Source of the DNA: Vibrio taketomensis
Lineage (GTDB): Bacteria; Pseudomonadota; Gammaproteobacteria; Enterobacterales; Vibrionaceae
Length of the DNA: 64,000 nt
Assembly: GCF_009938165.1 (NCBI RefSeq)
Contig: NZ_AP019649.1
Location: forward strand, 1,116,001-1,180,000
Reading direction: 5' to 3'
Part shown: positions 1 to 64,000 of the stretch, piece by piece
Numbering within the stretch: the stretch's first letter is position 1
Layout of the letters: each line of letters starts with the position of its first letter
Notes under the pieces: model-generated
Database searches by the model: none
Seen by the model: the letters and a program-made list of their open reading frames with translations, nothing else
Told to the model about the DNA's origin: nothing
Program-made: the position numbers and the translations under genes

Positions 1-1023
1 TTCGCTCAACCAATCTGGCAGTTCACCATGTTCAAAGCGATAGATGTTTTCGCTGAAATGCGCGGGGTCAAATCGAGAGGCGAGTTGAGTCAATGAAGGG
101 ATTAACTGCTGAACCGAGTTCTGTAACTCGTTTCTAAAACGCCCGACACGCTTTTCATCCGCCATGCTCGCATATTTGGTCATCGATTGGTTGAGTCTTT
201 CAAGCCAAGTTGCCGCCCCTTTGAGGCTTGCCGCTGCCGCTGAGTGATCTCGCGCTACGTGTGGTAAATGGTGCGCTTCATCAAACACGTAAATTGTGTT
301 CTCTGGTTCAGGTAAAATTACGCCGCCACCCAAATCCGCATCCGCCATTACTAGGCTGTGGTTAGCGATAATTACATCGGCTTTATCGAGTTCGGCGCGC
401 GCTTTTTGGAATGGACAGCCACGGTGTGCTGGCATGCTGTTGTTGCAGCTATGCTTATCACTTGCGATCAGTTGCCAAATTTCATCAGGGATGGTTTTAG
501 GCCATGAGTCTCGGTCACCATCCCATTTACCTTGAGAGAGTGAGCGATACATAGTTTCTAATAGCTCAATGTCTTTGCGCTTAGGCTTTGTTTCAAACAG
601 GGCTGTTTGTTGTCCTTCCGCTTCTGTACCACAAGCCACTGCCAACTTTTCTGCACAGCAGTAACGTTGACGCCCTTTTGCGAGCAAAAAAGAAAAACTG
701 AGGTCGGTAATGCGTCTAAATAAAGGTAAATCTTTATTAATGAGCTGCTCTTGCAGCGCAACCGTTGCTGTCGATATCACTACCTTACGTTGGTTCAATA
801 CTGCAACGGGAATGGTCGCCATTAAGTAAGAAAGCGATTTACCGATACCAGTGCCAGCTTCTGCAACAATGATGCGATTTTTGGCGTGATATTCACCACA
901 CAATGTTTTGGTTATTTCTGCAACAAGATAGTTTTGTGCTCTGCGCGGTACAAAGTTATCCAGCTGAGCTTGTAGGTTTTGGTAACTTTTTCGAATCGAT
1001 TGTTGGATTTTATTGTTGGTCAT
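1..1023 (-). CDS. dinG: ATP-dependent DNA helicase DinG (5' part, runs off left edge)
   Basis: The first 341 codons of a DinG/XPD-type superfamily 2 helicase, which unwinds 5'-tailed DNA, D-loops and R-loops. The start ATG is at 1023-1021, and the frame is open to the window edge. Visible motifs are Walker A (AEAGTGIGKS, about residues 54-63), the DEAH box (VFDEAHHL, about 247-254) and a cysteine set (C122/C123, C131, C193, C203) that should ligate the 4Fe-4S cluster of this family. The helicase motifs IV-VI lie outside the window. Identification is firm; only the C-terminal half is missing because of the window boundary. Confidence 0.93.
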   Translation of the reverse strand, partial: MTNNKIQQSIRKSYQNLQAQLDNFVPRRAQNYLVAEITKTLCGEYHAKNRIIVAEAGTGIGKSLSYLMATIPVAVLNQRKVVISTATVALQEQLINKDLPLFRRITDLSFSFLLAKGRQRYCCAEKLAVACGTEAEGQQTALFETKPKRKDIELLETMYRSLSQGKWDGDRDSWPKTIPDEIWQLIASDKHSCNNSMPAHRGCPFQKARAELDKADVIIANHSLVMADADLGGGVILPEPENTIYVFDEAHHLPHVARDHSAAAASLKGAATWLERLNQSMTKYASMADEKRVGRFRNELQNSVQQLIPSLTQLASRFDPAHFSENIYRFEHGELPDWLSE

Positions 1024-1527
1024 ATCAGCGCCTTACTTACGGACGGTGAGTCTAACACACTTCCAGGACTGTTACGTAGTTCACGAAATTAAACGTGAGT
1101 GAAAAAATTGTCGATCAGCTTCACAAAAAAATAATGAACTATTCAAAACTCGTAAATTGCTACAAACAGACAGTATAAGATTCTGCTTTGGGTTTGGTTA
1201 ATGGTTTTATGTTTTGCGTAGTGGGTGTTTTTATACCTTGTATGGATTTAATGCTTGTGAGGTGCATTTCCTTGACCGGTTATGCTGGGCATCTCCCAGA
1301 TTAGAAGTTAGTCGCAAAAATGAGTTTTATTACTGTAACTATATGATATTTATGGATTTGATGTTTTTATCTTGATTTTTATAAGATTTGACAGGTTTCG
1401 GATTCTTCTGCACTCTAGCGTCGAAATTTGAAAACAGCGTTGTTATGCCAAGGCTGACGGCGCTAAAAAATATAAAAGGGAACCGGATATGGAATTCCCT
1501 AATCTAAGAAAAGGCAGTGGATTAACT
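1024..1527. other. Intergenic region between dinG and the porin gene
   Basis: About 500 AT-rich bases without a convincing gene. It holds the divergent promoters of dinG and the porin gene and probably a long porin leader. A TTGACA hexamer lies at 1388-1393 but its -10 partner is weak. A GGGAA...TTCCC inverted pair at about 1479-1500 precedes the porin ribosome-binding region. I see no clear operator. Confidence 0.5.
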
Positions 1528-2525
1528 ATGAAAAGACTCTAGTAGCTCTTTCGATTCTTGCAGCAGCAACTTCTGCTCAAGCTATCGAACTATACAACCA
1601 AGACGGCGTAACTGTTGACATTCACGGCGACATCGAAGTTACTTACCAAAACTCTTTCTCTGATAGCTCAATGAGCCAACAAATCGAAGACGCTGACTTC
1701 GGTTTCGACGTTCGTTACGCTCTAAATGACGACCTACAATTTGGCGGCTACTGGGCATTTGACGGTTCAGAAAGCAACAACGCTGAAGTAACTCGTAGCG
1801 GTGACGTTTACGTTGCTCTTTACTCAAAAACTTACGGTTCAATCAAATTCGGTCGTCTATGTACTGCAGTCGATGACCTAGGTGGCATCACTACTGATTA
1901 CCAATTTGACGTAAACAAACTTTACACAGCTGGTGCAAACGACGTTACATGTGCTGACGAAGCAATCCGTTACGACTACGACAACGGTTCTTTCTACACA
2001 ACTCTTGGCTTTATTCAAGACAAACTAGGTCACAACGATCTATTCACTAACGTTGATAACGGTGAACTAATTAAAGTTGACGGTCGTGATTTCAACTACT
2101 ACGACGGTCGTTTTGGTTACCGTGTAGCTGGTCTTGATCTATCTGCATTCTTCGCAGCGCTAAACTTTGAAGATAAAGCAGCAGGCGACGACAAAGCATA
2201 CGGTTTCGAAGCTGATTACTCTGGTATCGAAAATGTACGTCTAGGTCTTGGTTACTACGCGACTAAGAACGATCACGACAACACAAAAGACTCTGATGTT
2301 GTTACTGTAGGTGCTGATTACTACCTAGGTAAGTGGACTTTCGCAACTGCATACTCACACGCTAGCCAAGATTCTGCTAAAGACCTTAACAGCTGGTTCG
2401 TAAACACTGGTTACAACCTAGCACCAAATACTACAGTTTACGCTGAAGTTGCTGGTAATGATGGCGAAACTGAAGGCCGTGACAACACGACAGCAGTAGC
2501 TATCGGTGTTAAAGCATCATTCTAA
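1528..2525 (+). pseudogene. Gram-negative porin (OmpU/OmpC-like), frameshifted in the signal peptide
   Basis: Outer-membrane general porin. The start ATG at 1528 is followed by a four-base A run (1531-1534) and then in-frame TAG codons. Adding one A restores a perfect signal peptide (MKKTLVALSILAAATSAQA) continuous with the open frame that runs to 2525, giving about 332 residues, the usual porin length. The mature part has alternating beta-strand patterns, the SIKFGR segment seen in Vibrio porins and a C-terminal Phe typical of outer-membrane proteins. Codon use is strongly biased, as in highly expressed genes. Two cysteines (in GRLCTAVDD and NDVTCADEA) are unusual for a porin. As written, translation could only start at internal ATGs (for example 1671) without a signal peptide. 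A sequencing undercall is more likely than a true null. Confidence 0.85.
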
Positions 2526-2547
2526 TGATTGCTGAATAAGATATACT

Positions 2548-2571
2548 AAAGCCACCTTCGGGTGGCTTTTT
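2548..2571 (+). terminator. Rho-independent terminator of the porin gene
   Basis: Stem AAAGCCACC / GGTGGCTTTTT with a TTC loop, 22 bases after the porin stop codon and followed by a T tract. Confidence 0.9.
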
Positions 2572-2604
2572 ACATTATGCTTTGCTAATTCAAGGAGAAA
2601 ACCT

Positions 2605-3270
2605 TTGAAAATTAAACACTTACTGGCTGTGCTGGCTGGTGCGTTGGCCCTGCCTTTGCAAGCTGCGGTTTTAACTGCACAAGATGGCGTTTCTATTCTT
2701 TATATCAATGGTCAAGCGGCTCAAGAAAAAATTGGTAAAAACCAGGTAGAAGATGGATTTATTCAAGCTGTAGTGCGTTTTGATGACAAGCTAGGAAGTG
2801 GCAATAGCGGCAAGGTATACACATCTAAACCTTACTTATTAAGCTTTGATGCTCAAGGTGAGGCGATCAATATCGTTGCACCTCAAGTATACAGCGAACA
2901 AGAAGCCGACATCGAGTTTGCAAAAGCAAAACCGAATTGGAAAATTGTGGTTGATGGTAAAGACATTGCTTTTGAACAATCACAACTTAAAGGTAAGAGC
3001 GGTTTTATGCCTTATGCAGGCATGGAAAATCTAATTGCTGAACATAACAAGCAAAACGGTATTTACTTTAAAGATGGCCAGCTAGTCGATGCACCTGCGG
3101 CGTTAGAAGTTGCTGTTGTTCCGGCTGCAGTAGCAAAAGCAGAGAACAAACCAGCAGTAAAAGCGGCACCAGCGGATGTGAAAAACGTTGAGCAGCTGAA
3201 AGCTTGGTACCTGAAAGCGTCTAAAGAAGAGCGCAAAGAATTCCGTCGTTGGATGATTGACCAAGAGTAA
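2605..3270 (+). CDS. YccT/DUF2057 (UPF0319) family periplasmic protein
   Basis: A 221-residue protein with an N-terminal signal peptide (MKIKHLLAVLAGALALPLQA). The start is TTG at 2605, supported by an AAGGAG box seven bases upstream. The body matches the DUF2057/YccT family as I remember it (early VSILYINGQ segment, later GFMPYAGMENLIAEHN). The C-terminal third has an Ala/Val/Lys-rich linker followed by a charged tail (LKAWYLKASKEERKEFRRWM). Molecular function is not known to me. It is a single gene between two terminators. Confidence 0.8.
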   Translation: MKIKHLLAVLAGALALPLQAAVLTAQDGVSILYINGQAAQEKIGKNQVEDGFIQAVVRFDDKLGSGNSGKVYTSKPYLLSFDAQGEAINIVAPQVYSEQEADIEFAKAKPNWKIVVDGKDIAFEQSQLKGKSGFMPYAGMENLIAEHNKQNGIYFKDGQLVDAPAALEVAVVPAAVAKAENKPAVKAAPADVKNVEQLKAWYLKASKEERKEFRRWMIDQE

Positions 3271-3289
3271 TCATTAACGTTGAACGATC

Positions 3290-3320
3290 AAAAAAGGGTT
3301 GGCATTGCTAACCCTTTTTT
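3290..3320. terminator. Bidirectional terminator between the DUF2057 gene and bioA
   Basis: Perfect stem AAAAAAGGGTT / AACCCTTTTTT with a nine-base loop, giving a T tract on both strands. It sits between the convergent DUF2057 gene and bioA; the frame-corrected bioA stop (3346) lies just beside it. Confidence 0.92.
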
Positions 3321-3345
3321 GTTGTCCTATTTCATTGTTTGGCGG

Positions 3346-4625
3346 TTAAGCAACGAAACACTCAGGCTTATTGAGCGCAGTTTCAATGGCATTAACTAGT
3401 TTTCAATATGTTTAGGTTGGCTAATGTAAGGTGGCATCATATAAATGAGTTTGCCAAAAGGTCGAATCCACACGCCTTGTTCAACAAAGTGTTGTTGAAT
3501 GATTTCCATATTGACCGCAGACGTCACCTCAACCACGCCAATTGCACCTAACCAACGTATTTCATTGACTCTTGGGTGTTCAGCCAATTGAGGAAGCAAA
3601 TCCGCAAAGCATTGCTCGATCTGTTGGGTTTGTTGTTGCCATTGGTTTGCTTCAAGCAGTTCCATACTCGCTGTTGCCACTGCGCAAGCTAAAGGGTTCG
3701 CCATATAGGTTGGCCCGTGCATAAAACACCCCGCCTGACCGCCACAAACCGTATTGGCAACATGAGAACTGGTAAGGGTGGCAGATAGCGTCATGTAGCC
3801 GCCAGTCAGTGCTTTTCCTAGGCACAAAATATCGGGTTCAATATTGGCATGTTGATAGGCAAAGAGTTTACCAGTGCGGCCAAAACCAGTGGCGATTTCA
3901 TCCAAAATCAGCAGTACCCCATATTGATCGCATAGTTCGCGAACGCCGCGTAAAAATTCGGGGTGATAGATGCGCATTCCGCCCGCACCTTGAATGATCG
4001 GTTCTAAGATCACAGCGGCAATGTCATGGTGATGCTGTTTGAGTTTGCTATGAAAGTCATCAAGATCTTTTGGATCCCAAGGTTGCCAGAAACCTGATTG
4101 GGGAGAGTTGGAAAAAATATGCTGAGGCAAAAAGCCTTTGTATAGGGAGTGCATCGAGTTATCAGGGTCTGTGACAGACATGGCAGCAAAAGTATCGCCA
4201 TGATAGCCGTCCCTTAAGGTTAAAAACTTGGCGCGCTTTTCCCCTCTAGCATGCCAGTATTGCATCGCCATTTTTAAGCTAACTTCAACTGCCACTGAGC
4301 CAGAGTCAGCAAGGAAAACATGCTGTAGTGAATCGCATGTCATGCTGATCAATTTTTTGCACAGATCAATAGCAGGTGCATGGGTCAGTCCACCGAACAT
4401 CACGTGGGCAAAGTGCTCCACTTGTTGATGAGCTGCGATATTGAGCGCTGGGTGATTATAACCGTGTACCGCCGCCCACCAAGAAGACATGCCATCGACC
4501 AGTTCCTCACCACTTTCTAGATAGATATGCACACCATCAGCGCGGATAACGGGGTAACACGGTAAGGGGTTAAGTGTAGAAGTGTAAGGATGCCATATGT
4601 GTTGGCGATCGAAATCTAGATCCAT
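3346..4625 (-). CDS. bioA: Adenosylmethionine-8-amino-7-oxononanoate aminotransferase BioA, 3' end frameshifted
   Basis: PLP-dependent aminotransferase that converts KAPA to DAPA in biotin synthesis, using S-adenosylmethionine as amino donor. Starts with MDLDFDRQHIWHPYTS at 4625. The class III aminotransferase core is clear: LILDEIATGFGRTG with the PLP Asp, and LCLGKALTGG with the Schiff-base Lys. As read, the frame stops at 3396 after QPKHIEN. One extra base in the four-T run at 3400-3403 (A run on the coding strand) lets the frame continue as KLVNAIETALNKPECFVA to a stop at 3346, matching the normal BioA C-terminus and length. Divergent from bioBFCD across a BirA-type operator. Confidence 0.95.
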
Positions 4626-4655
4626 GATAGCTCACTAATGTATAAAAATAACCAG

Positions 4656-4722
4656 ATGTAAACTTTTGTATTTATTTGTGGTTGACAGCTTAACGCCTGT
4701 CTTTAGACTGTCAACCACAAAT
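4656..4722. promoter_or_regulatory. bioA-bioB divergent control region with BirA-type operator and a 15-bp perfect inverted repeat
   Basis: A BirA-like site is present: half-site ATGTAAACT (4656-4664), 15 bases, half-site GGTTGACAG (4680-4688), close to the enterobacterial wTGTnAACC / GGTTnACA arrangement. The right half overlaps a TTGACA hexamer (4682-4687), with TAGACT (4704-4709) 16 bases later as a possible -10 for bioB. The right half-site also belongs to a perfect 15-bp inverted repeat, 4674-4688 with 4708-4722, whose second arm is CTGTCAACCACAAAT. BirA with biotinoyl-AMP would repress both directions. Confidence 0.75.
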
Positions 4723-4781
4723 CAAATCACTAGGCAAGATTGGCTCCAAGTCATTATCTAGATCACACAGAAGGAAGACAG

Positions 4782-5834
4782 GTGGAAGTTCGTCATAATT
4801 GGACGGTTGATGAAGTTAATCAACTTATGCAAAAGCCCTTTATGGATTTATTGTTTGAAGCTCAATTGGTGCACAGAAAATACCAGCAACATAATTATGT
4901 TCAGGTCAGCACCTTGCTTTCGATTAAAACCGGCGCCTGTCCTGAAGATTGCAAGTATTGCCCGCAAAGCGCGCGTTACACGACGGATATCGAAAAAGAA
5001 CGTTTGATGGAAGTTGAACGTGTATTAGAAGCCGCAAACAAAGCAAAAAATGCAGGTTCAACTCGTTTTTGTATGGGTGCCGCTTGGAAAAACCCTAAGC
5101 AGCGTGACATGCCACATTTAACGAAGATGATTCAGGGCGTAAAGGAATTAGGTCTTGAAACCTGCATGACATTGGGCATGCTCACGGCAGAACAGGCCAA
5201 TCAACTGGCGGATGCTGGCTTAGATTATTACAACCACAACCTTGATACTTCACCTGAATTCTATGGCAATATAATTACGACTCGCACCTACCAAGATCGA
5301 CTAGATACTTTATCCCACGTTCGTGATGCAGGTATGAAGATCTGTTCTGGTGGCATTATTGGTATGGGTGAAAGTGCCAATGATCGTGCTGGCTTATTGG
5401 TGGAGTTGGCTAACTTGCCGATTCACCCTGAAAGTGTGCCGATTAATATGCTGGTTAAAGTGAAAGGTACGCCACTTGAGAACGTGGATGATGTGGAACC
5501 TTTTGACTTTATTCGCCTTATTGCGATCGCGCGAATTATGATGCCTGCTTCAGCTGTACGTTTGTCTGCTGGGCGTGAAAACATGAATGAGCAGATGCAG
5601 GCGCTCTGTTTTATGGCTGGCGCTAACTCAATATTTTATGGCTGTAAGCTTCTGACAACGCCGAATCCATCTGAAGATAAAGACATGCTGCTTTTCAACA
5701 AGCTTGGGATTAACAGCCAACAAGTCTCTCAGCGTCCCGATGAAATAGAAGAGAATGAATTGCTCGACCGCGTTGTAGAGCGCGTTGCTGCTCGTCCGAG
5801 TAAAGACGATCTATTTTATGATGCCACTGTTTAA
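4782..5834 (+). CDS. bioB: Biotin synthase BioB
   Basis: Radical-SAM enzyme that inserts sulfur into dethiobiotin to make biotin. The 4Fe-4S motif [11 protein letters not shown] (CxxxCxxC) is near residues 52-62; further Cys and Arg residues of the 2Fe-2S site are present (for example SAGRENM). An ATG lies 42 bases upstream at 4740, but GTG at 4782 ([12 protein letters not shown]) is preceded by AAGGAAG and gives the usual 350-residue length, so I prefer it. First gene of bioBFCD; its end overlaps the start of bioF. Confidence 0.97.
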
Positions 5835-6960
5835 TCAACGTATGGCTGATGCGATAGCATCGCGAGAGCAACAAGGTTTAGCGAGAAAGATCGCTACGCT
5901 GGATGGTGGCAATTCCACGTCATTACGTTTTGAAAATCAGCATTATGTGAATTTTTCCAGCAATGACTATTTGGGGTTAGCCACGGATCCAGACTTGGCA
6001 CTGGCATGGCAACAAGGGATTGATATTTATGGTTGTGGCAGTAGCGCTTCGCCGTTAGTCACTGGTTTTAGCTACGCGCATCAAGCTTTGGAAGAACGTT
6101 TATGCGACTGGCTTGGGTATGATCGTGCCATTCTGTTTTCATCCGGATTTTCTGCCAATCAAGCGATGCTGTTTTCTCTATTAGAAAAACACGATCTAGT
6201 ACTGCAAGACAGACTTAATCACGCTTCTTTGATGGAAGCGGGCCAAATGTGTAATGCGACAATGAAGCGTTTTCGTCACAACGACATCGCACATTTAACG
6301 CAGCAAATTGATGGCAATACCCTAGTAGTTACCGAAGGCGTATTTAGTATGGATGGCGATCAAGCGCCACTACGTGAAATCGCACAAGTGACTCAAGGTA
6401 AGGCTTGGCTGGCGGTCGATGATGCCCATGGTATTGGTGTTTTGGGTCAACAAGGACGAGGTAGTTGCAACCATGCGGGGATCAAACCTCAACTATTAGT
6501 CGTGACATTTGGTAAAGCATTTGGACTTTCTGGAGCGGCGATTTTGTGCGATGAATTGACCGGTAATTATCTCACTCAATATGCACGTCATCATGTTTAT
6601 TCGACTGCTATGCCTCCAGCACAAGCCCATGCGCTGCGTTGTGCGGTGGATATGATAGCTTCTCAGCAATGGCGTCGTGATAAGTTAGCTGAACTAAATG
6701 ATTGTTTTAATCAACATTTGGCCGATGCCCCAGGGCATATTCACACCAATACGCCAATTAAACCTTATCTCATTGGTGATGCCTCGCAGGCAGTCGCGTT
6801 AACTCATCTCCTACGAGAAAGAGGGCTGTGGTTAACTGCCATTCGCCCACCTACAGTGCCGCAGGGTAAAGCAAGGTTGCGTATTACTTTGACCGCCAAT
6901 CACACCACTAAGCAAGTCAAACAGCTTGCGGAATCGATATACTCTTTGACTCAGGATTAA
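5821..6960 (+). CDS. bioF: 8-amino-7-oxononanoate synthase BioF
   Basis: PLP-dependent KAPA synthase that condenses pimeloyl-ACP (or -CoA) with alanine. The alpha-oxoamine synthase core is visible: [12 protein letters not shown] near the N-terminus, [11 protein letters not shown] and the PLP-lysine motif [13 protein letters not shown]. The start is ATG at 5821 (MPLFNQRM) or the adjacent ATG at 5818, both inside the end of bioB, implying translational coupling. About 380 residues, as usual for BioF. Second gene of the bioBFCD operon. Confidence 0.96.
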
Positions 6961-6962
6961 TC

Positions 6963-7775
6963 ATGACCCAAGTTGTATCTGCTGATTTATATCCAACTAA
7001 CGTATCAAACAAGCAGGCAATCGCCGACGCATTTGGCCGAGCCGCGAGCAGCTATGACCGCCATGCCGCCTTTCAAAGAGATGTCGGTCTGCGTTTGATG
7101 GCAATGTTACCGTCTGACCTAAGTCACCAACGAGTATTAGATTTGGGCTGTGGCACAGGCTTTTTTAGTCAACTATTGCAGCAGCGTGGTGCAAATGTCG
7201 TGTGTTGTGATTTATCTAGCGCGATGCTAGAGCAAGCTAAACGGCGTTGTGGAACCGAGAATATCGAATATTACCAAGGTGATGCTGAATCTCTCCCTTT
7301 TGCGACGGGTGAATTTGATCATGTTTTATCAAGCTTGGCATTGCAATGGTGTGATGATCTCTCCTTTCCTTTGAGAGAAATGATGCGAGTCACTCGTGAT
7401 GGAGGAAGGATCTACTTTTCGACGTTATTGGACGGTTCATTATGTGAGCTAAAGCACGCTTGGTCGAAAATTGATACATATCAACACGTCAATGATTTTA
7501 TTACCCTCAATCAGGTAAAAATTGCGTTAGCGCAAGCTCAAAGCAAAGTTCATCACTTAGACTTGCCGACCATTAAAGTATGGTACCCGTCTGCATTAGC
7601 ATTAATGCGAGACTTAAAGGGAATTGGTGCAAATCATGTTGAGGGTCGAGCGCATGGTTTGACGAGTCGCCAATCTCTTAAGCGTTTAGAGCGAGAGTAC
7701 CAAAATATTGAGTACAACCATCAAGGGTTAGTACCTGCAACATATCAAGTTTGTTTGGGGAAGATTGATCGATGA
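6963..7775 (+). CDS. bioC: Malonyl-ACP O-methyltransferase BioC
   Basis: SAM-dependent methyltransferase that caps malonyl-ACP as a methyl ester so that fatty-acid synthesis can build the pimeloyl moiety of biotin. N-terminal [16 protein letters not shown] is typical of BioC, followed by the SAM motif [12 protein letters not shown] (about residues 60-70) and the [10 protein letters not shown] segment. 270 residues. It starts two bases after bioF and overlaps bioD by four bases (ATGA), so it is co-translated. Confidence 0.95.
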
Positions 7776-8455
7776 TCGATGCATTTTTTATTGCTGGTAC
7801 GGATACCGACGTGGGTAAGACGGTCGCTTCAAAAGCGATCCTCAATGCGCTTGCAGAGAAGGGACTAAAGACGATTGGCTACAAGCCAGTTGCAGCGGGT
7901 AGCGACGAGACAGAGCAAGGTTTGCGAAATTCAGACGCGTTGTATTTACAAAATGCAGCGACAGTTGATGTGGATTATGACGACGTAAACCCTTACGCTT
8001 TAGCGCTACCTGCGTCGCCTCATATTGCGGCGAAACGCGAAAATATAGTAATTGACTATGATGTGTTGAGTGAAAAGCTTGCTCAGCACAAGCAGAATTC
8101 CGATATCGTATTGGTCGAAGGTGCTGGTGGCTGGCGCGTGCCAGTGTCTGATGAAGATTGCCTTTCAAGCTGGGTGCAACGTGAACAGTTACCAGTGGTG
8201 CTGGTCGTAGGTATCAAGCTTGGTTGTTTAAGCCATGCGCTATTGACGCTTGATGCGATTAAAGCCGATGGTTTGGAATTGGCAGGTTGGGTCGCTAACC
8301 GTATCAATCCGGGTACAGAGAACTACGCAGAAATCATCGAAATGCTAGAGCAAAAAATTGCTGCGCCAAAGATCGGTGAAATCCCTTACGTACCGAGTGT
8401 GAAGCGTAAAGATCTCGCCAAATACATTGACGTTACGCCGTTAGTCGCGAAGTAA
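7772..8455 (+). CDS. bioD: Dethiobiotin synthetase BioD
   Basis: ATP-dependent carboxylase that closes the ureido ring of dethiobiotin from DAPA and CO2. The N-terminus [17 protein letters not shown] is the BioD P-loop, and [12 protein letters not shown] is the second family motif. 227 residues. Last gene of the bioBFCD operon, overlapping bioC by four bases and followed by a hairpin. Confidence 0.96.
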
Positions 8456-8478
8456 AATTTTATATAGAATGTAATAGA

Positions 8479-8503
8479 AAGGGCTGCTCATTGAGCCGCC
8501 CTT
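8479..8503 (+). terminator. Probable terminator after bioD
   Basis: Stem AAGGGC / GCCCTT with a loop that is itself partly paired, followed by an AT-rich rather than pure T tail, 24 bases after the bioD stop. It could also serve the small gene on the other strand. Confidence 0.6.
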
Positions 8504-8527
8504 ATTATATCAATCTGAATAAACATT

Positions 8528-8692
8528 TTACTCGTTGCTTAAACCCATTAATGCAGATTGAGTTTCGGCTACACGCTGTTGAAGTTGGTTGTCAGAAGCA
8601 ATGCCAAGTTGTTGTTTGGCTTCGTCTTCTGAGATGCCTAGATGACAGCAAAGCAAATCAATAGCCATTTGATAACTGTTAATTTCAGCCAT
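8528..8692 (-). CDS. Small uncharacterised protein (54 residues)
   Basis: A short frame, MAEINSYQMAIDLLCCHLG..., ending in ...ALMGLSNE. It is preceded by a good Shine-Dalgarno (AAGGA, seven bases before ATG at 8692-8690). The composition is acidic and helical, without signal peptide or membrane segment; two adjacent cysteines lie near residues 15-16. It faces bioD tail-to-tail and is divergent from htpX. I do not recognise a family. The ribosome site, sensible composition and position between two conserved genes make it likely to be real. Confidence 0.65.
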   Translation of the reverse strand: MAEINSYQMAIDLLCCHLGISEDEAKQQLGIASDNQLQQRVAETQSALMGLSNE

Positions 8693-8994
8693 GGTGAGTC
8701 CTTTCCGACGTTGTTTTAAAGCTCCATTTAAATCTAGCAGCTTTTTTTCGCCTCACAATTCGACCAAAGTCTAAATTTATGCCTCAAAAATAGCCGCTTT
8801 GTTATGCCTGAAAGCCATCAGCATAAAACAATTGTATCTATTTGCTTCTGAGTATTGTGTTTCATGTGATTCGGCTATATCTATATGCTAGCCTAGAGGT
8901 TAGAAAATGATGTGACTAGTAATCTGCTCGCATCTATATAAAGGTATCGTCAGGTACCACGAATAATAAGCTTCCTGTTCGGAGAAAAGTAATA

Positions 8995-9864
8995 ATGAAG
9001 CGAGTCATGTTATTCCTTGCAACAAACTTAGCAGTCGTACTGGTACTAAGTGTTGTTCTGAATATTGTTTATGCTGTTACTGGTATGCAACCAGGCAGCT
9101 TATCTGGTCTGCTAGTTATGGCCGCAGTGTTTGGTTTCGGTGGTTCAATCATCTCTTTGATGATGTCTAAAGGCATGGCGTTACGTTCTGTTGGCGGCAT
9201 GGTGATTGAAAGCCCGCGTAATGAAACTGAGCACTGGTTGTTAGAAACCGTTCGCCGTCAGTCTCAGCAAGTAGGTATTGGTATACCGACAGTCGCGATT
9301 TACGACTCTGCAGATATCAACGCATTTGCAACTGGTGCTAAGCGCGATGATTCACTGGTGGCGGTATCAACAGGTTTGCTACACAACATGACACGTGATG
9401 AAGCTGAAGCTGTATTGGCACACGAAGTCAGCCATATTGCGAATGGTGACATGGTAACGATGACGCTGATGCAAGGTGTGGTGAACACATTCGTTATCTT
9501 CCTATCACGCTTTATCGCAAACATCGTTTCGTCAAATAATGATGAAGAAGGCGAAGGTGGCAGCAACATGATGGTGTACTTCGGTGTATCAATGGTGTTG
9601 GAATTGGTATTTGGCTTCTTAGCAAGCTTTATCACTATGTGGTACAGCCGTCACCGTGAATTCCATGCTGATGCAGGCGCAGCGAGCCTTGTTGGTAAAG
9701 AGAAAATGATCGCAGCTCTTGAGCGCTTGAAGGTGAGTCATGAATCTCAACTAGAAGGTTCAATGATGGCGTTTGGTATTAACGGTAAACGTTCAATGAC
9801 AGAACTACTGATGAGCCACCCACCACTAGATAAACGTATCGCAGCACTACGTAGCGGCATGTAA
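8995..9864 (+). CDS. htpX: Membrane zinc metalloprotease HtpX
   Basis: Inner-membrane M48 protease that degrades misfolded membrane proteins together with FtsH. There are two N-terminal membrane helices (about residues 4-26 and 34-54) and the zinc motif HEVSH (in [13 protein letters not shown], about residue 142), with the downstream Glu ligand in [13 protein letters not shown]. Two further hydrophobic segments lie between. 289 residues, the normal length. ATG at 8995 is preceded by GGAGAAAAG. Single gene ending at a strong terminator. In E. coli htpX is CpxR-controlled; I cannot show that here. Confidence 0.96.
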
Positions 9865-9887
9865 TTCTGAAATCTGCTTAATTTATT

Positions 9888-9921
9888 AAAAAGGCTTGGA
9901 AATTTATCCAAGCCTTTTTTT
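9888..9921 (+). terminator. Terminator of htpX
   Basis: Stem AAAAAGGCTTGGA / TCCAAGCCTTTTTTT with a six-base loop, a strong intrinsic terminator 24 bases after the htpX stop. Confidence 0.93.
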
Positions 9922-9957
9922 GATCTCCTTTTGTAAAACCCCGTATCAACTCAATAG

Positions 9958-10033
9958 TTATACAAAAATAAATTTGTACAACTTTGTTTGATGTTCTAGT
10001 TTTTACATATTATACAAAAAATAACATGTATAA
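9958..10033 (+). promoter_or_regulatory. Repeated TATACA/TGTACA operator in front of the lipid operon
   Basis: Two inverted repeats of one motif lie just upstream of the NTF2-like gene. The first is TTATACAAA (9958-9966), six bases, TTTGTACAA (9973-9981). The second is TTATACA (10010-10016), ten bases, TGTATAA (10027-10033). A further TTTACA lies between (10002-10007). Repeats with a TnTACA core resemble sites of the B12-dependent MerR-family photoregulators LitR/CarH. In Vibrio such regulators are known near genes like those downstream. The regulator is an inference; the repeat structure is directly visible. Confidence 0.6.
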
Positions 10034-10050
10034 GATTATTGGAGAGCCAC

Positions 10051-10470
10051 ATGGATGTAACAGCAGTCAGCTCGGTTTATAAACAGCTTAACAAAGCAAA
10101 CCTGCATTTATTAGAAGGTTTGTACCATCCTAACGTGGTGTTTGAAGATGCGGCACACCGACTTGAAGGGTGGGGTGAGCTCAAACATTATTTTGAATCC
10201 CTTTATTCAAACGTACATAGCTGTACTTTTGACATCCAAGAGACCCAGCAACAAGGCGACAGCGGTTTTATCACATGGGTAATGGCACTTGAACACCCTA
10301 AGTTGCAGCGTGGCGGAACAGTTTACGTCAATGGGGTTAGCCACTTAAAGTTTAGCCAAGGCCAAGTTATCTATCATCGAGACTACTTTGACTTGGGAGA
10401 AATGCTGTACGAAAACCTACCCATCCTAGGCAGTGTAATTCGCACGATCAAGCATAGGTTGGGCGAGTAA
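10051..10470 (+). CDS. NTF2/SnoaL-like protein
   Basis: First gene of an eight-gene operon. The 139-residue protein starts with MDVTAVSSVYKQL and has the NTF2/SnoaL cone fold signature (helical N-terminus, LYHPNVVFEDAAHRLEGW, later YHRDYFDLGEMLYENLP). ATG at 10051 follows GGAGAG. Such proteins are small cyclases, isomerases or ligand binders; the substrate here is unknown. The stop overlaps the SDR gene start (TAATG), so the two are translationally coupled. The tight coupling to lipid-type oxidoreductases suggests it acts on the same substrate, which is inference. Confidence 0.82.
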   Translation: MDVTAVSSVYKQLNKANLHLLEGLYHPNVVFEDAAHRLEGWGELKHYFESLYSNVHSCTFDIQETQQQGDSGFITWVMALEHPKLQRGGTVYVNGVSHLKFSQGQVIYHRDYFDLGEMLYENLPILGSVIRTIKHRLGE

Positions 10471-11195
10471 TGAAGACGGTGTTGATTACTGGGGCAACGT
10501 CGGGTATCGGTTTCCAACTTGCTCTAGATTATTTAAATCATGGCTGGCACGTCGTTGCTTGCGGTCGCAATGAGAAACTCTTGTCTTCTTTGCAAAGTGC
10601 CTATCCAAACGTAGAGACACTTCAGTTCGACATCACTAAAGCAGCAGAAACTCGGCAAGCGATGTCGGAAATGCAATCGAAGCCATCGGTCTGGATTTTT
10701 AATGCTGGTAATTGTGAATACATTGAAAACGGTCACTTGGAAAGTGAATTGCTGCGACGTGTATTTGATACCAACTTCATGGGATTAGTTAACTCCATCG
10801 AATCGACTCAAGATCGTTTTGAAAGAGGTGATTCCGTGGTCGTCGTGGGCTCGATTTCTAGTGAAGTCGCGCTACCTAGAGCAGAAGCGTATGGCGCTTC
10901 CAAAGCCGCAGTCAGCTATCTCGCTCGCACCTTGCAAGTGACGCTCAAGCCCAAAGGTATTCATGTTTCTGTGGTTTATCCCGGTTTTGTTGAAACACCA
11001 CTGACGGATAAAAACACGTTTGATATGCCAATGATTGTCTCTGCAGAACACGCTTCGAGCGCGATTCGCAAAGGCATCGAGAAACGCACACCACACATCT
11101 ATTTCCCCACCCGTTTCACGTCCATTTTACGCTTGATAGGGTTGCTCCCATATCGTTGGCAAAATGCACTGACAGCCAAATTACTCAAAGGATAG
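10470..11195 (+). CDS. Short-chain dehydrogenase/reductase
   Basis: Classical SDR of 241 residues. The nucleotide motif TGATSGIGF is at residues 7-15, the NAG motif at about 78-80, an active-site Ser in VGSISSE, and the catalytic YxxxK as YGASK with the usual spacing. The C-terminus has a hydrophobic segment (FTSILRLIGLLPYRW) that could associate with membrane. It would oxidise or reduce a hydroxyl/keto group with NAD(P)H. Second gene of the cfa-type operon; coupled to the NTF2-like gene upstream and 12 bases ahead of the FAD enzyme. Confidence 0.88.
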   Translation: MKTVLITGATSGIGFQLALDYLNHGWHVVACGRNEKLLSSLQSAYPNVETLQFDITKAAETRQAMSEMQSKPSVWIFNAGNCEYIENGHLESELLRRVFDTNFMGLVNSIESTQDRFERGDSVVVVGSISSEVALPRAEAYGASKAAVSYLARTLQVTLKPKGIHVSVVYPGFVETPLTDKNTFDMPMIVSAEHASSAIRKGIEKRTPHIYFPTRFTSILRLIGLLPYRWQNALTAKLLKG

Positions 11196-11207
11196 AGGTA
11201 AGTACTG

Positions 11208-12497
11208 ATGAAAATAGCAATAATAGGATCAGGAATATCTGGATTAACCTGCGGTTATCATCTTCACCAGCATCATGACATTACGCTGTTTGAGGCGAAC
11301 GATTATATCGGTGGGCATACGGCCACTGTCGATGTTGAAGTCAATGGTGAGGAGCATGCGGTTGATACCGGTTTTATTGTTTACAACGATCGTACTTATC
11401 CGCATTTTATTCAAATGATGAATGAAATAGGTGTGGAAGGCGTACCGACTCAAATGAGTTTTAGTGTTTCCAACCAAAGCAACGGATTGGAATACAACGG
11501 GCATACAATCAGCACTTTATTTGCACAAAAGCGCAATTGGTTAAGACCTAAGTTTTACTATTTTATTTATGAGATATTGAAATTTAATAAGCTGGTTAAA
11601 GAGGCTGCGAGCACGAGTCAATCAAACCTATCAGATAGCCAAACGTTGGGCGAGTTTTTAACCGCGAACGGTTTTAGTGACTACTTCTGTGACAACTATA
11701 TCTTACCAATGGGAGCGGCGATTTGGTCATCAACTCTGGCTGACATGCGAGCCTTTCCACTTGGATTTTTTGCGCGATTTTTTCTCAATCACGGTCTTTT
11801 GGATGTGGTCAACCGTCCTCAGTGGTACGTGATAAAAGGGGGATCTAAGCAGTACATTCCAGCGTTGACACAGGGTTTTGCCAATAAAATAAAACTTTCG
11901 TCTCCGGTAACCAAAGTGTGGCGAGATGCTGATGAAGTTTTTGTTGAGTCCAAGGGGCACGTGGAGTGCTTCGATCAGGTGATTTTTGCTTGTCATAGTG
12001 ACCAAGCATTAGCGATGTTGGGTGATCCAAGTATCGATGAGCAACAGGTGCTAACCGCATTAGCTTATCAAAATAACGAAGTGGTGTTACACACCGACAC
12101 CTCATTGTTACCGATGCGACCTGCCGCATGGGCATCGTGGAACTACCGCATCGCAGGGAAAGACAACGAGCATGACGCGCCGCCAATGCTTACCTATAAC
12201 ATGAACATTCTACAGCACATCAAGAGTTCAACGACTTTTTGTGTCTCGCTTAATAGTTCAGATTATATCGACCGATCAAAAATACTGCGTCGGTTTAACT
12301 ATAGCCATCCGGTATTTAACAATGAATCATTTGCTGCGCAGCAGCAGCGTGGCCGAGTTAACGGTATCGCAAATACCTGGTTTTGTGGTGCTTATTGGTA
12401 CAACGGTTTTCATGAAGATGGTGTGCGTAGCGCGCTCGACGTTGTTGATGCCATTGATAAACAGCAGCAAATGCATGTCACTAAGGGAGCAGCGTAA
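11208..12497 (+). CDS. FAD-dependent oxidoreductase (COG2907, amine-oxidase-like)
   Basis: A 429-residue flavoprotein with the N-terminal dinucleotide fold IAIIGSGISGLTCGYHL and the ribose-binding Glu in DITLFEANDYIGGHTATVD. The C-terminal FAD motif is in FCGAYWYNGFHEDGVRSALDV. This is the COG2907 group, commonly found beside cfa and DUF1365 genes in Proteobacteria. In Rhodobacter, related enzymes are reported to work on methylated unsaturated fatty acids in furan fatty acid formation. Third gene of the operon, ending directly at the DUF1365 start. Confidence 0.88.
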   Translation: MKIAIIGSGISGLTCGYHLHQHHDITLFEANDYIGGHTATVDVEVNGEEHAVDTGFIVYNDRTYPHFIQMMNEIGVEGVPTQMSFSVSNQSNGLEYNGHTISTLFAQKRNWLRPKFYYFIYEILKFNKLVKEAASTSQSNLSDSQTLGEFLTANGFSDYFCDNYILPMGAAIWSSTLADMRAFPLGFFARFFLNHGLLDVVNRPQWYVIKGGSKQYIPALTQGFANKIKLSSPVTKVWRDADEVFVESKGHVECFDQVIFACHSDQALAMLGDPSIDEQQVLTALAYQNNEVVLHTDTSLLPMRPAAWASWNYRIAGKDNEHDAPPMLTYNMNILQHIKSSTTFCVSLNSSDYIDRSKILRRFNYSHPVFNNESFAAQQQRGRVNGIANTWFCGAYWYNGFHEDGVRSALDVVDAIDKQQQMHVTKGAA

Positions 12498-13255
12498 ATG
12501 GAAAGCTGTTTACTTGTTGGACATGTTCGACACCGACGCTTTACCCCAGTAGAGCATGCACTCAATTACTCTTTGTTTATGCCTTGCCTTGATTTGGATG
12601 AACTGTTGGAGGTTGAGAGCCAAGTATGGGGGTTCGGTACTCGCTGGTGGCACTGGGCTCGTTTTCGTCGAGAGGACTATATTGGTCAAGGTGATCTGAA
12701 AAGTGCTGTTTTGATAAAGTATTCGAGCTGACGGGTGAAAAATTCGATCAGGGTCGCGTCGAGGCCGTGGTTCATCTCAGATATTTGGGGATCTATTTTA
12801 GCCCAGTGAATTTCTACTATGTGTACGACAAAGGCGGAGATTGGAAATACTTATTGGCTGAGGTGAGTAATACACCTTGGAATGAACGCCATTACTATGC
12901 AGTGCCTGCCGATTCTAGCCAGCAATGGCAGCACGCAAAAGCATTTCATGTTTCGCCCTTTAACCCCATCGAGCAACAATACCACTGGCGTGTGAAGCCA
13001 CTTAAAAAGACGTTGAGCATTCATCTTGAATGTCATCGTGATCAGCGTGAATTTGATGCCACCTTGGCGATGCAAAAGCAGCGTTTAGATAGCGCGTACC
13101 TTATCAAAAAACTGATCTCGACACCCATCATGGCGGTAAAAGTGACCGTTGGTATTTATTGGCATGCGTTAAAACTTTGGCTTAAAGGCGCACCCTTCTA
13201 TTCACATCCTAAATATTCGAATTCATCGAATAAGCAGAGCAAAAAAGGAGCGTAG
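12498..13255 (+). pseudogene. DUF1365 protein, split by a frameshift
   Basis: The conserved cfa-neighbour family DUF1365 (COG3496). As written, the frame from 12498 (MESCLLVGHVRHRRFTPVEHAL, the usual N-terminus) stops at 12731; a second frame with RYLGIYFSPVNFYYVYD and VSNTPWNERHYY runs to 13255. The four-T run at 12709-12712 is the break: one added T gives ...SAVFDKVFELTGEKFDQGRVEAVVHLRYLG without interruption and a normal length of about 252 residues. The stop is four bases before the cfa-like gene. The biochemical role is unknown; genetic association places it in membrane-lipid modification. Probably intact in the organism. Confidence 0.85.
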
Positions 13256-13259
13256 GAAG

Positions 13260-14501
13260 ATGACAACTCAAACTCTAACCCTTCCAAAGCGACTAACATC
13301 GATAGAAAAAACAGCACGTAGTGTCGTTTTCACCTGTATGCATAAAATCGCCATTGGCAATTTAACCGTGGTTGAAGAATTTGAAACTGGAAAAGTTGAG
13401 CATAGAGAGACGTTTGGTGAGGGCCCAAGTGGTCAAATCAACGCGGTCGTGATTGTACGCAACCCAGCCTTTTACACGCGCCTTTTAAAAGGGGGCAGCA
13501 TAGCAGCTGCAGAGGCCTATATGGATGGCTGGTGGGATAGCCCCAATCTCACCGATGTCACCGAACTAATGGCTCGAAACATGGCGATGTTAGATAACTT
13601 AGAAAGCCGGTCGAGTTTTCTTACTGACATTATCAATCGGGTTTCTCATTGGCTCAATCGCAATACCTTGGAGAACTCGGAAAAAAATATTCATGCTCAT
13701 TATGATTTGAGTAATGATCTCTATGAGACATTTCTTGATTCAAACATGCTTTACTCGGCGGCCATTTTTGAGCGTGCAAGCGAGACATTGGAGCAAGCAC
13801 AAATCAATAAAATGGAACGCCTTTGCCAACAGTTACGGTTGTCTTCTACTGACCATGTGATTGAAATCGGCACAGGTTGGGGGGCAATGGCCATTTATAT
13901 GGCACAAAACTATGGTTGCCATGTGACCACCACCACCATCTCTGATGCGCAATACGACTACACCAAACAGCGAGTCGAAGCCCTGGGGTTACAAAACAAA
14001 ATAACGCTGCTCAAGAAAGATTACCGCTTGTTAGAGGGGGAGTATGACAAACTTGTTTCGATTGAGATGATTGAGGCAGTTGGTAAAGAGTACCTCACAT
14101 CTTATATCAAGAAGTGCCAGTCCTTACTTAAACCTCAAGGTCTCATGGCCATTCAAGCGATCACCATTGCTGATCAGCGTTATAAGAGCTACAGCAACAA
14201 CGTCGATTTTATTCAGAAATATATTTTCCCTGGCGGTTTTTTACCGTCGATTACGGCTCTGACTCAAACGGCTACCCAACATAGCGACTTAGTACTTCGT
14301 GACTTATTTGATATCGGTGAGGACTATGCCAAAACACTGAATCATTGGTATCAACGCTTTAATGCTCAGTTAGAGCACGTTAACGAGTTAGGTTTTGATG
14401 ACCGCTTTGTGCGTATGTGGAACTACTACTTCTGTTATTGTGAGGGCGGCTTTAAAGCTAAAGCGATCAGTACCGTTCACATGACATTTCAACGTCCGTG
14501 A
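13260..14501 (+). CDS. cfa: Cyclopropane-fatty-acid-synthase-family methyltransferase with atypical active site
   Basis: A 413-residue member of the Cfa/CMAS family, which transfers a methylene from SAM to the double bond of phospholipid acyl chains. Landmarks are the HYDLSNDLYETFLD segment, SAM motif VIEIGTGWGAMA, EMIEAVG, KYIFPGGFLPS and the C-terminal ISTVHMTFQRP. Compared with E. coli Cfa, the Cys of QYSCAYW is Ala here (LYSAAIF, residue 167) and the His of LLHTIG is Gln (AIQAIT, residue 299), while the Glu of FEHVG is kept (E272). The bicarbonate-binding triad is therefore incomplete, so it may be a methyltransferase making methylated unsaturated rather than cyclopropane fatty acids. Confidence 0.9.
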   Translation: MTTQTLTLPKRLTSIEKTARSVVFTCMHKIAIGNLTVVEEFETGKVEHRETFGEGPSGQINAVVIVRNPAFYTRLLKGGSIAAAEAYMDGWWDSPNLTDVTELMARNMAMLDNLESRSSFLTDIINRVSHWLNRNTLENSEKNIHAHYDLSNDLYETFLDSNMLYSAAIFERASETLEQAQINKMERLCQQLRLSSTDHVIEIGTGWGAMAIYMAQNYGCHVTTTTISDAQYDYTKQRVEALGLQNKITLLKKDYRLLEGEYDKLVSIEMIEAVGKEYLTSYIKKCQSLLKPQGLMAIQAITIADQRYKSYSNNVDFIQKYIFPGGFLPSITALTQTATQHSDLVLRDLFDIGEDYAKTLNHWYQRFNAQLEHVNELGFDDRFVRMWNYYFCYCEGGFKAKAISTVHMTFQRP

Positions 14502-14514
14502 TGAGTCATCTGTC

Positions 14515-15036
14515 ATGAGTGCGATTAAGCAACTGGTTATTGTCTCCACCATTTTTCAAATTGTTTGGTTTATGGCGGTGTTAGGGCGTGAAACATGGCA
14601 GTGGTTCACGCTTGCTACTATTGCTGTGATTCTGCTGATCACTGCAGTGCGTTGTCAATTTCGTTGGCGTGTTTGGTTGTTACTTATTATCGTCGGAGTG
14701 AGTGTCGATGTACTTAACATCGTGTTTGGTGTTTTGGTTTTTGACACCACTTTTTTCCCGCTCTGGCTATTGGGTCTTTGGGTGACATTTTTTTGGTATG
14801 CGCAATTTCTAGCCCTGGTATTGAGCCAATATCCACTTCCTCTCGTATCAATAATTGGCGGCGTCGCTGGTGCTGTAAGCTATGTCGCTGGATACAAGCT
14901 CGGAGCTGTGACACTAGGTTTATCTTCTGTTTTAGCTTTTGTGGTTTTCTTTATTGAGTGGACACTTTTGGTTGCCCTCATTATGAAGGTGGTGAACAGA
15001 GAGGGTAAGAATCATGGAAAAGATTCAATGGCGTAG
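14515..15036 (+). CDS. DUF2878 integral membrane protein
   Basis: A 173-residue hydrophobic protein with about five or six membrane segments (residues about 6-24, 30-46, 50-72, 78-102, 106-128, 134-156) and almost no soluble part. It fits DUF2878, which is commonly found next to cfa and DUF3833. Starts 13 bases after the cfa-like gene and overlaps the next gene by 23 bases, so it is co-translated. Function unknown; context suggests a membrane partner of the lipid-modifying enzymes. Confidence 0.82.
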   Translation: MSAIKQLVIVSTIFQIVWFMAVLGRETWQWFTLATIAVILLITAVRCQFRWRVWLLLIIVGVSVDVLNIVFGVLVFDTTFFPLWLLGLWVTFFWYAQFLALVLSQYPLPLVSIIGGVAGAVSYVAGYKLGAVTLGLSSVLAFVVFFIEWTLLVALIMKVVNREGKNHGKDSMA

Positions 15037-15595
15037 AATAATTGTTTTGGTGTTAGTGCTCTTCAATATATCGTGGGTAAAGGCTTCACCGGCAGGGCAG
15101 AATGATAATACTGAAAAGTTTGATACAACGAATTGGCAAAGCTGGCAGCAAGTAGGCAGTGCGCAGCTCAGTGTATTTGTTTTCGACATATACCAATCTA
15201 GATTGCTTACTCCCACCGGCGTTTACAATCTTGGCAACGACATCACTCCTCACCCGTTAGCGTTAGACATTCGTTATCAAAGAGATATTACGAAAAAGCA
15301 GTTGCTTGAGGCGACATATGAACAGTGGGTTAAATTAGGTTTCAACCAACAACAATCCACGCAATGGATAGAGCAACTCGAGTTAATATTTCCAAATATA
15401 AAGGAAGGACAGCGTTTAACGTATGTCACCAACGGACAGACAGGACAGTTTGTTTATTCATTGAAATCCGGTCAGCAAAAAAAGATTGGTTATATTAATG
15501 ATGAATCGTTGAATGATGCTTTTCTCGCCATTTGGTTGTCACCAAAAACAGAATATGCGGATTTACGTAGAAGGCTTATAGGGATGAAACGATGA
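15014..15595 (+). CDS. Chalcone-isomerase-like periplasmic protein
   Basis: A 193-residue protein with an N-terminal hydrophobic signal segment (residues about 8-24, cleaved near VKASPA). The body has the chalcone isomerase-like pattern (SVFVFDIYQSRLLTP, LDIRYQRDITKKQLLEATYEQW, LTYVTNGQTGQFVYS). Proteins of this fold bind fatty acids or flavonoid-like ligands; bacterial members are often non-catalytic. It overlaps DUF2878 upstream and DUF3833 downstream (ATGA), so it belongs to the operon. A fatty-acid-binding role in the periplasm is inference. Confidence 0.8.
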   Translation: MEKIQWRRIIVLVLVLFNISWVKASPAGQNDNTEKFDTTNWQSWQQVGSAQLSVFVFDIYQSRLLTPTGVYNLGNDITPHPLALDIRYQRDITKKQLLEATYEQWVKLGFNQQQSTQWIEQLELIFPNIKEGQRLTYVTNGQTGQFVYSLKSGQQKKIGYINDESLNDAFLAIWLSPKTEYADLRRRLIGMKR

Positions 15596-16119
15596 GAACT
15601 AAGCTGTTTGTTATGATATCGAGTTTTCTTACTTTGGTCGGCTGCGGTACCACGCTTAAAGACTATCAAAATACGACGCCCACATTCTCATTGTTTGAAT
15701 ACTTTAATGGCAAAACACATGCTTGGGGAATAGTACAGGATTTCTCTGGTAAACAAACGCGCAGCTTTGAGGTAAAAATAGTTGGAACTGTAGAGGGGAA
15801 CAATCTCACGTTGGTCGAGGATTTTATCTACAGTGACGGGGTTGAGGAGCAGCGCATTTGGAATATTCAACGTCTTGAAGATGGAACATATCAGGGAACT
15901 GCAAAGGATATTATTGGCGTCGCAACAGGAGCGGAGCAGGGCAATGCGATGCGATGGCAGTATGATTTTGAATTACCCTATGATGGGTCGACGATTACCG
16001 TCGCCATGGATGATTGGTTATTTCGCCGCGACGAGAGTCATTTGTTCAATATTACCAGCGTGAAAAAATTTGGGATTGAAGTAGCGACCGTGACGATATT
16101 TTTCCAAAAGCAGGATTGA
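15592..16119 (+). CDS. DUF3833 lipoprotein
   Basis: A 175-residue protein with a type II signal sequence ending in the lipobox LVGC (Cys at residue 19). The body matches DUF3833: an early FNGKTHAWGIVQDFSGKQTRSFEV segment and a later WNIQRLEDGTYQGTAKDIIGVATG, a lipocalin-like beta pattern. Last gene of the operon, overlapping the previous stop by four bases and followed by a bidirectional terminator. A lipid-binding role in the envelope is plausible from fold and context, not shown. Confidence 0.85.
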   Translation: MRTKLFVMISSFLTLVGCGTTLKDYQNTTPTFSLFEYFNGKTHAWGIVQDFSGKQTRSFEVKIVGTVEGNNLTLVEDFIYSDGVEEQRIWNIQRLEDGTYQGTAKDIIGVATGAEQGNAMRWQYDFELPYDGSTITVAMDDWLFRRDESHLFNITSVKKFGIEVATVTIFFQKQD

Positions 16120-16158
16120 TGATCAATTTCAGATATCTGAGATAAAATTCTGAGATAA

Positions 16159-16188
16159 AATAAAGCTTCCATAAGGAAGCTTTATTTT
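16159..16188. terminator. Bidirectional terminator between the lipid operon and purB
   Basis: Stem AATAAAGCTTCC / GGAAGCTTTATTTT with a four-base loop, between two convergent genes; T-rich tails are present in both directions. Confidence 0.88.
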
Positions 16189-16203
16189 CTATTTATTACG
16201 CTA

Positions 16204-17715
<1,512 letters not shown>

Positions 17716-18333
17716 TTACATTCGAGCAAGAAGAATTTGTGCTTGCTCGACCATTTTTTTGCGGCCAAAGATCAGGTGACGTCTTTTGCCTCCGACCTGG
17801 CGCCATAGTACTGCGCTACGAATTCCCGAGAGAAGCAGTGCTCGCACCTTGTTTTGATTGCTGCTTTGTTGCAGTACCGTTGGTGTTCCAGTGACTTGAA
17901 TACGTGGACCAATCGGGCTCACAACATCAAGGTACACACTCGCAAGGTTACTGATCATTTGGTCATCAGTAATGGCAAAATGTTCTGCTTGGCGGCCTAG
18001 CATTTGAATGCGATCACCAAGTTGAGACATTGCATCATTGCGGCTGCTCAATTTACGTTCAAGCGCCATCAGGCTGATAATGTAGCGAGTAATTTCACTG
18101 CCCGCAGGTGTATTATCAATCCCTTTTACTAGGCACTCTAGTCCAAGCTTTAGGTCGGACTCACGACCAAATACGTTTAATGTGCTGCTTGGACTAACGT
18201 TGAGAATCGCTTTCAGTGAAGTTTCAAACGCGTCAGTGTCACAATAACCGTTCTTTGCTGCTTGCTGAACCAGTGCGACAGCTTGGCAAATACCTGCAAA
18301 TGCAATAGTGCGGTCATAAAGAGTGTTAGCCAC
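17716..18333 (-). CDS. hflD: HflD homologue
   Basis: A 205-residue membrane-associated protein, known in E. coli as a regulator of phage lambda lysogenisation that interacts with CII. The N-terminus [24 protein letters not shown] is typical of the family, as is the position between mnmA and purB. It starts 27 bases after mnmA, so the two are probably cotranscribed. The cellular role outside phage biology is unclear. Confidence 0.92.
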
Positions 18334-18360
18334 GTAGAGTTACTCCTGAAATAAGTACGA

Positions 18361-19482
18361 TTAAATGCGTTGTTCGATGATACCACCACCAAGACACACT
18401 TCACCTTGGTAGAATACTGCTGATTGACCCGGAGTTACAGCAACTTGTGGCTCATCAAAGATAACTTTAATAGTGTTGTCATCCACAGGGATGATAGTAC
18501 ACGGAATATCTGTTTGACGGTAACGAGTTTTTACACTGCATTGTAACGGCTGGTTAATCGGCGTGCGGTCTACCCAGTGTAGTTGAGATGCGATCAAACC
18601 ATTTGATTTTAGTAGTGGGTGATCAGCACCTTGTACCGCGATCAGTACATTACGTTTGAGATCTTTTTCTGCTACGTACCATGGATCTTCATTGCCGCCG
18701 CCACCTTTGGTGCCACCGATATGTAGACCTTTACGTTGACCTAGAGTGTGATACATCAAGCCTTGGTGTTCGCCAATCACTTTGCCCTCTGGCGTTTCAA
18801 TTTTACCTGGTTGAGCAGGTAAGTAACGACCTAGGAATTCAGTAAATTTACGCTCACCGATAAAGCAGATACCCGTTGAGTCTTTTTTCTTGGCTGTAAT
18901 CAAATCTTGCTCTTCAGCAATACGGCGTACTTCTGGTTTCTCTAGTTCACCAACAGGGAATAGGCTGCGAGCTACTTGCTCATGGCTTAGAGTGTATAAG
19001 AAGTAGCTTTGGTCTTTGTTGCCATCCAAGCCACGTAGCATTTGTGGCTTCTCACCATTTTCTGGGAACGAGCGGCGTACATAGTGACCCATTGCAATGT
19101 AGTCAGCATCAAGTACTTCATCTGCATACTCTAGGAATGCTTTGAATTTGATTTCTTTATTACAAAGAATATCTGGGTTTGGCGTACGACCTGCTTTGTA
19201 TTCTTCTAGGAAGTACTCAAACACATTGTCCCAGTATTCTGAGGCAAAGTTGATTTTATGTAGGTGGATGCCAAGCTTGTCACATACTGCCTGTGCGTCC
19301 GCAAGATCTTGCGCCGCAGTACAGTATTCTTCATTGTCATCTTCTTCCCAGTTCTTCATAAACAGGCCTTCAACTTGATAGCCTTGCTGTTTTAGAAGAT
19401 ACGCAGAAACCGATGAATCAACACCGCCAGACATACCAACGATGACTTTCTTTTGACTGTTGTCAGTACAGTTCTCAGACAT
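18361..19482 (-). CDS. mnmA: tRNA-specific 2-thiouridylase MnmA
   Basis: Makes the 2-thio group of s2U34 in tRNA-Lys, -Glu and -Gln with sulfur from the IscS/Tus relay. The PP-loop motif [10 protein letters not shown] is at residues 19-28, and the catalytic cysteines are in [12 protein letters not shown] and [10 protein letters not shown]. The C-terminal beta-barrel ends in [23 protein letters not shown]. 373 residues, normal. First gene of mnmA-hflD. Confidence 0.97.
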
Positions 19483-19722
19483 TGCTTAACACCACATAAT
19501 TTAACTGGGGGCAGATTCTAACAGAAAGCATTTCGCTGCGACAGATCCGAGACCGAAATCACACTTCGAAAAGTACTTCTTTTACCGATTAATTGGTTAA
19601 AACCTGCTTTATTGATAACGATGAGTCCTCTATATATGGCATAGTAGGCCAAATTCAAGCTCGGAAGATGTATTAATTACATCCCGTTGTTATTTTTGTA
19701 TTTGCAGAGAACAGCACAAATC

Positions 19723-19992
19723 ATGACTGATGAAAACCAAATCCTTGAAGAAGCCGACCTAATTGAGGTTATTGAGAACCAATTAGCGGACGGTAATCCT
19801 CTTAAAGTGAAAGAAACATTAATGCGTCTGATGATGACAGGCACAACGCGTGATGATGCCGTTGCGATGATGGCTTGTGCCGTTGCAATTGAAATTTTTG
19901 ATGTGATGAAAAACGAAGGTGAGTTCAATTTGAAGCGCTATTCTGAGCATCTTGATCGCTTACCAGACCTAAGTTTTATGGAAGGTGAATAG
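19723..19992 (+). CDS. Small conserved-looking acidic protein (89 residues)
   Basis: Begins MTDENQILEEADLIEVIENQLADG and continues with a helical segment (KVKETLMRLMMTGTTRDDAVAMMACAVAIEIFDVMKNEG). Acidic, no signal peptide, no membrane segment. An in-frame extension to 19687 is possible, but the ATG at 19723 gives a more natural soluble N-terminus. Divergent from mnmA and directly upstream of gsk. I recognise the general appearance of a gammaproteobacterial helical family but cannot name it; function unknown. Confidence 0.75.
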   Translation: MTDENQILEEADLIEVIENQLADGNPLKVKETLMRLMMTGTTRDDAVAMMACAVAIEIFDVMKNEGEFNLKRYSEHLDRLPDLSFMEGE

Positions 19993-20011
19993 AGTAAACG
20001 TTTGCTATAAT
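19992..20011 (+). promoter_or_regulatory. Probable gsk promoter with PurR-like half palindrome
   Basis: A consensus -10 hexamer TATAAT (20006-20011) overlaps AGTAAACGTTTGCT, whose AAACGTTT core matches the PurR palindrome at purB but with poorer flanks. Placed 73 bases before the gsk ATG. Purine control of gsk is plausible and unproven. Confidence 0.5.
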
Positions 20012-20083
20012 CGCAGTTATTGCCGCTAATATCATCGCGCGGTAGAATCCGCGCTCCTGTCATCCATTAACAGAACCTGAACT

Positions 20084-21388
20084 ATGAAATTTCCTGGTCA
20101 ACGTAAATCAAAGCACTACTTCCCAGTACATGCGCGTGATCCTCTTGTGAGCCAAGCGCAAACCAGCAAAAAAATGTCACGTACCCATATTATCGGTATT
20201 GACCAAACCCTAGTAGACATTGAAGCAAAAGTTGGCTCGGAGCTAATTGAAAAATACGGTTTGAGTAAAGGACACTCATTAGTTATTGATGATCAATCAG
20301 CAGAAGCGTTGTATAACGAGCTTAAAGAAAACTGTCTGATCACCAACGAATATGCAGGCGGTACCATCGGTAACACGCTACATAATTACTCTGTATTAGC
20401 GGATGATAGATCAACACTGCTAGGTGTCATGAGCCAAGATATTAAGATTGGCAGTTACGGTTACCGTTACCTATGTAACACATCAAGCCGTATGGATTTA
20501 AATTACCTACAAGGTGTTGACGGGGCAATTGGTCGTTGTTTCGCGTTAATTACTGAAGATGGTGAGCGTACGTTTGCTATCAGTGAAGGTCAGATGAACC
20601 AGCTTCATCCAGACAACATTCCAGAAAAAATCTTCAAGAATGCTTCTGCATTAGTGCTGACCGCTTATCTTGTGCGTTGTAAAGAGGGCGATCCAATGCC
20701 TGACGCAACAATGCGAGCGATTGAATACGCTAAGAAGCATGATGTGCCGGTGGTATTAACTTTGGGCACTAAGTTTGTTATTCAAGATGACCCTAAATTC
20801 TGGCAAGACTTCCTGCGTGATCATGTGAGCGTGGTAGCGATGAACGAAGACGAAGCTGAAGCGTTAACTGGTGAGCACGACCCTCTAGCAGCTTCCGATA
20901 AAGCACTTGAGTGGGTTGATTTGGTATTGTGTACTGCAGGCCCTGTAGGTCTATACATGGCTGGTTATACCGAAGATGAAGCGAAACGTGAAACATCACT
21001 ACCACTTCTTCCAGGTCAAATTGCAGAATTCAACCGTTACGAGTTTAGTCGCCCTGCAGTAAAAGACCTTTGTGATAATCCAATTAAGGTTTATTCACAT
21101 ATTTCACCATACATGGGTGGACCAGAAAAAATTAAAAATACCAATGGTGCGGGTGATGCGGCGTTATCAGCTTTATTGCATGATATGGCAGCAAATAAAT
21201 ACCATAAAGAAAACGTACCAAACTCAAGCAAACATGCATATGGTTTCTTAACGTATTCATCTTTCTCACAAGTATGTAAATACTCTAACCGCGCAAGTTA
21301 TGAAGTGCTAGTGCAACACTCACCACGTTTATCTCGTGGTTTGCCTGAGCGTGAAGATAGCCTTGAAGAAGCGTATTGGGAACGTTAA
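20084..21388 (+). CDS. gsk: Inosine-guanosine kinase
   Basis: PfkB-family kinase that phosphorylates inosine and guanosine for purine salvage. 434 residues starting MKFPGQRKSKHYFPVHARDP, the conserved N-terminus of proteobacterial Gsk. Substrate-side glycines are in YAGGTIGNTLHN; the C-terminal anion-hole/catalytic motif NTNGAGDAALSALLHD carries the base Asp. Monocistronic, with terminator; sits with purB in a purine-flavoured neighbourhood. Confidence 0.96.
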   Translation: MKFPGQRKSKHYFPVHARDPLVSQAQTSKKMSRTHIIGIDQTLVDIEAKVGSELIEKYGLSKGHSLVIDDQSAEALYNELKENCLITNEYAGGTIGNTLHNYSVLADDRSTLLGVMSQDIKIGSYGYRYLCNTSSRMDLNYLQGVDGAIGRCFALITEDGERTFAISEGQMNQLHPDNIPEKIFKNASALVLTAYLVRCKEGDPMPDATMRAIEYAKKHDVPVVLTLGTKFVIQDDPKFWQDFLRDHVSVVAMNEDEAEALTGEHDPLAASDKALEWVDLVLCTAGPVGLYMAGYTEDEAKRETSLPLLPGQIAEFNRYEFSRPAVKDLCDNPIKVYSHISPYMGGPEKIKNTNGAGDAALSALLHDMAANKYHKENVPNSSKHAYGFLTYSSFSQVCKYSNRASYEVLVQHSPRLSRGLPEREDSLEEAYWER

Positions 21389-21452
21389 TAAACGGAAAAT
21401 AAGTATTAGATAATGAATCAATTGTTGTCTAATACTTCAAATAACGACTAAT

Positions 21453-21483
21453 AAAAAAGCTCCCATATTTGGGAGCTTTTTTT
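21453..21483. terminator. Bidirectional terminator between gsk and hns
   Basis: Stem AAAAAAGCTCCCA / TGGGAGCTTTTTTT with a short loop, between convergent genes; runs of A and T on both sides allow termination in both directions. Confidence 0.93.
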
Positions 21484-21507
21484 GTATCAATCTATTCGAT
21501 TAACCTA

Positions 21508-21912
21508 TTAGATTAGGAAGTCATCTAGAGATTTACCAGCATCTAGTTCAGCTTGGATTGCTGAAGGAGTGCGGCCTTGACCTGTCCATGTTTTTTCTTC
21601 ACCGTTGTCTAGGTATTTGTATTTAGCAGGGCGAGGTGCGCGTTTAGATTTTGCTTTAGTCTTAGTTTCACCAGCAAGTGCGCTAATCAATGCATCAACG
21701 TCAATACCGTCTTTTGCGATTTGTTCTGCAATAGCAGCTAGCTTAGCTTCTTGCTCAGCAAGAGCAGCACGCTCTTCTTCTTCTGCTTCTTTGCGTTCAG
21801 TAACTACTAGAGTTAGTTTCTCTAGCGCTTCTTCTAATTGCTCAAGAGTAAGTTCACGAGAAAACGCACGAAGGCTACGAATGTTCAAAAGAGTTTTTGT
21901 TAATTCCGACAT
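21508..21912 (-). CDS. hns: Nucleoid-associated protein H-NS (VicH)
   Basis: Global silencer of AT-rich and horizontally acquired genes. 134 residues: an N-terminal dimerisation region that becomes a long coiled coil (about residues 20-65, rich in E, A and K), a basic linker (KTKAKSKRAPRPAK) and the C-terminal DNA-binding domain with the AT-hook-like loop TWTGQGRTPSAIQ. The sequence is typical of Vibrio H-NS. Its upstream region is very AT-rich, consistent with autoregulation. Confidence 0.96.
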   Translation of the reverse strand: MSELTKTLLNIRSLRAFSRELTLEQLEEALEKLTLVVTERKEAEEEERAALAEQEAKLAAIAEQIAKDGIDVDALISALAGETKTKAKSKRAPRPAKYKYLDNGEEKTWTGQGRTPSAIQAELDAGKSLDDFLI

Positions 21913-22641
21913 AGGATCTCACCAATATATTGTAAGCAAAGCTAATATTAATATCGTATTTCAAATAATACAATTTAATTGTATTCAATAAAGTATTTAA
22001 ATTGAAGTTAATTCGCAGTGTATGAAACTTTAAAGCTCATATCACACACTTCTACGCAGTAAATGAATAAATAGCCACATACCTTATTTGGTATAAGTAT
22101 AGTGTGAAGTTTCATAGTCGCCAGTAAAAGTTAAACTCAAATTGTTTGTGTAACCAGCAATGATCATTACTCAAAACTAATTATGGAAAATACTCGGGAA
22201 CTTAATTGAAAGTTATTGCCACAATCCGTTATGGCTTCATCCTTTATTGGTTTAATTGCTCGTTGTCTAGAATGCTCTAGTAATCTTATTGCAATCGGGT
22301 TACTAGGAATAACTTGTTTAAGGGTGAAGTAATGAATTAAGTCTTTAGTGGCTCTAAATTCGAAGTCGTTGCTAAAGTCCTCCCTCCTTTAAGTGGATTG
22401 TCATTGCATCTTTTTTTACAGCTAACCATTTGGAAATAGATAACTATTCCACTGAATTTGCATCGGACTACTGACCATTTATCAATGAGTAAAGTGAAGT
22501 GGCAAAGCGCCAATCTTGCGTCGAAAATTTTTAGAAAGATATGTTGTAAATGAGTTTATTATAAGTACAATGACAAATACCTGATGCACTACATTGGTTA
22601 GCAATGTGTTAAATTTTATTTTTCACAGGTTAATCTATAGT
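21913..22641. other. Long AT-rich intergenic region between hns and the lysine riboswitch
   Basis: About 730 bases without a convincing open frame. It must contain the hns promoter (left) and the promoter of the riboswitch transcript (right). Visible structures: a 10-bp inverted repeat TATGAAACTT (22021-22030) / AAGTTTCATA (22107-22116), and a hairpin CTAGTAATC...GGTTACTAG (about 22275-22306). No recognisable sRNA family, tRNA or transposon remnant. Confidence 0.5.
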
Positions 22642-22823
22642 CAGTGCGGTAGAGGTGCGGAATTAAATAGTAGCGTTTGTTGGGGTGATGCCAATGAATA
22701 AGCGTGAAAGGTCTTATCCGCCGAAGTAAGTTGGCACATCAAAGCCGCTTGCTGGGGTTGTACTCGAATAGGGACAACACTGCCATAGTCTATTATGTTG
22801 TATAACTATGGAGCGCTACTGTA
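22642..22823 (+). promoter_or_regulatory. Lysine riboswitch (L box)
   Basis: The conserved core elements appear in order: TAGAGGTGCG (22650-22659), AGTAGCG, GGGTGATGCC, GTGAAAGG, TATCCGCCGAAG (22715-22726), a variable helix, then CTGCCATAG and CTATGGAGCGCTACTG (22806-22821). The closing helix P1 pairs CAGTGCG (22642-22648) with CGCTACTG. This pattern is that of the lysine-sensing aptamer of lysC and lysine-transporter leaders. It lies about 110 bases upstream of the NhaC-family gene and would turn it off when lysine is abundant. Confidence 0.93.
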
Positions 22824-22828
22824 GGGTT

Positions 22829-22849
22829 GGGTGAAGTTTTCGCTTCCCC
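22829..22849 (+). terminator. Hairpin of the riboswitch expression platform
   Basis: GGGTGAAG / CTTCCCC with a six-base loop directly follows the aptamer. It lacks a clean T tract, so it may be part of a translational or Rho-linked switch rather than a strong intrinsic terminator. A second imperfect hairpin (ACACAAAT / ATTTATGTGT) follows at about 22869-22892. Confidence 0.5.
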
Positions 22850-22932
22850 GTCGCTATGTTCAACATACACACAAATTATCATTTATGTGTCTGCAGTAGA
22901 TCTCTAACCAATTATTACTGGTTTCGAAGATC

Positions 22933-24531
22933 ATGAATTTAATCGATTTTGCATCATCTCCTATTTCACTGCTGCCTCCGGTAGTAGCCCTGACGCTAGC
23001 AATTGTTACGCGTCGTGTTCTGTTATCGCTTGGTACGGGTATTGTACTTGGCGCTTTCTTACTTGCTGATGCGTCATTTGGCGGTGCTTTCAGTTATATT
23101 GAAAATATCGTTGTGGGCGTATTTGTCCAAGATGGCGGCATTAATGCAGGTAAAATGAGTATTGTTGCTTTCCTATTGCTACTTGGCATGATGACTGCGC
23201 TCTTAACACTGTCTGGTGGTACGCGAGCATTTGCTGACTGGGCACAATCTCGTATTAAGAGTAAGCGTGGCGCTAAGCTACTTGCAGCATTCCTAGGTAT
23301 TTTCATTTTTATTGACGACTATTTTAATAGCCTAGCGGTTGGTGCCATTTCTCGCCCTGTAACAGATCGTTTTTATATCTCTCGTGCCAAGCTTGCGTAT
23401 ATCTTGGACTCAACGGCAGCACCGATGTGTGTGGTCATGCCAGCATCAAGCTGGGGTGCATACATTATGACGATTGTCAGCGGCATTCTGGTAACACACG
23501 GTATTACTGAATATTCCGCACTTGGTGCGTTTATGCGTGTTGTACCGATGAACTTCTACGCAATTTTTGCCTTGTTGATGGTGTTTGCCGTGTCATGGTT
23601 TGGCCTGACGGTTGGTAAGATGCGTGACCATGAAATCGCTGCTTCGCAAGGTCGTGGTTTTGACGAAGATGCGGCTGATGAACGTGAGCAAGCACGCGAG
23701 CTTGACGAAGAACTCGACATCCAAGAAAGCACTCGTGGCCGTGTAATGGATTTGATCCTGCCAATCGTAATGTTGATTATTGCTACGTGTGCATCCATGT
23801 TGTTTACGGGCGCTCAAGCACTCGAAGCTGCAGGCAAAGCATATTCATTACTTGGTGCATTTGAGAACACTAACGTCGGTACGTCTCTTGTTTACGGTGG
23901 CCTTGCGGGACTAGCTGTTGCACTTGCGACAGTACTAAGACAGCGTCTAGCGGCAGCAGAAATCGGTGTTACGCTTTGGATCGGTGCGAAATCAATGTTT
24001 GGCGCTATCCTTATCTTGGTATTTGCTTGGTGTATCGGTACGGTAATTGGCGATATGAATACCGGTAGTTACCTATCGAGCCTTGTTCAAGGTAATATCG
24101 ACCCTAAATGGTTGCCAGTAATCTTATTCATGCTTTCTGGTGTGATGGCATTTGCTACCGGCAGTTCATGGGGCACGTTCGGTATCATGTTACCAATCGC
24201 AGGTGACCTAGCAGGTAATACTGATATTGCGCTTATGCTACCAATGCTAAGCGCAGTTTTAGCTGGTGCTGTGTTCGGTGATCACTGTTCACCAATCTCT
24301 GACACGACGATTTTGTCTTCGACAGGTGCGCGTTGTAACCATATTGACCACGTACAGACTCAGTTGCCATATGCATTGGCAGTGGCATTGGTCTCTATCG
24401 TTGGCTTCATTGTACTGGGTATGACCGATTCATTGGCAGTGTCATTCGCAGCAGCAAGTCTTGCTTTCATTGCGGTGTGTTTTGCGATGAAGCATATGTC
24501 TACCAGTCGTATTGTTAGCAGTATTGACTAA
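22933..24531 (+). CDS. NhaC-family transporter, predicted lysine transporter (LysW-like)
   Basis: A 532-residue, roughly 12-helix membrane protein of the NhaC Na+/H+ antiporter superfamily. Family landmarks are FIFIDDYFNSLAVG, MPASSWGAYIMTIVSG, FATGSSWGTFGIMLPIAGD and GDHCSPISDTTILSSTGARCNHIDHVQTQLPYA. A charged loop (about residues 235-270) separates the two halves. The lysine riboswitch in its leader indicates that lysine, not pH or sodium, controls it. Rodionov and colleagues proposed such riboswitch-controlled NhaC-type genes (LysW) as lysine transporters. Direct annotation by homology would say Na+/H+ antiporter. Confidence 0.88.
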   Translation: MNLIDFASSPISLLPPVVALTLAIVTRRVLLSLGTGIVLGAFLLADASFGGAFSYIENIVVGVFVQDGGINAGKMSIVAFLLLLGMMTALLTLSGGTRAFADWAQSRIKSKRGAKLLAAFLGIFIFIDDYFNSLAVGAISRPVTDRFYISRAKLAYILDSTAAPMCVVMPASSWGAYIMTIVSGILVTHGITEYSALGAFMRVVPMNFYAIFALLMVFAVSWFGLTVGKMRDHEIAASQGRGFDEDAADEREQARELDEELDIQESTRGRVMDLILPIVMLIIATCASMLFTGAQALEAAGKAYSLLGAFENTNVGTSLVYGGLAGLAVALATVLRQRLAAAEIGVTLWIGAKSMFGAILILVFAWCIGTVIGDMNTGSYLSSLVQGNIDPKWLPVILFMLSGVMAFATGSSWGTFGIMLPIAGDLAGNTDIALMLPMLSAVLAGAVFGDHCSPISDTTILSSTGARCNHIDHVQTQLPYALAVALVSIVGFIVLGMTDSLAVSFAAASLAFIAVCFAMKHMSTSRIVSSID

Positions 24532-24548
24532 CGAACCATTGATTTGTG

Positions 24549-24575
24549 AAAAGGAAGCTTCGGCTTCCTTTTTTT
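24549..24575 (+). terminator. Terminator of the NhaC-family gene
   Basis: Stem AAGGAAGC / GCTTCCTT with a TTCG tetraloop, followed by five further T residues. Confidence 0.93.
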
Positions 24576-24781
24576 ACACCTAAAGTTTATTGCGGATGTT
24601 TATCATCGTATATCACTGTATCTCAACGCTTTCTAAGTGATTGTTAAGGTTTAATAGTTGCTCGTAAAGTACGATATGTTGTTTATAAAATGAAAAGAAA
24701 AAACTTAAATTAATGGTTGAAAAAGTTAATAGCTTGGTTAGTGTGGTTAGCATCTAAGCAAGAGAATAAGAATTCATCAGT

Positions 24782-24826
24782 ATGCGTAAATCAGTAATGA
24801 ACATTCATCACCATCATCACCCATAG
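24782..24826 (+). CDS. hisL: his operon leader peptide
   Basis: A 14-residue reading frame, MRKSVMNIHHHHHP, with five consecutive histidine codons, 164 bases upstream of hisG. Too short for ordinary gene callers. Ribosome stalling at the His codons when charged tRNA-His is scarce would prevent formation of the downstream terminator. Its place and composition match hisL of enteric bacteria. Confidence 0.95.
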   Translation: MRKSVMNIHHHHHP

Positions 24827-24852
24827 TTGTCTTTCGGGAGATGTACGCATAC

Positions 24853-24936
24853 CCGGGAGATAGGATACTCCCGGAGGCTTAAGTCAAAGATTTTAAGAAT
24901 TAACCCTCGGGAGACACGTTTCTTCCGAGGGTTTTT
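24853..24936 (+). terminator. his attenuator (competing hairpins and terminator)
   Basis: A hairpin CCGGGAG (24853-24859) / CTCCCGG (24868-24874) is followed by the terminator stem CCCTCGG (24904-24910) / CCGAGGG (24925-24931) with five T. The repeated CGGGAG/CTCCCGG segments, including one next to the leader peptide (about 24835-24840), permit alternative pairings, as expected for transcription attenuation by histidine supply. Confidence 0.88.
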
Positions 24937-24989
24937 CACTTTTCGCGCTTTATAAATTACTCAAATTAAATTTGCACAGGGACAACGCA

Positions 24990-25886
24990 ATGCAAACAAA
25001 ACGCCTAAGAATCGCAATTCAAAAAAAAGGTCGCCTTAGTAAAGAGAGCCAATTACTCCTAAACAAATGCGGCGTGAAGTTCAACATTATGGGTGAGCGT
25101 TTGGTTGTTCACTCTCTCAATATGCCAATCGATCTGTTATTGGTGCGTGATGACGACATCCCTGGTTTAATCATGGACGGTGTGGTTGATCTTGGTTTCA
25201 TCGGTGAAAATGAATTAGAAGAAGTGCGCTTAGACCGAAAAGCTCTCGGCGAACCTTGTGAGTTTATCAAACTGCGCCGCATGGATTTTGGTGGCTGCCG
25301 CTTATCCATCGCCATTAACAAAGGTCAAGAGTACAACGGCCCTCAAGACCTAGCAGGTAAACGTATCGCGACTACTTATCCGCAATTGCTAAAAGCGTAT
25401 ATGGATGAACAGGGTGTGCCATTCTCTACATGTATGCTCACAGGTTCAGTGGAAGTAGCGCCACGAGCAGGACTTGCTGATGCGATTGCGGATTTAGTTT
25501 CAACAGGTGCCACGCTTGAAGCCAATGGCCTTAAAGAAGCGGAAGTGATTTTCCGTTCTAAAGCAACACTTATTCAACGTCTTGGTGAATTTGAGCCTGA
25601 AAAGCAACGCCTTATCGACAAGCTGTTGACCCGTATGCAGGGTGTTCAACAAGCCAAAGAATCTAAATACATCATGTTACATGCACCAGTTGATCGCCTA
25701 GAGCAGATCAAAGCGCTACTACCTGGTGCGGAAGATCCAACAGTACTGCCATTGTCAGCAGAAAAACAGAGAGTCGCAGTACATCTAGTAAGTAGTGAAA
25801 ACTTATTCTGGGAAACGATGGAGCAGCTAAAAGAGTTAGGTGCAAGTTCCATTCTCGTATTGCCAATTGAAAAAATGATGGAGTAA
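24990..25886 (+). CDS. hisG: ATP phosphoribosyltransferase HisG
   Basis: First committed enzyme of histidine synthesis (ATP + PRPP to PR-ATP), inhibited by histidine. 298 residues, the long form with a C-terminal regulatory domain. Start [17 protein letters not shown] at 24990; an in-frame ATG at 24972 would add six unusual residues. Family segments include [11 protein letters not shown] and the PRPP-binding stretch [19 protein letters not shown]. First structural gene of hisGDCBHAFIE. Confidence 0.97.
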
Positions 25887-25892
25887 TTAGCC

Positions 25893-28234
<2,342 letters not shown>

Positions 28235-28314
28235 CCGTCATACCAATAACCCAATATCAAAAAGTTAGCGCGCTCTGGCATCAGCGAGAGCGCAAAAATG
28301 AAAAGGATGTTCTA

Positions 28315-29388
28315 GTGAGCAAGCAGCAAAAAATACTTTTTATTGACCGAGATGGCACCTTAATTGTTGAGCCGCCGGTTGATTTTCAAGTTGATCGTTT
28401 GGATAAACTGAAATTAGAGCCATTTGTTATTCCAAGTTTGTTAGCCCTACAAGATGCGGGCTATCGCTTAGTGATGGTGACAAACCAAGATGGGTTGGGA
28501 ACGGACAGTTATCCGCAAGCAGATTTTGATGCGCCGCATAACATGATGATGGATATCTTTACTTCACAAGGGGTGAAGTTTGATGATGTCTTAATTTGTC
28601 CGCACTTTGCCGAACAAGAATGTAGCTGTCGTAAGCCTAAATTAGGTTTGGTCAAAGAGTACCTACAAGCTGGCAAAGTGGATTTTCAGCATTCAGCAGT
28701 GATTGGTGATCGTATTACTGATTTACAGCTGGCGGAAAATATGGCGATTCGAGGTATTCAATACCACCCACAAACCATGGGTTGGCTGCAGATCTTAAAA
28801 GACTTAACCGTTCATGCTCGAGTGGCCGAAGTGGTTCGTACCACCAAAGAAACGGACATCAGAGTGCGTGTAAATTTGGATGAGCAAGGCGGCAACCAAA
28901 TCTCTACTGGGCTAGGTTTCTTTGACCACATGCTCGATCAAATTGCGACTCACGGTGGTTTTCAGATGATTTGCCAAGTGGAAGGTGATTTGCACATCGA
29001 TGATCACCATACTATTGAAGATACTGCTCTTGCACTTGGTCAGGCATTAAAAGACGCGCTGGGTGATAAGCGTGGAATTGGTCGCTTTGGTTTTAGTTTG
29101 CCGATGGATGAGTGCTTGGCGCAATGTGCGTTGGATTTATCAGGTCGCCCTTATTTGAAATTCGAAGCGGAATTTAGTCGTGAGCAAGTGGGCGATTTGT
29201 CGACCGAAATGGTTGAACACTTCTTCCGTTCGCTGACGGATACCCTAGCGTGCACGCTGCACTTATCTTCAAGTGGTCATAATGACCACCACATCATTGA
29301 GAGTTTGTTTAAAGCCTTTGGTCGTACGTTACGTCAAGCGATTAAGGTGGAAGGCAATGAACTTCCAAGCAGTAAAGGCGTGCTGTAG
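28315..29388 (+). CDS. hisB: Bifunctional histidinol-phosphatase / imidazoleglycerol-phosphate dehydratase HisB
   Basis: Two domains catalyse steps 6 and 8 of the pathway. The N-terminal HAD phosphatase (residues about 1-165) has the nucleophile motif FIDRDGTLI and a zinc site [14 protein letters not shown]. The C-terminal dehydratase (about 170-357) has the paired manganese motifs [14 protein letters not shown] and [14 protein letters not shown]. The start is GTG at 28315, preceded by AAAAGGA. Full length. Confidence 0.97.
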
Positions 29389-29396
29389 GAGGCATT

Positions 29397-30011
29397 ATGA
29401 AGCAACAGAAAGTGGTTATTATTGATACCGGTTGTGCCAATGTTTCTTCGGTTAAGTTTGCTATTGAGCGTTTGGGCTGCGACGTGGTGGTGTCAAAAGA
29501 TCCTCAAGTGGTGCTCGCCGCAGATAAACTGTTCTTACCTGGTGTGGGTACCGCCAGTGAAGCGATGAAAAACCTTGAAGAGCGCAATTTGATCGAATTA
29601 GTTCAACAAGTAGAAAAACCATTGCTTGGTATTTGCTTAGGTATGCAATTACTTGGCACCTTTTCCCAAGAAAAAGGGCAAAAAGCGGATGAGCAAGTTG
29701 AGTGCCTTGGCTTGTGTAATGGTGAAGTAAAACGGATGCAGACTGGTGATCTACCTTTGCCACACATGGGTTGGAATACGGTGAAATCTCGACCAGAGAA
29801 CCCTTTGTTTAAAGGGATTGAAGAGGGTGAGTATTTCTACTTCGTGCATAGTTTTGCCATGCCGATTGGTGATTACACCATTGCAGAGTGTGAATACGGT
29901 CAGCGTTTCAGTGCCGCGGTGCAAAGTGGTAATTACTACGGAGTGCAATTTCACCCAGAGCGTTCAAGTAGCGCTGGCTCAAAACTGATTGAAAACTTTT
30001 TGAACTTATAA
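29397..30011 (+). CDS. hisH: Imidazole glycerol phosphate synthase, glutaminase subunit HisH
   Basis: Class I glutamine amidotransferase that feeds ammonia to HisF. 204 residues; nucleophile Cys in [12 protein letters not shown] and catalytic His/Glu in [10 protein letters not shown]. Eight bases after hisB. Confidence 0.96.
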
Positions 30012-31527
<1,516 letters not shown>

Positions 31528-31528
<1 letters not shown>

Positions 31529-32163
31529 TGAGTTTTAATGTAAATGATTTGGCGGCGCTAAATCAGCGTATCGATTGGCAAAAGGTCGATGGTTTATTGC
31601 CAGTAATCGTGCAAGATTTTCAATCAAGCCAAGTATTAATGATGGGTTATATGAACCAAGAAGCCTTGGTTAAGACGAGTGAAACAGGTCATGTGACCTT
31701 TTTCTCTCGTTCCAAGCAGCGTTTATGGACCAAAGGGGAAACCTCAGGCAATGTGCTAAATTTGGTTAATGCCGCCCTTGATTGTGACAATGACACGCTA
31801 TTAGTAAAAGTGAATCCAGTTGGCCCTACTTGCCACACAGGGACCACAACTTGTTGGGATGCGGATAAGCAAGAAGAGACTCAATTGGTGTGGCTTCATC
31901 AGTTGGAGCAACTTTTGGCTGCGCGTAAGGATGCCGATCCGAATTCTTCCTACACTGCCAGTCTCTATGCCCGTGGCACCAAGCGTATTTCGCAAAAAGT
32001 CGGCGAAGAGGGCGTTGAAGTCGCGCTTGCGGCAACGTCGGGTGATAAGGCGGAATTAGTGTGCGAATCAGCAGATTTGATTTATCACTTATTGGTGCTG
32101 TTACAAGACCAAGGTTTGTCGTTAAACGATGTGATCAACAAACTGAAAGAACGCCATAAATAG
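31528..32163 (+). CDS. hisI: Bifunctional phosphoribosyl-AMP cyclohydrolase / PR-ATP pyrophosphatase HisIE
   Basis: Steps 2 and 3 of the pathway in one protein of 211 residues. The N-terminal cyclohydrolase (about 1-115) has [28 protein letters not shown], with its metal-binding Asp/Cys set; the C-terminal pyrophosphatase (about 120-211) has [13 protein letters not shown]. Last gene of the operon, before a terminator. Confidence 0.97.
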
Positions 32164-32178
32164 CCATTATTTAACTAT

Positions 32179-32203
32179 AAAGCCCAGCAATGCTGGGCTT
32201 TTT
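32179..32203 (+). terminator. Terminator of the his operon
   Basis: Stem AAAGCCCAGCA / TGCTGGGCTTTTT with a one-base loop plus stem end, 16 bases after the hisI stop. Confidence 0.92.
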
Positions 32204-32241
32204 AAATTGTGCGTTCTTATCATTCTCCGCTCTTGAGGTTT

Positions 32242-33447
32242 TCACACCTCAAACAAGAAATAGAACCCATAGCCGACAATGAGAGCCGGAATAGCAGAGT
32301 AAATGGTCGCGACCAACGCCGCTTTGGGTGCTAATGCAATCGCAGGGAAGAGAGCATCACCATCATTTGAAATTGAGTTCGCCAGCTGTGCAGAAAGTGG
32401 GGCTGCTCCCGAGATATAAAGGCTGGTAACGAGTATTTGTGGACCACAACCAGGCAACATACCAACCAATAACCCCATCAGTGGCATATAGGCCCCCCAA
32501 CCAGAGAATATCAGTGGCAAGTCAAGATGGCCGAAGTAGGCGACGAGCTCGAAAGCCATAAAGGCAACAATGACCCAAGCGGTGACGAAGTTGGTGTCTT
32601 GTGCGGCTTTTTGTAGTGGGTGCGAAGAGACACATTTTGCATCCTCTGAGACAGTCGATTCGTAATCTTTGATCTCTTTCGTCATTGCCCATAAAAGCAT
32701 ACTGACGATGATCAAAATGGTACCTGTCCATTCAATACTCATTTCAGGAAGGTGGAACAGTTGGTTGATATCAACTTGAAACGATCCTAATGCGGCGATG
32801 ATGGTTGCGGGTACAATCAACCACTGCCAAAACGCGCCTTGGAGGTTGATTGCTTTGCGCTCAAATGCATTGGCATTGTTAGAGTTACAACCTGCTATTG
32901 GTAACGCCTGCTGTAATTCAGGGCGCAAAAAGTCATCCTTATGAATAGCATTGACGAGCCATCCAGATAAACAACCAACGACAATTCCGACTCCGATAAC
33001 GAATACACCAATATCCGGTTTACTCGCGAGCAGTAAAAATGCGGCATCTCCCATGGTCGAGGTGAGCACTGCGACGATCGCACCAAAACCAACGCGGCCG
33101 CTAACAAATTGTGTTGTGACGATAATCGCGCCACCACAACCCGGTAACGCGCCTAAAAGCGCAGAAAAGAAGACTTGGTAATTGCGTGAGCGATGAAAGA
33201 GCGTTACCACTTTATTCTGTTTACTGATCAAACGGGATAAATAGTGGTAGATAGCTAAAGTGAATGCCACGTAACAAGAGACAGCCCAAAAAGCGTCAGA
33301 AAGCGTGTTGACCGTTACTTCTCTTGTCACTGGGCTTGCTATCAGAGCAATTAAGGTCACGGGTAGCAGTAGACGTTTATAAGCCAGATCAAACTGACTA
33401 AACGTAAACAGATTTGAAAACTTGGTCGATAGTGTAGAGTTCATATT
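32242..33447 (-). CDS. mneA: Predicted manganese exporter, MneA family (10-TM heavy-metal exporter)
   Basis: A 401-residue membrane protein with about ten helices in two related halves; each half carries an LPGCG motif followed by a TM segment (GALPGCGGAIIVTTQFVSG and GMLPGCGPQILVTSLYISG) and then an Asp-containing stretch (TMGDAAFLLL / NDGDALFPAI). This is the DUF2899/ArsP_2 family that includes the Vibrio manganese exporter MneA. The frame is open 20 codons upstream, but MNSTLSTKFSNLF at 33447 is the natural start. Fur/Mur-like boxes overlap its promoter, and the divergent neighbour is a manganese enzyme, which supports the metal. Substrate is inferred. Confidence 0.78.
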   Translation of the reverse strand, partial: NMNSTLSTKFSNLFTFSQFDLAYKRLLLPVTLIALIASPVTREVTVNTLSDAFWAVSCYVAFTLAIYHYLSRLISKQNKVVTLFHRSRNYQVFFSALLGALPGCGGAIIVTTQFVSGRVGFGAIVAVLTSTMGDAAFLLLASKPDIGVFVIGVGIVVGCLSGWLVNAIHKDDFLRPELQQALPIAGCNSNNANAFERKAINLQGAFWQWLIVPATIIAALGSFQVDINQLFHLPEMSIEWTGTILIIVSMLLWAMTKEIKDYESTVSEDAKCVSSHPLQKAAQDTNFVTAWVIVAFMAFELVAYFGHLDLPLIFSGWGAYMPLMGLLVGMLPGCGPQILVTSLYISGAAPLSAQLANSISNDGDALFPAIALAPKAALVATIYSAIPALIVGYGFYFLFEV

Positions 33448-33455
33448 GCCATCTC

Positions 33456-33502
33456 GATGATAACGATTCTCATTATTAATATATGCAATGAGAATTATTT
33501 GC
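33456..33502. promoter_or_regulatory. Fur/Mur-type operator upstream of mneA
   Basis: GATGATAACGATTCTCATTA (33456-33475) matches most of the Fur consensus GATAATGATnATCATTATC. A second, weaker copy AATGAGAATTATTTGC lies at 33487-33502. The first is directly in front of the mneA start. In some bacteria a Fur homologue (Mur) senses manganese at such sites. Confidence 0.7.
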
Positions 33503-33673
33503 AACAAAAATAATTATGATTATTTTCTTTACTAACCAATGGCTGAAACCGATGACAAATGACAAAAATCAGGTAAAGTATCGGCTTTCATAAGTAAGTA
33601 GCCAAACCTTGACGCTAAGTGTCTAACACCTGCTTTAAGTATGGCACGCAATAAGACTTAAATAGGAAGAGCA

Positions 33674-34579
33674 ATGATTCTAGTTGTAGGTCACAAGAAC
33701 CCTGATAGTGATAGTATCTGTAGTGCAATCGTAGCAACTGAGCTACTTAAAGCACGCGGTGTTGAAGCAATGCCAATTCGCCAAGGTGAAATCAACCGCG
33801 AAACTCAACACATTCTAGAAGTAGCAGGCGCACAAGCTCCTGAACTACGTACTTCTGTAGCTGGTGAGCAAATCTGGCTAGTGGACTACTCAGATCTAGC
33901 GCAAGCACCAGATGACGTGGCTGAAGCAGAAATCCTAGGTATCGTTGACCACCACCGTCTAGGTGATGTGATGACTGTAAACCCAATGGAAGCTTGGATC
34001 TGGCCTGTTGGCTGTACAAACACTGTACTATTCAACATGTTCAAGATTGAAGGTCATGAGATCACACCACAAATCGCTAAGCTAATGATGTCAGCAATTC
34101 TTTCTGATACGGTTGGCTTTGCATCTCCTACTTGTACACAAAAAGACAAAGACGCAGTAGCAGAGCTTGCTGCAATTGCTGATGTACAAGACGTAGACGC
34201 ATTTATCAAAGATCTACTGATCGCTAAGACAGACATCGAAGGTCTATCTGCTGCTGATCTAGTTGAGAAAGACCTGAAAGGTTACCCATTCAACGGCCGT
34301 GACGTAGTCGTTGGTCAAGTTGAGCTAGCAACTCTAGAGCAAGTTGCAGAGATGATCGAAGCACTAGAAGCGGATCTAGAGCGTCGTTGTATCGAAGAAA
34401 ACCTAGCGTTTGCAGCAGTAATGCTAACTGACATCACAACAGCACAAACTCGTCTTCTACACAAAGGTGAGTGGTCTGAGAAACTTCTTAAACATGAAGT
34501 TGAAGGCATGCTAATGATGGAAAACACGCTAAGCCGTAAAAAACAAGGCTGGCCTTGGCTACAAAACGAACTGGCTTAA
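33674..34579 (+). CDS. ppaC: Manganese-dependent inorganic pyrophosphatase (family II)
   Basis: DHH-family phosphoesterase that hydrolyses PPi using Mn2+. 301 residues. N-terminal metal motif GHKNPDSDSICSA, the DHH motif GIVDHHRLGD, further Asp in SDTVGFASPTCT, and the DHHA2 domain ending near NTLSRKKQGWPWL (Ser-Arg-Lys-Lys substrate motif). Strong codon bias suggests high expression. Divergent from the predicted manganese exporter. Confidence 0.95.
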   Translation: MILVVGHKNPDSDSICSAIVATELLKARGVEAMPIRQGEINRETQHILEVAGAQAPELRTSVAGEQIWLVDYSDLAQAPDDVAEAEILGIVDHHRLGDVMTVNPMEAWIWPVGCTNTVLFNMFKIEGHEITPQIAKLMMSAILSDTVGFASPTCTQKDKDAVAELAAIADVQDVDAFIKDLLIAKTDIEGLSAADLVEKDLKGYPFNGRDVVVGQVELATLEQVAEMIEALEADLERRCIEENLAFAAVMLTDITTAQTRLLHKGEWSEKLLKHEVEGMLMMENTLSRKKQGWPWLQNELA

Positions 34580-34608
34580 TTGTGGTTTGTAAGTAGTACA
34601 TTGGTTCC

Positions 34609-34634
34609 AAAACCCATCCTCGGATGGGTTTTTT
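34609..34634. terminator. Terminator between ppaC and the DUF2927 gene
   Basis: Stem AAAACCCATCC / GGATGGGTTTTTT with a TCG loop. It serves ppaC and, with weaker tails, the convergent minus-strand gene. Confidence 0.88.
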
Positions 34635-34647
34635 ATTGCCACTACGG

Positions 34648-35421
34648 TTACCGAAGTAATTGATGCAGGGGAGCTGAACGAGCCAAAGATACCGCTTCAG
34701 CTAACATTCCTTGTTGTTGATATCGAACAAGTAGTTTGTCCAACTGTTCAGTGACTTGAGCTTTATTCATACCACTTCGCATTTCAGGTTCATAGAGAAG
34801 CTTGAGCAAAATAACATCGAGTGGTGATAGCAAATCGTCTGGTGTTTGATCGTTAAATATCGATGGATAGGCGAGTTCTGAATCATTAGGTAGCCCTAAC
34901 ACTTGAGTGATTTCTTCTACCACACAAGCTAACAGTTTGCCGTGAGTGCGGCTTTGGTCGACTGGGATAATAACGCTGGCTTTGATGATTTGACTATCTT
35001 GTACAGAGACTCGATATCCAGCTTTGCAGATAGCCCCCCGAATATGCTTTAGTGCATGAGGCCCAATTTCACGTTTGATATCTTGTCGCCACAAAGATTC
35101 TTTTGTGTAGATCCAGATGACGTTTGCTTGTTCCCGCTTTGAAACGCGTTCGATGGGATGACTGGTGATTTGGCGTAAATGTTCGATATGAGCATTAGTG
35201 AGTTGTTCATGGAGTTCAATATCACCAACGCGATGTTCGACCCATATTTTGATGGGTTGATGCCATTTAACGAGAGGTTTGTCACCACTAGAGTATTCAT
35301 TTTTCAGCGCTACCTCGAGGAAGGCTCGCTTGACAAACTCTGGCTCTAGCCACGTTTGCCGAACTGCAAATGCGTGGCTAGAAATGAGCAATGAGAGAAC
35401 TAAACAGGCGATCCTTGCCAT
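34648..35421 (-). CDS. DUF2927 secreted protein
   Basis: A 257-residue protein with a cleaved signal peptide (MARIACLVLSLLISSHAFA). The middle contains a pattern reminiscent of a metal-dependent hydrolase-like DUF2927 domain (IKIWVEHRVGD, QANVIWIYTKES, CVVEEITQVLGLPNDSELAYPSIFND, DVILLKLLYEPEMRSGM). The EEITQ-LGLPND segment replaces the HExxH-type motif that related secreted proteases have. Directly downstream of sapF with 11 bases between, so it may be the last gene of the sap transcript. Function unknown. Confidence 0.75.
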   Translation of the reverse strand: MARIACLVLSLLISSHAFAVRQTWLEPEFVKRAFLEVALKNEYSSGDKPLVKWHQPIKIWVEHRVGDIELHEQLTNAHIEHLRQITSHPIERVSKREQANVIWIYTKESLWRQDIKREIGPHALKHIRGAICKAGYRVSVQDSQIIKASVIIPVDQSRTHGKLLACVVEEITQVLGLPNDSELAYPSIFNDQTPDDLLSPLDVILLKLLYEPEMRSGMNKAQVTEQLDKLLVRYQQQGMLAEAVSLARSAPLHQLLR

Positions 35422-35432
35422 TGTTATCGTCC

Positions 35433-36218
35433 TTACTTGAAATTAGGCGCCTTATTAAAGTGGCTCTCAATCAAGCGCTGGGTAATCGGGCTTTGTGGGT
35501 CGCTCAATACTTTATGTGTATCTCCCGCTTCCACTACAGCGCCTTCGTGCATCACCATCACTTTGTCAGTAATGTGTTTCACGGTGCCGATATGCTGAGT
35601 TACGTACACAAATGACACGCCCATCTCTTCTTGCAGTTCGAGGAACAAGTTGATGATCTGTGAGCGCATAGCCATATCGAGACCATTGAGCGCTTCGTCA
35701 GCAACAATGATTGACGGTTGTAGAATCAATGCTCGAGCGAGACAGACACGCTGTTTTTGACCCGTTGCTAGCATTTGTGGGTAAAAATACGCGTGTTCAG
35801 GTAGTAAGCCAACACGCAGCAGCGTGTCTTTTACCCGTTTGAGACGCGCTTCCGGAGACATATTGGTATTACGTTTTAGTGGACCTTCTAAAATTTTACC
35901 AATTTGTATTTTCGGGTTAAGTGATGTGTTGGGATCTTGGAAAATCATACGAATCAGCTTACAGCGAGTCGAATAATCTTTGTGTTCCAATAAGTCACCA
36001 TTGACGCGAATCTCGCCAGACGTTGGCTCAACCATGCCTGCCAACATGCGAGCAAGAGTTGATTTACCTGAACCATTCTGACCGATAAAGCCAATAGTTT
36101 GCCCGGCTTCAAGCGTAAAACTGACCGGCTGAACCGCAACGTGTTCTTTTTTACGAATCAGCCCTGGTCGACTGATAAACACCTTCGAGAGGTTGGTGAC
36201 TTCTAATAATGCACTCAT
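35433..36218 (-). CDS. sapF: Peptide ABC transporter ATP-binding protein SapF
   Basis: ATPase of the Sap transporter, which in Enterobacteria and Haemophilus handles antimicrobial peptides and is linked to potassium uptake or putrescine export. 261 residues from [14 protein letters not shown]; the start overlaps the sapD stop (ATGA). Walker [11 protein letters not shown], Walker [14 protein letters not shown]. The signature loop reads [14 protein letters not shown], with TGQ in place of the usual SGGQ, which is typical of SapF. Last transporter gene of sapABCDF. Confidence 0.92.
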
Positions 36219-37210
36219 GCTTTCTTCTCCGTATTGAGTGGGAAGTGGCATGCGTATTTATGGTTCTTAACACGGATAGGCATTGGGATCTCGACACATT
36301 GACGTTGTGCGTATGGGCAACGAGGGCCAAGGCGACAACCAATCGGTAAATGTTGCAGTGGAGGAATCGTGCCAGGTAGCGAATGTAATTTTTGCTTGTG
36401 CGGAATCCACTCTGCAAAATCTGGCATCGCTTTTAGCAGTGCAGCGGTATAAGGATGCTTAGGTTTTTCTAAGATCTTATCGGTATCCGCGGATTCAACT
36501 GATTGACCACAATACATGACCGTAATTCGAGTCGCCCATTGGGTGATAGTGGTCAAGTCATGGCCAATTAACAAAATACTGGTGTTATGTATTTGGTTCA
36601 TGCGGCTCAGTAGACGCAGGATTTGTGATTGCGTGATCGGGTCCAAATCGTTGGTTGGTTCATCGGCGATCAGCAATTTTGGCTTGGCGGCAATGGCCAT
36701 CGCAATCATGACTTTTTGGCACTCACCGTCGGTGAGTTCATACGGGTAACTGCTCATGATTTGGCGGTGGTTTTTGATACCAACTTTGTGTAGTAGGGCA
36801 ATCGCTTGTTTACGACGCCAATGGAAACGTTGCCACCATTTACCTTCAAATGCTCGTGATGGGATTGATTCAATAAGCTGTTTACCCACCCCTTCAGAAG
36901 GGTCCAAACAGGTTGACGGTTCTTGGAAGATCATTGCGATATCGCGAGCGATTACGCGGCGGCGTTCACGAGGTGTTAACTGTAGTAAGTCGATATTGCC
37001 AAGGCGCATACGGTCAGCGGTGACCGTCCAGTTGTCTTTACAAACGCCAACGATCGCTTTGGCAACTAAGCTTTTACCTGAGCCTGATTCGCCCACGAGG
37101 CCACGAATTTCACCTTCGGTCAAAGTCATACTCATGCGGTCAACGGCTTTCACGCGACCTTGCGGTGTTTCGATCTCAATTGTGAGGTGTCGAATATCTA
37201 ATAACGGCAT
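36215..37210 (-). CDS. sapD: Peptide ABC transporter ATP-binding protein SapD
   Basis: Second ATPase of the Sap complex, 331 residues. Walker [12 protein letters not shown], signature loop [12 protein letters not shown] (degenerate, as is usual in SapD), Walker [13 protein letters not shown]. The C-terminal oligopeptide-transporter extension contains a cysteine cluster ([15 protein letters not shown]) that in related ATPases may hold an iron-sulfur cluster. Overlaps sapC and sapF by 1-4 bases. Confidence 0.94.
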
Positions 37211-38097
37211 TATTCTACCCCTGCATTAAGAGCTTGGCGTACGCCTTCACCCACTAAGTTTACAACCACAACGGTAAACATAATCGCCAAACCAGGCAGT
37301 GTTACTGTCCAAGGAGCAAGGTAGATCAGCTCTACCGAGTCTCCAAGCATCGTGCCCCATTCAGAACTAGGTGCTTGAGCACCTAGCCCCAAGAAACCAA
37401 GTGCTGTGATATCGAGAATCGCGATAGAAAGCGCGAGCGTAAACTCGACAGCAAACACGACTAGAACGTTAGGTAAAATGGAATTCCAAAGCAGGTAAAT
37501 GTTATTCGCACCATCAAGACGCGAGGCGAGGATGTAATCTTTCTCAACTTCATTGTGTACAGCGATATAGATCGAGCGAATAAAACGCGGGATCAACGCG
37601 ATACAAATGGCCAACAGAACGTTGAACTCCCCGAACCCTAAGAAAGCGACAAAAATGATCGCCAGTAGCAGTGAAGGGATCGACATCACTGTATCGAGTA
37701 GGTGGTTTAGAACACTAGAAAGCAGACCTTTGGTCATCCCTGCAAGTGTACCGATAGCACAACCAATCGTTGCCGCGACGAGAGTGATAAGCAGTGCAGC
37801 ACCAAAGGTGGGTTGAGTGCCAACCAGTAAGCGAGACAGAATATCGCGGCCTAAATCGTCAGTACCAAGAAAATACTCAACAGTGCCTGCAGGGCTCCAT
37901 GATGGTGGAAGCAGTAGCTCTCCGGTTTGCATTTGAGGATCGTGTGGAGTAATCCAAGGAGCGATGAGGGTAATAATGGCAATGATGATCAGACACCAAA
38001 GTCCAAACATTGCCAAACTGTTCGCTCTATAACTGCGCCAAAACCGCTCGAATTGAGTTGGGATGCGCTCTTCTTGATAAATATTATCGGTTAGCAT
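37210..38097 (-). CDS. sapC: Peptide ABC transporter permease SapC
   Basis: Inner-membrane permease of the DppC type, 295 residues with an N-terminal helix (about 30-50) and a five-helix binding-protein-dependent core. The EAA-like loop is seen in [24 protein letters not shown]. Overlaps sapB by 14 bases. Confidence 0.94.
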
Positions 38098-39046
38098 ACC
38101 ACTCTTTCCTTACTAGCGGGTTGATCATGGCGCCAATCAAGTCAGACAAAATATTGGCAGTGAGTACAAGGGTGGCAACAACGATAACGCCAGCTTGAAT
38201 CGAAACGTAATCTTGATTTGATAATGCATCGAGCAGCCAGCGGCCAATGCCAGGCCAGTTAAAGATGGATTCAGTAACAATGGTTAAGGTCAACATACTT
38301 GATAGCTGAACACCAATCTTAGGAATAATCGGCGGAATCGCATTGCGCAGTACGTGCTGCATAACGATCTCACGAGTAGAGAGACCTTTAATGCGCGCGG
38401 CACGAATGTAGTTTTTGCTCATTACTTCAGATACTGAGGAGCGCATCAAGCCGATAACTTGTGTGGTCGGTGCCAGCGCCAGTACGATACAAGGCAAAAT
38501 TAGATGATCAATCACACTTTGCAGAGCGTGGGCGCGTTGTGGGCCTTGCATTAAAAATGCGTCAACCAGAGCAAACCCAGTGACATGGTCGATTTCATAC
38601 AGCAGATCGTAGCGACCCGCGACAGGAAATACCTGATAGTGAAGTGAAAAGACCATGATCATGAGTAGGGCGACCCAAAATATCGGCGCTGAGTAGCCTG
38701 ACATTGAGGTAAACGAAATGATGGTGTCTACCCACTTACCTTGTCGCATCCCAGCTAAAGTGCCAATAGGAATGCCAATTAAGAGCGAAATTAAGAACGC
38801 GATTAATACCAATTCTAACGTGGCAGGAAAAACCGCTCTCAATTCAGTAATAATCGGTACGCCGGCTTTATTGACGCCAAAATTAAGATGGAGAAGTTCT
38901 CCGAGATAGTGTAACCAACCCGCGCCAAATGGTTGCATTGCCCAATGTGAGTTTGGATCTAAACGAAGTAAGCTGTAACCCACCAAAGTGAGGATCAGCA
39001 GAGTGATGATAAATAAGTTCAGTCGACGAAGCGAGTAGAGAAACAT
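38084..39046 (-). CDS. sapB: Peptide ABC transporter permease SapB
   Basis: DppB-type permease, 320 residues. MFLYSLRRLNLFIITLLILT is the first membrane helix; the EAA loop is in NYIRAARIKGLSTREIVMQHVLRNAIPPIIP. Follows sapA with no gap. Confidence 0.94.
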   Translation of the reverse strand: MFLYSLRRLNLFIITLLILTLVGYSLLRLDPNSHWAMQPFGAGWLHYLGELLHLNFGVNKAGVPIITELRAVFPATLELVLIAFLISLLIGIPIGTLAGMRQGKWVDTIISFTSMSGYSAPIFWVALLMIMVFSLHYQVFPVAGRYDLLYEIDHVTGFALVDAFLMQGPQRAHALQSVIDHLILPCIVLALAPTTQVIGLMRSSVSEVMSKNYIRAARIKGLSTREIVMQHVLRNAIPPIIPKIGVQLSSMLTLTIVTESIFNWPGIGRWLLDALSNQDYVSIQAGVIVVATLVLTANILSDLIGAMINPLVRKEWYANR

Positions 39047-40654
39047 CTAGCGAACCCTCTCTACATTATCGAATGGCTGAGCATTGAATGGGCTCATTTT
39101 AAAACCTTCTAACGAACTATCATGGGCTTGGAACTGCATTCCGTGATTTAAAGGGATCACGGGAAACTCTGAATTCAGGATATTTTGTGCTTGTTTGTAT
39201 AAATTAATTCGATAGCGTGGCGTTTCAACTTCTAATGCTAAATCAAGCAAGAAGTCGAAATCCGGGTCACACCAGCTCGACATATTAAGGCCTACTCGCT
39301 CAGAATCACAAGAAAGTAGGGGACGTAAGAAGTTATCCGGTTCACCCGTATCTGCAATCCAGCCAGTAAGGTACAAATCGATCTCATGCTCGTGACCAGA
39401 TAAGCGATCATCGGTGAGCAAGTTTAGAGTTATCCCTATTTCAGCAAGATTGGCTTGAATTAATTCGGCGGTTTTCAATGGACTTGGGTTATATGATCGT
39501 GGTTCAAGAGGCACCAACATGTTTAGCGTTAGGCCGTCAGCAAACCCAGCTTCACGAAGTAAAGCAATGGCGTAATTGCGATCATAACGAACTTGAACGG
39601 TGTCACCATTATACGCCCAAGAATTTTCCGGTAGCACTGAGTATGCGTTGCTCCCCGTGCCATAGTAAACCGAATCAAGAATATTCTTGCGATTGATAGC
39701 ATGGTTCAATGCGCGACGCACTCGGACATCACTCAAGGCAGGATGTTCAGTATCTACTGCGATATAAGAGATATTCATTGCGGGCTTGACGGTGAGTGTT
39801 AGTTCCTCGTGAGCCTCGATGGTAGGAATTTGGCTTGAGCGCGGCGAGGTGAGTACATCACATTCGTTGCGCAGTAGCTTAGCCAGTGTACCTGTACCTC
39901 GATGGGAAATATCGAACACCACCTGACGCATTATCGCTGCCCCAGCCCAATAGTGATCGTGGCGTTTTAGGCGGACCAAGTCATTCACTTGATAGTCGTC
40001 CAAATAAAACGGTCCAGTTCCGACTGGATGGCTATCGATGCGTTGAAGCTCATCACTAAGCAACAATTGATTGGCGTATTCTTTTGAGTGAATGACCGCA
40101 TGGCTCGTGGCGATATTGGATAGAAAGCTGTTGTGTGGTTTGTTCAGCACAAACTTGACTGTTTCATCATCCAGCGCAATCACGTCAGCAATGAGGTTTT
40201 GAAAATCTATACCGCTAAACCAAGGGTAACGACCGCCACCAACCATGTGAAAAGGATGTGATGGGTCGACAATTCGACGGAAACTGAATACGACGTCTTG
40301 AGCATTTAACGGGCGAGAAGGTGTAAACCAAGGCGTAGTTTGAAAAGAAACGTTTTGCTTCAGTTTGAAAATATACTCAGTGCCACTGTCATTCACTTCC
40401 CAGCTTTCCGCAATACTTGGTTGTGGCTGATAAGTGGTTGAATCTAAGGTTAAAAGTGTATCAAACAGCTGTGAGCTTAATGTTTCAGAGGTAATACCGC
40501 TGTCCACCAACTGAGGGTTAAAGGTCGAAGGGCCTGCTTGCCCACAAAATACGAACCCGGTTTGGCGTGCTTTCTCGTGACTGATTTCTTCTCCACATCC
40601 GACTAAAAAACCGGCAGCGAAGAAGCTAATTGTCAATTGTATGAATGCTTTCAT
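39047..40654 (-). CDS. sapA: Peptide ABC transporter substrate-binding protein SapA (lipoprotein)
   Basis: Extracytoplasmic solute-binding protein family 5, 535 residues, binding peptides or haem in homologues. The N-terminus MKAFIQLTISFFAAGFLVGC ends in a lipobox (LVGC), so it should be anchored to a membrane, whereas the enteric SapA is a soluble periplasmic protein. Family 5 segments include AESWEVNDSGTEYIFKLKQNVSF and RRALNHAINRKNIL. First gene of sapABCDF. Confidence 0.92.
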   Translation of the reverse strand: MKAFIQLTISFFAAGFLVGCGEEISHEKARQTGFVFCGQAGPSTFNPQLVDSGITSETLSSQLFDTLLTLDSTTYQPQPSIAESWEVNDSGTEYIFKLKQNVSFQTTPWFTPSRPLNAQDVVFSFRRIVDPSHPFHMVGGGRYPWFSGIDFQNLIADVIALDDETVKFVLNKPHNSFLSNIATSHAVIHSKEYANQLLLSDELQRIDSHPVGTGPFYLDDYQVNDLVRLKRHDHYWAGAAIMRQVVFDISHRGTGTLAKLLRNECDVLTSPRSSQIPTIEAHEELTLTVKPAMNISYIAVDTEHPALSDVRVRRALNHAINRKNILDSVYYGTGSNAYSVLPENSWAYNGDTVQVRYDRNYAIALLREAGFADGLTLNMLVPLEPRSYNPSPLKTAELIQANLAEIGITLNLLTDDRLSGHEHEIDLYLTGWIADTGEPDNFLRPLLSCDSERVGLNMSSWCDPDFDFLLDLALEVETPRYRINLYKQAQNILNSEFPVIPLNHGMQFQAHDSSLEGFKMSPFNAQPFDNVERVR

Positions 40655-40946
40655 ATGATCTAGCGTTTATAGCGCAATGGAACCTTTAATTATGCCTTAA
40701 TGAAGTCGAGATTGACTACTAATTGTTGATACTCAGCACGTTATTCTCAAAGCAAATTTACATTTTTTGAGGATTAGTAAGCATATTGTTGATGTGAGAG
40801 TGCGTTATGTAAACAAACTCGGCGCTTTTGCTTGAGGCCTTTTTATCTTCCTCGTTTAAATTAAGCTTGAAAGATAAACGAGTCCTACTAGCAAACTCGT
40901 TTTTCGACTCAGATTTTCATGGCAACGATAGGTCTTGCTTGGATGG
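40655..40946. other. Intergenic region between sapA and pspF
   Basis: Contains the sap promoter region on the right of sapA and the 3' end of pspF. A hairpin CTCGTTTA (40851-40858) / TAAACGAG (40875-40882) may end the pspF transcript, but it lacks a clear T tail. No gene seen. Confidence 0.5.
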
Positions 40947-41942
40947 TTACGATGACTTTTCTCTGCCTAGTTTGTACTTACGCACCATCCCCCTTAATTG
41001 GTGGTAGCTCAAACCAAGTAACTCTGCGGCTTTACGTTGATTGAATTGACTCTCTTTGAGCACTGCTTTGAGCAATTCCTGATCTTGTATTTCTTGCCAC
41101 TCTTTGTAATCAAGCGGAAAGCTAAAGTCGCGTTGAGACTGGTTTGTCTCGGTATCTTCATCTACTTCATTTAAAGTGTGGCGTGCAAATGGGTCGAACA
41201 CAAGTTCGTCAATAGGTTGATCAAGCTCACCATGCTGATAAACCGCTCGTTCAACCACATTTTTTAGTTCACGGACATTACCTGGCCAAGCATAGGTTTG
41301 CAGTGCTTGTTGAGCAGCGCGACTGAAACCAACAAAATACTCAAAGCCTAGTTCGCGACACATTTTGATGGCGTAATATTCCGCTAATAACAGAATATCT
41401 TCTTGTCTTTCGCGCAGTGGCGGCAAATGAATAACATCAAAGGCGAGTCGGTCGAGCAAGTCCGGACGAAACAAGCCTTGCGCTGCCATTTGGGGTAGAT
41501 CGGCATTGGTTGCGCAAATTAATCGAACATTGGCATTGAGAAGGTCGTGCCCACCTACGCGTTCATATTGTCCATACTCGATCACTCGAAGGAGTTTTTC
41601 TTGCACCAGTAGCGGCGCGGTGGCCAATTCGTCGAGAAATAAGGTGCCGTTTTCTGCGCGTTCAAAGCGACCTTTATGGCGGCCTTTTGAACCAGTAAAC
41701 GCGCCCGATTCATGACCAAATAGTTCGGAGTCAATCAGACCTTCACTGAGTGTTGAGCAGTTGAGTGAAATAAGCGGTTGGTCCCAGCGTTTGGACAAGT
41801 AATGTAAACGCTGAGCAATCAACTCTTTACCTGTACCACGCTCGCCAATAATCAGAACTGGTCGTTCAATGGTGGCCAGTTTAGAGACTTTGTCTAACAC
41901 AGAAAGGAAAGCGGGAGATTCCCCAATCAGGTTTTGTTTCAT
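40947..41942 (-). CDS. pspF: Phage shock sigma-54 activator PspF
   Basis: AAA+ enhancer-binding protein without a receiver domain, held inactive by PspA. 331 residues from MKQNLIGESPAF at 41942. Walker A GERGTGKELIA, sigma-54 contact loop GAFTGS (the canonical loop is GAFTGA), Walker B TLFLDELATAP, and a C-terminal Fis-type HTH (NQRKAAELLGLSYHQLRGMVRKY). Divergent from pspA. The final Ser of the loop is a small deviation from E. coli. Confidence 0.95.
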   Translation of the reverse strand: MKQNLIGESPAFLSVLDKVSKLATIERPVLIIGERGTGKELIAQRLHYLSKRWDQPLISLNCSTLSEGLIDSELFGHESGAFTGSKGRHKGRFERAENGTLFLDELATAPLLVQEKLLRVIEYGQYERVGGHDLLNANVRLICATNADLPQMAAQGLFRPDLLDRLAFDVIHLPPLRERQEDILLLAEYYAIKMCRELGFEYFVGFSRAAQQALQTYAWPGNVRELKNVVERAVYQHGELDQPIDELVFDPFARHTLNEVDEDTETNQSQRDFSFPLDYKEWQEIQDQELLKAVLKESQFNQRKAAELLGLSYHQLRGMVRKYKLGREKSS

Positions 41943-42060
41943 CAATCTATAACTCGAGCATAGTGGTAAATTTTACCCATAGTTGGCGAAAATCATCATT
42001 CACTCAAGTAATAATTTCTGGTTTGATTATTATGTTATTGATATTTAATAACTTAAATAT

Positions 42061-42075
42061 TGGCACGAGATTTGA
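42061..42075 (+). promoter_or_regulatory. Sigma-54 promoter of pspA
   Basis: TGGCACG (-24 element, 42061-42067), four bases, TTGA (-12 element, consensus TTGC). It is 59 bases upstream of the pspA start, with an AT-rich IHF-like stretch (about 42025-42060) between it and pspF. The -12 element is off by one base. Confidence 0.72.
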
Positions 42076-42133
42076 TTGCTCTATCGGATAACAGAGTAAA
42101 CAAATCGCAATAATGAAACATAAGGAGCGTTCT

Positions 42134-42802
42134 ATGGGTATTTTTTCTCGTTTCGCCGATATTGTAAATTCGAACATCAGTGCACTGCTGGATAAAGCGG
42201 AAGATCCAGAAAAAATGATCCGTCTTATTATTCAAGAGATGGAAGATACATTAGTTGAAGTACGCACCAATTCAGCTAAAGCGATTGCTGACAAAAAAGA
42301 GCTAGCTCGTAAAGTTGAGGCGATTGAGGATCAAGTAAAAGAGTGGCAGCAGAAAGCAACGCTGGCATTAACCAAGCAAAGAGAAGATTTGGCACGTGCT
42401 GCACTGATTGAAAAGCAAAAGTTGCAAGACGTACTAAAAGGTTTGCATACTGAGCAAACGTTGGTTGAAGAAACGATTGACAAATTGACCGGTGAAATCG
42501 GTAAACTTGAGAGTAAGATTACTGAGACACGCGCAAAGCAACAAGCACTAGCGATTCGCAGTCAAACCGCATCAAATCGTCGTGATGTTCAACGTCATCT
42601 GCATACGGCACGCACTAGCGAAGCAATGGCGAAGTTCGACCAATACTCTCGCAAAATTGACGAACTAGAAGCGGAAGCGGATCTGTATGCCAAAACCGGC
42701 CAAGGTAAATCACTTGAGCAAGAGTTTGCTGAACTTCAAGCACAAGATGAAATTGAGCAAGAGCTGGCGAAACTAAAGCAGCAAATGGAAGAGAAAAAGT
42801 AA
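42134..42802 (+). CDS. pspA: Phage shock protein A
   Basis: Membrane-binding effector and PspF inhibitor of the ESCRT-III-like PspA/IM30 family. 222 residues from MGIFSRFADIVNSNISALLDKAEDPEKM at 42134 (preceded by AAGGAG), with the amphipathic N-terminal helix followed by long coiled coils (about residues 25-215). It maintains the inner membrane under stress. An in-frame ATG at 42113 is less likely. Confidence 0.96.
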   Translation: MGIFSRFADIVNSNISALLDKAEDPEKMIRLIIQEMEDTLVEVRTNSAKAIADKKELARKVEAIEDQVKEWQQKATLALTKQREDLARAALIEKQKLQDVLKGLHTEQTLVEETIDKLTGEIGKLESKITETRAKQQALAIRSQTASNRRDVQRHLHTARTSEAMAKFDQYSRKIDELEAEADLYAKTGQGKSLEQEFAELQAQDEIEQELAKLKQQMEEKK

Positions 42803-42808
42803 TCCAAT

Positions 42809-42895
42809 ATGAATAATGAAGTCTCATGGCTTATGGATTACGTTGTGATTAAGGTTCTGGCAGGCAAACTGTCTGTCGGTAACCTCTATATTTAG
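42809..42895 (+). CDS. Possible 28-residue small protein between pspA and pspB
   Basis: The frame MNNEVSWLMDYVVIKVLAGK... ends with TAG at 42893-42895, inside the TAGGAG ribosome-binding site of pspB. It fills the pspA-pspB gap almost exactly and has a hydrophobic middle (WLMDYVVIKVLAG), fitting a membrane-associated micropeptide. No good Shine-Dalgarno precedes its ATG, so it may be only a leader coupling pspB translation or may not be translated. Confidence 0.35.
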   Translation: MNNEVSWLMDYVVIKVLAGKLSVGNLYI

Positions 42896-42904
42896 GAGTT
42901 ACTT

Positions 42905-43138
42905 ATGTCTTCATTTTGGATTGCAGGACCACTGATCGTTTTCCTGATTTTCGTGGCTCCACTTTGGCTCATCCTGCATTATCGCAGTAAGAAAAAAACC
43001 AGCAGCGGTCTTTCACAAGAAGATTATCAACGTTTGCAGGTGTTATCAGAACGTGCCGAATCGATGCAAAAACGTGTCGATACGTTAGAGCGAATTTTGG
43101 ATGCAGAATCGCCTAGTTGGAGGCGCAATTATGAGTAA
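42905..43138 (+). CDS. pspB: Phage shock protein B
   Basis: 77-residue inner-membrane protein with one N-terminal helix (residues about 5-25) and a cytoplasmic coiled coil (DYQRLQVLSERAESMQKRVDTLERIL). With PspC it relays membrane stress to PspA. RBS AGGAG. Its stop overlaps the pspC start. Confidence 0.94.
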   Translation: MSSFWIAGPLIVFLIFVAPLWLILHYRSKKKTSSGLSQEDYQRLQVLSERAESMQKRVDTLERILDAESPSWRRNYE

Positions 43139-43517
43139 AGAACTCTACCGTGATACGGTCAATGGAAAGTTAACCGGCGTCTGTGCAGGTCTTGCGAACT
43201 ATATTGGTGCCGAAGTTTGGCTAGTGCGTATTCTGGTTATTTCAGCGGCACTGCTTGGCGGGTCGTTTTTAGTATTATTGATCTATATCGCTTTGACGCT
43301 GATGTTAGAGAAGCAACCCGCCAACTACGTTGAGCAATTGAGAGCAAAACAAGAGCACAAGTTGAAAGATAAGCCTTGGCAGTCAGGGCAATCACCAGAG
43401 CAACTATTGGCGACGCTGGATAATGACTTTAGTGTTCTGGAAACCAAACTACGCCGAATGGAAGCGTATGTGACGTCAGATACATTCAAAGTCAACCGCG
43501 AATTCAACAAGCTGTAG
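43131..43517 (+). CDS. pspC: Phage shock protein C
   Basis: 128 residues from MSKELYRDTVNGKLTGVCAGLANYIG at 43131, the conserved PspC N-terminus; an upstream in-frame ATG lies within pspB. The PspC membrane segment (about residues 32-58) is followed by a cytoplasmic tail. Overlaps pspB by eight bases. Confidence 0.94.
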   Translation: MSKELYRDTVNGKLTGVCAGLANYIGAEVWLVRILVISAALLGGSFLVLLIYIALTLMLEKQPANYVEQLRAKQEHKLKDKPWQSGQSPEQLLATLDNDFSVLETKLRRMEAYVTSDTFKVNREFNKL

Positions 43518-43570
43518 CGAACCCTTAAAGAAAAAGCGATAGCAGAACGCATATCGTAAACCAATGATAT

Positions 43571-43596
43571 CTTGAGAGGTTGTCTGGCCTCTCAAG
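43571..43596 (+). terminator. Hairpin after pspC
   Basis: Perfect stem CTTGAGAGG / CCTCTCAAG with an eight-base loop, then an AT-rich stretch. Probably ends the psp transcript although the T tail is broken. Confidence 0.6.
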
Positions 43597-43708
43597 TGAT
43601 TAATTTTATTACTGAAACTATCCTCTCTGATTGGCACTATCTAAATCGATCATCTATGTTTTGTTAAAGGCTGGTGAAAAGTCTCGCAATACAAATGGAT
43701 GATTGATT

Positions 43709-44740
43709 ATGCTCAAATTCTTTTCTTTCCTTGCTTTCACGCTGGTAGTGACTGGCTGTGGTAAGGATCTTCCTCCTGTACCTGAACCAGAATCTCGTCC
43801 CGCCAAATTGTTCACGGTTACTGTTGGTAACTCAGCATTTGAACGCCGCTTTCCTGCCACAACCGAAGCGGGTGATAGGGCCGTATTAGCGTTTCGTGTT
43901 CCCGGACTTTTACAAACGATTGATGTGGTGGCTGGGCAGTCTGTTGTGAAAGGCCAAGTGTTAGCAACACTTAACCCAGATGAGTATGAGTTGCTCGCGC
44001 AACAAGCCCAAGCTCAATATCGACTCGCTGACGTGCAGTATCAACGGAGTAAAAAACTTCGCAGAGATGCCGTTGTGTCGGAGCAGGATTTTGATGAAGC
44101 GAAAGCCAATCGCAATTCAGCGAAGGCGTATTTAGATCAAGCGAACGCTAATTTGCGTTATACCCGTTTGGTTGCTCCCTATGATGGCACCATCTCTCTC
44201 GTTCCCGCAGAAAACCATGAGTACATTGCAGCGAAAGCGGGCGTAATGAATATCCAAACCAATAGCTTAATGAAGGTTTTTTTCCAGTTGCCAGATGGAT
44301 TATTAGGGCGTTTTTCTACTGGAGCGAACCCTGAAGCCTACATGCTGTTTGACGCGTTCCCCGGCAATACATACCCACTTACTTTTCAAGAGATAGACAC
44401 TGAAGCGGATCCCAAAACAGGCTCTTATAAAGTGACGATGGTGATGGAGAGGCCAGAGAACACCGGTATTTTGCCAGGTATGTCTGGCACGGTTCGAGTC
44501 GTTGCAGCCTCTTCGACAGCGACCCGAATTCCTTCGTCCGCCTTGTTTGATGAAAACGGTAAAACATGCGTTTGGCGCGTCAACGATCAGGGTATCGTTG
44601 AAAAGGCGGCGGTAGAGCTCAACGACAAACAACAAGTGGTCTCTGGACTTAATGATGGGGATAAGATCGTGATGTCTGGGGTCAGTGGTATCACACCAGG
44701 GATTAAAGTACGCGAATGGATCAAAGAGCGGGGGCTGTAG
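43709..44740 (+). CDS. RND efflux periplasmic adaptor lipoprotein (first of two)
   Basis: Membrane fusion protein of 343 residues that links an RND pump to an outer-membrane channel. Lipobox VTGC at the end of MLKFFSFLAFTLVVTGC. Barrel-sandwich motif VPGLLQTIDVVAGQSVVKGQVLATLNPDEYELLA, a coiled-coil hairpin (about 95-155), then RLVAPYDGTISLVPAENHEYIAA. Two bases before the second adaptor gene. Corresponds to the V. cholerae vexIJK-type arrangement. Confidence 0.92.
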   Translation: MLKFFSFLAFTLVVTGCGKDLPPVPEPESRPAKLFTVTVGNSAFERRFPATTEAGDRAVLAFRVPGLLQTIDVVAGQSVVKGQVLATLNPDEYELLAQQAQAQYRLADVQYQRSKKLRRDAVVSEQDFDEAKANRNSAKAYLDQANANLRYTRLVAPYDGTISLVPAENHEYIAAKAGVMNIQTNSLMKVFFQLPDGLLGRFSTGANPEAYMLFDAFPGNTYPLTFQEIDTEADPKTGSYKVTMVMERPENTGILPGMSGTVRVVAASSTATRIPSSALFDENGKTCVWRVNDQGIVEKAAVELNDKQQVVSGLNDGDKIVMSGVSGITPGIKVREWIKERGL

Positions 44741-44742
44741 GA

Positions 44743-45828
44743 ATGAAAAGTCGAATTATTTTAATTTCTTCAGTACTTGGTTTGCTCACGGCGTGTGGTG
44801 AGCCAGTAGATTATACCGATCTTGGATTACCTAAAGTTGAAACACTGGTGGTGAAGCCTATTGAGCGTGGAGACAACCTCTATTTTCCTGCCGTTGCGAA
44901 TGCAGCGGAGCGTTCTCATCTGAGTTTTCGTGTTGCAGGCGAGGTTAGCCGAGTTTATGTCAAAGAGGGGGATATGGTGAAGCAAGGTGCGATGATCGCC
45001 GAGTTAGAGCCAACAGATTTTCAACTTGAAGTGGATAATGCTTCCGCACGTTACTCAGTGATTGATAGTCAATATCGCCGCTCTCAGCCGCTGGTAAAGA
45101 AAGGCCTACTAGCGAAGTCTCAATTTGACGAAATCGCAGCAGAGCGAAGAATAGCGCTCGCGGAGTTGGAGCTTGCCAAACTTAGGTTATCTTTTACCCA
45201 CCTCAAGGCGCCAGTGGATGGCATTATTTCGCGCGTCGCGGTTGATCAGTTTGAAAATATTCAGGTGGGCCAAAACATAGTGAATATTCACAGCATTGAT
45301 AGTGTGGAAGTCTTAATTCAGCTACCAGATCGTATTTACGTCAACCAGCCTGAGCAAGAAAAACTTTCCCGCATCGATGCCATTGTTCGTGTGCCAAGCG
45401 GCAATCAATATCACGCACGGATTAAGGAATTTACGACAGAGCCAGACCCCGCCACAGGTACATTTAATGTTACGTTGTCACTTCTAATGCCAAAGGATGA
45501 ATACATTCTTGATGGCATGGCGGTTGAGGTGACATCGAATCATGAGGATGTTGGACTCGATCTCCGCGAGGGAGTGCAGGTGCCGATTGAGGCGATTTTT
45601 AACCAAGACGGCGATGATTTAAATAAAGAAAACAAATTTGTATGGTTACTCAACCCTGACAATACAGTGAGTAAAACACAGGTCACGCTGGGTAAAGCAA
45701 CCAAAAATTCGGTACAAATCCTATCGGGGTTAGCGACAGGCGACACCATTGTAACCGCGGGTATCTCGCGGTTGACTGATGGACTGAAAGTGGAAACGGT
45801 AGCCAAGGAGGCAGGAAATGAACAGTAA
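44743..45828 (+). CDS. RND efflux periplasmic adaptor lipoprotein (second of two)
   Basis: 361 residues, lipobox LTAC after MKSRIILISSVLGLL. Barrel-sandwich/lipoyl-like motif RVYVKEGDMVKQGAMIAELEPTDFQLE and FTHLKAPVDGIISRVAVDQFENIQVGQ. Start ATG at 44743 with GTAGGA upstream; the end overlaps the pump gene. Two adaptors for one pump point to hetero-oligomeric assembly. Confidence 0.92.
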   Translation: MKSRIILISSVLGLLTACGEPVDYTDLGLPKVETLVVKPIERGDNLYFPAVANAAERSHLSFRVAGEVSRVYVKEGDMVKQGAMIAELEPTDFQLEVDNASARYSVIDSQYRRSQPLVKKGLLAKSQFDEIAAERRIALAELELAKLRLSFTHLKAPVDGIISRVAVDQFENIQVGQNIVNIHSIDSVEVLIQLPDRIYVNQPEQEKLSRIDAIVRVPSGNQYHARIKEFTTEPDPATGTFNVTLSLLMPKDEYILDGMAVEVTSNHEDVGLDLREGVQVPIEAIFNQDGDDLNKENKFVWLLNPDNTVSKTQVTLGKATKNSVQILSGLATGDTIVTAGISRLTDGLKVETVAKEAGNEQ

Positions 45829-48800
45829 AAGCAACCAGCCTCAAACAGACGATGACATCACGGGTATTGCAGCCTACTTTATTCGTAATCGCGTCATCAG
45901 TTGGATGATTGCTCTGATCTTTTTGATTGGAGGTATCGCTTCATTTTTCGGGTTAGGGCGCTTGGAAGATCCTGCCTTTACGATCAAGGATGCAATGATC
46001 GTTACTTCTTACCCAGGAGCAACACCGCAACAAGTGGAAGAAGAAGTCACTTATCCACTCGAAAAGGAAATTCAACAATTAACTTACGTTGATGAGATTA
46101 ATTCAATTTCTACTCGTGGCTTATCGCAGATCACCGTCACCATGAAAAACAATTATGGCCCGGACGATTTGCCACAGATATGGGATGAATTGCGTCGTAA
46201 GGTCAATGACCTTAAAGGTTCCTTACCTCCAGGTGTCAATGATCCTCAAGTTATTGATGATTTTGGCGATGTGTACGGAATTTTGTTAGCGGTTACCGGT
46301 GAGGGCTATAGCTATAAAGAGTTGCTGGATTATGTTGATTATTTGCGCCGTGAGTTAGAGCTGGTTGATGGGGTAAGCAAGGTCTCTGTGACGGGGCAGC
46401 AACAAGAACAGGTTTTCATTGAAATATCGATGAAACGCTTGGCCAGTCTTGGTTTGGCACCGAATACGGTATTTAATCTTCTCGCTACGCAAAACCTCGT
46501 TTCAAGTGCAGGCGCGGTGCGTATTGGTGATGAATATATTCGTATTCATCCGACAGGAGAGTTTGAAAGTGTTGAGCAACTGGGTGATTTGATCATTACT
46601 GAGAGCGGTGCTCAGGGGCTTATCTATTTGCGTGACGTTGCAGAGATAAAACGTGGCTACGTAGAAGTGCCGAGTAACTTAATCACGTTTAATGGCAGTG
46701 TCGCGCTCAACTTAGGTATCTCTTTTGCGCAAGGCGTCAACGTGGTTGATGTGGGTAAGAGCTTTGATCGTCGTCTGGCTGAACTTAAGTATCAACAACC
46801 CGTTGGTATTGAGATCTCAGAGATATACAGTCAGCCAAAAGAAGTGGATAAGTCGGTAAGAGGATTTGTGGTCAGTTTAGGCCAAGCAGTCGCGATCGTG
46901 ATTATCGTTCTGCTGTTCTTTATGGGCTTACGATCAGGTTTATTGATTGGCCTGATTTTGCTGCTCACGGTACTCGGCACCTTTATCTTTATGAAATACT
47001 ACCAAATCGATTTGCAGCGCATATCGCTTGGGGCGTTGGTCATCGCGCTCGGGATGCTGGTGGACAATGCGATAGTGGTGGTCGAAGGGATCTTAATTGG
47101 TACGCAGAAAGGGAGAACGCGGCTGCAAGCTGCCACTGACATTGTTACTCAAACCAAGTGGCCTTTGCTTGGCGCAACGGTGATAGCGGTGACTGCCTTT
47201 GCGCCAATCGGGTTATCTGAAGACTCCACTGGTGAGTACTGCGGTACTTTATTTACCGTTCTTCTTATTTCTTTGATGTTGAGTTGGTTTACCGCTATTT
47301 CACTGACGCCATTTTTCGCTGATTTGTTTTTCCGAGGTCAAAAAGTCCCTCAAGGCGATGAAGATTCTGACCCGTACAACGGAGTTATCTTTGTTGTTTA
47401 CAAGGGTTTTCTCGAGTTTTGTATGCGCCGTGCGTGGCTTACCGTAATCGTATTGGTCGTGGGGCTTGCGGCGAGTATTTACGGGTTTACTCATGTAAAA
47501 CAGTCGTTTTTCCCATCTTCAACTACGCCAATCTTCCAAGCCGATATTTGGTTGCCAGAAGGGACTGACATACGCGCGACCAATACCAAGTTAAAAGCGT
47601 TAGAGACATGGATTGCTGCGCAAGATGGGGTGGAACATGTAACAACGACGGCGGGTAAAGGTTTACAACGCTTTATGCTGACCTATGCACCAGAAAAAAG
47701 TTATGCCGCCTATGGTGAAATTACCACTCGAGTGGCCAGTTATGAACAATTGGCGGATCTCATGAGTCGTTTTCGAGAACACGTAGTGAAGAACTACCCT
47801 GAGATTAACTACAAACTCAAGCAAATTGAATTAGGACCGGGCAGTGGGGCGAAAATTGAGGCACGTATTATCGGCTCAGATCCAACTGTATTACGCTCAA
47901 TTGCCGCTCAAGTTGAAGCGATTTTGCATGCTGATCCAGGTGCAACCAATATTCGTCATGATTGGCGCCAACGAACTAAGATCCTTGAGCCACAGTTTAA
48001 TGAGAGCCAAGCAAGACGTTACGGTATTACTAAATCCGACGTGGATGATTTCCTTGCGATGTCTTTTTCAGGCATGCCAGTGGGTGTTTATCGGGATGGC
48101 ACGACACTAATGCCAATTGTGGCGCGTTTACCAGAAGGTGAGCGTGTGGATATTCGTAATATTGAAGGAATGAAGATCTGGAGCCCGGCATTAAGTGAAT
48201 ATATTCCACTGCAACAAGTGACGTTGGGTTACGACATGCGTTGGGAAGACCCAATCATAGTGCGTAAAGACCGCAAACGAGTGCTGACCATCATGGCGGA
48301 CCCAGATATTTTGGGTGAAGAAACCGCTGCGACACTGCAAAAACGAATTAAAACCCAGATTGAAGCCATTGAGCTGCCATCTGGCTACAGCTTAGAGTGG
48401 GGTGGGGAATATGAGTCGTCTGGTGACGCGCAGGCATCACTGTTTACCACCATGCCGTTGGGATACCTATTTATGTTCCTTATTACGGTGTTCTTGTTTA
48501 ATTCGGTTCGAGAGCCTCTGATTGTTTGGTGCACTGTTCCGCTAGCGATTATTGGCGTAACCACAGGGCTGTTAGCTCTCAATACCCCATTTGGCTTTAT
48601 GGCGTTACTTGGCTTTTTGAGCCTTTCAGGAATGGTGTTGAAAAACGGTATCGTATTGCTTGATCAGATAAATATCGAAATCCATGCTGGTAAAGAGCCA
48701 TACACGGCTGTCGTAGATGCCGCACTTAGTCGTGTACGCCCTGTTTGTATGGCGGCGATTACCACCATTTTAGGTATGGTGCCGCTACTGCCGGATATCT

Positions 48801-48949
48801 TTTTCAAACCGATGGCGGTGACTATTATGTTTGGTTTGGGTTTTGCTACGGTACTGACGCTAATTGTGGTTCCGGTACTGTATCGACTCTTCCACCGCGT
48901 ACCTGTTCCGAGTTATGCTGCAACAAAACTCGAACCGGCAGGGGAATAA
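45818..48949 (+). CDS. RND multidrug efflux pump (VexK-like)
   Basis: Proton-driven inner-membrane transporter of the AcrB/HAE-1 superfamily, 1043 residues with 12 expected helices and two large periplasmic loops. Landmarks: N-terminal helix preceded by FIRNRVISWMIALIFLIGG, SYPGATPQQVEEEVTYPLEKEIQQL, the TM4 proton-relay region ALVIALGMLVDNAIVVVEGI with acidic residues, and the C-terminal GFLSLSGMVLKNGIVLLDQI. Co-translated with the second adaptor and tag. Substrate unknown; no outer-membrane channel gene is next to it, so it probably uses TolC. Confidence 0.94.
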   Translation: MNSKSNQPQTDDDITGIAAYFIRNRVISWMIALIFLIGGIASFFGLGRLEDPAFTIKDAMIVTSYPGATPQQVEEEVTYPLEKEIQQLTYVDEINSISTRGLSQITVTMKNNYGPDDLPQIWDELRRKVNDLKGSLPPGVNDPQVIDDFGDVYGILLAVTGEGYSYKELLDYVDYLRRELELVDGVSKVSVTGQQQEQVFIEISMKRLASLGLAPNTVFNLLATQNLVSSAGAVRIGDEYIRIHPTGEFESVEQLGDLIITESGAQGLIYLRDVAEIKRGYVEVPSNLITFNGSVALNLGISFAQGVNVVDVGKSFDRRLAELKYQQPVGIEISEIYSQPKEVDKSVRGFVVSLGQAVAIVIIVLLFFMGLRSGLLIGLILLLTVLGTFIFMKYYQIDLQRISLGALVIALGMLVDNAIVVVEGILIGTQKGRTRLQAATDIVTQTKWPLLGATVIAVTAFAPIGLSEDSTGEYCGTLFTVLLISLMLSWFTAISLTPFFADLFFRGQKVPQGDEDSDPYNGVIFVVYKGFLEFCMRRAWLTVIVLVVGLAASIYGFTHVKQSFFPSSTTPIFQADIWLPEGTDIRATNTKLKALETWIAAQDGVEHVTTTAGKGLQRFMLTYAPEKSYAAYGEITTRVASYEQLADLMSRFREHVVKNYPEINYKLKQIELGPGSGAKIEARIIGSDPTVLRSIAAQVEAILHADPGATNIRHDWRQRTKILEPQFNESQARRYGITKSDVDDFLAMSFSGMPVGVYRDGTTLMPIVARLPEGERVDIRNIEGMKIWSPALSEYIPLQQVTLGYDMRWEDPIIVRKDRKRVLTIMADPDILGEETAATLQKRIKTQIEAIELPSGYSLEWGGEYESSGDAQASLFTTMPLGYLFMFLITVFLFNSVREPLIVWCTVPLAIIGVTTGLLALNTPFGFMALLGFLSLSGMVLKNGIVLLDQINIEIHAGKEPYTAVVDAALSRVRPVCMAAITTILGMVPLLPDIFFKPMAVTIMFGLGFATVLTLIVVPVLYRLFHRVPVPSYAATKLEPAGE

Positions 48950-49524
48950 TGGATCATCAAGTTTGTGCATGGGCACTAAAGCATGAGTTAGAGAGGGAGT
49001 ACCACGATAAAGAGTGGGGGATTCCAGTTTACGATGATACTCAGTTGTTTGAGTTTATAACCTTGGAAGGAGCGCAAGCTGGGCTAAGCTGGATCACCAT
49101 TTTGAAAAAGCGTGAGGGTTATCGCCAAGCGTTTGAAGGGTATGATTTACTGAAGCTGGCCCAATACGTGGAAGCCGGGGCAGATGAGCGAGTTGATGAG
49201 ATCATCGCTCAATTTGATGTGGTGAAGCACCGTGGCAAAATTGCTTCTGTATTCACCAATGCCAAAGCGGCATTGGCATTGATTACGGAATATGGCAGCT
49301 TGTCTGAGGCGCTTTGGCAATTTGTTGATCATAAACCAGTGATCAACCATTGGCAGTCAATGGAAGACGTACCTGTTTCGACGGAAAGTTCTAAAGCTAT
49401 GAGTAAGTTTCTCAAGAAACGCGGCTTTAAGTTCGTCGGAGAGACAATCTGCTATGCCTTCCAACAAGCTGTCGGTATGGTAGATGATCATTTAGATGGT
49501 TGTCCCAAAAAGACTCAAGTGTAA
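48949..49524 (+). CDS. tag: DNA-3-methyladenine glycosylase I
   Basis: Base-excision repair enzyme that removes 3-methyladenine. 191 residues; ATG at 48949 overlaps the pump stop (TAATG). The family signature is ALKHELEREYHDKEWGIPVYDDTQLFEFITLEGAQAGLSWITILKKREGYRQAF; catalytic/substrate Glu in FITLEGAQAG. The zinc-type His/Cys near the C-terminus (GMVDDHLDGC) is present. Its N-terminal Cys (VCAW) is also conserved. Confidence 0.95.
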   Translation: MDHQVCAWALKHELEREYHDKEWGIPVYDDTQLFEFITLEGAQAGLSWITILKKREGYRQAFEGYDLLKLAQYVEAGADERVDEIIAQFDVVKHRGKIASVFTNAKAALALITEYGSLSEALWQFVDHKPVINHWQSMEDVPVSTESSKAMSKFLKKRGFKFVGETICYAFQQAVGMVDDHLDGCPKKTQV

Positions 49525-49545
49525 CGATTATTCCGTTCCGTAAAC

Positions 49546-49574
49546 AAAAGCCCGCTAAACTTTAGCGGGCTTTT
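49546..49574 (+). terminator. Terminator after tag
   Basis: Stem AAAAGCCCGCTAAA / TTTAGCGGGCTTTT with a one-base loop, a strong symmetric hairpin just left of the MITE-like element. Confidence 0.92.
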
Positions 49575-49596
49575 ACTTTCACTCTCATAGGATGTG

Positions 49597-49859
49597 TACT
49601 CAAGTGACTTCAAGATGCCGGATTCAGAGCATTGCCACTGCGTTGATTTTAAGGAAAACTACGAAGCGAAATAGCCATCTATTTTCGAGTAGTTTGACGC
49701 TGAAATCGGTGTAGTGACTTGCTCCCGAAGGGCGAGTTAACCTGGTTCGTATTCTTCGTTATCGATTTTTGATTTAGAGCCACTAGATTTTCAAATCGCT
49801 GCCTCGTCTACAAACCAAGCTATTCTCGCTGAACCTAGCACCTTGAGGTTACTTGAGTA
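49597..49859. repeat. MITE-like element with 22-bp imperfect terminal inverted repeats
   Basis: The left end TACTCAAGTGACTTCAAGAT... (49597-49618) is mirrored by the right end (49838-49859, complement TACTCAAGTAACCTCAAGGT...), with 18 of 22 positions identical. About 263 bp, non-coding, internal GAATAGCTTGGTTTGTAG-type segments (minus strand). It fills the gap between the tag terminator and the metC stop codon. I have seen similar termini in Vibrio intergenic DNA, but only one copy is visible here. Confidence 0.7.
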
Positions 49860-49862
49860 CAA

Positions 49863-51068
49863 TTACAACTCGGCGGCACTCTCGAGTATCACGCTATTGT
49901 AGCGTGCTAGGCCAGCCTCTAAATCAGCAATAAGATCATCAACATCCTCTAACCCGATATGAAGGCGAATCAACGTGCCAGTAAAATGCGGGTGAGCTAC
50001 TGTACGTAAATGATCAAAACTCTTAGGTTCATTGGCCAGTATTAGGCTTTCGAAACCACCCCAAGAGTAGCCCATGCTAAAGTGTTTCATCCCATCGAGT
50101 AGCGCTGTTGTTGCCTTTGTATCAGAGGTTTTAAGTACAAATGAAAACAGTCCGTTACTGCCAGTGAAATCACGCTGGAAGAATTCATGGCCGGGACAAG
50201 TCTTTAACGCGGGGTGTCTTACATGGTCTACTTCTGGTCGCGACTGTAACCAGTTAGCGACTTTTAAGCTACTTTCGGCATGTTGGCGCAAGCGCACATC
50301 GAGAGTTCGAATACCGCGCAGTGCAAGGTAAGCATCATCTGGAGAAATGCATTGCCCCATCAAGTAGCTTTGTTCGCGCAGTTGATCCCAACATTTTTCG
50401 TTCGCGACAGCGGTTCCTATCATGACATCGGAGTGACCAACGATATACTTGGTTGCCGCTTGAATAGAAATATCCACACCAAAATCAAACGGTGAGAAGT
50501 TCACTCCCGCCCCCCAAGTATTATCAAGCATCACTACGATGTCATGTTGATGGGCAATTTTGGTGAGTGTTGGCACATCTTGCACTTCCATGGTTACTGA
50601 GCCTGGCGATTCAAGGAATAACACTTTGGTATTGGGTTGGATTAACTCTTCGATTTCTTTACCAATGGTTGGCGAGAAATAGGTGGTTTCTACCCCCATT
50701 TTTTTCATGATCTTATTGCAAAAATCACGTGTTGGCTCATAGCACGTATCGACCATTAGAATATGATCGCCAGCCTCTACAAAGGCTAAAATCGAGTTTG
50801 AAATTGCCGCGGTACCACAGGGGTAAAGAGCGCAACCAACACCACCTTCAATTTCAACCATCGCATCTTGCAGAGCAAAATGGGTGTGTGTGCCACGGCG
50901 ACCATAAAATAGTGTTTGGTTGGCACGATTGATAATCGCGTGTTTTTTCTCTGCAACCGTATCAAATATAACTGTAGAGGCACGTTGTACGGGTGGGTTA
51001 ACCACACCGTTGGTCCATTTTTTATCACGTCCAGCGGTGATGAGTTTGGTCTTTTTCCCTTCTGACAT
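49863..51068 (-). CDS. metC: Cystathionine beta-lyase MetC
   Basis: PLP enzyme that cleaves cystathionine to homocysteine in methionine synthesis. 401 residues, cystathionine gamma-synthase-like family: [29 protein letters not shown] Asp in [11 protein letters not shown] and Schiff-base Lys in [18 protein letters not shown]. The stop codon lies three bases from the right end of the MITE-like element, which could supply or alter its transcription end. Confidence 0.95.
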
Positions 51069-51234
51069 TACTAAATCCTTATTCTACCGAATGCCTTTAT
51101 TTAAAACATGCCGGGGTATACAAAGCAAGGGATGATTGGCTTAGTCACTGTGCAATCTCATCATTCATGCAACACCAGTAAGGCAAATTATTATTTGTAA
51201 GTTTGAGATATGAGCAGATGCGAGGGTAGAAATG

Positions 51235-51258
51235 AGAGGTGTCGTTACCAACACCTCT
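51235..51258 (-). terminator. Possible terminator of cls
   Basis: Stem AGAGGTGT / ACACCTCT with an eight-base loop, 13 bases beyond the cls stop; the T tail on the minus strand is poor. Confidence 0.5.
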
Positions 51259-51271
51259 ATGCTGAACGGAG

Positions 51272-52722
51272 TTAGAGTAATGGATTGAAGAGATAGAAGG
51301 TGCGTTCTAAAAAGCGAGAGAAAATCGAACGTTCACGCCAAGTCTCTAAACAAACCGTATGCGATTGTGCAATATACTGATCTTGCAATTGATGCATTTG
51401 TCGCGTGAAGTCTAGATCATCAATCGCTAACGTCACTTCAAAATTGAGCCATAGACTGCGCATATCCATATTAACCGTGCCAACCAAGCAGAACTGCTCG
51501 TCAATTACGACTGATTTGGTATGCAGCAGGCCACCATAAAACTCATAAATTTTTACGCCAGCGAGCATTAATTCACTGTAGAACGCGCGAGATGCCCACT
51601 GCACCATCAGAGAGTCATTCTTATGCGGAATAATCAGCTCAACAGTGATGCCTCGTTGCGCCGTCATCTTTAGCGTTTCGAGCAAGTCCGCACTTGGCAC
51701 AAAGTATGGCGTAGTAATTCTTACTGATTTATTGGCTTGATGAATGGCTAAAGTGAGCACTTGATAAATCAGATATTCTGGCATTCCGGGGCCTGATGGC
51801 ACGACTTGAATCGGATGTTCCGCAAGTTTTTCATCAACTTTACATTCAGGGACCGGAGGGAAAGAACGCTCGCCAGTCTCGACTTCCCAGTCCCAACTGT
51901 GGATTGCAGATAAGACGTTCACGGTTGGCCCTGTGACTCGCACCATGATGTCTATCCATTGGCCCACGCCTGCATCTTGTTTGAAAAACGCTGGATCGAC
52001 CATATTCATCGATCCGGTATAAGCAATTTTTTCATCAATAATGATGATTTTGCGATGTTGACGTAAATCAAGACGACGTAAAAAAATACGCCACGGGCTA
52101 ACTTCTAAAGCTTGAACAACAGTGATGCCGACTTGCTTCATTTTCTCAACCCACGGGCTGGAAAAAGCGTGGACTGCCTGCAGAATCAAGAAGCAACTTA
52201 ATTTTGACTCCCCGCAGCGGCTCAGATTAGCGCATTGGCTACCTCATCGGCCATTCCGCCAGGATGCCAAATATAAAACACCATGCGAATGCTATGTTGT
52301 GCTTGCTCAATATCGTCGATTACTGAGCGCATCACTGATTCTGGAGAATTTTGCAGAGAAAGCTCGTTACCACTTAAAGCCGGCAAACCAAGGCGATTGT
52401 TGCAAAGCTCGTCAATGCGATAAATATGCCTGCCAAAGTTTTCTGGAGAGTGTGCGTGGCAATTACGCAGTTGAGAGAACCATTCAATAAAAGGCGATAG
52501 CATTTCTTTGGCACGATCGGCTCGCTTGCGTCCCAAATTGAGCTCGCCAAACAGGAAGTAACAGGCAACGCCCACAATGGGGATAATATAAATCACCATC
52601 AACCATGCAAGGGAAACGCTGACTGCTCGACGTTTAAGTACTACGCGTAAGGTGACACCTGCGACAAGAATCCAGTACAGAACAATACTTGCTAGCGTCA
52701 TGAAGTGGTAAAACTTTTCCAT
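51272..52722 (-). pseudogene. cls: Cardiolipin synthase Cls, frameshifted twice as read
   Basis: Phospholipase-D family enzyme making cardiolipin from phosphatidylglycerol. The 5' frame (start 52722, two N-terminal helices) stops at 52222 after NALI; removal of one base near 52222-52225 gives EPLRGVKIKLLLDSAGSPRFF. A second break near 52158-52162 then leads into SPWVEKMKQVGI and the remainder, which carries HRKIIIIDEKIAYTGSMN and HTKSVVIDEQFCLVGTVN, the two HKD motifs. The repaired protein would be about 484 residues, normal for ClsA. Both breaks fall within 65 bases. Real inactivation or local sequence errors are both possible. Confidence 0.88.
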
Positions 52723-53107
52723 CGACCATCCTACATCTATTAACTCTTTAAATACTATGCTGAATTCGACCGAGTTAACAACTAAACCCGGTCACAATGA
52801 TGCAAAAACTTACATTTCCAAATCGTACCTGTTGCTAATTCAACCAACAGGTACGCTGAGTTGCTTCTATCATCATATGAAACGCAGATGTTATAAAATG
52901 TTTCTACTGCATGCATTAGCAGCGATAAATAGGGGGTAACCGACAAAATGGCGGAAAAACAAGCTAATGGGGTTCCTTTTTTATCCTGAAACTGGTTTAC
53001 TTTCCTGTAGAGCGTTAACAAATTTATCCATAACACTTATAAAAGGATACATTTGCAACCAAAAGCGCCAAAGCAAACAAACACAACAAAATTTAAATGG
53101 TGATTAT
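52723..53107. other. Intergenic region between cls and the NSS transporter
   Basis: About 385 AT-rich bases holding the divergent promoters. A repeated AACAGGTACG/CCAACAGG-like stretch is seen around 52848, but there is no reading frame I would call a gene and no clear operator. Confidence 0.45.
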
Positions 53108-54436
53108 GTGGCTACAGTTACAACCAATAAACCCCGCGATAACTGGGGGTCTAAATTAGGTTTCGTTATGGCCGCTGCAGGTTCTGCGGTAGGTCTCGGT
53201 AATATTTGGAAATTTCCGTATACAGCAGGTGAAAGTGGGGGCGGCGCATTTGTTGCTATCTACCTACTTTTTGTTATTTTTATCGGCTTTAGCGTGATGC
53301 TAACCGAATTCGCGATTGGTCGTAAAACCGGTGTCTCAGCCGTTGGTGCATTCAAATCGACGGACCGTCGCTGGACGTTTGTCGGTGTCTTGGGGGTGCT
53401 AAGTGGTCTTTTGATCATGGGCTTCTACCCTGTAGTGGGTGGTTGGGCTGTCGCTTACATCTACAAAATAGCCACGGGGCTCCTCAGTACACCTGAAGCG
53501 ATCGGTGACAGCTTCGGTGCCTTTATTTCAGATCCAATTCAGCCGCTATTGTGGATGGGTTTATACCTTTTATTCAACATTTTTGTCGTTATTCGCGGAG
53601 TGTCTGGAGGGATTGAAAAGCGGGCAAAATTCAATGCCGTTGCTATTTATCATTCTTATCATCGTAGCGGCAAAGGTTTGAGCCTACCGGGTGCGATGGC
53701 AGGTTTAGAGTTTTTGTTTAAGCCAGATTTCTCTAAGGTAGACAGCAGTGTGGTTCTTGCTGCTCTTGGTCAAGCATTCTTCTCATTGAGCCTAGGTATG
53801 GCTGTATGATTACCTATGGTAGTTATTTGAGGAAAAAGAAAACTAGAGCAAACGACCGCAATGGTGACGGCAATGGATACGGGCGTAGCGTTGCTTGCGG
53901 GTATCGCAATGTTCCCAGCGATGTTTGCCTTTAGCATGGAACCAGCAGCTGGCCCTGGTTTAGTATTCGTCGTTGTTCCACAACTATTTGCTGAAATGGG
54001 TGGTGTGATTGGCCTATTGCTCGCACTGCTGTTCTTTATTGGTCTTAGCGTTGCAGCATTGACCGTGTTTTCCATTTAATTGATATCGTCAACGGCAGGT
54101 GAACCGGCCCCAAAACTGTTTGATACAGGTGCATTTGATATCTTTGATCTGCTAACGGATAAGATTTTCCTAGCGGTTGGCGGTATGTTTGTGTGTATCT
54201 TTGCGGGTTGGCGCCTCAATCGTGAAGAATTACATAAAGAGATCACTAATGATGGTGAAGTGAAATTCCCACTCTTTGGTCTTTGGTACAACTTGGTTAA
54301 ATTCATCATTCCATTTGCGATTGCAATCGTGGCTTATGCCGGTATCAAAGGCGGGTTTGATGTAGGTAAAGGGGAGATTATGATGTTGGGTGTTGCGATT
54401 ATCGCGCTGACCGCTCTAGTCTCGAAAAAGCTATAA
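53108..54436 (+). pseudogene. Sodium-dependent transporter (NSS/SNF family), multiply broken
   Basis: LeuT-type Na+-coupled amino-acid transporter. GTG at 53108 begins MATVTTNKPRDNWGSKLGFVMAAAGSAVGLGNIWKFPY, the diagnostic TM1. Reconstruction needs single-base additions near 53616-53619, 53632-53634 and 53672-53676 (together they restore the frame across TM5), one near 53800, and two near 53838-53845. An in-frame TAA at 54077 follows ALTVFSI. The segment usually found between ALTSxISLLE and KLFDxGAFD, about 40 residues including TM9, appears absent at that point. The C-terminal helices run to 54436. As written it cannot make a transporter. Confidence 0.85.
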
Positions 54437-54497
54437 CTTGGCTTTAGACCAATAACGTTTACGTATATACTCACGGCTCCTAATAGGGGCCGTTTTC

Positions 54498-55193
54498 ATG
54501 TTTGACATTCTATATACCCACCCAGATTTTCTCATCATCAATAAACATCCTGGTGTGTCAGTGCACAAAGATACTGGCGAGACCATGTTGCTTAATGAAG
54601 TTGCGAAATGCAGCGGTGATTCTCAACTCTATCTTGTGCATCGTTTGGATAAGATGACGTCAGGTATTCTATTGCTGGCGAGAAACGCGCAAGCAGCGAG
54701 TGAGCTTTCTCAGGCCTTCGCTAATCGTCAAGTAGAGAAGTACTATCTGGCGATTGGGGCAAAAAAACCAAAGAAAAAGCAAGGTCTTGTGAGCGGGGAT
54801 ATGGAGCGCTCTCGTCGCTCTGCGTGGAAGTTGGTCAACTCACAACATAACCCTGCAATTACGCAATTTTTTTCGGCGAGCGCCAAACCGGGTGAGCGTC
54901 TGTTTTTATGTAAGCCACACACCGGCAAAACACATCAAATCCGTGTCGCATTGAAATCAGTCGGTTCAGCGATTGTTGGCGACCCAATTTATAACGCAGG
55001 TGACGATGCCGACCGTGGTTATCTGCACGCTTTTGCGTTGGCATTTACCTACCAACAGCAGGCGTATCAATTTTCATGTGATCCTCGTGAACACAGTTTA
55101 CTTGGGCAAAAATGGCAAGATGCAGAGGTTCAAGCAGGTATTGATGCTTGGCTAACGCCTTGGCAACTCGCATGGCCGAACATTAAAAAGTAG
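54498..55193 (+). CDS. RluA-family RNA pseudouridine synthase
   Basis: 231 residues of the RluA type, without an S4 domain. Catalytic Asp in the motif VHRLDKMTSGILLLAR; family segments INKHPGVSVHKD, KPHTGKTHQIRVALKSVGSAIVGDPIYN. The target RNA is not predictable; the small size fits the TIGR01621-type group common in Vibrio and Shewanella. Its stop overlaps the next gene region, so the pair is probably cotranscribed. Confidence 0.9.
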   Translation: MFDILYTHPDFLIINKHPGVSVHKDTGETMLLNEVAKCSGDSQLYLVHRLDKMTSGILLLARNAQAASELSQAFANRQVEKYYLAIGAKKPKKKQGLVSGDMERSRRSAWKLVNSQHNPAITQFFSASAKPGERLFLCKPHTGKTHQIRVALKSVGSAIVGDPIYNAGDDADRGYLHAFALAFTYQQQAYQFSCDPREHSLLGQKWQDAEVQAGIDAWLTPWQLAWPNIKK

Positions 55194-55201
55194 TGACAAT
55201 A

Positions 55202-56137
55202 ATGCAAGCAAATCAAATTCCAGTATTTATTCGCCATGTAGAGCAACAATTGGCGGTGGTGCCAAATGAAGTCCGTCGTTTGTTTCATGGCCGCGGTCAG
55301 CGTTGGCAAGGGCTAGAGCAGTTGACGTGTGATTGGCTAGAAGGGCAGCTCATCGTCAATCTTTTTAAAGCGGCAGACGATGAGTTTTTAGAAGCATTAA
55401 AGCAGGGCTTAAGCGACTTATCACGTAGTGAAGTGTGGCAACAGCGTCAAGGTCAAGTGATCCTACTTCAGCACCGCTATGCAGATGGCACACCGTCAGA
55501 AGTGCTGCTGGGTGAACTAAACCCAAGACCAGTGGTAGAAGAATTGGGTTTAAAATACCAGCTCGATATTGGTCGTAATCAAAACTTTGGTCTGTTTTTA
55601 GATATGCGTTTGGGCCGTGAGTGGGTGCGAGAGCATGCGAAACACGCCAATGTATTGAACCTGTTCGCCTATACGTGTGGTTTTTCGGTTGCAGCGATTG
55701 CTGGTGGTGCAGACCAAGTGGTGAACGTTGATATGGCGAAAGCGTCACTATCCAAAGGTCGCGAAAACCATAAACTTAATGAGCACAACCTCAACCAAGT
55801 GAAGTTTATGGGCCATGATATTTTCAAATCATGGGGCAAAATCAAGAAATCGGGTCCCTATGATCTGATCATTATCGATCCGCCGTCATTCCAAAAGGGC
55901 AGCTTTGCATTAACCAAAGACTACGCCAAGATTTTACGTCGTCTACCCGATTTATTGAGCGAGAAAGGCCAAGTCTTGGCTTGTGTGAATTCACCGGCAG
56001 TGGATTGCAGCTTTTTGATTGATGGAATGGCGGAAGCAGCGCCTGAGCTTACGTTTGTGGAGCGTTTGGCTAACCCAGAAGAGTTTGCCGATATTGACGA
56101 GCAAGCGTCGCTAAAATGTTTGGTGTTTAAGAGATAA
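55202..56137 (+). CDS. Class I SAM-dependent methyltransferase (RlmI/RlmK-like)
   Basis: 311 residues from ATG at 55202 (a GTG at 55193 overlapping the previous stop is an alternative). SAM motif LNLFAYTCGFSVAAIAGGADQVVNVDMAKASL and catalytic-type motif LIIIDPPSFQKG. C-terminal ACVNSPAVDCSFLIDGM. This is the COG1092 group; the PUA domain of RlmI is missing. Together with the upstream pseudouridine synthase, rRNA or tRNA modification is likely. Confidence 0.85.
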   Translation: MQANQIPVFIRHVEQQLAVVPNEVRRLFHGRGQRWQGLEQLTCDWLEGQLIVNLFKAADDEFLEALKQGLSDLSRSEVWQQRQGQVILLQHRYADGTPSEVLLGELNPRPVVEELGLKYQLDIGRNQNFGLFLDMRLGREWVREHAKHANVLNLFAYTCGFSVAAIAGGADQVVNVDMAKASLSKGRENHKLNEHNLNQVKFMGHDIFKSWGKIKKSGPYDLIIIDPPSFQKGSFALTKDYAKILRRLPDLLSEKGQVLACVNSPAVDCSFLIDGMAEAAPELTFVERLANPEEFADIDEQASLKCLVFKR

Positions 56138-56159
56138 TACCGCACTTCCATATTGAACT

Positions 56160-56200
56160 AGCCCCGTCGTTACTATATATAATAATCGCGGGGCTTTTTT
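56160..56200 (+). terminator. Terminator after the methyltransferase gene
   Basis: AGCCCCG / CGGGGCT stem with an AT-rich loop of about 22 bases that is partly self-paired, followed by six T. It lies between convergent genes. Confidence 0.82.
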
Positions 56201-56208
56201 ACACTCAT

Positions 56209-56817
56209 TTATTGTTTTAGCGTGTGGTAGCCGGCCCAAATTCGGGTCGCTGTTGTAAACCAGCAAGCCGCACCATACACATAGGCGATCAGCGCAAAAT
56301 GAGTAGGGAATAGACAAAACAGAACAAAGCAGGCGATGGTTTCAGTGCCTTCCGTTAAACCACTCATGTAATAGAGCGATTTGTTTTGATAGACCGGATT
56401 TTCAATTCCGCGTTTACTCGCCATCACAGCAAAAGCAAGAAAGCTTGAACCGGTGCCAATAAATGAAAAAATCAAAAACGCACCTGCGACGGCATTTTGT
56501 TCAGCATTGGCTAGCACAAACCCAAAGGGTATCAGTGAGTAAAATAGAAAATCCAAACTGATATCGAGAAACCCGCCAGCATCAGTAATGCCTTGAATGC
56601 GGGCAATCGCCCCATCAAGCCCATCACAGATTCGATTGAGCACAATAAACGTTAGAGCTAGCCAGTAATTTTCCAGCGCTAAAGCAGGCAATGCCAAGCA
56701 ACCAATTACAAAACCAACCACCGTAGTTTGGTTGGCGGTAATGCCGCTTTTATTTAGTGCTTTCGCACCAAGGGTTAATGGCGCACGAATAATTTTAATA
56801 CTAAATCTATCAAGCAT
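56209..56817 (-). CDS. ynjF: CDP-alcohol phosphatidyltransferase family protein (YnjF-like)
   Basis: 202 residues. The family signature DGLDGAIARIQGITDAGGFLDISLD carries the D-x2-DG-x2-AR-x8-G-x3-D-x3-D pattern of CDP-alcohol phosphatidyltransferases; about six membrane helices. ATG at 56817 overlaps the ynjD stop by eight bases. In E. coli ynjF sits in the same cluster. Its alcohol substrate is unknown. Confidence 0.88.
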   Translation of the reverse strand: MLDRFSIKIIRAPLTLGAKALNKSGITANQTTVVGFVIGCLALPALALENYWLALTFIVLNRICDGLDGAIARIQGITDAGGFLDISLDFLFYSLIPFGFVLANAEQNAVAGAFLIFSFIGTGSSFLAFAVMASKRGIENPVYQNKSLYYMSGLTEGTETIACFVLFCLFPTHFALIAYVYGAACWFTTATRIWAGYHTLKQ

Positions 56818-57481
56818 GGTCTGGTACAACTTGTGGTTCTAAATGGTTTTGCCATGGCCAGTGCAACACTTGCGCATTGCTTGGCACGTCATCGATATCA
56901 TGGGTGACTAATAATGTCGGTACATTCGCTCGCTGTAATTGTTCAAATACCCAATCTCGAAATTGGCTGCGTAACTCTTTGTCTAATTTGCTAAATGGCT
57001 CATCCAATAGGGCGGCTTGCGGCTTGGCTAACAGCATTCTCAGCAAACTAATGCGAGCACGTTGCCCGCCTGAGATTTGGTCTGGATAAGCGTTAGCCAA
57101 TGCTTCTAATTGAACTTGCTCTAAACATGCCATCGCCTGTTGTTGTCTTTTGATGCCTTTCACTTCGTTAGGGAGAGCAAATGCAAGGTTTTGCCACACG
57201 TTCCAATGAGGAAAAAGCAAATCATCTTGAAACAGAATGCCAATTTGCCGAGCGTGAGGCGCAACGTGATCGAGCGCCTTTTGATTCAGTAGTACTTCTC
57301 CGGTGTAGCGAAAGTCTTGGCTCATGTGGCCGGCAATAAGATTGAGCAACGTGGATTTTCCACAGCCGCTTGGTCCCATCACGGTGAGCACTTGTCCCGG
57401 TTCAATTTGAGCATGGAACTGCTCAAATAACACCTCGCCGTTTGGCTTAGAAACGGTGAGGTTGTTTAGAAATAGAGTCAT
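56810..57481 (-). CDS. ynjD: ABC transporter ATP-binding protein YnjD
   Basis: 223 residues. Walker A GPSGCGKSTLL, signature ISGGQRARISLLR, Walker B AALLDEPFSKLD, H-loop LVTHDID. Similar to the ThiQ/PotA group. Overlaps the permease gene by 35 bases and ynjF by eight. Confidence 0.92.
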   Translation of the reverse strand: MTLFLNNLTVSKPNGEVLFEQFHAQIEPGQVLTVMGPSGCGKSTLLNLIAGHMSQDFRYTGEVLLNQKALDHVAPHARQIGILFQDDLLFPHWNVWQNLAFALPNEVKGIKRQQQAMACLEQVQLEALANAYPDQISGGQRARISLLRMLLAKPQAALLDEPFSKLDKELRSQFRDWVFEQLQRANVPTLLVTHDIDDVPSNAQVLHWPWQNHLEPQVVPDHA

Positions 57482-59144
57482 AGATTGCTCGCTGATTCAT
57501 TAATGGTTTTGAACGTCTTCTGGTAAGTCGACTGAAAAAGAGTGCCATCGTGAAAAACACCAGTGGCAGCAGCGCTTGCCAAAGTGCATAAATGGCGGTT
57601 ACTCGACGGTCAAAGCCGCTCGATAGCGCAACAGCTTCGGTCGTAATGGTCGCGATTCGCCCAGCTCCTAACATAAGTGTGGGTAAATATTGGGCTAAGC
57701 TGACACTGATTCCGACAGCCCAAGCATAAAAAATAGCGGGTAGTAACATACGGAATTTAATCGAAAACAATACATGTAATGGTGACTTACCTAACCAACC
57801 CGCTTTGGTATAGTTTGGGTCATAGCTTTTCCATGGGCCATCAAGGGCTAAGTAGACAAATGGAAAAGCAAAAAAGATGTGCGACCAGATCACCCAAAAC
57901 CAGAAGCGATCTCCAGAGAGGTAGAGCGCAATCACCTGTATGCCAAATAGCATCGACAATTGCGGAATGAGCATAGGCAGGGCGATAACATAATCAGGTA
58001 AGTGCTTTTTACCATTATGTTTATATTCTTGAGCGATCAGTGCTAAAAGCAGCGCTAAAGAGGCAGAAACTAGTGCCAGCAGTACGCTATTTAGTACAAT
58101 TGGCACAATGCCTTGCCATTCAAATTGCCAAAAACGCAGGCTAAACTGAGTTGGTACTAAATCAGGAAAACGCCAGCGCTGCGCAATGCTCCAAATCAGC
58201 AGCAAGGGCACGATACTCACCGCAATTGAAACGGCGGAGCCAAGAATAGTTAACCCCGGCAGCGAAAAGCCCGATCTTCCAGAAAACTGCCAGCGGTTAC
58301 ACCATCGTGTCACCAACCTCTCGGTACCCACAACCAATAACATTAAGCAGCTTGCGAGCACGAATAATGTAATTGCGCCTGCAGAGGCTCTAGGTAATAG
58401 CGCCAAATCAGGGTCGTTAAACCATTGCCAAACGAGTACCGCAAAGGTAGGTGGATTGGATGGGCCAATCACTAAAGCGACATCAACCACGGCAACGCCA
58501 TAGGCAATGACCGCAAAGATGGCAAAGCGCATTTTGCTTAGCCATTGAGGGAAGATGACTTTGAGCCACATTTGCGCTGGAGTATAACCGAGCATGGTAG
58601 CGACTTGATTACTTTGTTCTACCTTTAACTGCTGTAACACAGGAATGCTCATCAAGAGCAAAAATGGCAGCTCTTTCAGTGCTAGAGCGAGTGTTAGCCC
58701 CAAGCCATAAGGATCGTTAACCAGAAGTGGCTGCCTACTGGGATCTGTTTGCCAATCGAATAGCGTAAAAGCGGCACGAGCGATAATCCCAGTTGGCGCC
58801 AACAGAAACGAAAATCCAATCGCAAAAGCGACGTGGGGTAGGGCGAGCAAAGGTGCTAATAGACTTTCCACCTTATGCCAACTTCGGCTTAGCCATAGTC
58901 GTTGCACAATCGCAAAGCTGAATAGCGTCGCAAGTACAGTGCTGACGATAGCGCTAAACAAGGTGATTAGCAGTGACTGTTGCACGCCATGCCAAGCAAA
59001 CATCTGCGCGTACCCATTTGCACTTACCTCGGTCATTGCTAAAGGTGGGATATACCCAAGCGATGAAATTAATACACCGAGTAGACCCGGTGCAATGGGT
59101 AAGCAGCAAACAAGTACGACTAGGCTATAACTCAGTTTTCGCAT
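57447..59144 (-). CDS. ynjC: ABC transporter fused permease YnjC
   Basis: 565 residues, about 12 helices in two ThiP-like permease halves; each half has the EAA-type loop (ATMLGYTPAQMWLKVIFPQW and TKAGWLGKSPLHVLFSIKFRML). Seven bases after ynjB. The C-terminus runs through the start region of ynjD. Confidence 0.92.
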   Translation of the reverse strand: MRKLSYSLVVLVCCLPIAPGLLGVLISSLGYIPPLAMTEVSANGYAQMFAWHGVQQSLLITLFSAIVSTVLATLFSFAIVQRLWLSRSWHKVESLLAPLLALPHVAFAIGFSFLLAPTGIIARAAFTLFDWQTDPSRQPLLVNDPYGLGLTLALALKELPFLLLMSIPVLQQLKVEQSNQVATMLGYTPAQMWLKVIFPQWLSKMRFAIFAVIAYGVAVVDVALVIGPSNPPTFAVLVWQWFNDPDLALLPRASAGAITLFVLASCLMLLVVGTERLVTRWCNRWQFSGRSGFSLPGLTILGSAVSIAVSIVPLLLIWSIAQRWRFPDLVPTQFSLRFWQFEWQGIVPIVLNSVLLALVSASLALLLALIAQEYKHNGKKHLPDYVIALPMLIPQLSMLFGIQVIALYLSGDRFWFWVIWSHIFFAFPFVYLALDGPWKSYDPNYTKAGWLGKSPLHVLFSIKFRMLLPAIFYAWAVGISVSLAQYLPTLMLGAGRIATITTEAVALSSGFDRRVTAIYALWQALLPLVFFTMALFFSRLTRRRSKPLMNQRAIYDSISKQPHRF

Positions 59145-59150
59145 TAATGG

Positions 59151-60293
59151 CTAGTTTCCGTATCGCTCGAGCCATGCTTTTTCTAGTGCGAGTTGCCAAT
59201 TCGGGTGTGGTTCTGCAATAGATTTAAATAGCGTGGTGTTTTTCGCGCTGCCGGTAAGATATTGGTTTTCCAGCACCGATGGATCACCCCAAATATTAAG
59301 ATCGCCTTTACGTGATTGTGCTTCTGGACTGAGGAGGAAGTTAATCACCACTTGCGCTGCTTCTGGAGAATTCGCGTTCCACGGGATAGCAAGAAAGTGG
59401 ATATTGGACAATGCGCCTGACTGCATCGCATAAGCGGCAGTAGTGGGGGCAAGTTTTCCGGTTGCTTGCGCTGAGAACACCGCATTCGGATTAAAGGTAA
59501 TTGCCAAATCCAATTGCCCGTCATCAAGCAATTGAGTCATTTCGGAACTTCCATTCGGGAATTGTTTACCTTGACGCCAAGCGACTTGGTGAAGGCTATC
59601 CAGGTAAGTCCAAAGTGGTTCAGTAACAACTTCAAAATCGCTTTCTGTTACTGGTTTGCTTAATCGAGGATCATTGTTGGTTAACTCAATCAACAGTGCC
59701 TTAAGAAAACTAGTGCCGTGAAACTCAGGTGGACGAGGGTAGCTAATACGATTTGGGAATGCATTCGCATAGCTTAGAAGCTCGGCAAAAGACTTAGGCG
59801 GATTATTTAAAGTCTCGGTATCGTGAATAAATACCAACTGGCCAACACCCCAAGGTGCTTCAAGTCCAAGAGTTGGCTCGGAAAAGTCACTGTCGACAGG
59901 CAAAGACTTATCGACATAGCGCCAGCTCGGTAATTTACTCACAAAGGGACCGTATAGCAGACCATTATGCTTCATGGATTTGAAGTTCTCACCATTAATC
60001 CAAACCATATCTACACTGCCACCACGGTTTTTGCTGGCGGCTTTTTCTGTGATTAAACGAGCCGTGGTTTCGGCAATATCGCTCACTTTGACGTGTTTGA
60101 GCGTTATTCCGTATTTTTGCTGCACCTGTTGAGCCGTCCAACGCAGATAGTTGTTAATTTCTTGGCTACCACCCCAGGCGTGAAAGTAGACAGTTTGACC
60201 TTTTGCCTTGTTGGTAATAGTTTGCCAATCGTCAGTGGCTAACGAGTTGAAAGAAAATAAAAAGCAAGAGAGAAGGATAAACAGCCTTGTCAT
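59151..60293 (-). CDS. ynjB: ABC transporter substrate-binding protein YnjB
   Basis: 380 residues with a signal peptide (MTRLFILLSCFLFSFNSLA). Periplasmic binding protein of the iron/thiamine/polyamine type: TVYFHAWGGSQEINNYLRWTAQQV, VDMVWINGENFKSMK, IPWNANSPEAAQVVINFLLSPEAQ. First gene of ynjBCD-ynjF. The transported compound is unknown to me. Confidence 0.9.
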   Translation of the reverse strand: MTRLFILLSCFLFSFNSLATDDWQTITNKAKGQTVYFHAWGGSQEINNYLRWTAQQVQQKYGITLKHVKVSDIAETTARLITEKAASKNRGGSVDMVWINGENFKSMKHNGLLYGPFVSKLPSWRYVDKSLPVDSDFSEPTLGLEAPWGVGQLVFIHDTETLNNPPKSFAELLSYANAFPNRISYPRPPEFHGTSFLKALLIELTNNDPRLSKPVTESDFEVVTEPLWTYLDSLHQVAWRQGKQFPNGSSEMTQLLDDGQLDLAITFNPNAVFSAQATGKLAPTTAAYAMQSGALSNIHFLAIPWNANSPEAAQVVINFLLSPEAQSRKGDLNIWGDPSVLENQYLTGSAKNTTLFKSIAEPHPNWQLALEKAWLERYGN

Positions 60294-60440
60294 AATGATT
60301 CCTAGTTTAATTAGAGAAAATGGAAGCTAGCTCGTACTAGACCTACCTAAGCTAAGATTTCGTTCATTATGACTGAAAAAATGTTTTTTAGATATTTGTA
60401 GATATTGTTGCTGTTGGGTTGTGAAAATGTGTCACACAAT

Positions 60441-60466
60441 AAAAAAGAGCAGCCTAGAGCTGCTCT
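60441..60466 (-). terminator. Terminator of the META-domain gene
   Basis: Stem GAGCAGC / GCTGCTC with a five-base loop; on the minus strand it is followed by a run of T (A run at 60441-60446). Confidence 0.85.
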
Positions 60467-60504
60467 TCAATAACTAAATCTTCAATGTCTAATGGACTGA
60501 AAGA

Positions 60505-60948
60505 TTATTTCCAATCGCTTAGTTTAAATACTAAAGTGTGCGCTTCATTTTTAAGAACTAGGCCATCTTTAGTTAGAGTCATGTCGCTCCAATCTGAAAG
60601 TGCTTTAGAGAAAGTACTTTCGATATTCATGGTTTCACCCATGCACATCTTCATCGTCATGCCCATTTTTTCGATGCGGAACTGGTTGTCTTTCAGCTCA
60701 GCTTGGCCAAAGTATGTGTTACAGCCAGCGTTGCCGTTTGCTGTCATCTTTTCGCCAACTTCTAGGTTTGGTGCACGTTCACCTTCCTCAACTTGGATTG
60801 CTTTGCCATCAATTTGGACAAGTTCCCAGTTGTGGTGTTGAAGATCTGCTGCTGTAATAGTTTTCACGTCATCACCATTGCTTGCACAAGCGGTCATTAG
60901 AACTGGCAGAGAAAGTGCCGCAACTAACGTTTTTAAACTAAACTTCAT
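60505..60948 (-). CDS. META-domain (HslJ-like) lipoprotein
   Basis: 147 residues from MKFSLKTLVAALSLPVLMTAC, with lipobox LMTAC; an upstream in-frame start would add 11 residues and spoil the signal peptide. META domain landmarks are HNWELVQIDGKAI, NGNAGCNTYFGQAELKDNQFRIEKMGMTMKMCM. In E. coli HslJ is linked to novobiocin resistance and heat shock; here the role is unknown. Single gene. Confidence 0.88.
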   Translation of the reverse strand: MKFSLKTLVAALSLPVLMTACASNGDDVKTITAADLQHHNWELVQIDGKAIQVEEGERAPNLEVGEKMTANGNAGCNTYFGQAELKDNQFRIEKMGMTMKMCMGETMNIESTFSKALSDWSDMTLTKDGLVLKNEAHTLVFKLSDWK

Positions 60949-61177
60949 AGTATTAAACTCCAAAAACAATAAGGTATACACTTATATTTAACAACTTCAA
61001 GAAAGGTTGAGTGTTGTACACCACGATGAATTTTCAACGCCTCTTATTATAGGCAACAAGTTGGTGTTTGTGTCAGTATTTAGTCATAGTTTCTTGATTT
61101 ATTTTTATATTATTGGAGCGCGCTGCACGGTAATTCGCCTTGAAAACTAGGTCGGCTTATGTCGCAAAGGAGTCAGT

Positions 61178-61435
61178 ATGGAGCAATTAGAATTTTTTAC
61201 CGTACCCAGTCCCTGTGTCGGCGTGTGTACTGTGGATGAAAAAGGCTATTGCCAAGGATGTATGCGCCGTAGAGAAGAAAGATTTACTTGGCTGGAAATG
61301 ACACCAAGCCAGCAGCTACATGTTATCAAGCTGTGCCGCCAGCGCTACAGACGGAAAATGCTGGCGGGTAACACAGCCAAAGAACAGTCTCAATCTTCCG
61401 AAGCATCATCTCCGCAGCGAAACCTGTTCGATTGA
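61178..61435 (+). CDS. DUF1289 protein
   Basis: 85 residues. N-terminal cysteine motif SPCVGVCTVDEKGYCQGCMRRREE (four Cys, probably metal binding) followed by the conserved WLEMTP. The C-terminal tail is Ser/Gln-rich. Preceded by AAAGGAG. Function unknown. Confidence 0.88.
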   Translation: MEQLEFFTVPSPCVGVCTVDEKGYCQGCMRRREERFTWLEMTPSQQLHVIKLCRQRYRRKMLAGNTAKEQSQSSEASSPQRNLFD

Positions 61436-61460
61436 GTCTTGTTTGAGGTAAAGACCAAGG

Positions 61461-61682
61461 TTACTTCATTCCCCATTTATCACTGACCCAGCCTCCCGCA
61501 TTATCATCGAAATGACAGCCAGAAAATCGTTGATTGTGCTCGCTATTTTTTTCTACATCAGGTCGTTCATCTAACAGATGTTGGATATAAGCCGCTAAAG
61601 GATCCCCACTGTGCAAACGTTCTTGGCGAACGGCTACTTCTTTAATGATTTGCAGGCGGTAAGAGTTACTAGCACGTTTCAT
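61461..61682 (-). CDS. Small uncharacterised protein (73 residues)
   Basis: MKRASNSYRLQIIKEVAVRQERLHSG at the N-terminus, basic and helical, with a C-terminal FSGCHFDDNAGGWVSDKWGM segment rich in Gly, Asp and Trp. No signal peptide. Convergent with the DUF1289 gene. I do not recognise the family; the ribosome site is weak, but length, composition and gene spacing support a real gene. Confidence 0.65.
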   Translation of the reverse strand: MKRASNSYRLQIIKEVAVRQERLHSGDPLAAYIQHLLDERPDVEKNSEHNQRFSGCHFDDNAGGWVSDKWGMK

Positions 61683-61988
61683 AGCGGAATCCTATTGTTG
61701 TTGAGACCTTAAAAAAATTTAGATCTACTCAGTAGAGGCGTCAATTGATAGATAAGAATTATTTTGAACCAAAGGCAGGTGGATGAAATATTTATGACTA
61801 TTGTTTGACGATAATAGTGAGGAAAACCAGTAGATTAATTGGTTTGGAGGTAATGAAAAGTGCAATAAAAGTTTAATAAAATGAAACCAGCAAGGAAGAG
61901 TCGGTTTATTTTTAGTCGACTAAGTCGTCACCTATATAATTGGGTAATTAGAATGCAAATGGGTGTATATCTTAAATTTCCTACGCAC
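61683..61988. other. Intergenic region, no gene seen
   Basis: About 300 AT-rich bases between two minus-strand genes. It includes the promoter region of the 73-residue gene. No repeat or operator recognised. Confidence 0.45.
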
Positions 61989-62017
61989 AAAAAAACGCCC
62001 GCATATTGAGGCGGGCG
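61989..62017 (-). terminator. Terminator of aspS
   Basis: Stem CGCCCGC / GCGGGCG with an eight-base loop and a seven-T tail on the minus strand, eight bases after the stop codon of the lipoprotein gene. Confidence 0.92.
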
Positions 62018-62024
62018 ATAAATA

Positions 62025-62414
62025 CTAATTTTGTTCGCAGGTGTCTTTTGTAACAAATTCGTCATACATAAGCTGGCCGCGAGTGTTGCGCATCTTGATG
62101 CGATAACTTAAGCCGGCTTCAAGGTTTTGCGTGGTGTCTTTATTGGTGCAATAGTAACGAACGCCTTGCTGCATAACTTGAGCGATAGGTTTCGCTCCAG
62201 CTTGATCTTGATTGTAGATCATCATGATTTCGATACTTGTCCCTTTCGCGTTAGCTCTCATGATAGATAGAGGTCCAGCTTCAAGGGGAAGCTCTGAAGA
62301 CAGAACGCTAGCACGATTACTTGCTAATAACTCCAAATGTTTTTGGTCTGAGTTACTCGCACAACCAGCTAAGGTTGATAGCAAGAGAAAGGCTGAAAAA
62401 ACACCGAATTTCAT
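62025..62414 (-). CDS. aspS: GspS/AspS-like type II secretion pilot lipoprotein
   Basis: 129 residues with a lipobox (STLAGC) after MKFGVFSAFLLL. The mature part has NRASVLSSELPLEAGPLSIMRANAKGTSIEIMMIYN and a pair of cysteines (RYYCTNKD and KDTCEQ) that should form a disulfide, as described for the Vibrio pilotin AspS that carries the T2SS secretin to the outer membrane. It is an orphan, away from any gsp/eps cluster, as in V. cholerae. Assigned by remembered pattern. Confidence 0.65.
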   Translation of the reverse strand: MKFGVFSAFLLLSTLAGCASNSDQKHLELLASNRASVLSSELPLEAGPLSIMRANAKGTSIEIMMIYNQDQAGAKPIAQVMQQGVRYYCTNKDTTQNLEAGLSYRIKMRNTRGQLMYDEFVTKDTCEQN

Positions 62415-62416
62415 AC

Positions 62417-62713
62417 TTAGAACACTTTCTTAAATGGTTTAACGATCACATTTTGGTACACACCCGCTGCGATGTATGGGTCAGCATCTGCCCACGCTTG
62501 TGCGTCTTCAATTGACTCAAATTGTGCGATCACAGTTGAACCGGTAAAGCCAGCTTCACCAGGGTTTTCTGAATCGATCGCTGGCATAGGACCTGCAGTC
62601 AACAGGCGACCTTCATCTTGCAATTGTTGTAAGCGAGCAAGATGCTCTGGGCGCACGCTTAGACGTTTCTCTAGTGAGTTTTCAACATCTTGAGAAAAAA
62701 TAACGTACCACAT
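62417..62713 (-). CDS. yciI: YciI-family protein
   Basis: 98 residues from [31 protein letters not shown] at 62713, preceded by AGGAAAG; the open frame extends 20 codons upstream but without a good start. Ferredoxin-like YciI fold: conserved His in [13 protein letters not shown] and [17 protein letters not shown]. Possible small hydrolase or dehalogenase-like enzyme; function unclear. Starts the minus-strand run before aspS with no gap. Confidence 0.9.
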
Positions 62714-62812
62714 TCTACTTTCCTTTTTTGAATCGTTCTTGTTAATGAGTAACTGTAACGTAGGGGAGAGCAAAGCAAATTTTCAATAAATGAAAATGTG
62801 ACTTGCCCTATG

Positions 62813-63205
62813 CTAATTTATTGCTCGTGGTTTACCGTTTGCGTCGATAGCAACGTAATTAAACGTGGCATCACAAACCATGAATCTATCTTCGACACCA
62901 TGCTCTTTAATTGGTTTCACCCAAACCTCAAGATCGATACTCATTGAAGTGCGGCCAATTTTAGTGCATTCGCCATAGCAGCAGACTACGTCGCCGACTT
63001 TCACTGGTTTTTTAAACGTAATGCTAGATACAGAGACGGTAACGATTCGACCGCCAGATATTTCTTTGGCGAGAATACCTCCAGCCAAATCTAGCTGAGA
63101 CATAATCCAGCCACCAAAAATATCACCGTTGGCGTTGGTATCGGCTGGCATAGCCAGTGTGCGAAGGAGAAGTTGTCCGCGAGGAGAGTATGAATCCTGA
63201 CTCAT
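62813..63205 (-). CDS. yciA: Acyl-CoA thioesterase YciA
   Basis: Hotdog-fold thioesterase with broad acyl-CoA specificity. 130 residues from MSQDSYSPRGQLLLRTLAM; a GTG 12 bases upstream is possible. Catalytic segment ADTNANGDIFGGWIMSQLDLAGG, later VSSITFKKPVKVGDVV. Next to yciI and yciB as in many gammaproteobacteria. Confidence 0.93.
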   Translation of the reverse strand: MSQDSYSPRGQLLLRTLAMPADTNANGDIFGGWIMSQLDLAGGILAKEISGGRIVTVSVSSITFKKPVKVGDVVCCYGECTKIGRTSMSIDLEVWVKPIKEHGVEDRFMVCDATFNYVAIDANGKPRAIN

Positions 63206-63334
63206 TTTGACATCCACAACATATTGACGTCACTGTCGAGAGTGAAGCGTAGGTTGACCAATTAGAAAGCGACCCGATTGTCGCTCAACGGATTATACCT
63301 GAGTTCACGAGAAAAGCATCTGGCGACTCAGAGC

Positions 63335-63874
63335 TTATTCTTCTATATCCGATTTAGCTGCATGCTTATAGATGTAGATGCCCGACAAAATGACGAAAGC
63401 AAATGTCGCGGCTAACAGACCAAAAACTTTAAAATTGACCCATGTATCTAGCGGTAGCGTGAATGCCACGTAAATGTTGGTCAAGGCGCAGGCAGCGAAA
63501 AATATTACCCAAGCCCAAGTAAGCCTTGTCCACACGAATTCAGGCAAAGTCAGTTCTTTGTCGAGCATGTTTTTGATGGCTGACTTTCCAAGTAATTGAC
63601 TGGTGGTCAATCCAATGGCGAAAAGCGCATAGATGATGGTGACTTTCCATTTAATAAAGTTATCGTCATGTAGGAAGATAGTCATACTGCCAAAGATAGC
63701 CACCGTAACGAAGGTGATTAACTGCATTTTTTCTACTTTCTTATACAGCCAATAGGTCAGTGTGAGCTGCAAAGCGGTTGCTACGATCAATCCCCCTGTC
63801 GCGATGTATATATCAAATATTTTGTATAAAGCGAAAAAGATAATTAAGGGTATAAAGTCGAGCAGTGATTTCAT
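63335..63874 (-). CDS. yciB: Inner membrane septation protein YciB
   Basis: 179 residues, five membrane helices, starting [23 protein letters not shown]; the open frame continues 23 codons upstream ([10 protein letters not shown]...), but that part is not membrane-like and the family length is 179. Members influence cell-envelope synthesis and septation. Followed by yciA on the same strand. Confidence 0.93.
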
Positions 63875-64000
63875 TACTAAAGATCGTTTTGACGAAGTGA
63901 AGGACCAGTATATACCCAAATCTCCTCTAAATGCAGGGGGCACGACATTGCTAAGTCTCTAGAGCCTGGATTTTCGCTGAGCGACAGCTTTGGGGGCGGT
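63875..64000. other. Right-edge region upstream of yciB
   Basis: 126 bases with the yciB promoter region. On the minus strand a frame that enters from beyond the edge ends at a TAG (63961-63959); its 13 visible residues (TAPKAVAQRKSRL) are too few to identify a gene. Confidence 0.35.

What the first reader, a model, noticed from the sequence alone, without database searches (positions are those of the whole stretch)
9958..16119. Coupled eight-gene lipid-modification operon behind a repeated LitR/CarH-like operator
Seen: eight genes without gaps (NTF2-like, SDR, COG2907 FAD oxidoreductase, DUF1365, Cfa-family enzyme, DUF2878, chalcone-isomerase-like, DUF3833 lipoprotein), five junctions overlapping or touching. 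Known: related sets are induced by singlet oxygen, light or B12-photoreceptors in other Proteobacteria, and Rhodobacter homologues take part in furan fatty acid formation. Inference: this operon makes a modified (methylated, perhaps oxidised) membrane lipid, and its last three products handle that lipid in the membrane and periplasm. No function is established for DUF1365, DUF2878 or DUF3833.
Basis: partly seen in the sequence, partly recalled or inferred. Interest (0 to 1): 0.75.

Follow-up and report, generated by a model that had tools for sequence, protein, structure and literature searches.

The report
Light-stress membrane-lipid operon, oxygenase gene broken
A Vibrio bacterium carries an eight-gene operon, likely switched on by light and oxidative stress through two predicted stacked promoters, that is predicted to make methylated, furan-type membrane fatty acids; in this genome the gene for the predicted final oxygen-adding enzyme is split by a frameshift, so the pathway would probably stop one step short.

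Summary
The fourth (DUF1365, the UfaO family that closes the furan ring in Rhodobacter) is split by a frameshift, the only frame change found in the 17 kb checked and the genome's only DUF1365 copy. And a sigmaE-ChrR-type promoter (9921-9946) lies just upstream of the two palindromes; among the loci compared it is the more widely conserved control.

The strict palindrome occurs three times in the genome: twice here, once before rudS-litR-phr. Between the two copies a sigma70-like promoter is conserved in 11 of 12 compared promoters. I read tandem promoters, one sigmaE-driven, one LitR/PhrR-repressed. This LitR-like protein has no recognisable B12 domain.

The 'Cfa' enzyme has Gln where E. coli Cfa has His, and fits UfaM rather than cyclopropane synthase. 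The DUF3833 lipoprotein is predicted to be a fatty-acid-binding-type barrel and, in 196 genomes of the genus, was never found without DUF1365.

The V. cholerae counterpart (VC1118 onward) is already known to respond to blue light. New here: promoter stacking, UfaM reassignment, a probable natural ufaO break. Chemistry, binding and the reality of the frameshift in the living strain are untested.

The parts
9921..9946 (+). Predicted sigmaE (RpoE-ChrR type) promoter TGATC-N16-CGTAT
   Evidence: only match in the window (1.4 expected by chance on both strands). Exact motif upstream of gene 1 in 23 of 24 loci of the Vibrio group and 13 of 27 others, against 11 of 2,394 control tiles. Motif as published for V. 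cholerae (PMC5241685).
9958..9981 (.). Operator 1, TTRTACA-N10-TGTAYAA palindrome, predicted LitR/PhrR site; its right half (9974-9979, TTGTAC) is a putative -35 hexamer
   Evidence: TTGTAC agrees with TTGACA at only 3 of 6 positions
9997..10002 (+). Putative weak -10 hexamer (TAGTTT) of a sigma70-type promoter, 17 nt after TTGTAC
   Evidence: TAnnnT at spacing 16-18 in 11 of 12 compared promoters; 2,000 shuffles mean 1.9, largest 7. This window's hexamer is one of the two weakest that pass (3 of 6), and the general scan does not list it.
10010..10033 (.). Operator 2, same palindrome, near the start of the putative sigma70 transcript
10051..10470 (+). Gene 1, SnoaL_2/NTF2-like protein (139 aa), counterpart of VC1118 by gene number
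   Evidence: Pfam PF12680, 1.7e-13
10470..11195 (+). Gene 2, short-chain dehydrogenase (241 aa)
   Evidence: Pfam PF00106, 2.9e-35
11208..12497 (+). Gene 3, FAD amine-oxidase-like flavoprotein (429 aa), predicted UfaD-type desaturase
   Evidence: Pfam PF01593, 3.9e-20; order FAD-DUF1365-CMAS as in R. palustris; Halomonas has the three genes consecutive
12498..12731 (+). Gene 4, N-terminal piece of a frameshifted DUF1365 (UfaO-family) gene, ends at a stop after 77 codons
   Evidence: the change of frame lies at about 12,700-12,720
12767..13255 (+). Gene 4, C-terminal piece of the same DUF1365 gene in another frame (162 aa from GTG)
   Evidence: Pfam PF07103 positions 86-234, 2.4e-53; the two pieces are the only DUF1365 matches in the genome
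13260..14501 (+). Gene 5, CMAS-family methyltransferase (413 aa), predicted UfaM type, not canonical Cfa
   Evidence: Pfam PF02353, 2.3e-81; Gln at the position aligned to a His of E. coli Cfa in 81 of 81 sequences; below the NCBIfam Cfa cut-offs; only full-length CMAS match in the genome
14515..15036 (+). Gene 6, DUF2878 protein (173 aa), hydrophobic, counterpart of VC1123 by gene number
   Evidence: Pfam PF11086, 1.8e-26; VC1123 is described as a DUF2878 protein
15014..15595 (+). Gene 7, chalcone-isomerase-like, probably exported protein (193 aa)
   Evidence: Pfam PF16036, 6.9e-10; no convincing relative in the PDB by sequence, best E 0.73
15592..16119 (+). Gene 8, DUF3833 probable lipoprotein (175 aa), predicted ten-stranded lipid-binding-type barrel
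   Evidence: Pfam PF12915, 2e-63; invariant Cys18 in 36 aligned sequences; model pLDDT 95; nitrobindin/BFA1/FABP-like
16157..16188 (+). Terminator-like hairpin, 14 pairs, with T-rich tail

Best explanation
This is a Vibrio operon of the photo-oxidative-stress type whose core enzymes are predicted to build methylated, furan-type membrane fatty acids, whose promoter region stacks a likely sigmaE-ChrR promoter on a likely LitR/PhrR-repressed sigma70 promoter, and whose DUF1365 (UfaO) gene is split by a frameshift, so that in this strain the pathway would probably stop at the methylated, desaturated fatty acid before the furan ring.

Predicted steps, none tested here:
- Light or singlet oxygen inactivates ChrR, and RpoE transcribes from 9921-9946.
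- Light or another cue also lifts the MerR-family LitR/PhrR from two operators. The right half of operator 1 serves as -35 of a second promoter, and operator 2 covers its start.
- Gene 5 (UfaM type) methylates cis-unsaturated phospholipid chains, and gene 3 (UfaD type) desaturates them.
- DUF1365 would insert O2-derived oxygen to close the furan ring, but here it is broken.
- The last three products (hydrophobic DUF2878 protein, chalcone-isomerase-like protein, lipoprotein barrel) would bind or move the modified or oxidised lipid in the envelope.

Shown directly: gene content and order, the frameshift in the deposited sequence, the sites and their conservation in the loci compared, the presence of litR-like and rpoE-chrR genes elsewhere in the genome, the non-Cfa active-site position, and the co-occurrence of DUF3833 with DUF1365.
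For: Families. Frameshift. SigmaE motif: exact in 23 of 24 Vibrio-group upstream regions against 11 of 2,394 control tiles. RpoE and ChrR genes: (ChrR 232 bits, cut-off 124.5). Operators: three strict sites in the genome, all at this operon or at rudS-litR-phr. In 61 genus genomes there are 73 strict sites, against 6 for the control pattern. 32 lie upstream of the DUF1365 operon, 39 elsewhere, and 2 could not be placed by coordinate; those 2 are before gene 1 (L151). Of 31 site-bearing loci read (about one per genome; the tool gives at most 30 per search), 16 lie before gene 1, 10 before rudS-litR and 5 near neither. Sigma70-like -10: 11 of 12 promoters, shuffles at most 7. Gln position: 81 of 81. 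Chemistry by family: R. sphaeroides and R. palustris UfaM/UfaD/UfaO (PMC7380195, passages); Halomonas UfaM expressed in E. coli (PMC12089945, passages). V. cholerae counterpart: VC1122 up-regulated by blue light, VC1118 among 21 blue-light-responsive genes checked by qPCR (PMC5241685; the direction for VC1118 is not in what I read). DUF3833: 182 genomes with both families, 10 with neither, 4 with DUF1365 only, 0 with DUF3833 only, Fisher p 5e-14 without correction for kinship.
Against: No lipid, expression or binding data exist for this strain. The frameshift could be a sequencing error: no reads and no genome of the same species were seen, and both protein-database searches failed. Identity of genes 3 and 5 with UfaD and UfaM rests on family, gene order and one active-site position; the experimentally tested sequences were not aligned. 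The putative sigma70 hexamers are weak in this window (3 of 6 each). Operators are missing (not even one within one mismatch) in 12 of the 24 Vibrio-group upstream regions, 27 of 61 genus genomes have no strict site, and 39 of 73 strict sites are not at this operon, so LitR control is neither universal nor exclusive. Two of the three own sigmaE sites end in CGTAG, not the published CGTAW.
Confidence: 0.6

Rival explanations
1. The frameshift is a sequencing or assembly error (or a variant of this one isolate); the species has an intact UfaO and the operon makes complete furan fatty acids under the same dual control.
For: The C-terminal piece shows no decay (181.7 bits). No reads or conspecific genomes could be seen (searches failed).
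Against: It is the only frame change the script found over window positions 4,770-21,912 with ORFs of 7 relatives (141 of 146 with hits). The genome is in 2 contigs at 99.97% completeness. Four other genus genomes carry split DUF1365 genes.
Confidence: 0.25
2. Gene 5 is an ordinary cyclopropane fatty acid synthase that hardens membranes against light-generated ROS, as proposed for VC1122, and DUF1365 is accessory.
For: It is in the CMAS family, its best solved relative is E. coli Cfa 6bqc, and PMC5241685 names VC1122 a putative CFA synthase.
Against: Gln replaces a His of E. coli Cfa in 81 of 81 sequences, and Ser, Ala or Gly stands at the Cys position in 69 of 81 (12 keep Cys). The score is below the NCBIfam Cfa cut-offs (282.9 of 400; 265 of 600; 216.2 of 650). 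The neighbours are UfaD- and UfaO-family genes.
Confidence: 0.08
3. A B12-dependent LitR/CarH photoreceptor controls the operon.
For: The operator resembles LitR sites, and the DNA-binding part of the regulator matches CarH.
Against: The genome's LitR-like protein has no B12-binding domain in Pfam. Vibrio LitRs are classed as class IV without that domain (PMC9758184, passages).
Confidence: 0.04
4. The two DUF1365 pieces are both made (by ribosomal frameshifting or reinitiation) and work together or as one protein.
For: Split DUF1365 genes recur in 5 of 186 genus genomes with DUF1365, with little decay of the C-terminal piece. The breaks cluster: about residues 62 (G116), 68-72 (own), 77 (G139) and 88-94 (G001, G097) of a 252-residue relative. 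Part of that clustering is expected, because a split shows up as two family matches only if both pieces are long.
Against: The break places are close but not identical. The invariant residues are divided between the pieces: H10, R12 and D58 in one, P100, N122, T123, K145, S150-F152 in the other. Intact relatives need no shift.
Confidence: 0.08

Closest known systems
Vibrio cholerae operon VC1118 onward (VC1122 'Cfa', VC1123 DUF2878)
   Same: Same order by gene number (fifth gene CMAS, sixth DUF2878). VC1122 is up-regulated and VC1118 regulated by blue light in the ChrR/MerR study (PMC5241685). VC1123 is annotated in the RegPrecise PhrR regulon according to PMC12971978 (passage; RegPrecise itself not seen).
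   Different: The V. cholerae sequence itself was not compared here. No lipid chemistry is given in what I read; the enzyme is called a cyclopropane synthase; no DUF1365 break is reported in the passages seen.
Rhodobacter sphaeroides sigmaE-ChrR furan-fatty-acid genes (ufaD RSP1091, ufaO RSP1090, ufaM RSP2144; operon RSP1087-1091)
   Same: Same enzyme families and a sigmaE-ChrR promoter; furan-lipid genes belong to the conserved core regulon and are needed for ChrR turnover (PMC6852236, passages).
   Different: There ufaM lies apart from ufaD/ufaO and ufaO is intact; here there is a LitR/PhrR layer, a trailing envelope trio and a broken ufaO.
Pseudomonas class II LitR regulon (P. putida PplR, P. 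mendocina PmlR2)
   Same: LitR sites T(G/A)TACA-N12-TGTA(C/T)A; target region with SDR, FAD oxidoreductase and ufaM; site 1 overlaps -35 and site 2 lies between start site and start codon (PMC9758184, passages).
   Different: Spacing here is N10-11 between TRTACA halves; the Vibrio-type regulator lacks the B12-type part and no LOV partner is known to me; a sigmaE promoter lies upstream.
Shewanella oneidensis RpoE2-ChrR operon SO_3386-SO_3374
   Same: Same TGATC...CGTAAT promoter type and a cfa-annotated gene (PMC4336711, passages); S. putrefaciens makes furan acids (PMC3528120, passages).
   Different: A photolyase gene lies in the same operon; none of the 27 upstream regions outside the Vibrio group, Shewanella among them, had an operator.

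Membership tests
Bacterial furan-fatty-acid biosynthesis set (UfaM/UfaD/UfaO) | FAD flavoprotein (UfaD type), DUF1365 and CMAS-family methyltransferase encoded together in this order | tested here: met
   same order in the loci that have all three; R. palustris RPA2571-2570-2569; Halomonas consecutive. The tested UfaD/UfaM sequences themselves were not aligned.
Bacterial furan-fatty-acid biosynthesis set (UfaM/UfaD/UfaO) | Intact UfaO (DUF1365) open reading frame | tested here: not met
   Two frames in the deposited sequence; so this copy is not filed as a complete furan pathway, only as an operon of that type.
Bacterial furan-fatty-acid biosynthesis set (UfaM/UfaD/UfaO) | Production of methylated furan fatty acid | not testable with these tools
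   Needs GC-MS.
Cyclopropane fatty acid synthase (Cfa) | Curated Cfa model cut-off and the active-site His of E. coli Cfa | tested here: not met
   282.9 bits against 400 for NF008686; Gln in 81 of 81. That this position is catalytic is recalled.
RpoE(ECF)-ChrR regulon | rpoE-chrR pair in the genome and TGATC-N16-18-CGTAW promoter at the operon | tested here: met
   ChrR TIGR02451 232 bits, cut-off 124.5; sigma factor; promoter TGATC-N16-CGTAT.
RpoE(ECF)-ChrR regulon | Induction by singlet oxygen or blue light | not testable with these tools
   Reported for V. cholerae VC1122 (PMC5241685).
LitR/CarH-type regulon | MerR-family regulator beside a photolyase gene, with matching palindromes at its own promoter and at the target | tested here: met
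   L094.
LitR/CarH-type regulon | B12-binding domain (class I LitR/CarH photoreceptor) | tested here: not met
   Only MerR models in Pfam at E<=0.001; PDB match to CarH limited to residues 7-66. A weak NCBIfam CarH match reaches residue 139 but stays far below its cut-off (64 of 400 bits).
LitR/CarH-type regulon | Operator half-sites TRTACA/TGTAYA spaced by 12 (class II consensus) | tested here: not met
   Half-sites agree but spacing is 10 or 11; a spacing variant, not the class II site.
Calycin/FABP-like lipid-binding barrels (for DUF3833) | Ten-stranded barrel of this fold | tested here: met

The most novel reading that the evidence does not exclude
The locus is a two-key switch with a lipid in the loop. 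In Rhodobacter furan lipids are needed for ChrR to be destroyed by singlet oxygen, so in Vibrio the sigmaE promoter would feed on its own product, while the LitR/PhrR-gated second promoter starts the operon without that product. This strain's broken ufaO would be a natural uncoupling of the loop: it should accumulate a methylated diene, respond weakly through ChrR, and depend on LitR alone for its light response.
Probability: 0.2. Interest if true: 0.75.

Novelty: new variant of a known kind. Interest (0 to 1): 0.5.

Why it matters
It turns a vague 'lipid operon' into a testable pathway in a large, well-studied genus. The light-induced enzyme of Vibrio (VC1122 and its counterparts) is probably not a cyclopropane synthase but a UfaM, so the photo-oxidative lipid of Vibrio would be a methylated or furan fatty acid. 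The promoter anatomy predicts how two light inputs meet at one operon and gives the Vibrio-type LitR, whose function is called unknown in PMC9758184, a candidate operator and two candidate target operons. A natural ufaO break, if real, is a ready-made test of whether the furan ring itself, or only the methylated diene, matters for ChrR signalling. DUF3833 gains a predicted fold and a constant partner.

Tried and rejected
B12 photoreceptor: rejected, no B12 domain. Second MerR gene on chromosome 2 (L095): by eye a MerR fused to a methyltransferase-like part, with no operators within one mismatch in that stretch. Cyclopropane synthase: see rivals. The general sigma70 scan listed no promoter at 9865-10060 on its criteria; the putative one rests on comparison only.

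Is DUF1365 split more often than its neighbour? 5 of 186 against 0 of 182 for DUF3833 by the same two-match criterion, Fisher p 0.06; tblastn shows one frame change near the end of DUF3833 in G097. Not significant. The four other split genes (G001, G097, G116, G139) lie in stretches of 12 kb without an htpX or purB match, so they belong to copies at another place than this one. G126 was flagged with a stop inside DUF1365 and left out of the count of split genes; it was not resolved. Of the 10 genomes without DUF1365, one is 65% complete (G053) and two are about 1 Mb (G026, G125). An early control that let tiles overlap the promoter was replaced.

Rows dropped: upstream regions were taken only where gene 1 was found on the + strand with 350 nt before it, 51 of 81 (window plus 80 loci). 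The two groups were cut by locus number: the 'Vibrio group' of 24 (window, L004-L025, L079) includes two Photobacterium, one Thaumasiovibrio and one Idiomarina; the 27 others include two Vibrionales (L035, L042). The promoter test used the 11 lipid-operon promoters with two operators plus L094, and these sequences are related. In one search three genomes (G013, G020, G028) were judged by the DUF3833 place because their DUF1365 row was not listed.

Change after checking: a draft said that the breaks of other genomes lie elsewhere in the gene. One search shows them at different but nearby places, so I raised the two-piece rival from 0.05 to 0.08.

Absence in print: 'furan fatty acid' with 'Vibrio' gave 11 papers, none with a Vibrio-made furan acid in its title or in the part of the abstract listed (most texts not read). 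VC1118/1119/1122/1123 gave 6 papers (listing, two of them read in part). Not seen, only cited in others: Lemke 2014, Nam 2013, Dufour 2008, Sumi 2020, RegPrecise.

Full report
WHAT IS THERE. The window lies at 1,116,001-1,180,000 of the larger of two contigs (2.96 and 1.34 Mb) of a 4.3 Mb genome. Its closest named relatives are Vibrio species (where found, HtpX is 81-95% and PurB 88-96% identical), so I call it a Vibrio; the species is not identified. Four junctions overlap or touch.

THE BROKEN GENE. DUF1365 is in two frames: the first frame stops after 77 codons (12498-12731) and covers profile positions 1-65; the rest of the family continues in another frame and covers 86-234. The genome has no other DUF1365 match. 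With ORFs of 7 relatives (141 of 146 with hits) this is the only frame change the script found from 4,770 to 21,912. In 63 of the 80 relatives' loci both parts were found, and in all 63 they share one frame. In 196 genus genomes 186 have DUF1365; five, this one included, have it split. In the four others the rest of the operon is in one frame except the end of DUF3833 in G097, and their copies have no htpX or purB match within the 12 kb fetched. The breaks lie close together but not at one place: about residues 62 (G116), 68-72 (here), 77 (G139) and 88-94 (G001, G097) of a 252-residue relative. The invariant residues of 42 aligned DUF1365 proteins are divided between the two pieces, so I predict no UfaO activity. 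Whether the shift is real in the organism is not proven: no reads were available, and both protein-database searches failed.

WHAT THE ENZYMES DO. In R. sphaeroides UfaM methylates cis-vaccenate, UfaD desaturates the product and UfaO, a DUF1365 protein, is needed for the O2-derived oxygen that gives a furan fatty acid; R. palustris has them in the order UfaD-UfaO-UfaM (PMC7380195, passages), and Halomonas has them consecutive, its UfaM giving 11-methyloctadec-12-enoate in E. coli (PMC12089945, passages). Genes 3-4-5 here have that order, as do the other loci that hold all three. Gene 5 scores 202 bits to E. coli Cfa (6bqc), but Gln stands where E. coli Cfa has a His in 81 of 81 sequences, and Ser, Ala or Gly (69 of 81; 12 keep Cys) where it has a Cys. 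That these are catalytic in Cfa is recalled. It misses the NCBIfam Cfa cut-offs, and it is the only full-length CMAS match in the genome. I therefore read it as UfaM-type. The step from family to chemistry is inference.

CONTROL. A sigmaE-type motif, TGATC-N16-CGTAT, lies at 9921-9946, matching the motif published for V. cholerae (PMC5241685). It is exact in 23 of 24 Vibrio-group upstream regions and 13 of 27 others (51 of 81 loci gave an upstream region), against 11 of 2,394 control tiles. The genome has rpoE-chrR with such a motif at its own promoter (L096). Downstream come the two palindromes. The strict form occurs three times in the genome: two here, one at rudS-litR-phr, where a fourth with one mismatch and another TGATC-N18-CGTA also lie. 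Two or more operators (up to one mismatch) occur in 11 of 24 Vibrio-group promoters, 0 of 27 others, and 2 of 2,394 tiles. In 61 genus genomes 34 have strict sites, 73 in all, against 6 for the control pattern; by coordinates 32 lie upstream of the DUF1365 operon in 24 genomes, 39 elsewhere, 2 undecided. Of 31 loci read, 16 lie before gene 1, 10 before rudS-litR, 5 near neither. In 11 of 12 promoters the right half of operator 1 (TTGTAY) is followed after 16-18 nt by TAnnnT (2,000 shuffles: mean 1.9, maximum 7; the sequences are related, so this is not a clean probability). This matches P. mendocina, where LitR site 1 overlaps -35 and site 2 lies between start site and start codon (PMC9758184, passages). 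I infer tandem promoters. In V. cholerae a double knockout of ChrR and the MerR protein VCA0056 is blind to blue light (PMC5241685, parts 1-3 of 7 and passages); whether VC1118 depends on one or both is not stated in what I read. V. cholerae ChrR also answers to nitric oxide (PMC11976125, passages), so light need not be the only cue.

THE TRAILING TRIO. DUF3833 occurs in 182 of 196 genus genomes, always with DUF1365; the 10 genomes without DUF1365 also lack it, and 4 have DUF1365 only (Fisher p 5e-14, not corrected for kinship). Its model (pLDDT 95) is a ten-stranded barrel like BFA1, nitrobindin and fatty-acid-binding proteins, behind an invariant Cys18. A role in binding modified or oxidised lipid is a reasonable inference, untested. 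In V. cholerae, deletion of VC1123 (DUF2878) strongly changes ompU/ompT expression (PMC12971978, abstract and passages), which also points to the envelope.

NOVELTY. The operon type, its light response, its sigmaE-ChrR membership (core regulon with furan-lipid genes, PMC6852236, passages) and its place in a predicted PhrR regulon (PMC12971978, passage) are known. What I add is the stacked promoter anatomy, the UfaM reassignment in Vibrio, the probable natural ufaO break, and the DUF3833 link.

Noticed in passing
L097 (G000 chromosome 2, 1257833-1258449): A second protein with ChrR-cupin matches, apparently two cupin repeats; its neighbours were not examined.
   Followed up: no
L094:2409-5662 (G000 chromosome 2, about 173.9-177.2 kb): rudS-litR-phr operon (RudS-like desulfidase, LitR-like MerR, photolyase) with the same kind of sigmaE motif and two operators.
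   Followed up: yes
L157, L163, L168, L171, L172: Five strict operator sites in other genus genomes without a match to the lipid operon or rudS-litR in the 3 kb held; extra targets or chance.
   Followed up: no
L035, L042; also L143-L146: Copies of the operon in Vibrio genomes without htpX or purB beside them; L035 and L042 have no operators but an exact sigmaE motif. The four other split DUF1365 genes (L143-L146) are of this kind. Exchange of the operon between lineages is possible.
   Followed up: partly
L143-L146 and window 12,700-12,720: Breaks of DUF1365 in five genomes fall within about 33 residues of each other; hotspot, tolerance of a split there, or a bias of detection is undecided.
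   Followed up: partly
L068, L070, L071, L073, L077: Campylobacterota loci with SDR and NTF2-like genes in swapped order, FAD, CMAS and DUF3833 directly after CMAS; no tblastn match to DUF2878 or the chalcone-isomerase-like gene.
   Followed up: partly
L033:24-1005 and L040:3295-4385: Chalcone-isomerase-like and DUF3833 genes sit as a pair some kb before the core genes, suggesting that these two can move together.
   Followed up: no
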